This document shows, one piece after another, positions 1-23,405 of a stretch of DNA of 23,405 bases. The notes below the pieces were generated by a model. That model did not search any database and was not told the DNA's origin. It saw only the letters and a program-made list of their open reading frames with translations. Numbering within the stretch: the first letter of the stretch is position 1; every line of letters starts with the position of its first letter. The translations under genes were made by a program, and so were the position numbers. Origin of the DNA: a virus; IMG/VR virus record IMGVR_UViG_3300043467_001754, positions 1-23,405 of that record; one strand, 5' to 3'.

Positions 1-1
1 C

Positions 2-106
2 CCAGAAGGCGCAGCTGGAATGGCATATTTCGCAGACGATAGGCTTGCAGATGTAATTGAAGCAGCCGAAGAATGCCCTGGTGAGTGCATTTTTATAGAA
101 CCATAA
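2..106 (+). CDS. Ferredoxin, C-terminal fragment (gene starts left of the window)
   Basis: An open frame enters from the left edge and stops at TAA 104-106, leaving 34 residues. The visible tail has the pattern A-A-E-E-C-P-G-E-C-I-F-I-E, which is the usual C-terminal end of small single-cluster [3Fe-4S]/[4Fe-4S] bacterial ferredoxins, where the last cluster cysteine sits in a C-P-x-x-x-I motif. It would be a soluble electron carrier, perhaps for oxygenases or a phage-encoded redox enzyme. The N-terminal cluster cysteines lie outside the window, so cluster type cannot be judged. The next gene starts 11 bases later, suggesting one operon. Confidence 0.7.
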   Translation, partial: PEGAAGMAYFADDRLADVIEAAEECPGECIFIEP

Positions 107-117
107 AGGAATATAGT

Positions 118-264
118 ATGAATCAAGAAAATTTTTATGACTCTGAAAAACCAGAAGAATATGTCTATGATCCTGAACTTATTGACTATGATTTATTCTT
201 TAAAGATTTGTGGAAAAAAGAAGACGACTTTTTAAAGTCTGTGGGCGTCGAGCCAACTAGCTAG
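118..264 (+). CDS. Small acidic hypothetical protein (48 aa)
   Basis: An ATG at 118 follows an AAAGGA ribosome-binding sequence at about 105-110, and the frame runs to TAG 262-264. The 48-residue product is rich in Asp, Glu, Tyr and Phe (for example a Y-D-P-E-L-I-D-Y-D stretch) with no membrane segment or known motif. I do not recognise it. Its support is the good ribosome-binding site, the fit into the 11-base gap after the ferredoxin, and codon use like its neighbours. Function unknown. Confidence 0.6.
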   Translation: MNQENFYDSEKPEEYVYDPELIDYDLFFKDLWKKEDDFLKSVGVEPTS

Positions 265-293
265 TAACTGGTGTATCTCGTATAGGCAATTAC

Positions 294-299
294 TATAAT
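294..299 (+). promoter_or_regulatory. Possible -10 element for the holin-like operon
   Basis: TATAAT, an exact consensus -10 hexamer, lies 22 bases before the start codon at 322 in a gene-free gap (265-321). The preceding bases give C-TATAAT, like the two - strand elements at 3047 and 19771. No good -35 box is visible. Transcription would start near 306 and give a short leader that keeps the GGAGG site. The same bases form one arm of an inverted repeat, so promoter and hairpin readings compete. Confidence 0.4.
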
Positions 300-322
300 C
301 CCAGCAAACAGGAGGGATTATA
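294..322 (+). promoter_or_regulatory. Perfect 9-bp inverted repeat over the holin-like ribosome-binding site
   Basis: TATAATCCC at 294-302 is exactly complementary to GGGATTATA at 314-322, with an 11-base loop (303-313). The ribosome-binding sequence GGAGG (311-315) lies half in the loop and half in the right arm, and the arm ends on the A of the ATG at 322. In an mRNA that begins upstream, this hairpin would hide the start of the holin-like gene and could delay its translation. A transcript starting inside the repeat would escape it. Confidence 0.5.
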
Positions 323-579
323 TGGAACAAATTAAGAATATTATAATGCGCATTGTTGCGACTTTCGCAGCTTCGGGCTTAGGCGTAATTGGTGCTGGCA
401 CAATAGCCGGTGTGCCACTCTGGAAAGCCATTTTCATGGCAGGTATTGCTGGCGTAGCAACTGTAGTAGAAGGTTTATCTAGGGCGTTTCTTGATGACGG
501 TAAATTATCTGTTGCAGAAATAAATGAAGTCTTTAATGGAGTAGACAAAAAAGTTAAAAAAGCAGCAGATGCCAAATGA
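322..579 (+). CDS. Holin-like membrane protein (85 aa)
   Basis: The start is set by GGAGGG at 311-316, six bases before ATG. Two hydrophobic segments (about residues 8-30 and 33-51), rich in Gly and Ala, are followed by a charged tail. The tail begins F-L-D-D-G-K-L-S-V-A-E-I (residues 57-67), the D-G-K-[LI]-[ST]-x-x-E pattern often seen after the membrane part of small actinophage holins and resembling half an EF-hand, and it ends in Lys-rich sequence. Size and layout fit a two-span holin that would permeabilise the membrane to release endolysin. It heads a coupled trio: its stop overlaps the next start (ATGA, 576-579). An unrelated small membrane protein cannot be excluded. Confidence 0.6.
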   Translation: MEQIKNIIMRIVATFAASGLGVIGAGTIAGVPLWKAIFMAGIAGVATVVEGLSRAFLDDGKLSVAEINEVFNGVDKKVKKAADAK

Positions 580-785
580 AGAAAGTGCTTTTAGCATTTG
601 GAATACTTATTTTATCTGCATGTGGCTACGATGGAAATTACAGATACTCTTGTCAGGACCCAGAAAACTGGGAAGCAGAAGAGTGCAATCCGCCATTATG
701 CAGAGTAGATGGAAACTGCACAGAAACTTTACTTGGATTCAATCCAAACGAAACAACAACAACACAGGAGATAGTCGCCCCATGA
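576..785 (+). CDS. Cysteine-rich small lipoprotein (69 aa)
   Basis: The frame begins in an ATGA overlap with the holin-like gene. The N-terminus is a classic lipoprotein signal: M-K-K, a hydrophobic core, then L-S-A-C with the lipobox cysteine at residue 16. The mature part is short, acidic and cysteine-rich, with spaced C-Q-D-P-x-N-W, C-x-P-P-x-C and G-x-C-T elements, and ends in a Thr run. I recall similar small lipoproteins next to holin-like genes in environmental phages, but no biochemical function. It would be lipid-anchored outside the cytoplasmic membrane. A spanin-like helper in lysis or a superinfection role are possible guesses. It couples by ATGA overlap to the next gene at 782. 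Confidence 0.65.
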   Translation: MKKVLLAFGILILSACGYDGNYRYSCQDPENWEAEECNPPLCRVDGNCTETLLGFNPNETTTTQEIVAP

Positions 786-1063
786 AAAAACGTTTAACAC
801 CAGCAGAACTTGATGCTCGACTTAAGTTTGTGGTTGGTTGCGTTATGGCAACCGTTTTAACCCTTACAACTATTGGAGTTATTTACGCTCTTGTATTTGT
901 TACACAGCCAATTGGTGCTCAAGCAGAAAATGACAAAATGTTTTTTAGTGTTTTGTCCAGCATTGCGACATTCATTACTGGAACACTAGCTGGATTAATG
1001 ATTTCAACTGGTGGCAATAAAGAAGATAAAAACGGTAACGGGATCCCAGACGACGAAGAGTAG
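782..1063 (+). CDS. Small two-span membrane protein with Asp-rich calcium-loop-like tail (93 aa)
   Basis: I place the start at 782, in an ATGA overlap with the lipoprotein stop (783-785). The open frame continues to 569, but that extension only mirrors the lipoprotein gene in another frame. Hydrophobic segments span about residues 15-40 and 55-77. The tail (residues 82-92) reads D-K-N-G-N-G-I-P-D-D, the D-x-N-x-D-G-like calcium-binding loop found in thrombospondin type 3 and dockerin repeats. It may act with the holin-like protein as a second holin or antiholin. That is inferred from position and topology only. Confidence 0.6.
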   Translation: MKKRLTPAELDARLKFVVGCVMATVLTLTTIGVIYALVFVTQPIGAQAENDKMFFSVLSSIATFITGTLAGLMISTGGNKEDKNGNGIPDDEE

Positions 1064-1064
1064 T

Positions 1065-1703
1065 ATGAATATTTCACCAGAAATGAATGCGTGGAATACG
1101 TGTTCATTAGAAGATTTATGGATTTTTGATAAATTAATTGTTGCCAAAAAAGCTGGTCACTTATGCGGGCCACGTGGGATACCCGTACCAAAACCTGGTG
1201 AATATTTTGTAAAGCCAGTTATTAACATTGAAGGTATGGGAGAGAGAGCCCGAGTAGAGTATCTTGAGCAAGATACATGCCATCTGCACCCTGGAGAATT
1301 TTGGTGCGAAATATTTACCGGCGAACACATCAGTGTTGATTATAAAAAATACGAACCAATATTATCTGTCGTTGGAACTAAACACAGTAAACATCCATAC
1401 AAAAGATTTACTTACTGGGAAAAAACAGAACAAACATACCCTCTTCCACACTTTTTAGGTCTCGTTCCTCTTAGGCATGAAAAAATTAATTGTGAGTTTA
1501 TTGGTGGAAAATTAATTGAGATACACCTACGTGGCAATAGCGATTTTTTACATAAGAATACATCAATGATTCCAGTATGGAAAGATGAACACCCAGAAAA
1601 CTTTGATGTTAACTTTCATTACACCCACCTGATCAGAGATGGATACCGCTTTATTAGCGACAACGGCCAAGAGTTAGAACGCCTAGGAATTTGGGTTCGT
1701 TAG
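1065..1703 (+). CDS. ATP-grasp-like protein of unknown substrate (212 aa)
   Basis: ATG at 1065 is one base after the preceding stop (1061-1063); the open frame reaches back to 1011 but overlaps the membrane protein gene. Suggestive elements are a Y-F-V-K-P-V-x-N-I-x-G-M-G segment (about residues 47-59, with a lysine as in ATP-grasp nucleotide-binding strands), an E-x-x-x-G-E-x-x-S-V-D-Y segment near the middle, and I-E-I-H-L-R-G-N-S-D-F late in the protein, resembling the metal-binding E/N motif of ATP-grasp ligases. This would be an ATP-dependent ligase-type fold, but the protein is shorter than most family members and the assignment is weak. It ends 16 bases from the convergent gene. Confidence 0.55.
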   Translation: MNISPEMNAWNTCSLEDLWIFDKLIVAKKAGHLCGPRGIPVPKPGEYFVKPVINIEGMGERARVEYLEQDTCHLHPGEFWCEIFTGEHISVDYKKYEPILSVVGTKHSKHPYKRFTYWEKTEQTYPLPHFLGLVPLRHEKINCEFIGGKLIEIHLRGNSDFLHKNTSMIPVWKDEHPENFDVNFHYTHLIRDGYRFISDNGQELERLGIWVR

Positions 1704-1719
1704 TTGGGTATTATTACGG

Positions 1720-2313
1720 TTAAGCGTACTGCTTACTTTTCCACTGCTTCACTTTCCAAAAAACAGTAGTGGTATATCTTTCCCCAGAAGTTACAGTCTT
1801 AACACCGTGTGCATAATTTGCGCCACCTGGGAAATACACTAGCGTTCCAGCCTTAGGCTTAAAAGATATATCGTATTGGCTAAAGAAAAATTCTCCACCC
1901 TCGTAATCATCAGCGTAATACAAAACATTGCTTAAGTCTCGCCAAGATTCACACACCTTGTCAGCGTGCTCGTTTAGATGATCGCCAGGTAGGTATCTCG
2001 CCACTTGGTTAAATACTCCAGGTTCCACTTCGCAATCAAACTTTTCCTCTAAAAGAACTTGAACTTTTTGTCTATAAAAATCCATCAGCTCAACCAACTC
2101 TTTATCTTCGTTAAACTTTAATATAGATAAAGGAAATTCTACTGGATTAGGGTTTTCGGCAAACCCTGTTTTTTTAATAAAATCATTAACTATTTTTAAG
2201 TGTTCTTCAGAGATAAAATTTTCAACTATATAAATATTCTTTACATCTTCAGGGTCTATCAATACATCTTCAGAACCTTCGTAAAAATATCCGCTGTTAT
2301 TTTTTATGTACAT
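1720..2313 (-). CDS. 2-oxoglutarate/Fe(II) oxygenase, prolyl 4-hydroxylase-like (197 aa)
   Basis: The protein has the full iron site of the P4H-type cupin fold: H116-A-D118, distal H169 (Y-A-H-G), and R179 (S-G-E-R-Y) for the 2-oxoglutarate carboxylate. Between them lies the family signature Y-Y-x-D-D-Y-E-G-G-E-F (about residues 132-142), followed by P-K-A-G-T-L-V-Y-F-P. It should hydroxylate a protein side chain or small molecule using O2 and 2-oxoglutarate. The substrate is not evident; phage members are often guessed to modify virion or host proteins. The start lies one base after the stop of the TauD-like gene with no strong ribosome-binding site, so coupling is likely. Last gene of the - strand block. 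Confidence 0.88.
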   Translation of the reverse strand: MYIKNNSGYFYEGSEDVLIDPEDVKNIYIVENFISEEHLKIVNDFIKKTGFAENPNPVEFPLSILKFNEDKELVELMDFYRQKVQVLLEEKFDCEVEPGVFNQVARYLPGDHLNEHADKVCESWRDLSNVLYYADDYEGGEFFFSQYDISFKPKAGTLVYFPGGANYAHGVKTVTSGERYTTTVFWKVKQWKSKQYA

Positions 2314-2314
2314 T

Positions 2315-3040
2315 TTAATACCAAACTGGCTTTGAGCCTTGTGTTATAATTTTTTTGATCTTTGAACCCGGGGCTGCATTTATTGAATAGGTGGTGCATC
2401 TGTTGTCCCAAACTATTATATCACCAGTACTCCAAGTAGTCGAAAAAACATTTTGCTCATCCTGAAAAAACTCAAGCAAGTAAGCTAAATATTTTTGCCA
2501 AACATCATTGTCTTTACCTATAGTAGAAGGGCCGCTATAAAAAACTGATTCCCTATTTGTCTCTGGATGGATGCGCAATGCCGGGTGCTTATATTCTTGT
2601 TGAGACTGTCTTTGATGTAAGTCTCTTGGGTTTTTAATATTCCAACCAGTAATATTGTGTTTAGTTATAAATTCAACAATTTTTGGATCCAACAAATTTC
2701 TTACTTTTTCTAAATCAACCCAACTAATTAAATTAGATTCCCCTACAGATTCAACAATCTCCATCATACATATATCTGCTACCTTAGTGTCCCAGCACAG
2801 ATCATTTTGCCATCTTGCGTAATAGCCATATTCTCCAGGGCCAGCATTTTGTAGCGGGGCAAAGAAAGAGTAGTCGTAATCCTCGTCAACCAAAATTGAA
2901 GATTCACCTGGAGCAAATGCTTCAATAAGGCTTTCTGTATCTTCAGGACAAAAATCTTTGAATACCAACACTTTATGGTCTAAAAGTAGACAGGGATCGT
3001 CAATTATTCCATTTTCAATTATTTTACCAAAATTAGACAT
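2315..3040 (-). CDS. TauD/TfdA-fold protein lacking the iron-binding histidines (241 aa)
   Basis: The fold is recognisable from P-A-L-R-I-H-P-E-T-N-R (about residues 153-163, matching H-P-x-x-R-x-H-P-E-T-G-R) and from I-V-W-D-N-R near the C-terminus (209-214), both typical of TauD-type dioxygenases. Where the family has W-H-x-D the sequence is W77-Q78-N79-D80. Where the distal histidine follows W-D-N-R-x-x-x, it is Y218. Both histidine ligands are thus gone while the aspartate stays, and the usual arginine-rich tail is lysine-rich. The frame is intact, so this may be a pseudoenzyme with a binding or regulatory role, or a variant metal site. An extended -10 element ends six bases before its ATG. 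A neighbour of the intact oxygenase at 1720. Confidence 0.75.
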   Translation of the reverse strand: MSNFGKIIENGIIDDPCLLLDHKVLVFKDFCPEDTESLIEAFAPGESSILVDEDYDYSFFAPLQNAGPGEYGYYARWQNDLCWDTKVADICMMEIVESVGESNLISWVDLEKVRNLLDPKIVEFITKHNITGWNIKNPRDLHQRQSQQEYKHPALRIHPETNRESVFYSGPSTIGKDNDVWQKYLAYLLEFFQDEQNVFSTTWSTGDIIVWDNRCTTYSINAAPGSKIKKIITQGSKPVWY

Positions 3041-3046
3041 ACGACA

Positions 3047-3055
3047 ATTATAGCA
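3047..3055 (-). promoter_or_regulatory. Extended -10 promoter giving a predicted leaderless transcript
   Basis: On the - strand this reads TGCTATAAT, a TGn extended -10 joined to a consensus hexamer (TATAAT at 3052-3047). Six bases separate it from the ATG of the TauD-like gene (3040-3038), so the expected transcription start falls on or next to the A of the start codon. No ribosome-binding sequence or good -35 box is present, and the upstream 3056-3095 stretch is very AT-rich. The same nine bases occur before the gene at 19765. Confidence 0.6.
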
Positions 3056-3095
3056 TTTTATATTTTAAAAATCTTATACAATTAAAAAATTGTTG

Positions 3096-3254
3096 TTAAC
3101 CAACTAAATTGTAGATGTCCAATAACATATTCTCAATTTCTTGATGAGTAAACAGTTCTCTATTTTGTCTTGTTACCTCTGATAATAGTGACTCAACTGA
3201 TGCCTTAACGCTAGCTAGCTTTGCGTCGTCTTTATTTAAAAGTAATCTACTCAT
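3096..3254 (-). CDS. Small hypothetical protein (52 aa)
   Basis: The frame starts two bases after the stop of the 1219-residue gene and is preceded by GAGGA at proper spacing inside that gene's end. The product, beginning MSRLLLNKDDAKL and ending D-I-Y-N-L-V-G, is predicted mostly helical, with charged and leucine residues spaced as in a short coiled coil. No signal peptide, membrane segment or known motif is visible, and I do not recognise it. The good ribosome-binding site and coupling to the long upstream gene make it likely real. It ends 41 bases before the leaderless-type promoter of the TauD-like gene. Confidence 0.6.
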   Translation of the reverse strand: MSRLLLNKDDAKLASVKASVESLLSEVTRQNRELFTHQEIENMLLDIYNLVG

Positions 3255-3256
3255 AT

Positions 3257-6200
3257 TTAGTCCTCATCGTTTTGTAGCATTTGGTGCGTGTAGTGCACAG
3301 CCAGAGCAACACCAGTAGCTATCATAGCTATCTTTCTTGTGTCACCTGACAGTGTAATAAATACTACCACGCTACCTGCTAATGTAAACGATAGTCCAGC
3401 TGTTTCTTTAGCGAACTTCTTAATGAAGCCCCATAAGTTGAACTTTCTTTCCATTGTACCCTCCTCGTATTTAAATATACTATTTCTTGTGAATTTTCCG
3501 TTTTCGTCTTCTTCTGGGCCGGCAATTTCTCCGGCTGCTTCTTGACCCTCTTCTTCTCGCCTGCTGCGTCCTTCAGTATTAGTACTACCAGATCCTCCAG
3601 AGCCACCTCCAGAACTACCTCCAGAGCCGCCTGTAGAGCCTCCAGAAGCTCCTCCTGTGGCTGCAGTTCCAACTACGCCAGCAACAGCTGTAGTAGCTGC
3701 TATGAGCGTTCTACGGCTTCCTACGTCAACCTGGGAACCTACAGCAACGTAGTCGTCAAAGCCTTCTCCGTAGATATCGACTTCTTGCTCAAGAGCATCT
3801 TTAATATCGTCTGGTGCATTAGTGAGGGCTTCTGCCAATTGGGCTTCTTGTTCTGGTGATACATTTGCCACGTCTAGGGCAGCAAACACTTCTGTGGCTT
3901 GGTCTGGAGTTATGCTTTCTAGAACTTTAGGGCTTGCGGAAAGTTCAGCTGATTGACCTGGATCAATGCCACCCTCTTGACCCGTGATCAAGTCAACGAC
4001 TTGTGATACTTGGTCATTTGTAATTGTGTCTGACTCCAACACATCTACGATGACACCAACCGACTCGGCATCTAGTTCGTTACCTAAGACGGCAGTAAAG
4101 GTTTCAATCAAAACCTCGTTGCTTACTTCTTCGTCAAAGACCGCACCAAGAACAGTGTTCAACAACTCTGAGGTGAGTTCGTCTGCCAATACATCAACGA
4201 TGAGGTCAATTGTTTCTGCATCGGAAAGGTCATCGTCAAACACGCTGTCGAAGATTGCTTCTGTTTCTGACATGCTCAGGTTTGTTTCAAGCAAGTCTTC
4301 AAGAACCGTCATAGTGTCCGCAACCGATATATCTTCGTCAAATACGGCTGCCATAACTGTGTCTAGGTCGCCAGAACTAAGCGGACCATCAAAGATTGAC
4401 ACCAAAGCCGACACCATATTCTCAGCAGAAGTATCTTCCGAGAACGCCGAATCCAAAACTGCCGTCAACTGTGCGCTAGTGATGTCTGCATCCAACATCG
4501 TTGTTAGTGCTTCAGTGAATACATCTGCCGAAACATCTTCGGTGAACACGGCTTCTAGGACATTGTCAAACTGTGTGTTGGTAAGTTCTGCACCAAGGAG
4601 AGTGTCAAGAACAGCGCCAACCTCGTCAGCCTCAATATCGGTAGTGAACGTATTTTCAAGAATATTGTCCAATATGACTGTCGTGATTGGCTCGTTGTCT
4701 TCTATGTCTGTGAAGGTATAATCATCTGGTGGAATTATTACTACTACCGTTTCGGTTTCTGTTGGGTCTATTTCAATTGGTTCTGAATATTCTGGAATTG
4801 TCTCTGTTGGCAATTCAATTCCAGTTCCTGTTTCTACGGGAAGCGGCACCGTTGTGGATTCTGTTTCAGGCTCTGGGTATTGCGGGAGTGGCACTGTTGT
4901 ACCGTATGGGGGAGTCACGACGACAGGAGCGACAGTCGTACTGGTCGTAGTTGTAGTAGTAGATGAAGTGGGTGTCGGGTCAAGAACAGTTGCATCAACG
5001 GTTACTTCAGGTCCATAGGTGCAACTACCAGTTCCAACCCCAGCACACCCAGCCGTCATTGCTTTGATGCCGAAACGAACGGGTCCATATCCAGTCGTGA
5101 CAGGATTGCTACCAGAGAACATTTCAGTGCTTAACGAGTAGTTGGTTCCTTGATTAGTCCAAACCCCCCAACCACCCGATGTTGCTCCACCAATTACGGT
5201 GAGGTCATAAAAACTAACCGAGTAACCGTAGATAGAAGTATTACTTGCCGCCGACGCATCCCAATCAAGGTCAACACTTCCGTCTGCGTTTGCAACAGCC
5301 GTCAGGTTTGTAACTGGATTAAGGTAAGCCGCAGTGATTGTGTTGTTGGACTCCACATACCCAGAGCCCGAGAAATTGTTTGTGTTTTGCGCAGTAGTGC
5401 CAAATGTGTTTCCACTGGCTGTGGAGAACGAGTTCGCACTTACTCCGTTGTACACAGAAGAACCGTTATTCCAATTGTTTGCAAACTGAATAGCGGTTGT
5501 GTTTCCATTGAATGTGTTACCTGAAACCGTTTGGTTGCCAGCGCCAACCGCCCAACTTGTCGGAATGTATGAAGAGAAGTACACGCCAACACCGTTTGAA
5601 GTAAATGTTGAATTTAGAACTTGCTGACGGTTGAGCCCCCCTAAATATGCACCAAACTGTGTGTTGCCTGTGAACTGGCTGTTATCTATTTTGACAAAGC
5701 GCTCGGTACGAATGCCATAAGTATTTGATGTAAATGTAGAGCCATTGACATAAATACGATTTGAGTAATCAGTATCCGTAAGGCTCAGGGTATCAGGTGT
5801 GTTTCCGTGGTCAGAGGTAATTGCATAACCGTTATTGGTGAATTGAGAATTATTGAATGTGGTCACTCCACCGCCGCCTTGGTAGAAAGCCCACGATGAA
5901 TGATTGGAAATCTTGATTCGGTTGAATGTCATTGTTCCGGAGGCGTTGTAAATAAGCCCACCGTCCCATGAAACATTTTTACCTTGTTTGAATGTCATGT
6001 CCTCAATAACAATTGTTCTTGAGCCATTGTTGTAAATTGCTCGGTACAAATTGTTGCCATCAATAATCGTCGTAGCCATTCCTGTGCCAGTGATTGTTAT
6101 GCCATCAGTAATTGCGGGCAAGTCAGAGGTAAGTGTGACTGTCCCTTCAAGCCCTTCGGCAAACGTAATGCTGTCATATATTCCACCAGCTTGTGCATTT

Positions 6201-6916
6201 GCCTGGTTGATCGCCCAACGAAGAGTCCCAAGACTACCATCATCTATCAGACTAGTGACCACTAGTGATGTTGCTGGTGCTGCACCAGCAGATTGAAACA
6301 CATAGCGGGTATATTCAGTAGAGCCATTAAGGCCAGTCTTTTCCCCAAGCCTCCAGCCACCCATGATGCTTCGGTTTTGCTGGCTACCACTGGTATGCCA
6401 AGACATTCTTTGCGCGCCTGTCTGACCGCTCCAAGCATCATATGTGTCTGCGGAACATTGTTGGATTGTTTGATTGGGGGAGAAACCAAATGACCAATCA
6501 TTAAAATACCAGTAAGAACCGTTAGATAGATGTGCGGTAGTCGTATTAGTTGAACACATAGACTGTCCTGGTGTCTCAGTAAATACTTCTGTTCTCGGGG
6601 CTGCAGCTAACAGGTCAAGCGTTGTGCCCCCTGTTGGCCCACCAGCAACCATAATATATTCTTCGTCACATGCATTGGTTATAACCGAAAATAAACTACT
6701 GTTAGCATAGAGATTGGAGTAGCAAAGCTCCCATCCACCCTCTGTGACAGTGGAGATTGCAACCTCTTCAGCTTGACCAGAAGGATAGTATGATGGGCCA
6801 TCATTAGCTGATGCCGAGTTAACTGGCGGAACAAAAGATCCTATTAAAAATAGCGGGACAAAAATCCATGCAGCTTTACGCGTAAAAGCATATTTCAATC
6901 TAGTAGTTATATTCAT
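3257..6916 (-). CDS. Secreted beta-helix / FN3-like / 17-residue-repeat surface protein (1219 aa)
   Basis: GGAGGG lies a few bases before the ATG. Order of parts: basic N-terminus and signal peptide (about 1-37, S-A-S-A then N-D); an N-terminal domain with several Cys; a V-V-T-S-L-x-D-D-G-S-L-G-T-L-R-W-A-I-N-Q-A-N segment (219-240) typical of secreted right-handed beta-helix proteins; N-x-F/N-G-rich beta-helix repeats (about 285-530); an FN3-like domain (about 533-645); a Thr/Pro/Glu linker (646-745); fourteen 17-residue helical repeats (748-985); a Gly/Ser linker (1087-1111); and two hydrophobic segments near the C-terminus (about 1174-1189 and 1195-1210). It resembles wall- or membrane-attached proteins of aquatic Actinobacteria more than a virion part. 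Sampled GC is clearly above the neighbours (for example 33 of 60 bases at 5041-5100), so host origin is likely. Attachment, receptor decoy or surface change are possible roles. Confidence 0.8.
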   Translation of the reverse strand: MNITTRLKYAFTRKAAWIFVPLFLIGSFVPPVNSASANDGPSYYPSGQAEEVAISTVTEGGWELCYSNLYANSSLFSVITNACDEEYIMVAGGPTGGTTLDLLAAAPRTEVFTETPGQSMCSTNTTTAHLSNGSYWYFNDWSFGFSPNQTIQQCSADTYDAWSGQTGAQRMSWHTSGSQQNRSIMGGWRLGEKTGLNGSTEYTRYVFQSAGAAPATSLVVTSLIDDGSLGTLRWAINQANAQAGGIYDSITFAEGLEGTVTLTSDLPAITDGITITGTGMATTIIDGNNLYRAIYNNGSRTIVIEDMTFKQGKNVSWDGGLIYNASGTMTFNRIKISNHSSWAFYQGGGGVTTFNNSQFTNNGYAITSDHGNTPDTLSLTDTDYSNRIYVNGSTFTSNTYGIRTERFVKIDNSQFTGNTQFGAYLGGLNRQQVLNSTFTSNGVGVYFSSYIPTSWAVGAGNQTVSGNTFNGNTTAIQFANNWNNGSSVYNGVSANSFSTASGNTFGTTAQNTNNFSGSGYVESNNTITAAYLNPVTNLTAVANADGSVDLDWDASAASNTSIYGYSVSFYDLTVIGGATSGGWGVWTNQGTNYSLSTEMFSGSNPVTTGYGPVRFGIKAMTAGCAGVGTGSCTYGPEVTVDATVLDPTPTSSTTTTTTSTTVAPVVVTPPYGTTVPLPQYPEPETESTTVPLPVETGTGIELPTETIPEYSEPIEIDPTETETVVVIIPPDDYTFTDIEDNEPITTVILDNILENTFTTDIEADEVGAVLDTLLGAELTNTQFDNVLEAVFTEDVSADVFTEALTTMLDADITSAQLTAVLDSAFSEDTSAENMVSALVSIFDGPLSSGDLDTVMAAVFDEDISVADTMTVLEDLLETNLSMSETEAIFDSVFDDDLSDAETIDLIVDVLADELTSELLNTVLGAVFDEEVSNEVLIETFTAVLGNELDAESVGVIVDVLESDTITNDQVSQVVDLITGQEGGIDPGQSAELSASPKVLESITPDQATEVFAALDVANVSPEQEAQLAEALTNAPDDIKDALEQEVDIYGEGFDDYVAVGSQVDVGSRRTLIAATTAVAGVVGTAATGGASGGSTGGSGGSSGGGSGGSGSTNTEGRSRREEEGQEAAGEIAGPEEDENGKFTRNSIFKYEEGTMERKFNLWGFIKKFAKETAGLSFTLAGSVVVFITLSGDTRKIAMIATGVALAVHYTHQMLQNDED
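3962..4675 (-). repeat. Fourteen tandem 17-residue (51-bp) helical repeats
   Basis: Residues 748-985 of the 1219-aa protein divide without gaps into fourteen 17-residue units that begin at 748, 765, 782, 799, 816, 833, 850, 867, 884, 901, 918, 935, 952 and 969. A typical unit has the pattern x-x-x-x-V-L-x-x-V-F-D-E-D-[IVL]-[ST]-x-x. Alternate units are more alike (Phe at 757, 791, 825, 859, 893 and 927, exactly 34 apart), so the working unit may be a 34-residue helix pair. The DNA units are diverged, arguing for old duplication. Confidence 0.85.
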
Positions 6917-6962
6917 TTGCCCTCCGCAAATAATAGTAATGACTAGATAATAAATATTTTGA

Positions 6963-8927
6963 TTAATCTATATCAAGAAGCCAAGAATTAAAAGAATTTT
7001 TCTTTCCTGTTTCCATATAAGAAGTTAAATCACTAAGTTCTTTTAGCGCTCTAGTTTCAGCTTGTGCCTGTGATGGTTTGCTTCCGCTTTCTGAAGAAAC
7101 ACCATACTTTTTGAACCAATTAACCAACACATTAAAAGCTACATTAACATCAGAGTCTTGTTTCCAAGTATTTTCTCCACCGATATTCCATGGGTTAAAT
7201 AAAAATCCTACGCCCCTAACATTCCAAGGTTTGTCTATTTTTTTCATGATTGATACTTGAGGTATATATGGAAGTTGAATGTTTGTAAGTTGTTTTTCTA
7301 AATAATTAGAAGGCAAACTAAATTTAGATTTCATCATCCACACTTGATTAGCGGGTATCCTCGCCCAATCAGCTAAGTAAGACGAAGCATTCTTTCTATC
7401 AGCTATGTTGTATTCACCTTCAAAAGCTGGCGTGTTTGCATTAATCAAAGCAAGTGCAGAATTTTTAGAAGACTTCGAGGGACTAGATGCTTTGCCCTTA
7501 ATGTCTTTTATAATATTTTCATTTTTTATAAAAGCTTCCCATGCGTACTTCTTATTATTTTTACTAAGATCTGCTTCTCCGCTAACAGCATAAGGAACAG
7601 ACCAAAGCATCGCTGTTCCAAGCCAACCATTTTTGGGGTCAAAACTATTTGTGTCTTCTGGCTTACATCTTATTTGTAAAAACCCTAAATGTTCTGAACC
7701 ATTTGCTACACCTATTCCTATTTTATTTTCAGCTAAGTTTCCTTCTCTAGAAGCAATAGCTGTAAACACCGCCGCCAAACCAAAAGAAAAGTTTCCGACC
7801 AATGGATGAACCATCATTTCAAAAAATTCATCATATGTTAAAAAATCACCCGGATCAGATGAACCATTATATGGTTTAGCTACTTTAAATATTTTAGGGG
7901 AAAGACCATCTAAATTTTTTAGGCTAGGAAGCACTGTAAATTTATTGCTAGTTACTGTTGTTTGCCTGCCAAAAGCACCACCTCCTGTTTGAAATGGTGT
8001 TGAACTTTTGCGTGCAGGAGCATCAAAATCTATATTAGAATTGATACTTTCATTGATAATATTTGGTTTTACCGAAAGATTAGTTAAGGCTGGCGTTGAA
8101 CTTACTTTTTTTGTTGCGCTAACTATGTTTGGATTAACTTTATTTAAAACTTGTTTAATAGTTGAAGCCTTTTTGAGATCTTCCATTTTACTTCTAACCA
8201 ATGGAGTAGCAAAAGCAACTATGTAATACGTTATATGCCAATCGTCATCTGACAAAAAATTTTCTCTTGACCAACCATAGTTTAACATATTATTAGCCAT
8301 CCAATCGATAGCTTTTTTATTTTTAAAAATATCGTTATGCAAATCTACAGATATGCCCCAACCATGATTCGACATCCCGGGTGTCGCCATAGGTGGATCT
8401 CCAGCTTTAGAATATTCTCTTTTTTTATACCACCATTTTCCGCTGTCATTAGGGTATAAAGAATTTGGCCACCAATACTTTATATAATCATTACCAACAA
8501 AACTCCCACCATATGCAGAAGAAGATCGGCTGACACCATCTTCAAGTACAGGGTTAGCCGCCACTGTCGGGAACTCATGGTTGTTAATAAATAGTTTTCC
8601 GTTACGCCTCCATTCAGGTTTATCATCAAAATACGCTGGGTATCTTCTATCGTATTTTCTAGACCACGGAGTTGGTGAATACTTTTGTTTAAAGTTTTTT
8701 ACTGCGTTATTTAAATCTCTAAAAGCTGAAGTGACTCTTAGTTTATACTTTGTCGCAGCAAAAAGGTCGTCTGCCATTACTTTAAAAGATATTGCAGCTG
8801 TTCCGAGACAGTTTAAAACTTTCTCCAAGACCAAAGCTTTGAAGTGTTGGGCCAAAGTGAGCAGGTACTCCATTTTCATTAGGTACGTATAGACCAGAAC
8901 TCTTATCATAATGAGTCCATGTTTCAA
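6963..8927 (-). CDS. Tail-type lysin: M15 peptidase plus lysozyme-like domain (main frame)
   Basis: Numbering is from the first ATG of this frame, but the true N-terminus is probably the 66-residue frame at 8982-8782, joined by a one-base shift between about 8840 and 8782. The M15 (VanY-like) domain has S-A-F-R (67-70), S-N-H188-x-x-G-x-x-x-D195 and D-D-W-H231-I, so zinc ligands are intact. A linker (about 250-345) leads to a lysozyme-like region with I-A-S-R-E395-G-N and G-F-L-Q-I (415-419), matching the catalytic Glu and G-L-M-Q-I motif of transglycosylases. It should cut both the peptide and glycan parts of peptidoglycan. No signal peptide and its place after the tail-fibre-like gene suggest a virion-borne entry enzyme. 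The family normally keeps its two activities in order on one chain, as here. Confidence 0.75.
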   Translation of the reverse strand: MKHGLIMIRVLVYTYLMKMEYLLTLAQHFKALVLEKVLNCLGTAAISFKVMADDLFAATKYKLRVTSAFRDLNNAVKNFKQKYSPTPWSRKYDRRYPAYFDDKPEWRRNGKLFINNHEFPTVAANPVLEDGVSRSSSAYGGSFVGNDYIKYWWPNSLYPNDSGKWWYKKREYSKAGDPPMATPGMSNHGWGISVDLHNDIFKNKKAIDWMANNMLNYGWSRENFLSDDDWHITYYIVAFATPLVRSKMEDLKKASTIKQVLNKVNPNIVSATKKVSSTPALTNLSVKPNIINESINSNIDFDAPARKSSTPFQTGGGAFGRQTTVTSNKFTVLPSLKNLDGLSPKIFKVAKPYNGSSDPGDFLTYDEFFEMMVHPLVGNFSFGLAAVFTAIASREGNLAENKIGIGVANGSEHLGFLQIRCKPEDTNSFDPKNGWLGTAMLWSVPYAVSGEADLSKNNKKYAWEAFIKNENIIKDIKGKASSPSKSSKNSALALINANTPAFEGEYNIADRKNASSYLADWARIPANQVWMMKSKFSLPSNYLEKQLTNIQLPYIPQVSIMKKIDKPWNVRGVGFLFNPWNIGGENTWKQDSDVNVAFNVLVNWFKKYGVSSESGSKPSQAQAETRALKELSDLTSYMETGKKNSFNSWLLDID

Positions 8928-8982
8928 ATGGGTCCCTATCTAGTTGCCTTATTGGCCAATCATTTCTTGTTTTTAAACTCAT
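8782..8982 (-). CDS. N-terminal piece of the M15/lysozyme-like protein, out of frame with the rest (66 aa)
   Basis: ATG at 8982 overlaps the previous gene's stop (ATGA, 8982-8979), and AGAGGAG lies 13 bases upstream. The sequence up to about residue 53 (hydrophilic, with Y-V-P-N-E-N-G-V-P-A-H-F-G-P) reads like a normal virion protein, while the 6963 frame over the same DNA gives unlikely Met/Leu-rich sequence. Moving one base forward near codons 54-66 continues into the M15 frame. Two spots invite it: a TTTT run (G-AAA-G-TTTT-AAA) and the terminal TTT-TAA, where a Phe tRNA could re-pair perfectly one base ahead. Sequencing error, a true mutation or programmed +1 frameshifting are all open. 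Confidence 0.6.
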   Translation of the reverse strand: MSLKTRNDWPIRQLDRDPFETWTHYDKSSGLYVPNENGVPAHFGPTLQSFGLGESFKLSRNSCNIF

Positions 8983-11900
8983 TGTGATTTATACACTCCT
9001 CTTGCGCCATCTAAGCTAAAGCCTATGGGTGTTATAAATTTAGCTGAAGCTTTTCTTTCTTTAACATTTGTTTTTTCTGATTCAGGGCCAGAGTATCTAA
9101 CATAATTTCTTGTAGCATCAATATTGAGATAGTCTGACGGAACAAAAATTTTACCTAAAGGATATGTTCTTCTTAAAGTTTTATTCCAAACCATTCCATA
9201 CCACCAGTTGCCATTTATAATAAATGTATTTGGGTTATCAAATATTGCAGCCTGAGCAATGTTTAGTGTTGCAGAAGCTATTTGGAACCATTCTAAACCA
9301 TTCCACATATATATTTTATCTGTGTCAGTTTCATATATTGTTTCAGAAAAACCAGGTGCCACAGGCCTTTCCGTAGACAAACACTTATATGTAACATTAT
9401 ATTCTTGTGTTTGCGATTCCGACAAAGAAACTCTGAATTCAAAAGAGTCACCATTCCTCCAAATTAATTTGTTCCTCAAAGACAAACCAGGACCATGATC
9501 CGTCACCCTATTCTCACACGGTGCCTGCCTGTATCTATCGACTGCTAGCTCAGGAATAGATTTCATTCCACCATACATAGAAAAGAAACATACCGCCAAA
9601 GATTCTGTTTCTCCAGTGCACTTAGGTGCGTCCCTTTCTAAACCTATTTTTCCGATATTCTTTACCACTCCCGCATCATCTGATATATTAAATTCTAAAA
9701 TCCAAGAAGTGTGTGAAGCTATTTGAGATATAATTAAATCTTGTTTTAATGATTTAAATTTTGTTCCAGCGAACTCAGCATTGCGTGCCCATAGACCATC
9801 ATTAGATTGAAGTGTTGTTTCATTCTTCACTGGATCATTAATAACTATTACGCCATCAGTAGGTGGTTGAACAGTTTCATTAGGTGGAGTTACCTCTGGG
9901 TTTCCAGGAATTACTGGAGCTGGCTTTGGCGGCGTGACTCCTGGAGTTGGATTTGGGTTTACTGGTTTAGGTTTTGTCGGCTTAGGTTTTGGAGCCGGCG
10001 TTGGAGAAGGTGCTGGAGCCACTGGAGCCACTGGCATATTTGGATCTGGTATAGTTGTAAACGTTATACTATCCCACTTACCTGCGTTACCAGACCAAGA
10101 TTTGCCGGCAGAAGACTTAAGAACATGAGCCCCAATAAAAACACTTATATCTGTGTTATAAGGCAAAACATTTTTAGGCGTAATAGTTATACTGTTGTAA
10201 TCTAAGAAAGAAACTTCAGAACTAAATATATCTATTTTAGCTAAAGCTTTAGTAGTATTTTTTTTGTAGAAGAAAATAGACCCGCTATTTCTTACCATAG
10301 ACAAGTCAAATTCTAGCGTTAACTTAACATCTATATTAACTCTTTTATTATCATTTTCTGGGGTTAATGAAGTAACTGAATATGACAAAAACTTTGGTTC
10401 AGGAACTACGGGGCCTAATGGGGCGGTAGTTGTAGGTGGCGCAACACCGTCTCTTTGATCTGGGATGGTTATCTTAGGGATAGGGACTGTTGTGACCGGC
10501 ACTGTTGTCACAATCGTGCTTGACGGTGATCCGTTAGCAGGAGTTGTAGTAGTAGATGGTGTAACCACTGTTGTCGTCGTGACGCCATTAGCAACAACGG
10601 TTGTTGTAGTAGAAGTGCCATTTGGGGCAACTGTCGTAGAAGTACTAGGCGTATACGGTGGTAGTACTGGGATTTTTGGTGGGAAAACAATAGTCGTAGT
10701 GGTTATGGAACCGTTAGGATTGCTGACTGTAGTTGTTGTAGATTGTTGTGCTGGGAGAGTTGTCGTTGTAGTGGCCCTAGGAGTGGTGGTGGTCGTTGTG
10801 GTTGCTATTGGTCTTGGGGCTCCAATACCAGCCGCTCCAGCTCCAGGCCTTGCACCTGGTGCAGCTGGGATATATTTAGTTACAGTTGTCGTAGTTGATG
10901 GCAACAAAGTAGTAGTCGTCCCAATTTGTATTGTAGTTGGAGTTGTTGAAGAGGTAGGCGGTACGTTGATAGGCGCAGTCGGGATGCCCGTAATTAAATC
11001 ATCTACAATGTCAATATAATTAGGCGGGTGTATTCCATCGCCAGGAGCGTTAAAATCTCCAACAAATATAAATCCATACTTTTTGCAAAGCATTTCTAAT
11101 TTAAGATTAAAATATGTTCCAGGATACTTATCGTTCAGTTGTTTGGATATTCCCATGACATAAACTAAAGCAATTAGTTTTCTATCTGTAAAAACTTTTA
11201 TTTGGTCAAACTGCTTTTTTGCATCACTCAATGCGCTGGCAACATTGCTAGCTTGCTTTATCTGATTTGATGCCCCGGTTGAAAGCCATAATATTCTGCC
11301 GTTTAGCTGCTTGTCTTTTTGATCTATATACTTAAGAACGTTATTTATTCTCCTTGAGACTTCGTACATGTTATCCCCGACTTTATGATGATACCCATCC
11401 CAAACGCAAAACTGGCTGTATAAACCACTCGACTTAGGAAAATAAGTTTCATTCTGACAAGCAGAAGGGTCGTTAAGAAAAACGTTTGGCACAACTTGTG
11501 AAGTTTCCACTCCTGGATTCAAAGAATCATATCTATCAGATAATCCTACTGCAATACTGTCACCAATTATAATTGGTACCTTATTAGTTATCGTTGTTAC
11601 ATTTGATGGGGTGATTGTTGTTGTTGGGGACAGACCATCTCTTTGATCTGGATAAACTATTTTAGGAGCGACAGTTGTAGTAGTAGACTTTGGCGGGACA
11701 GTTGTTGTTGTTGACTTCTTGGGTATAGTTGTTGTTGTAGTTGCTTTAGGTATTGTTGTGCTAGTTGTAGGTTTTGCCGGGATAGTGGTTGTTGGCGCAG
11801 AAGGAACAGTTGTTGTTACTGGAATATTTTTTCTAATATCCGGATTTCTTAATAACTGATCTATTTTTTGTCTTTCTATAAGAATTTTAGAATCTAAATA

Positions 11901-13043
11901 CCCACTTATATCTTTCTTAATGTCGAAAAACCCCTCTTGAAGACTTCGTATTTGGTTCGATTCCAAAACTGTTTCGGTACCGAGAATAAACATTATATTA
12001 AATGGAGAAACAGTGGTAACTGATAATTTTACTGGATAAACTTTGTTATCCAATCTAGTAACACGAGCCCAATGATTTGCTGGCTTATTATCTGGAGTCG
12101 CCATTCCTGAAGGCCATTTCTCGACTTTTTTAAATGCGTCAACAGTATTTTTGGCTCCGCTCCCTCCGGAATTAAATGGGAAAGTATAATCTGGCTTAAT
12201 TGAATAATAAGAATTATTAAATGTAAAGTTTCTAGTCACAAGTTTGTTGTATACATAATCTAGGTCATTTAAAATTACAACTTTTCCATTTTGCATTAAA
12301 TCGGCCAGAGCACTGTGCGCTAACTTTAGATTGTATGAATACAGCGAATCTCTTTGTTCTATTTCCAAAGACGACGTGGCTATCATTCTGCCATTAAGCT
12401 TATTCAACAATGGAACAAAATTTTTTTCTACATAATTTTTGTATTCTGGCAAATAGTATATTGTAGACTTGTAGGGGGGATTACCTGGAACATACTCGAC
12501 GATGCGTAGTGGGTTGTCGCCCGTCACAACATTCACTAAATCTGATAAATTTACCGCTTGAACGTTTGTAAGTTTCTCTACGGCTAAACCTCCTGGCTGC
12601 TCATTTTCGAGCCTAGATATAGAAATTTTTAAATTTTCTGGGTACAGTGCATTATTTTTTTTATTTGATATTTCTTTTCTAAAACCCCATAAGTAATTAT
12701 AATTTTTAATTTCATCAGAAGTGGTTGCTGGTTGTTCTCCAATACTATCTGTTCTAACAATTGTTTTTTTTGTAATAACTGCTGGACTTTTTATTCCAAT
12801 ATAATTTAATGTATTAGCCATGATCCCAGCATAACCATTTACGGCGGTTGGGTTAACTACTAAAATAGTTGGTCCATTAATTCTTGGAACAACATTATTG
12901 TCCCAAGGAGAAGATCCAATTGGCTTAACAGGTGTGACCGTAGTGGTCTTTGTTGTCGGCTCTACAATAGTTTGCCAATAGCCACCACCTGCACCTGGAA
13001 ATATTGAGGGAATTTCAACATTTTTGCCAGACCCGGTCAACAC
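8979..13043 (-). CDS. Giant tail/adhesion protein with SGNH hydrolase and Ig-like domains (1354 aa)
   Basis: The frame opens at a GTG (13043) inside the upstream gene, so the start is uncertain. Order of parts: a LytR C-terminal-like segment with I-L-V-V-N-P-T-A-V-N-G-Y-A-G (60-73); an unassigned region (100-400); a Thr/Pro linker (409-485); an SGNH/GDSL hydrolase with G-D-S496, G-A-S-N593 and D669-G-I-H672 as catalytic blocks; a second long Thr/Pro linker (696-876); a Big_5/SbsA-like Ig domain (882-1000); a Pro/Lys linker (1001-1062); and a C-terminal beta-rich domain with four or five Cys. It probably binds the cell surface and removes acyl or acetyl groups from wall or glycan polymers. Its stop overlaps the next ATG. 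Virion location is inferred from context. Confidence 0.8.
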   Translation of the reverse strand: MLTGSGKNVEIPSIFPGAGGGYWQTIVEPTTKTTTVTPVKPIGSSPWDNNVVPRINGPTILVVNPTAVNGYAGIMANTLNYIGIKSPAVITKKTIVRTDSIGEQPATTSDEIKNYNYLWGFRKEISNKKNNALYPENLKISISRLENEQPGGLAVEKLTNVQAVNLSDLVNVVTGDNPLRIVEYVPGNPPYKSTIYYLPEYKNYVEKNFVPLLNKLNGRMIATSSLEIEQRDSLYSYNLKLAHSALADLMQNGKVVILNDLDYVYNKLVTRNFTFNNSYYSIKPDYTFPFNSGGSGAKNTVDAFKKVEKWPSGMATPDNKPANHWARVTRLDNKVYPVKLSVTTVSPFNIMFILGTETVLESNQIRSLQEGFFDIKKDISGYLDSKILIERQKIDQLLRNPDIRKNIPVTTTVPSAPTTTIPAKPTTSTTIPKATTTTTIPKKSTTTTVPPKSTTTTVAPKIVYPDQRDGLSPTTTITPSNVTTITNKVPIIIGDSIAVGLSDRYDSLNPGVETSQVVPNVFLNDPSACQNETYFPKSSGLYSQFCVWDGYHHKVGDNMYEVSRRINNVLKYIDQKDKQLNGRILWLSTGASNQIKQASNVASALSDAKKQFDQIKVFTDRKLIALVYVMGISKQLNDKYPGTYFNLKLEMLCKKYGFIFVGDFNAPGDGIHPPNYIDIVDDLITGIPTAPINVPPTSSTTPTTIQIGTTTTLLPSTTTTVTKYIPAAPGARPGAGAAGIGAPRPIATTTTTTTPRATTTTTLPAQQSTTTTVSNPNGSITTTTIVFPPKIPVLPPYTPSTSTTVAPNGTSTTTTVVANGVTTTTVVTPSTTTTPANGSPSSTIVTTVPVTTVPIPKITIPDQRDGVAPPTTTAPLGPVVPEPKFLSYSVTSLTPENDNKRVNIDVKLTLEFDLSMVRNSGSIFFYKKNTTKALAKIDIFSSEVSFLDYNSITITPKNVLPYNTDISVFIGAHVLKSSAGKSWSGNAGKWDSITFTTIPDPNMPVAPVAPAPSPTPAPKPKPTKPKPVNPNPTPGVTPPKPAPVIPGNPEVTPPNETVQPPTDGVIVINDPVKNETTLQSNDGLWARNAEFAGTKFKSLKQDLIISQIASHTSWILEFNISDDAGVVKNIGKIGLERDAPKCTGETESLAVCFFSMYGGMKSIPELAVDRYRQAPCENRVTDHGPGLSLRNKLIWRNGDSFEFRVSLSESQTQEYNVTYKCLSTERPVAPGFSETIYETDTDKIYMWNGLEWFQIASATLNIAQAAIFDNPNTFIINGNWWYGMVWNKTLRRTYPLGKIFVPSDYLNIDATRNYVRYSGPESEKTNVKERKASAKFITPIGFSLDGARGVYKSQ
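9858..10043 (-). repeat. Pro/Lys-rich linker coding segment
   Basis: Residues 1001-1062 of the 1354-aa protein are built almost only of Pro, Ala, Lys, Val, Thr and Asn, with P-K-P-K-P-T-K-P-K-P-like runs. They separate the Ig-like domain from the C-terminal domain and are probably an extended, rigid spacer. The + strand frame opposite is a shadow. Confidence 0.7.
10416..10958 (-). repeat. Long Thr/Pro low-complexity linker coding segment
   Basis: Residues 696-876 of the 1354-aa protein contain many T-T-T-T-[TV]-[VPI] runs coded by GTTGTTGTAGTAGT-like DNA (as seen on the + strand). The segment joins the SGNH domain to the Ig-like domain and ends with P-D-Q-R-D-G (10446-10463). Such linkers are typical of actinobacterial surface proteins. 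Confidence 0.8.
11589..11819 (-). repeat. Thr/Pro low-complexity linker coding segment
   Basis: Residues 409-485 of the 1354-aa protein repeat a P-K-x-T-T-T-T-[TV]-[VI]-P-like unit about every 10 residues. They end with P-D-Q-R-D-G (11634-11651), then the SGNH hydrolase begins. The two linkers share a 14-base identical sequence, TCTCTTTGATCTGG on the + strand, at their ends. Confidence 0.8.
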
Positions 13044-13848
13044 CAGTTATTGTGTTACCCCCCTTGTTCCCTGGGTCTGGGACCCATACTCTTTTTGGCG
13101 TGGTAGTAGGTACGGTTTTTGGCACAGTTGTTGGCACAGGCTTAAATTCATCTACTTCTTCCGTTGTTCTATCTGTGTATTTACTTGGCTTAGTTTTTGC
13201 CGCGTAATAAACTAATGTATTTTGAAAATCTGGATCAGTTTTAGGCATATCGCTACACCAGCTCCACCCATAGCTTGCGCCATTAGTTTTAATGAAATTA
13301 ATTATTTTATCATTATTGTTTTTTATCTGGATGCAAAGACCAGTGCCAAAAATGTTAAACCCAGGAAGGGGGTTGTACTTTATTATAGTTGTTGGGTACC
13401 ACTTCACCCCAGCATAAATTCTTCCGTTTTTTACTTCTGGAATACCAGAAGCTTTAGAAACATTAGTCGGAGTCTTGCTGTTTATTGCTTTAAATTCTTT
13501 TTCTTGAACAGATAAAGTTTTATATACAGTTGTATATTCTATTTTTATCCCTTGTTTTTTTGCAGCTTGCACCATGTCGTCCAGTGTCCACGCTGGTGCG
13601 AAAGGAAGCTTAATAGATGATTTATAAAAATCTTTTTCCGGCAACGTTCCGTTATATGCGCCATAACTTTTTGCTTCAGTGGTATAAAGATAACTTAATA
13701 TTTTGCCAAAATATATAAATTTTGGTCGTGACGTAAGTTGCGGTACTATAGGGACACCAGTTCCATCAAACCTTCCCTGATCGCCAGGCAGATTATACTG
13801 AAGCGGGTTAGCCGGCAAACTGTTTACATCTACTCTTGTTACACCCAT
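13015..13848 (-). CDS. Tail-block protein with degenerate M15 peptidase-like domain (277 aa)
   Basis: AAGG lies ten bases before the ATG. The middle matches the M15 fold: Y-x-x-V-Y-K-T-L-S-V-Q-E (105-116) aligns with the Y-R-S/T-x-x-x-Q segment, and P-G-F-N-I-F167-G-T-G170-L-C-I-Q174 aligns without gaps to P-G-M-S-N-H-G-W-G-I-S-V-D in the protein at 6963. The zinc ligands His and Asp are therefore Phe and Gln, and the W-H-I region is F208-Q209. The domain is probably inactive and may bind peptidoglycan. The C-terminus is a Thr/Pro linker (236-252) followed by V-P-D-P-G-N. It overlaps the next frame by 29 bases; a one-base shift there would fuse the two into one chain. Confidence 0.75.
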   Translation of the reverse strand: MGVTRVDVNSLPANPLQYNLPGDQGRFDGTGVPIVPQLTSRPKFIYFGKILSYLYTTEAKSYGAYNGTLPEKDFYKSSIKLPFAPAWTLDDMVQAAKKQGIKIEYTTVYKTLSVQEKEFKAINSKTPTNVSKASGIPEVKNGRIYAGVKWYPTTIIKYNPLPGFNIFGTGLCIQIKNNNDKIINFIKTNGASYGWSWCSDMPKTDPDFQNTLVYYAAKTKPSKYTDRTTEEVDEFKPVPTTVPKTVPTTTPKRVWVPDPGNKGGNTITGVDRVWQKC

Positions 13849-13908
13849 AGAAAATAAACCTTAATTTAATAGTTTAGATATACTAATAGTAACTAAGAGA
13901 AGCTTATG

Positions 13909-14661
13909 CTATCTAAAATTCTTACGAACCCAATCAGGATACGTATCGTCTACCTCATAGTATTTTAGCGGGAACCTATCAAATGGATCCATGCCCTCGC
14001 TTATTCTGCGAAGTATCTCTTTATCATCTTTAAATTCTTCTAGATTGTATTCGGTGTGAGCAAAAGATTCTATCTTATTCTTTATGTTTTCAATGTCTGT
14101 GAAAAAAGAAAAATGCCAGCCAGCGTCAGGTATCGTATACCAGGTTCCAGCTCTCAACTCTTGGCAAGATTGAGCCTCTAAATCTTTAAATCTAGCAGCA
14201 ATTGGTCTAGCCCCCTGATTGCAGTGTTCCGGAACTTGCCAGTTATAATTCCAAAAATATTGTTTAACATCTAATCTAGCCGGGGTTTCAACTACCTTCA
14301 ATTGATTAATAATATTTGAGCTTATTATTTCATCCGCGTCAGAAATGATTACAATATCATCTGCTTCGGCTTTATCTAGGCCAAAGCGAATAGCGTTGCG
14401 TTGGTAATGTTCTCTTTCCCAAGGGGACTTAACAGTGGAAAGATCTGGAGAATTGAAATGTATTTTAATTCTAATTATTTTATCTTCCCATTTTTTAGCC
14501 CAATCAGGTAGTTGGTCAAGGTAAAATGGTTTTTCTTTTCCAGTAAATGTTTCGGATGCTTCAACTATAACAAAGTGGTCAACAATATCACCTAGTTCTT
14601 CAAATCTTACGCGAAGCATTTCTTCTTCATTAAAATAGGTAAAACAATCAAATATTTTCAT
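13909..14661 (-). CDS. Family 17 glycosyltransferase-like protein (250 aa)
   Basis: The N-terminus M-K-I-F-D-C-F-T-Y-F-N-E-E is the usual start of GT17 (N-acetylglucosaminyltransferase-like) proteins, followed by V-D-H-F-V-I-V-E-A-S-E-T-F-T-G and the D-x-D-type S-D-A-D-E-I motif (about 107-112) for metal and nucleotide-sugar binding. An ATG four codons upstream (14673) is possible, but AAGGA touches that codon directly while it lies 11 bases from the one at 14661, so I prefer the latter. The gene overlaps the preceding methyltransferase-like gene by 14 bases. It likely adds a sugar to a surface glycan or virion protein. Cytosolic enzyme. Confidence 0.82.
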   Translation of the reverse strand: MKIFDCFTYFNEEEMLRVRFEELGDIVDHFVIVEASETFTGKEKPFYLDQLPDWAKKWEDKIIRIKIHFNSPDLSTVKSPWEREHYQRNAIRFGLDKAEADDIVIISDADEIISSNIINQLKVVETPARLDVKQYFWNYNWQVPEHCNQGARPIAARFKDLEAQSCQELRAGTWYTIPDAGWHFSFFTDIENIKNKIESFAHTEYNLEEFKDDKEILRRISEGMDPFDRFPLKYYEVDDTYPDWVRKNFR

Positions 14662-15109
14662 AGATACGAACATCCTTGTTGTTAAATAACGAATATCTTT
14701 TTATTTCTTTTTCGATCTGCGAATCTGCGGTAAATTCAGACTCAAGATTAGATGCCCACTTACCAGGGTTTACCGCCAAAATAAAACCACCTGGTTTTAA
14801 AACTCTTTTAATTTCTTGAGCTATTTGATGATAATTGTTGTTAAATATTTCTGGGTCATAATTAATTGAAATAAATAAATCAACACAATCATCAGAAAAC
14901 AACATCGGATTTAAACCAGCTGGCCAGTAGTAGTTATTCTCGCTATTTTCTAATGGTGCCTCAAGTGCACTCCACAATCGCATTGCGCCGATCCCATGCT
15001 CTGTTGTATAGAGAGTATTCGCTAAATCCATGTCCTCTTGATAACAAACAGTAAAAGAGTTATTTTTAAAAATGTCTCTTATTATATGTGCTACATGATT
15101 CCAGTTCAT
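14648..15109 (-). CDS. Short methyltransferase-like protein without the usual SAM motif I (153 aa)
   Basis: The second half resembles the end of a class I methyltransferase: D-L-F-I-S-I-N-Y (motif II-like strand), then I-K-R-V-L-K-P-G-G-F-I-L-A-V-N-P (motif III). The first half lacks a clear G-x-G-x-G SAM-binding loop and the protein is much shorter than typical (about 200-250). It starts directly after the stop of the 15110 methyltransferase, so the two may be a split or heteromeric pair, or this one may be a decayed copy. No strong ribosome-binding site; coupling is likely. Function unknown beyond fold. Confidence 0.6.
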   Translation of the reverse strand: MNWNHVAHIIRDIFKNNSFTVCYQEDMDLANTLYTTEHGIGAMRLWSALEAPLENSENNYYWPAGLNPMLFSDDCVDLFISINYDPEIFNNNYHQIAQEIKRVLKPGGFILAVNPGKWASNLESEFTADSQIEKEIKRYSLFNNKDVRIYENI

Positions 15110-15649
15110 TTACTTGACAGGCTTAATTGCGTCTACCTTAAGCCAACCCCATTCATCTCCACGTTTAACATCTAATATTTCAAAACCCATTCTCTCAAAA
15201 TCATCTTGAAGCATTCTATGAGTTAAGCCCACGAAATGAAAATCAAAAGGATTTAGTTGCTCGGCAAAAAAGATCTGTTGCATTCTTCTATCGCCATCAA
15301 GGGAGTCCATTTGAAGTATCTGGTTGCAGGCCAACAAGAAGTCTGGAACTTCAATTCTAATCATTCCACCAGGCTTAACTATTCTGCACCATTCAGCCAG
15401 AACAGCTTGGTATTCTTTCCACGGAAAATGCTCAAGACACTCTGAGTTATATACGATATCTGCAAAATTATCTGGAAGATTGATCTTTCTAGCATCGCAA
15501 ACTACGTCAACTGGAACATAAGTTTTATTAGCGTGGTCATACAGTGGTGTTGGATCTATATCAATATGAATCCAGTCTGGACCAAGATATGTTCTAGTGC
15601 CAATTACAACTTTTGTGCCTGCGCCTTGTGGGATAGTTTCTAATCTCAT
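15110..15649 (-). CDS. SAM-dependent methyltransferase (179 aa)
   Basis: AGGA precedes the ATG at 15649 by a few bases. The sequence starts with a K-V-V-I-G strand and G-P-D-W-I-H-I-D-I-D-P, like small class I methyltransferases that begin with L-N-x-G and W-x-N-x-D-x-x-P. It continues with D-A-R-K-I-N-L-P-D-N-F-A-D-I-V-Y-N-S-E-C-L-E-H (motif II, D-x-I-x-x-x-x-x-L-E-H) and V-K-P-G-G-M-I-R-I-E-V-P-D (motif III). The glycine-rich loop is atypical. Within the sugar block it may methylate a sugar or glycan end. Confidence 0.75.
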   Translation of the reverse strand: MRLETIPQGAGTKVVIGTRTYLGPDWIHIDIDPTPLYDHANKTYVPVDVVCDARKINLPDNFADIVYNSECLEHFPWKEYQAVLAEWCRIVKPGGMIRIEVPDFLLACNQILQMDSLDGDRRMQQIFFAEQLNPFDFHFVGLTHRMLQDDFERMGFEILDVKRGDEWGWLKVDAIKPVK

Positions 15650-15654
15650 TTTTC

Positions 15655-16206
15655 CTACGTTCTTAAGGGCCAGACAGGCATCTTTGTAATATCTATTTCA
15701 CTTAAAATTGGATTAGCACTATCTCTTGCTGAGAGGATAGGATCTTGCACAGACCATTCTGCACCGATCATTTTATCGTCCCAAGCAACTCCAAGTTCGT
15801 CAGCTTGATTGTAATAATTGTCTACCAAATAAGTTAAGATCATATCTGTAGTAGCAGAAAAACCATGGGCAACTCCTGGTGGAATATACAATCCAAGATT
15901 ATTATCTCCTGTTAAATCTACTGAATATATCTCACCTTCCGTTGGTGACCCTATTCTCATGTCATAAATAACTGATCTTGCTTTGCCAAAAGGAACATAC
16001 CAATAGTCAGACTGATGCAGATGGTAATGAAATCCAGCTAGGGCACCTGCAGATTTAGATGATCTATTTGTTTGTATTACTTCTCTTGCTCCCGGTATCC
16101 AATCTCTTCTATAAGATTCGGTGAAGAAACCTCTATCATCACCAAATTTTTGTGGCTCTACTAAGAAAGCACCTTTAATATTTGTCTCTTGTACATTTGC
16201 GCCCAT
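15655..16206 (-). CDS. rfbC: dTDP-4-dehydrorhamnose 3,5-epimerase-like cupin (RmlC family, 183 aa)
   Basis: Family marks are F-G-D-D-R-G-F-F-T-E-S-Y (near residue 22), Q-T-N-R-S-S-K-S, G-x-H-Y-H (H at about 75), D-M-R-I-G-S-P-T-x-G, Y-I-P-P-G-V-A-H-G-F and Y-N-Q-A-D-E-x-G-V-A-W-D-D. The canonical L-R-G-L-H-Y-Q is L-A-G-F-H-Y-H-L-H-Q here, so this is a divergent branch and may act on another dTDP- or NDP-4-keto sugar. Length is usual for the family. Its ATG shares a base with the GT2 stop (TAATG). With the RmlD-like protein it suggests a deoxysugar route, though RmlA and RmlB are not in the window. Confidence 0.85.
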   Translation of the reverse strand: MGANVQETNIKGAFLVEPQKFGDDRGFFTESYRRDWIPGAREVIQTNRSSKSAGALAGFHYHLHQSDYWYVPFGKARSVIYDMRIGSPTEGEIYSVDLTGDNNLGLYIPPGVAHGFSATTDMILTYLVDNYYNQADELGVAWDDKMIGAEWSVQDPILSARDSANPILSEIDITKMPVWPLRT

Positions 16207-17066
16207 TAGATTATTCTTCCTCTGTAAAAATTAGTCCATCTAGGGACTTTGATAAGATCAACTTCTCTACCCAAAGCAGCAATGTATACTGTTTCTGGAT
16301 TTTCATTTAGTCCCTTAAGTTCTGGCTGTGACTGGTACCACTCTTCTAGGTAGATGGCACTCCAGTCTTCAAATCTAGTTACATTAGGACTATGGTATGT
16401 GACATTCGGGCCAACGTAATATTTATTCCACTTGTTAACCCAATTAACAACACCTTCGTTAATTCTATTTTTAGAAGCGGGATCGTTTGAACTAGTCGAA
16501 TCATGCCCAACATGGATGGATGGATCAGCTATCATCTTCCAGCCATCAAGTCTAAGACGAGTTTGATAATCTACTTCTTCTTGGTGGCCAATCTTAGTAT
16601 CAAATCCACCAATTCGCAAGTACGCTTGTTTCTTAAGCATCCAGCAAAAGCCAACTCCCCATAGTATTTCTGTGTACTTAGGTCTTGGAATTTGATAAGC
16701 CCCACCGTTAGGAAAGGCCATTGCAACTTCTAAGTTTGTAGCAAGATAGCCTGCAAGTTTTTCGTCCCATCCATGAGTTGCTACATAGGCATCGTTGTCT
16801 AAGTAGCCAACATAATCTGTTTCTGCCCACTCTAATATTTGATTGACTGCTCCAACGTATCCACTATTGCTATCTAAGAATCTTGGAATAATTCTTGAAT
16901 CTTCACTAACGTGTCTTTCAATTACTTCTCTAACACCTGGATCCGTGGATGCATTATCGATAACTAGAAATCGCCAATCAGAAGTAGAGCATTGTCTCAT
17001 GTTAGTGAGCATCGTGTTTAACTTGTCAGGATTGTTGTAGCTAGCAGTGCCCATATCTATTCTCAT
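16206..17066 (-). CDS. Family 2 glycosyltransferase (286 aa)
   Basis: A GT-A fold enzyme: N-terminal strand, then F-L-V-I-D-N-A-S-T-D-P-G (nucleotide-binding, about residues 33-44), a D-S-N-x-G-Y-V-G-A-V-N segment, the metal-binding L-D-N-D (D90/D92), and G-G-F-D with E-E-V-D-Y (acceptor side and catalytic base region). The start at 17066 overlaps the preceding stop as ATGA; the open frame goes five codons further upstream but this coupled ATG is preferred. It should transfer a sugar from a nucleotide donor to a surface glycan or protein in the cytoplasm. Donor unknown, perhaps the product of the RmlC/RmlD pair. Confidence 0.88.
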   Translation of the reverse strand: MRIDMGTASYNNPDKLNTMLTNMRQCSTSDWRFLVIDNASTDPGVREVIERHVSEDSRIIPRFLDSNSGYVGAVNQILEWAETDYVGYLDNDAYVATHGWDEKLAGYLATNLEVAMAFPNGGAYQIPRPKYTEILWGVGFCWMLKKQAYLRIGGFDTKIGHQEEVDYQTRLRLDGWKMIADPSIHVGHDSTSSNDPASKNRINEGVVNWVNKWNKYYVGPNVTYHSPNVTRFEDWSAIYLEEWYQSQPELKGLNENPETVYIAALGREVDLIKVPRWTNFYRGRII

Positions 17067-17818
17067 GGCTTTACCCACCACTGTCCATTTTCATGTCGGA
17101 CAAATCCTATTTGCACTAACATTGTATCCCATTCCCATTCGTATTTATTATTGATAGAAAGGTGCATCGGGATAGAATTCCCGTGCTCCGCATCCCCTAT
17201 GCCAAATGCATTATGAGGGATAAACACACCGTTTTTCTTTAAGCAGTTAAAAATAGCCAATGCCCATTCATCTACGTTTACAACGTGCTCTAAAAAATCT
17301 AAAGCAACAACGGCATCAAACTCGTTTATGCCAATTTTTGGGGCAAAGGTATCGGTGAATATGATTTTTATACCTAGATCAGGACGCTTGCTAAATCTAT
17401 GCTGAGCAAAGCCGGCTGTCTTGCTGTCCTCTAGATCATGGTATGTGGTATTTAATCCTTCTTCGGCCATTCTCAAGCTCAGCGTACCGATACCGTCACC
17501 AATACTCAGGACATCTTTCTTGCCAGCATGCGCTAGTCCCAAACTAATACCCTCACACATGCCCTTGTAGTTAAAGCCATCATCTAAGTGATATGAAGAA
17601 AGCTCCCAAATATAAGTATCTGTATTTCTATACCAATTAAGAAGAGAGTCTGGATCATCTACATTGGTATTGGTGGAAGTAAAATCTTCTGCGACCATGT
17701 GGTGATTAGCATGAAAGCCTAAAGATAAACGCTCTTTAACCTTATCTAATCTAATGCCCAAATATTCTGATATGTCTTTTGCTTGTGTCTCTAAGTTCAC
17801 TTTTTTATTTTTTCCCAT
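17063..17818 (-). CDS. SAM-dependent methyltransferase (251 aa)
   Basis: A helical N-terminal part (about 100 residues) precedes a clear SAM domain: V-L-S-I-G-D-G-I-G-T-L-S-L (motif I), T-T-Y-H-D-L-E (acidic residue after strand 2), D-A-V-V-A-L-D-F-L-E-H-V (motif II) and L-K-K-N-G-V-F (motif III). Two in-frame ATGs exist at 17830 and 17818; both lie inside the end of the RmlD-like gene. I choose 17818 because a TTTGGA sequence precedes it. It probably methylates a sugar or glycan intermediate of the same block, judging only by neighbours. Confidence 0.78.
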   Translation of the reverse strand: MGKNKKVNLETQAKDISEYLGIRLDKVKERLSLGFHANHHMVAEDFTSTNTNVDDPDSLLNWYRNTDTYIWELSSYHLDDGFNYKGMCEGISLGLAHAGKKDVLSIGDGIGTLSLRMAEEGLNTTYHDLEDSKTAGFAQHRFSKRPDLGIKIIFTDTFAPKIGINEFDAVVALDFLEHVVNVDEWALAIFNCLKKNGVFIPHNAFGIGDAEHGNSIPMHLSINNKYEWEWDTMLVQIGFVRHENGQWWVKP

Positions 17819-18672
17819 TCCAAATAGCATTTTTCTAAACCATACATATAATCAGTCATGTATAAAGATGTTCCATCTTCCCAAGTGGTATCCTTGGGTC
17901 TTGCTACAATGCTGGTGAAATAAGTATAGGATACTGGTTTAATTTCAGTATCTAGTTTACCACGAGAAGCTGTTTTTATATCACTAGCTATAGAAAATCT
18001 TGAACATTTTATTGGATTACCTATGTGAGTAATTTTTTGATCATTTTCTTCAAAATGAAGAGCGGCGTCCCAAAGCAACATAGCAGCGTCGTAAGCAAAA
18101 ACTGGAGAAAAGAATCTATCATCAACTTGAAGCTGCTCTTTTTTTTCCATCATAATTTCTAATGGATTTTTTCTGCCTATATCCTGGAAAGGTCTTACAC
18201 CAATAACAAAAGTTAACCTAACTATTTTTACATTATTATATGAAATAATAAGTTCTTCAGCAAGCGCTTTCTGCCTACCATACCATGTAACAGGATCGGG
18301 TTTGGAGTTGGTATTATAATTAGCATTTTCTCCGCTAAAGATACCCTGCGTACTAACTTGTATTAATTTTTTATTGTTATCACTAACCCATGTAGCTAAA
18401 ATAACAGGCAGGTTTACATTAACATGTACTGAGTCATGTGGGTTTTCCTCTACAACGTCGACTATGTTTTGCCCTGCTAAGTTGATGATTACATCGGGAG
18501 AGTTAGCATTAAGCCAAGCTTGTATATTATCTTCGCCAACGTTTAGTTGCGACCAAACTCCATCCCCTTTTGTTCTCGTGAAAATAGCATCAGCCCATTC
18601 AGGCTTATTGACCATCATGTGCTGGCCTATTATCCCACCAGCTCCTATCACAACAACTTTTTTATTTTGCAT
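17797..18672 (-). CDS. rfbD: dTDP-4-dehydrorhamnose reductase-like SDR enzyme (RmlD family, 291 aa)
   Basis: AAGGA lies eight bases before the ATG. The N-terminal Rossmann motif is V-V-V-I-G-A-G-G-I-I-G (6-16), followed by D-V-I-I-N-L-A-G-Q (60-68), S-T-Q-G-I-F-S-G (107-114) and the catalytic Y131-G-R-Q-K135. The arrangement V-S-T-Q-x-I-F-S-G and P-x-x-x-Y-G-x-x-K is typical of RmlD. It should reduce a 4-keto NDP-sugar with NAD(P)H to give, for example, dTDP-L-rhamnose. It heads the five coupled sugar genes, after a 91-base gap that holds no clear terminator. Confidence 0.85.
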   Translation of the reverse strand: MQNKKVVVIGAGGIIGQHMMVNKPEWADAIFTRTKGDGVWSQLNVGEDNIQAWLNANSPDVIINLAGQNIVDVVEENPHDSVHVNVNLPVILATWVSDNNKKLIQVSTQGIFSGENANYNTNSKPDPVTWYGRQKALAEELIISYNNVKIVRLTFVIGVRPFQDIGRKNPLEIMMEKKEQLQVDDRFFSPVFAYDAAMLLWDAALHFEENDQKITHIGNPIKCSRFSIASDIKTASRGKLDTEIKPVSYTYFTSIVARPKDTTWEDGTSLYMTDYMYGLEKCYLEWEKIKK

Positions 18673-18763
18673 CTTTTGAGTCCTTCATCTTTTATTTTAA
18701 TTTTTCTATATAGGGTAAAATTGGGAAAAAATTTTTAGGGCCAAATTGGTTTTTGACCTTTTT
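18673..18763 (-). other. Intergenic gap before the sugar block
   Basis: These 91 AT-rich bases hold the RmlD-gene ribosome-binding site and a C-C-C-T-A-T-A-T-A-G stretch that could serve as a weak -10. There is no hairpin with a T tail that would act as a terminator. A separate transcription start for the sugar block is possible but not proven. Confidence 0.3.
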
Positions 18764-19546
18764 CTAATAGCCGGAAAAAGTAGTTGTAATAACACTGCCC
18801 TGTCTTTGGTCAAGAGGTGGCAACTCTTTTCTGACCAAAACTCTTTGCACCCACCTATCGGTGCCATCGTATCTTGCTTGGAAAGGTTTTCTGCCATGAA
18901 TTGTTTTTCTATTATCTATAACCAATAGGTCACCTGTTTTTAATATAATTTCTTTTGTACATTTTTGAATCGCATCTTCAAGTTCTTCGAGAACCAATCT
19001 AGCTAGATAGTCATTCGGCTTCATGACAGTTGCATCGTAGGTAAAAGTTAACATCCCGTCAGCTTCTCCAATTATAGAAGTAGGTATCTCTTGGTCTTCT
19101 TCCCCATTTGTTCTAAAGCTAAGATCTATTCCTGTTGTAAACATTTTTGACTTCAACATATGTTTAGTCTCTACCCTAATATGCTTGAGTATGTCAGACA
19201 AATTAGCGTACGTGGTTACTGCCTGAGGATCGCCCCTAAGGCAAAACAAAACTACATAGTCTGGCTTGTAAGGATGAAATGCAGTCTCTGTGTGAAGAGC
19301 TAGTTCAGTTTTAGATGAAGTAGATATCTGTTGATACTCAGTCTTATGGACTGGAACTATGTTCTGTATTATTTGACCGTTTTGTTCCTGAATATAACCA
19401 ATCGGATGGCCATATTTTTTAACATGATCAAGAAGAATCAGAGTGCTTTCTTTGGAGCTGGCGTGCTTGGGGGAACTGATGATCGGTGTAGCTGGAGTTG
19501 GAGGCACATATCCAACATCTAAATTCTCGTAAAGAAAAATTCCCAT
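18764..19546 (-). CDS. Clavaminate-synthase-like 2-oxoglutarate oxygenase (AsnO/VioC type, 260 aa)
   Basis: The iron site is complete and of the HxE type: L-A-L-H85-T-E87-T-A-F-H-P, then V-L-F-C-L-R-G-D (99-106), distal I-D-N-R-x-x-I-H217-G-R, and R235 for 2-oxoglutarate. H-T-E with F-H-P-x-x-P-x-Y and C-L-R-x-D marks the clavaminate synthase / asparagine and arginine hydroxylase branch of the TauD superfamily. Known members hydroxylate free or carrier-bound amino acids, so a free amino acid or a peptide-linked one is the likely substrate. This differs from the TauD-like protein at 2315, which lost its ligands. Soluble enzyme. It follows the 69-residue gene by nine bases. Confidence 0.83.
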   Translation of the reverse strand: MGIFLYENLDVGYVPPTPATPIISSPKHASSKESTLILLDHVKKYGHPIGYIQEQNGQIIQNIVPVHKTEYQQISTSSKTELALHTETAFHPYKPDYVVLFCLRGDPQAVTTYANLSDILKHIRVETKHMLKSKMFTTGIDLSFRTNGEEDQEIPTSIIGEADGMLTFTYDATVMKPNDYLARLVLEELEDAIQKCTKEIILKTGDLLVIDNRKTIHGRKPFQARYDGTDRWVQRVLVRKELPPLDQRQGSVITTTFSGY

Positions 19547-19555
19547 AAAATATTT

Positions 19556-19765
19556 TTAAGACGACAAAACCTTTAGTATTAAAAAGAATACTTTGCTTAG
19601 ATTGTCAGGAGCAATACTAAAAACATGTTCTTTTTCAAGGGTTTTAATTGTAACACAATGTACGTCTACCAAATCTCCATTTGAAGTTATAGAAGCTGTA
19701 GGTTTAGATATGGAAATATCAGTAATAGTTGGCATAAAGCCATCGAACATACCATTATTTTCCAT
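19556..19765 (-). CDS. Small hypothetical protein (69 aa)
   Basis: The predicted -10 (TGCTATAAT at 19779-19771) ends five bases before ATG 19765, and there is no ribosome-binding sequence, which supports this start as a leaderless one. The protein has a beta-rich look (I-T-D-I-S-I, V-D-V-H-C-V-T-I-K-T) and a hydrophobic C-terminus (V-F-F-L-I-L-K-V-L). Alternative in-frame ATGs occur at codons 6 and 11. I do not recognise the family. It would be the first gene of the transcript carrying the oxygenase and sugar block. Confidence 0.6.
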   Translation of the reverse strand: MENNGMFDGFMPTITDISISKPTASITSNGDLVDVHCVTIKTLEKEHVFSIAPDNLSKVFFLILKVLSS

Positions 19766-19770
19766 GCTAC

Positions 19771-19779
19771 ATTATAGCA
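19771..19779 (-). promoter_or_regulatory. Extended -10 promoter, second copy of TGCTATAAT
   Basis: The - strand reads TGCTATAAT, identical to the element at 3047-3055. It lies in the 18-base gap between the 54-residue gene's stop and ATG 19765, ending five bases before that codon. No -35 box is evident. The predicted start site is at or within the first codon, again pointing to a leaderless message. It could drive the oxygenase and sugar block. Confidence 0.6.
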
Positions 19780-19783
19780 CAAA

Positions 19784-19948
19784 TTACTTTTTTTTCTTCG
19801 CTGCTCTCATATTGTCTATCAAGTTTGGATAAGGGCGACCAGCAGCTTTTGCAGACGCTTTAGCTGAAGCCTTGGCCTTAGACGAAAGCTTCTTTGGCTT
19901 CTTACTTGGACTCGGGCTGTCCCAAACGGCTACTTTTTTTGCAGCCAT
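19784..19948 (-). CDS. Small Lys/Ala/Ser-rich basic protein (54 aa)
   Basis: Starts M-A-A-K-K-V-A-V-W-D, then P-S-K-K-P-K-K and K-A-K-A-S-A-K-A-S-A-K-A-A, and ends in four lysines. The central A/K run is like histone H1 tails. Its ATG overlaps the preceding stop as TAATG (19948). Probably binds nucleic acid or packages with virions; the composition is the only evidence. One of a set of similar tiny basic proteins in this window. Confidence 0.6.
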   Translation of the reverse strand: MAAKKVAVWDSPSPSKKPKKLSSKAKASAKASAKAAGRPYPNLIDNMRAAKKKK

Positions 19949-20151
19949 TACGATATCTTTAATATGAGATATATTTGGACTGCGTGAAGAGCGAAGTAAA
20001 CACAGTTTAATCCCCAGCCCTTAAAAGAATTTTTGTTTATATGCCAGTGCATGTCGTGAGGGTTGTGGCCTTGACCCATATTAGCTCCAGAAGAAGCATT
20101 ATTACATGAATCCCCGTTGTCAACGTGATGATTTATATTTGTGCAGTTCAT
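19948..20151 (-). CDS. His/Cys/Asn-rich small protein with C-terminal hydrophobic segment (67 aa)
   Basis: AGGA lies ten bases before ATG 20151, and the stop overlaps the next start (TAATG). The first 40 residues hold many Asn, His and Cys residues (H-H, C-x-N, G-H-N-P-H-D-M-H-W-H), as if to bind metal, and the last 20 (C-V-Y-F-A-L-H-A-V-Q-I-Y-L-I-L) look like a membrane segment. The ribosome-binding site and coupling argue that it is real. No family recognised. Metal binding and membrane anchoring are inferences. Confidence 0.5.
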   Translation of the reverse strand: MNCTNINHHVDNGDSCNNASSGANMGQGHNPHDMHWHINKNSFKGWGLNCVYFALHAVQIYLILKIS

Positions 20152-20153
20152 AA

Positions 20154-20354
20154 TTATTTTTTCCTGTTAATCTTTCTAAGTGTTTTAGCAAGGTTTGCTT
20201 GCTTTACCGTTAAGGGACTATATTTATCTGGATTCTTGGTAACAGCTGATGCCATCCCAGCCACAGATTTGCCGGCTTTTTTAGCTTTTGCGGTAAAAGC
20301 TCCAGGCCTTTTGATCGCACCCTGTATCCATTTCTTATCTTTTTTTGCTGCCAT
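20154..20354 (-). CDS. Small conserved-type basic phage protein (66 aa)
   Basis: M-A-A-K-K-D-K-K-W-I-Q-G-A-I-K-R-P-G-A-F followed by T-A-K-A-K-K-A-G-K-S and, near the end, Q-A-N-L-A-K-T-L-R-K. The W-I-Q-x-A-I-K-x-P-G-A start and the R/K-Q-A-x-L-A-x-T-L end are seen in small proteins of many environmental phages, as I recall; no function is known to me. Very basic. It overlaps the coiled-coil gene by 20 bases. Confidence 0.65.
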   Translation of the reverse strand: MAAKKDKKWIQGAIKRPGAFTAKAKKAGKSVAGMASAVTKNPDKYSPLTVKQANLAKTLRKINRKK

Positions 20355-20625
20355 TATTATTTCGCGCTGCTTTAACTTTTTCTCCTGTTTTAAATTTTAG
20401 ATTTTCTAAATTAAACTGGTTAGTAATATGATTATTAAGATGTGTGTCTATCTTAGCTTCTATATGCGATATATCATCATCTATATCTGCAATGTCTTCT
20501 TTTATAGAATCTAAGCGATCTTTGACAAAGCCGTGGTCACGAACATTCTCACGACGCCCCTTCTCTATGAGAAGCATCAAAACGCCAAACGCGCCAGTAA
20601 CAGCGGAAGCCCATACGATTTCCAT
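20335..20625 (-). CDS. Membrane-anchored coiled-coil protein next to the endolysin (96 aa)
   Basis: Residues 3-20 (I-V-W-A-S-A-V-T-G-A-F-G-V-L-M-L-L-I) form a single membrane segment, then E-K-G-R-R-E-N, then a long helix with hydrophobic residues spaced as in a coiled coil (D-R-L-D-S-I-K-E-D-I-A-D-I-D-D-D-I). Proteins of this layout sit next to endolysins in many actinophages and are often listed as putative holins or DUF2746-like; I infer a lysis role from the context. The ATG shares a base with the endolysin stop (TAATG). The tail is Lys/Asn-rich. Confidence 0.65.
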   Translation of the reverse strand: MEIVWASAVTGAFGVLMLLIEKGRRENVRDHGFVKDRLDSIKEDIADIDDDISHIEAKIDTHLNNHITNQFNLENLKFKTGEKVKAARNNNGSKKR

Positions 20626-21386
20626 TAAAGACCAAGCAGTTCTTTGACCTTTGGTCCAGCAACTGAATCGGCAGGGAGTTTATTAGCTACCTTGAAAGCT
20701 TTAACTGCTGCGTCTGTCGCCGCGTCCTTCTGTCCATTGATTTCGCCCTTGTAAAATCCTTTTGCCTTAAGTGCTTCCTGGAGCTTTGTTACATCATTGC
20801 CACCGACTGCAGCGGGAGCAGCAGAACCTGCTGGCTTTTCCCAGTTGTTCTTTGCCATCCACTCAGCAACTGCTGGAGGAGGTGTATCACCATTTACATA
20901 TCTAATATGCCATGGCTCTGAAGGAACAACTTCCCATGAGAAACCAAACTTCTTTACATTCGCAATCATCCAGTTAAGACGCTTTGGCTCTGATGCTGAA
21001 TGAATATCAACAGCCAAGCCCAAATTATGCTGACTCTTACCAGGAGTAGCCAACATGGCCATACCCTTCTTTAGATACCAGGTCTTGCCTTCGAAAGACT
21101 TTGTACTCGTTCCAGCAACTGGCTCAAGCTGATATCTTTGCTTAAAACCAGCAAGCTGACTCTCATAAGTCCTATATGTATCACCCGCTGAAGTAGGTTT
21201 TAGTTCCAAGCCATCAGCTTTTGCTGCTTCATCCATTGCATTGTAAGCAGCTGCTGCAAGCCAATGCATTTTGCCGCCAGCCTCAATAGGACGCAAAAGG
21301 TGTGCAGGCAACTTGCCTGGCTCAATGCCCTTAAGGTCTTTTGGCAACACTACTGGAACTATATAATCCCAAGCGAGTTTACTCAT
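20625..21386 (-). CDS. Endolysin: M15 peptidase plus peptidoglycan-binding domain (253 aa)
   Basis: GGAG in the end of the preceding gene serves the start at 21386. The M15 (VanY-like) domain shows Y71-R-T-Y-E-S-Q77, S-x-H120-x-x-G-L-A-V-D127-I-H and E157-P-W-H160-I-R-Y, so zinc ligands (H120, D127, H160) and catalytic Glu are all present. After a Pro/Ala linker, residues about 197-252 form a peptidoglycan-binding domain (V-T-K-L-Q-E-A-L-K-A-K-G-F-Y, D-A-A-T-x-A-A-V-K-A-F, G-P-K-V). It should cut peptide bonds of the host wall during lysis, without a signal peptide and so needing a holin. Sampled GC is high (32 of 60 bases at 20821-20880) compared with most neighbours. Confidence 0.9.
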   Translation of the reverse strand: MSKLAWDYIVPVVLPKDLKGIEPGKLPAHLLRPIEAGGKMHWLAAAAYNAMDEAAKADGLELKPTSAGDTYRTYESQLAGFKQRYQLEPVAGTSTKSFEGKTWYLKKGMAMLATPGKSQHNLGLAVDIHSASEPKRLNWMIANVKKFGFSWEVVPSEPWHIRYVNGDTPPPAVAEWMAKNNWEKPAGSAAPAAVGGNDVTKLQEALKAKGFYKGEINGQKDAATDAAVKAFKVANKLPADSVAGPKVKELLGL

Positions 21387-21387
21387 T

Positions 21388-21498
21388 TTAGTTCTCCTTA
21401 GTTTTTTTGCTAGCTTTTTTTGGGGCAGCTTTTTTAGCTGCTTTTTTAGCCGGCTCTTTTTTTACAGCGGGCGATACATTTTGTACGTACTTAGACAT
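21388..21498 (-). CDS. Tiny Lys/Ala-rich basic protein (36 aa)
   Basis: AAGGA precedes ATG 21498. After M-S-K-Y-V-Q-N-V-S-P the sequence is nearly all Lys and Ala in K-K-A-A-K-K-A-A-P-K-K repeats, like histone H1 or AlgP tails. Its end carries the endolysin ribosome-binding site, one base before the endolysin ATG. Nucleic-acid binding is a guess from composition. Confidence 0.6.
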   Translation of the reverse strand: MSKYVQNVSPAVKKEPAKKAAKKAAPKKASKKTKEN

Positions 21499-21530
21499 AG
21501 TAATAATAATCCTTGATTTATTTTATTTTT

Positions 21531-21674
21531 CTATTTCGAGTTTTTCTTAGGACGATTTTTTTTTCCGTCAAACATTGGGGTAGTCATACCATTTTGTATC
21601 AAGCCAGTAACCTTTTGCTTCTTAGAAGCAGCAGCTGCTGGGTCTCCTTTACTAGTCTTTTTTTTCATAGCCAT
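21531..21674 (-). CDS. Small basic protein, M-A-M-K-K-K family member 1 (47 aa)
   Basis: Opens M-A-M-K-K-K-T-S-K-G-D-P, then an A-A-A-A-S-K-K-Q-K run, T-G-L-I-Q-N-G-M-T-T-P-M-F-D-G and a basic tail. It shares its first six residues with the next gene upstream (21679). No strong ribosome-binding site is seen before 21674; the second ATG (codon 3) is an alternative. Frame, codon use and company of similar small genes support it. Confidence 0.55.
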   Translation of the reverse strand: MAMKKKTSKGDPAAAASKKQKVTGLIQNGMTTPMFDGKKNRPKKNSK

Positions 21675-21678
21675 TATA

Positions 21679-21792
21679 TTATTTCTTCTTCTTCTTTTTA
21701 TCTATAGCTGCCTGGATAAATGGTGGAAGCTTCTTTTGAGCGGCGGTCATGCCAGCTTTTGCTGCTGCTGGTGCTTTCTTTTTCATTGCCAT
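21679..21792 (-). CDS. Small basic protein, M-A-M-K-K-K family member 2 (37 aa)
   Basis: GGAG lies seven bases before ATG 21792. It begins M-A-M-K-K-K-A-P-A-A-A-K-A-G-M-T-A and ends in six lysines after I-Q-A-A-I-D. The middle (K-K-L-P-P-F-I-Q-A-A-I) may fold as a helix. The gene ends five bases before the start of the next M-A-M-K-K-K protein. Function unknown. Confidence 0.55.
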   Translation of the reverse strand: MAMKKKAPAAAKAGMTAAQKKLPPFIQAAIDKKKKKK

Positions 21793-21826
21793 TGTTTTCT
21801 CCTATTTTGATTAGTTGATTTATTTA

Positions 21827-22090
21827 TTAACAATCCCATTTACGCAAAGACAAAGCTTTGCGAGTGGGACGACCTTTAGAATCCTTCATTGGCCCCGGCA
21901 TACCGCCCATGCGAGCACAAAATGATTTGCGTCGAGCCGCTGCTTTAGGTGACTTCTTTGCCTGCTTGGATGACACTGGTGGCTTTAAGGTCCCACCTGT
22001 TTGTGCCTTGTATGAAGCACGGCCTTTAGCATTCAAGCCTCCAGCAGGGTTCTTGCCCTCTTTGCGTTGCCACGCAGCAGTCTTAGCCAT
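21827..22090 (-). CDS. Small conserved phage protein, DUF6321-like (87 aa)
   Basis: The N-terminus M-A-K-T-A-A-W-Q-R-K-E-G-K-N-P-x-G-G-L-N-A-K-G-R-A-S-Y and the C-terminal R-R-K-S-F-C-A-R-M-G-G-M-P with S-L-R-K-W-x-C match the pattern I know for DUF6321, a very basic phage-associated family with no proven role. The two Cys (C58 and C87) lie in the conserved F-C-A-R-M and W-D-C elements. Its ATG shares a base with the stop of the 46-residue gene (TAATG, 22090). Confidence 0.8.
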   Translation of the reverse strand: MAKTAAWQRKEGKNPAGGLNAKGRASYKAQTGGTLKPPVSSKQAKKSPKAAARRKSFCARMGGMPGPMKDSKGRPTRKALSLRKWDC

Positions 22091-22230
22091 TATTTTTTCC
22101 TTTTAGTTTTACTATTGTTTACTTTTGCAGACTTACGAGGCTTTGGGGCGCTCTTCAGTTCCACACCATGTAAAAAGTTATTTTGACCCATCCTGGGGCC
22201 AGCTATATAAATGCTTTTTTTCATAACCAT
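22090..22230 (-). CDS. Small basic protein (46 aa)
   Basis: AAGGAA lies about ten bases before ATG 22230; the third codon is also ATG (22224). The start M-V-M-K-K-S-I-Y-I-A-G-P-R-M-G recalls the M-A-M-K-K-K proteins downstream, then comes N-N-F-L-H-G-V-E-L and a Lys/Arg-rich tail. Coupled to the DUF6321-like gene. No family recognised. Confidence 0.6.
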   Translation of the reverse strand: MVMKKSIYIAGPRMGQNNFLHGVELKSAPKPRKSAKVNNSKTKRKK

Positions 22231-22244
22231 AATTAAATTATTCC

Positions 22245-22922
22245 TTAAAAAGTTTTAACTAAATTTTCGATAGCTATATTTCTTGGCATTGTGTTAGAAA
22301 TCAGTGTAGTTTTTTTAAACCATTTTAAAACGATATTATATCTAGTACCGCTTTTTACCTGATTTACAGCATGTAAATACATGGAATTTGTTGGAAACGT
22401 AACAACTTCTCCGGCCTTAGGGCTTATTGTTAAATCGTATTCTGGGAATACAATCTCCCCACCTTCATAGTCATCATTCAAATAAACTAAAGAAGAATAA
22501 TCAGATAAAAATCTAGGTATGTGCGTATGCCAATGAGGGTCTGAACCATTTATTTCTAAGGCCAATTCAGAATTATTATACTCACTGTCAGAATGCATAG
22601 TTTGAAAATCTCCGATAGACCAAACCCTACCCCATATTTGGGGATCACAAACCAATCTTTGCCCATACTTATATTCAACCCTATCTTTAACTTGATTAAT
22701 TAAGTTAAACAAAACTGGTTTAAGATCATCAGAAATAAAAAAATATGGCACTGCTTTCACAGTAACAGGATCGCCGTTTGGATAATAATCACAACCTAAA
22801 CCGTTTGGCATAAGATCGTCCCAGTCATCAGGACACTCCATGTGTCCCAATAAACTGCGAACGTCTTCGGTTGATAATACATTATTGTTAACAACAATGT
22901 TGTCTACAGAACCAATACCCAT
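22245..22922 (-). CDS. 2-oxoglutarate/Fe(II) oxygenase, prolyl 4-hydroxylase-like (225 aa)
   Basis: The iron site reads M-H110-S-D112, then distal Y-L-H184-A, then S-G-T-R194-Y-N for 2-oxoglutarate. The signature V-Y-L-N-D-D-Y-E-G-G-E-I-V-F-P (about 146-160) and P-K-A-G-E-V-V-T-F-P follow in P4H order. The protein is related to the one at 1720, which has the same layout but shorter N-terminus. Substrate unknown. It starts five bases after the stop of the 32-residue gene, with a weak AGAAG site, so coupling is likely. Sits inside the cluster of tiny basic proteins. Confidence 0.87.
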   Translation of the reverse strand: MGIGSVDNIVVNNNVLSTEDVRSLLGHMECPDDWDDLMPNGLGCDYYPNGDPVTVKAVPYFFISDDLKPVLFNLINQVKDRVEYKYGQRLVCDPQIWGRVWSIGDFQTMHSDSEYNNSELALEINGSDPHWHTHIPRFLSDYSSLVYLNDDYEGGEIVFPEYDLTISPKAGEVVTFPTNSMYLHAVNQVKSGTRYNIVLKWFKKTTLISNTMPRNIAIENLVKTF

Positions 22923-22927
22923 AGCAA

Positions 22928-23026
22928 CTATTTCTTCTGTCTCTTCTCCAAAGCTTCAGCTATATCAGACAACTTAAATATTATCTTCCAAAAAAAATCA
23001 GTTAGACTAAAATATTTTTTACTCAT
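22928..23026 (-). CDS. Tiny hypothetical protein (32 aa)
   Basis: M-S-K-K-Y-F-S-L-T-D-F-F-W-K-I-I-F-K-L-S-D-type sequence (aromatic, amphipathic helix) followed by A-E-A-L-E-K-R-Q-K-K. The ATG overlaps the previous stop (TAATG at 23026-23028). It may lie on the membrane surface; function unknown. Small size makes it less sure than larger genes. Confidence 0.45.
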   Translation of the reverse strand: MSKKYFSLTDFFWKIIFKLSDIAEALEKRQKK

Positions 23027-23124
23027 TATTTTTTTTCTTTTGGCTTATCTGACGGAGGTTCTCCTAGAACCTTAACTGGAGCTGCGTTACCTTTAGAAAC
23101 TTTTCTAAATTTAGCTAAAGACAT
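23026..23124 (-). CDS. Tiny basic protein (32 aa)
   Basis: Starts M-S-L-A-K-F-R-K-V-S-K-G-N-A-A-P-V and ends P-S-D-K-P-K-E-K-K. The start lies directly after the stop of the next gene upstream (23125) and the stop overlaps the next start (TAATG), a perfect chain of coupled genes. No ribosome-binding site of its own. Function unknown. Confidence 0.5.
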   Translation of the reverse strand: MSLAKFRKVSKGNAAPVKVLGEPPSDKPKEKK

Positions 23125-23364
23125 TTATTTAGCAGACTTTTTTGGACGACCCTTTTTTGCCTGTGTTGAATTTGCTGCGCGAGCAGCGTCTTCTGGACGA
23201 GGACCGACCTTGCTTGGCTTAGGAGCAGTAGCTTTCTTTGCAGCTTTTGCAACTTCTTGCTTTGCATCTGCAACTATATTCTTAGCTGCATCTTTGGCTA
23301 TTTCGGCTACAGCGTCTGCTTGGTTAAGAAGATCATCAATGATCTTAGCTTGGGCTTTTGCCAT
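23125..23364 (-). CDS. Ala/Lys-rich helical basic protein, possibly incomplete at its N-terminus (79 aa seen)
   Basis: The first half (I-I-D-D-L-L-N-Q-A-D-A-V-A-E-I-A-K-D-A-A-type) should form a long helix, the second half is K/A/P-rich (A-A-K-K-A-T-A-P-K-P, G-R-P-K-K-S-A-K), like a histone H1-type tail with a G-R-P minor-groove-like element. No good ribosome-binding site precedes the ATG at 23364, and the frame stays open to the window edge (13 more codons), so the true start may lie outside. DNA binding is inferred from composition only. Confidence 0.55.
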   Translation of the reverse strand: MAKAQAKIIDDLLNQADAVAEIAKDAAKNIVADAKQEVAKAAKKATAPKPSKVGPRPEDAARAANSTQAKKGRPKKSAK

Positions 23365-23405
23365 AGGTCCGTCTGCTTGTATCTTTTGTGCCTTAAAGAT
23401 TACTT

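Follow-up and report, generated by a model that had tools for sequence, protein, structure and literature searches.

Glutamine and tyrosine at the iron-ligand histidine positions of a TauD-fold protein in a phage clade, a candidate pseudo-oxygenase

The window analysed here is a 23,405-nt stretch of viral DNA (IMG/VR record IMGVR_UViG_3300043467_001754, positions 1 to 23,405). It encodes P0001, a TauD-fold protein in which Gln and Tyr replace the two histidines of the usual H-x-D...H triad. The P0001 gene, its neighbours, and the residues discussed below are listed in Table 1.

Table 1. Positions of the genes, the promoter-like element, and the P0001 codons considered in this study
Feature	Coordinates	Strand	Remarks
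P0001, TauD-fold protein with Q-x-D...Y replacing H-x-D...H	2315..3040	minus	241 aa; Pfam, AlphaFold2, 19 viral loci
2OG-Fe(II) oxygenase, PF13640	1720..2313	minus	downstream; starts 1 nt past the P0001 stop
Large putative secreted protein upstream of P0001	3257..6916	minus	sequence features
Second TauD-fold protein, clavaminate-synthase/AsnO-like	18764..19546	minus	260 aa; intact H-x-E...H
Extended -10 element TGCTATAAT	3047..3055	minus	ends 6 nt from the P0001 ATG; conserved position
Q78 codon CAA	2807..2809	minus	Fe ligand H99 position of TauD; alignment
D80 codon GAT	2801..2803	minus	carboxylate ligand D101 position of TauD; invariant in every aligned homologue
C82 codon TGC	2795..2797	minus	T103 position of TauD; does not vary within the Q/Y clade; the canonical sister clade has Ser
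Y218 codon TAT	2387..2389	minus	Fe ligand H255 position of TauD; alignment
S226	2363..2365	minus	R266 position of TauD, counted back from K230; Lys227 adjacent

P0001 matched the TauD family of Pfam (PF02668) over residues 18-216, with an E-value of 5.8e-19 and a score of 69.5 bits against a cut-off of 27; the PHROGs search returned no family for it. The AlphaFold2 model of P0001, built from 48 aligned sequences, reached a pLDDT of 84 and a pTM of 0.86, and the model built from 5 sequences had a pLDDT of 37. The mean pLDDT was above 90 for residues 81-90 and 211-220, and values below 50 were seen at residues 70-73, immediately ahead of the Q78 loop. The solved structures closest to the model in Foldseek were AtsK, PlaO1, and TauD, with E-values of about 1e-14 (reaching down to 2e-14) and TM values of 0.65-0.72. 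When aligned with TauD (1gy9) by VIA-align, the model superposed over 224 residues with a Z of 23.1 and 3.0 A. Both the family match and this overlay, which had been proposed as a check, agree with the TauD fold claimed for this frame in the first-pass annotation. The fold and the family of P0001 are already known ones.

The iron-ligand positions were located by profile alignment of P0001 with E. coli TauD (1gqw), in which the residue equivalences are sequence-based and both motifs are ungapped. TauD W98-H99-T100-D101 aligned with W77-Q78-N79-D80 of P0001, within R76-W-Q78-N-D80, and TauD W248-D-N-R-x-x-x-H255 aligned with W211-D-N-R-C-T-T-Y218. The Asp alone was thus left of the 2-His-1-carboxylate triad. 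The replacement of both histidines, as originally read from the letters, was upheld by this alignment, and the codons at positions 78 and 218 each lie one base from a His codon. Residue 148, which had been named as a possible substitute His ligand, is a Gln; the histidines nearby are H142, H152, and H158. Canonical TauDs also have H158 without exception and H152 nearly so, and H142 is unconserved. None of the three takes over the ligand role in the alignment.

The Q, D, and Y residues were found in 19/19 related viral loci of the clade, which share 36-100% identity and come from separate IMG/VR contigs. They were retained by the relatives at 89-100% identity, by L015 (52%), and by the group of L013, L014, and L016-L020 (36-39%). 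The check on conservation of Q78 and Y218 among homologues therefore came out in favour of the two substitutions. The nearest other relatives, 25 viral loci, were canonical (H-x-D...H), and no mixed His/Q-Y form occurred among these 25 H...H and 19 Q...Y loci, a count from a search led by a canonical sequence with patterns that did not cover the ligands. When the genomes of 84,980 species were scanned with patterns of the Q/Y clade, the first scan gave zero relatives and the second gave 21 cellular TauDs (L021-L041), all with W-H-x-D and, where complete, with the distal His. No cellular Q/Y member was seen in these scans at their sensitivity. Five further matches to the WDNRCTxY pattern sit in unrelated frames and were set aside as chance. 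Since all clade loci carry Q...Y and the other viral and cellular relatives carry His, the Q/Y state is, on the aligned sequences, a property of the clade.

In the phylogenetic tree, the viral family, consisting of both types and one long-branched viral row, was separated from the other TauDs with a support of 100/99. The Q/Y sequences lay on one side of a branch with a modest support of 77/74, and an alternative grouping of them was not rejected (p-AU 0.196). The Q/Y state likely arose once.

In TauD, 2OG is held by T126 and R266, the latter being the Arg that binds the C5 carboxylate of 2OG in a salt bridge. A short alignment gap falls at the R266 position, so that the P0001 equivalent is either S226 or K227. 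The Arg was absent from this position in all members of the Q/Y clade: S or A was found in the window subclade, counting back from K230, and I or V in the L013 subclade, where the alignment has no gap. A Lys neighbours the position in most Q/Y members, and the Arg is kept in the canonical viral clade. The T126 position is occupied by I105 in the window subclade, by M in L015, and by T in the L013 subclade. Ahead of it, Gly102-Gly103 is invariant in the canonical clade and lost in the Q/Y clade. The first-pass annotation had noticed neither the loss of the 2OG Arg throughout the clade nor that of the Thr in the window subclade.

The residues invariant solely within the Q/Y clade were Q78, C82, D84, V113, Q182, and Y218. 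Over 20 aligned sequences from both viral clades, 33 positions were invariant, suggesting that the pocket of the family is retained. These shared positions include Y168, G170, T173, K176, D177, D179, and W181, and several of them fall between residues 165 and 181, a segment aligned with the substrate-pocket loop of TauD. The pattern read from the alignment of the Q/Y clade is thus one in which the cofactor residues are gone and the viral family's own pocket is preserved.

The gene adjoining P0001 encodes an intact oxygenase, as had been claimed; its H-x-D...H ligands and its Arg are intact in all copies. The 1-nt junction between the two genes was also found in L009, L011, and L015 and in the canonical L108/L111, and the TauD and oxygenase genes overlap by 4 nt in the canonical L109/L114. 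The oxygenase gene adjoins the P0001-family gene in both Q/Y subclades. The linkage is not universal, because the two-gene order is reversed in the L013 subclade, where about 130 nt separate the genes, and the PF13640 partner is not adjacent to the TauD gene in the canonical L098-L107 subclade. Within the latter, L100 and L107 carry a 58% homologue of the oxygenase 9-10 kb away, and the other members gave weak or no matches. From the gene arrangement, P0001 and the oxygenase are likely co-transcribed. In L108 and L109-L114, at least five 2OG-Fe(II) oxygenase-like matches lie within 10 kb of the canonical TauD gene, and a glycosyltransferase is found near this gene in L108.

The second TauD-fold protein of the window matched AsnO, VioC, and clavaminate synthase with E-values of about 1e-30 to 1e-24. 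Its H-x-E...H motif was present in every checked copy, and the solved enzymes exceed it in length by about 65-100 aa. Most of the related phage records contain a homologue, but none was seen in the 39-kb fragment of L013 or in the L108 group. It adjoins the P0001-family gene in the canonical L098-L107 phages and lies 10-16 kb off in the Q/Y phages. This gene, too diverged to be reached by a P0001-based search, rules out the idea of one TauD gene per phage; the earlier annotation had overlooked both it and the canonical sister clade. Another PF13640-like protein is encoded at 22245-22922 (minus), with the profile match running from about residue 140 onward. A sugar-modification cluster at 15655-18672 (minus) comprises a dTDP-4-dehydrorhamnose 3,5-epimerase, a glycosyltransferase, a methyltransferase, and a nucleotide-sugar epimerase. 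A terminase was detected in only one of the related phage records.

The large protein encoded upstream of P0001 has an apparent signal peptide, a possible beta-helix, a Thr/Pro-rich linker, a Gly/Ser stretch, and a C-terminal hydrophobic segment. A similar large protein, with a poly-Thr linker, is encoded upstream of the P0001-family gene in the other Q/Y subclade (L016, 657-3557). The large protein is possibly an oxygenase substrate or a surface protein.

Directly ahead of P0001, the extended -10 element reported previously was present, and its place is conserved among the relatives. The window subclade and L015 all have TATAAT at the -10 place, where the canonical L099, L100, and L103 have TGGTATACT. 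A region-wide promoter scan gave counts mildly above those of shuffled sequences (11 vs 5.8), and the P0001 element was absent from the resulting list since no -35 match stands alongside it. The case for it as a probable promoter rests on conservation. The conserved position close to the ATG suggests that the P0001 transcript may be leaderless or nearly so. The same element stands 5-6 nt ahead of the start codon in two genes, P0001 and that just upstream of 19765 (minus).

The reading frame was intact in the 19 Q/Y loci, and close pairs within either Q/Y subclade had dN/dS values of 0.08-0.16, similar to the 0.08-0.21 of the canonical clade. These values bear out the full open frame that had been noted. 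Within the clade, synonymous variation was observed at codons 78, 80, 82, and 218; since Q, D, and Y recur with such variation in 19 loci on separate contigs, sequencing error or chance can be dismissed as their source. The single-base distance of each substitution from His would suit a decaying pseudogene or a sequencing artefact; however, this explanation is refuted by the intact frames, the low dN/dS, and the occurrence of the identical two substitutions across 36-100% identity, and we regard it as very improbable. By these sequence comparisons, the clade-wide Q/Y state, the dN/dS, and the intact frames indicate a lineage that is maintained by selection and is not decaying. The catalytic residues are replaced in every member and the protein is under purifying selection, as is characteristic of a pseudoenzyme.

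We propose, with a probability of about one half, that P0001 is a phage pseudo-oxygenase that has abandoned Fe(II)/2OG chemistry and acts by binding, perhaps as a non-catalytic subunit. Its ancestor would have been a canonical phage Fe(II)/2OG oxygenase with the double-stranded beta-helix, in which both His ligands changed to Gln and Tyr and the Arg salt-bridging 2OG was lost, the remaining pocket of the viral family being kept. P0001 would then recognise what its ancestor acted on, or a protein or glycan akin to it, and could assist an active oxygenase as a specificity factor or non-catalytic subunit. The leading candidate for such a partner would be the adjoining PF13640 oxygenase, and the second the clavaminate-synthase-like protein. 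Because the loss affected Fe and 2OG residues alike, we consider it quite probable that the 2OG chemistry is lost; the role as a partner subunit is put forward more tentatively. Counting against a pseudo-oxygenase is the possibility that a metal still binds, since D80 never varies and Gln, Tyr, Cys, and Asp can each serve as ligands. Counting against the loss of 2OG chemistry, Lys227 might replace the 2OG Arg in the window subclade.

One rival is a variant metalloenzyme: Fe or a different metal would be bound by Q78, D80, and Y218, perhaps helped by C82 or D84, and the protein would still catalyse an oxidation or some other reaction, using 2OG or another co-substrate. The strict invariance of these five residues, together with the synonymous change at codons 78, 80, 82, and 218, is in its favour; however, no member has the 2OG Arg, the window subclade has also lost the 2OG Thr, and we know of no active double Q/Y site. 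Precedents for activity with altered ligands exist: the H255Q variant of TauD is reported to keep 81% of its activity (PMC2767507), and AspH variants left with one protein ligand are still active (PMC10947486). In the JmjC protein Epe1, one Fe-ligand His is naturally a Tyr, and Epe1 function depends on this change (PMC7192584). In view of these precedents, the statement in the first-pass annotation that TauD chemistry entails a loss of Fe(II) binding was too strong; such a loss is inferred and not observed. On balance, we hold a variant metalloenzyme to be a serious rival, though a rather improbable one. That the TauD scaffold carries a new metal site, formed by Q-x-D...Y and the invariant Cys two residues past the Asp and performing chemistry without the usual use of 2OG, is in our estimate quite unlikely. 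P0001 might also be a stand-alone ligand-binding protein or a decoy, for an amino acid, a sugar, or a surface polymer, that performs no chemistry, is not a subunit of its neighbour, and may serve host takeover or counter-defence. Such a binder would explain why pocket residues of the viral family are kept without the catalytic residues, and it fits the conserved promoter-like element that P0001 has of its own and the gene order with the oxygenase, which varies between subclades. Nevertheless, the window subclade, L015, and two relatives with canonical ligands all keep 1 nt between the TauD-fold gene and the oxygenase, and no signs of defence or immunity were seen nearby, which makes an independent binder unlikely. 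The immunity or anti-immunity role suggested originally likewise found no supporting evidence, and nothing in the neighbourhood points there.

The reading of P0001 as a pseudo-oxygenase bears on how viral annotations are used. A viral tauD has been counted as an auxiliary metabolic gene for taurine and sulfur use (PMC9469726). A TauD profile match in a phage can mean a protein without the residues for that reaction, and P0001 is now probably a binding or partner protein, not the enzyme that its annotation suggests. A search for a TauD-family pseudoenzyme found no paper in the literature collection that it covered. The full-triad sister clade and the Q/Y clade form a natural pair for studying the route by which an oxygenase turns into a binding protein or acquires an altered metal site, and the same pair lets one ask what use a phage makes of a P0001-type protein.

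Compared with the TauD/TfdA enzymes TauD, AtsK, and PlaO1, P0001 is alike in the full-length fold (Z 22-23) and in the W-x-x-D, WDNR, and R-x-HP motifs. However, its Fe His pair and 2OG Arg are replaced, as is the Thr in the window subclade, and it has 241 aa where these enzymes have about 280 aa. The canonical viral sister clade (L098-L114 and L137) belongs to one viral family with P0001, with 31-38% identity and the 33 common invariants, and in its L108 group the gene for the same oxygenase follows after 1 nt or overlaps; the sister clade differs in keeping H-x-D...H and the 2OG Arg and in having Ser at C82. The clavaminate synthase-like hydroxylases (AsnO, VioC, and OrfP) resemble the second TauD-fold protein of the window, with its intact H-x-E...H, and not P0001. 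Epe1 resembles P0001 in naturally holding a Tyr at an Fe-ligand His position, but it is a JmjC and not a TauD protein, and its Fe-binding His H297 is present and needed, whereas P0001 is without both His. In OGFOD1/Tpa1, binding of substrate or partners has been proposed for the C-terminal beta-helix domain, which has no metal site (PMC4396695). A metal-site-free beta-helix domain is there paired with an active 2OG oxygenase domain, a pairing that gene adjacency suggests for P0001 as well. The two domains of OGFOD1/Tpa1 are fused and eukaryotic, whereas P0001 is encoded by a separate phage gene and its presumably inactive part is TauD-like.

Follow-up and report, generated by a model that had tools for sequence, protein, structure and literature searches.

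A predicted glycan-building gene cassette with RmlC and a divergent RmlD in a putative phage of Acidimicrobiia

We analysed a 23,405-base stretch of viral DNA (the window), which is an entire virus record and, since it has no terminal repeats, a genome fragment. Inspection of its ORFs and junctions located seven genes on the minus strand between 18672 and 13909. All seven ORFs were supported by Pfam matches, confirming the sugar-modification block that the first-pass annotation had placed at 13909-18672. The genes, the oxygenase gene next to them and the exchange module described below are as follows.

18764..19546, minus strand: Fe(II)/2OG oxygenase, VioC/GntD/clavaminate-synthase-like (NF041363, 174.7 bits, cut-off 345)
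17797..18672, minus strand: RmlD-like SDR reductase of a phage-specific lineage (PF04321, RmlD_sub_bind, 2.4e-30, 106.1 bits, cut-off 27)
17063..17830, minus strand: MTa, class I SAM methyltransferase (PF13489, Methyltransf_23, 1.7e-07; PF08242, 4.1e-07)
16206..17081, minus strand: GT2 glycosyltransferase (PF00535, Glycos_transf_2, 1.6e-16)
15655..16206, minus strand: RmlC, dTDP-4-keto-6-deoxyglucose 3,5-epimerase of Acidimicrobiia type (PF00908, dTDP_sugar_isom, 2.4e-42, 144.9 bits, cut-off 27)
15110..15649, minus strand: MTb, SAM methyltransferase (PF08241, Methyltransf_11, 7.1e-12)
14648..15109, minus strand: MTc, methyltransferase-fold protein (PF08241, Methyltransf_11, 4.6e-04, exactly at cut-off)
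13909..14673, minus strand: GT17-family glycosyltransferase (PF04724, Glyco_transf_17, 7.1e-35, 121.1 bits, cut-off 26)
15652..18684, minus strand: exchange module RmlD-MTa-GT2-RmlC (blastn breakpoints)

The genes had been described as coupled through overlapping stops and starts, and neighbours indeed overlap or abut except for 5 bases that separate RmlC and MTb. The GT2/RmlC junction reads TAATG, MTb and MTc abut, and the MTa/GT2 junction reads ATGA if GT2 starts at ATG 17066 rather than GTG 17081; this junction and the start used in relative L066 indicate that 17066 is likely the true start. Promoter-like sites showed no excess over shuffled sequence, and terminator-like sites numbered 7 against 5.4. 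In this backbone the oxygenase gene lies upstream of the cassette; it occurs beside RmlC-minus cassettes but not beside those of L003 type, and it is uncertain whether it belongs to the cassette. Purifying selection was seen in the cassette genes wherever a rate could be computed, with NG86 dN/dS mostly at 0.02-0.2 (many pairs were saturated and gave no value). MTb was the most conserved gene across backbones (0.00-0.05), and the top value, 0.42, came from one pair of MTc. By eye, the glycine-rich SAM-binding motif I is absent from MTc in alignment A5, and the best Foldseek matches of its model (pLDDT 83.1) are class-I methyltransferases. MTc may be inactive as a methyltransferase.

The cassette falls into two parts when compared among relatives. 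RmlD-MTa-GT2-RmlC is absent from close relatives, which have MTa'-GT2' in its place, and the blastn breakpoints of the exchange coincide with gene boundaries. RmlD, MTa and GT2 were all present in 17 of 17 RmlC-positive relatives, a figure that, like the other record counts given here, counts records and not events because many contigs are near-identical and L019-L034 were found via GT17. For these counts L018, the same record as L016, was counted once, and L034, which has a remote GT17 only, was left outside the module counts. Read from sequence, this pattern shows the four genes acting as a single exchangeable module between phage backbones, with MTb, MTc and GT17 as the more constant frame.

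We then examined the epimerase. Its LAGFHYH motif had been taken to suggest an unusual sugar, which was not borne out: VG[LF]H[YF]H occurs in 78 of 80 cellular RmlC loci, and a complete rmlACBD operon is present at 53 of the 80. The scan had picked loci by HQSDYWY and VDNYYNQ, leaving the V/R position out of the selection. Relative to the class-wide host enzyme, the phage protein shows V to A and L to F in this motif. The motif was ruled out as an unusual-sugar sign, since a class-wide host enzyme, encoded mostly in a canonical rhamnose operon, shares the motif type. Phage RmlC is 48-62% identical to the 78 acidimicrobial-type loci. It misses the TIGR01221 equivalog cut-off (124.3 bits vs 155.75), as do four host-clade RmlCs (105.6-124.5 bits), of which two were seen to be encoded in complete rml operons. 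In addition to the PF00908 match that places it in the superfamily, H60, Y126 and D144, which we take to be the catalytic residues, are invariant in alignment A3. In the RmlC tree the eight phage rows stand together beside all Acidimicrobiia rows, with two label changes, so that they do not form one side of a branch; the tree appears to point to the class Acidimicrobiia only, not to a family.

WhiB scored over its cut-off in 3 of 15 records, exactly the three longer than 200 kb. Because of WhiB in these relatives and the RmlC neighbours in Acidimicrobiia, the data point to an acidimicrobial host, an assignment by gene relatedness. Within this putative host clade, RmlB was over the cut-off in 38 of 40 genomes (from the 80 cellular loci, 40 genomes were used for the RmlB count and the RmlD comparison, and 16 elsewhere).

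The corresponding genes were then looked for on the phage side. As the first-pass annotation had claimed for the first deoxysugar steps, the window yielded no homologue of RmlA or of RmlB: the best tblastn matches to a host-clade operon had E 1.2 and 1.8. We extended the search to 33 relative records, and neither gene was found in the RmlC-positive ones. The RmlA family PF00483 had matches in 0 of the 33, two of which are closed by terminal repeats; none of 6 large RmlC-positive records had a match to RmlB TIGR01181 above its cut-off; and in each of 16 RmlC-positive records the sole PF16363 match falls inside RmlD itself. RmlC and RmlD are both present in G009 and G012, the two relatives with exact terminal repeats (210.8 and 202.0 kb), and profile searches and tblastn found no RmlA or RmlB in them. 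The repeats fit closed genomes, although overlaps left by the assembly of incomplete genomes could also account for them. RmlA and RmlB, by which we recognised a complete dTDP-L-rhamnose pathway, were thus not found in the same genome as the phage RmlC and RmlD. Since the putative host clade has both, the natural view is that the host feeds the pathway, and there is good inferential support for the phage drawing on host dTDP-4-keto-6-deoxyglucose. To this extent the first-pass reading stands, without its motif argument.

Our preferred interpretation, which we hold somewhat above even confidence, is that a large myovirus-like Acidimicrobiia phage uses the cassette to build a glycan from a precursor made by host RmlA and RmlB. 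Host RmlA and RmlB, whose genes are in the host clade and not in the phages, would supply dTDP-4-keto-6-deoxy-D-glucose. Phage RmlC, judged by its family and kept residues, would epimerise it to dTDP-4-keto-L-rhamnose, and the divergent phage RmlD would reduce this to the dTDP form of a 6-deoxy-L-hexose, either rhamnose or the epimer at C4. By family, GT2 would transfer the RmlC/RmlD sugar, MTa and MTb would O-methylate the transferred sugar and GT17 would add a further sugar. RmlC-linked and RmlC-free alleles are not set apart in the GT2 tree, which leaves transfer of this sugar by GT2 a prediction.

The departure from the host pathway, as far as the sequences tell, is in RmlD and not in RmlC, a feature that the first-pass annotation had not flagged. 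Phage RmlD is 23-31% identical to host-clade RmlD and misses the TIGR01214 equivalog cut-off (105.9 bits vs 224.05), which host-clade RmlDs pass (289.1 and 275.5 bits). It keeps GxxGxxG and T108/Y131/K135, which with the PF04321 match make it an RmlD-like SDR; STDYVFDG is replaced by STQGIFSG, and its own signature is conserved in five phage sequences. A close cellular source was not found, the best of 395 genomes giving 74.7 bits, and Foldseek ranked RmlD and MAT2B first for a poor model (pLDDT 59.7). Because the protein is so distant from host RmlD, its substrate may differ from the RmlC product.

These data also bear on the alternative that RmlC and RmlD merely boost late-step flux towards ordinary dTDP-L-rhamnose, for which the host alone would suffice. 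All four rml genes occur in the host, phage RmlC is of the host type, and the cassette frame persists in close phage relatives that have no RmlC/RmlD; a role in supply only, however, might predict a host-derived RmlD, not one of such low identity with a signature shared by five phages. We regard this explanation as quite possible, though short of probable. A bolder proposal runs the other way: the phage would intercept the host rhamnose pathway at the keto intermediate, its RmlD lineage would make a 6-deoxy-L-hexose absent from the host (for example 6-deoxy-L-talose), and RmlD-MTa-GT2-RmlC would be a mobile serotype module exchanged by large actinophages to switch the particle glycan. This we consider rather unlikely.

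Returning to the host-fed cassette, we looked for its acceptor. The 'tail proteins' that had been noted beside the cassette do have PHROG tail matches, but the labels are weak: those of 6963-8927 and 13015-13848 are confined to a single section of a tape-measure profile 1,948 positions long, which an endolysin-like protein at 20625-21386 matches far better, and the protein at 8979-13043 matches a tail family at E 0.0043 only. In G009 the cassette is followed, after a few kb, by a minor-tail/fibre-like protein. Membrane segments were predicted in none of eight enzymes, and the cassette contains neither a flippase gene nor one for a lipid carrier, which makes an acceptor in the cytoplasm the likeliest. 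Our first choice would be a virion protein, and virion glycosylation is plausible. The glycan might instead sit on an exported phage protein or the host envelope, as a surface change or for superinfection exclusion. The protein at 3257-6916 looks exported: its N-terminus is signal-like, a membrane segment lies near the other end, at the C-terminus, and one stretch is rich in T and P. Its homologues come after the cassette in most relatives. The enzymes, in contrast, look cytoplasmic, and genes for a lipid carrier, a flippase or a polymerase are missing from the cassette; we consider such a target unlikely. Phage glycosyltransferases can also decorate DNA (Pyle 2024, as cited in an excerpt of PMC12619734), and the window holds several Fe/2OG oxygenases; weak Tet_JBP matches (at most 20.2 bits) occur in 4 of 10 records. 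None of the 10, however, had Tet_JBP over cut-off or the thymidylate synthase family, so two routes to a hydroxylated base were not seen, and we judge DNA hypermodification highly improbable.

Virion glycans are known from actinobacterial phages: mycobacteriophages carry them on capsid and tail tube (Freeman 2023, as summarised in an excerpt of PMC12619734). The RmlC/RmlD-only split is not new, because Klebsiella phage KP13-26 (OP617743, Stephanstirmvirinae; 144,419 bases, complete) likewise has adjacent RmlC (rfbC) and RmlD, with RmlA and RmlB neither annotated nor found by tblastn. Its pair is set among nucleotide-metabolism genes with no glycosyltransferase or methyltransferase annotated beside it, the host is different, and its RmlC is 37% identical to the window RmlC. 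What goes beyond this precedent is the apparent swapping of sugar genes as a block between otherwise different viruses. Among the rhamnose and capsid-glycan enzymes of chloroviruses, excerpts of PMC9614988 describe one UDP-rhamnose synthesis enzyme in ATCV-1, the other being thought to come from the host, and rhamnosyl transfer joined to rhamnose O-methylation in PBCV-1 A064R and A061L. That division of labour is opposite to the one proposed here, since the virus there takes the opening step and the host the closing one; the sugars are UDP-sugars, and the viruses and hosts are unrelated. The Acidimicrobiia rmlACBD operon resembles the phage in RmlC but is complete, and its RmlD exceeds the equivalog cut-off, unlike phage RmlD. 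A search of one open-licence library, through listings and some passages, for phage rhamnose/RmlC cassettes or phages of Acidimicrobiia turned up nothing that we recognised as this lineage. Freshwater members of the putative host class were described as uncultured in 2019 (excerpt of PMC6802176).

The locus offers a concrete, testable case of a nucleotide-sugar pathway apparently split between phage and host in that actinobacterial class. As RmlD diverges from its host counterpart, a single defined assay of the enzyme would be worthwhile, and block movement of a glycan module between different large phages raises the question of whether phages switch surface sugars like bacterial serotypes. 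Synechococcus phage S-B05, another large phage, has RmlC among sugar genes with a glycosyltransferase, as here; unlike the window, it has a neighbouring gene for an RmlB-like dehydratase (44% to RmlB of the host clade). Dehydratase-like genes also occur in two RmlC-minus records, beside other glycosyltransferases (L035, PF16363, 138 bits; L036, PF02719, 233 bits).

All seven ORFs that the first-pass annotation had assigned to a sugar block (13909-18672; RmlD, MTa, GT2, RmlC, MTb, MTc and GT17) were found at those positions on the minus strand, with overlapping or abutting junctions. Six gave family matches well past chance level; the seventh, MTc (14648-15109), barely reached the methyltransferase cut-off. 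The fold modelled for MTc, with a pLDDT of 83.1, resembles class-I methyltransferases, and the glycine-rich SAM motif was absent from its aligned relatives. The window is a fragment of a virus genome, and relatives were gathered via RmlC (16 records), via GT17 and via a nucleotide pattern derived from the RmlC motif; the pattern contributed one more record, that of L066. The RmlA family PF00483 was detected in 0/32 relative records and 0/1 for the record of L066. PF16363 matched in 19 of the 32, and in all 16 RmlC-carrying records its sole match fell, by coordinates, within RmlD; TIGR01181 (RmlB) exceeded its cut-off in none of six large RmlC-carrying records. Two large relative phage records, G009 (210,831 bases) and G012 (202,043 bases), bear perfect terminal repeats, 119 bases long in the former and 58 in the latter, as closed genomes do; three further large records tested had none. 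The annotation had held that rmlA and rmlB elsewhere on the contig would speak against a host-supplied sugar pool, and these searches of the relatives revealed neither gene. Klebsiella phage KP13-26 likewise has only RmlC and RmlD of the pathway (tblastn; RmlB was recovered in S-B05 by the same search as positive control), and for chlorovirus ATCV-1 PMC9614988 describes a viral first enzyme and a second thought to be host-supplied. The pathway split is therefore a variant of something known and not new in itself; the interest rests on block exchange and the RmlD lineage.

Compared with five relatives lacking RmlC (L019, L021, L022, L024 and L026), homology to the window breaks off 13 bases ahead of the start of RmlD and restarts 2 bases ahead of that of MTb. 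With L003, L007 and L008, which have other flanks, homology runs from the RmlD start to shortly beyond MTb. RmlC and RmlD are both missing in 13 RmlC-minus records, and in L032/L033 (6411-7314), a cassette without RmlC, RmlD is split over two overlapping frames, as though this part of the sugar pathway were degenerating there. RmlC/RmlD phages cluster in the MTa tree (82/99), the GT17 and small-backbone-gene trees place the window with RmlC-minus L019, and the GT2 tree gave no resolved placement. Between L006 and the window, dS is 0.29 for RmlC and >2 for GT2 and MTb, so RmlC seems to move on its own too. The following features lie within or directly upstream of the cassette:

18764-19546 (window): Fe/2OG oxygenase, immediately upstream of the cassette in the window's backbone
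L066:1545-2285: extra gene, 246 aa, no Pfam match, between RmlC and MTb
L066:5328-5507: two tRNA-Ser genes, directly upstream of the cassette

The RmlC alignment search returned 80 cellular loci, 78 with the acidimicrobial-type enzyme. Their titles are mainly Acidimicrobiia, Ilumatobacteraceae or unresolved Actinomycetota; one Acidobacteria and a few Bifidobacterium breve titles are taken as mislabelled MAGs. RmlA, RmlC, RmlB and RmlD are consecutive in 53/80 loci, RmlC stands by itself in 11/80, and the others are partial. Phage RmlC reaches at most 61-62% identity to cellular RmlC. It carries AGFHYH in 17/17 relative phage records, and the host-clade enzyme carries VG[LF]H[YF]H in the same 78 loci (RGLHF in the remaining two, Algoriphagus and Neptuniibacter); the usual Arg and three nearby residues are lost in both. 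At the host-clade loci L103 and L111, RmlA, RmlB and RmlD met NCBIfam cut-offs and RmlC, like phage RmlC, missed them. All 16 host-clade genomes tested had a single strong PF00908 match, two with an additional weak match containing stops. The host-clade enzyme thus shares the motif type, so the loss of these residues is uninformative on the unusual sugar that the annotation had suggested from the divergent motif, and that suggestion was not borne out. WhiB exceeded its cut-off in 3/15 relative records, the three >200 kb (control: one of 14 genomes, Corynebacterium). No spacer or single-cell link between phage and host was found.

On sequence comparison, phage RmlD, in contrast to RmlC, is not of host type. 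Identity to two aligned host-clade RmlDs was 23% (22-31% in local BLAST matches), its 105.9 bits fell short of the cut-off (224), and 395 genomes of the class held no close relative. Active-site residues are retained, and STQGIFSG replaces STDYVFDG in 5/5 aligned phage sequences, a form absent among cellular matches with a legible motif; an altered product is possible.

We tentatively take the virion as the likeliest acceptor, followed by the surface, and do not favour modification of DNA. Families of tail sheath, baseplate wedge and major head proteins mark G009 as myovirus-like, and it has a minor-tail/fibre-like protein a few kb beyond the cassette. Large proteins neighbouring the cassette in the window have T/P-rich stretches. 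The large protein at 3257-6916, with a signal-like N-terminus, a weak beta-helix match, a T/P-rich stretch and a C-terminal membrane segment, resembles an exported protein more than a tail component. The 23 kb of the window hold four Fe(II)/2OG oxygenase-like proteins (1720-2313, 2315-3040, 18764-19546 and 22245-22922), the third resembling amino-acid hydroxylases (GntD, VioC); hydroxylation by such proteins may precede glycosylation. G009, a large actinophage, also encodes a flavin-dependent tryptophan halogenase (L080:16597-18114; PF04820, 319 bits) and, distant from the cassette, two GlcNAc-type glycosyltransferases (PF11397; L074:7265-8194 and L074:10713-11672), by family a putative additional glycan machinery of the same phage.
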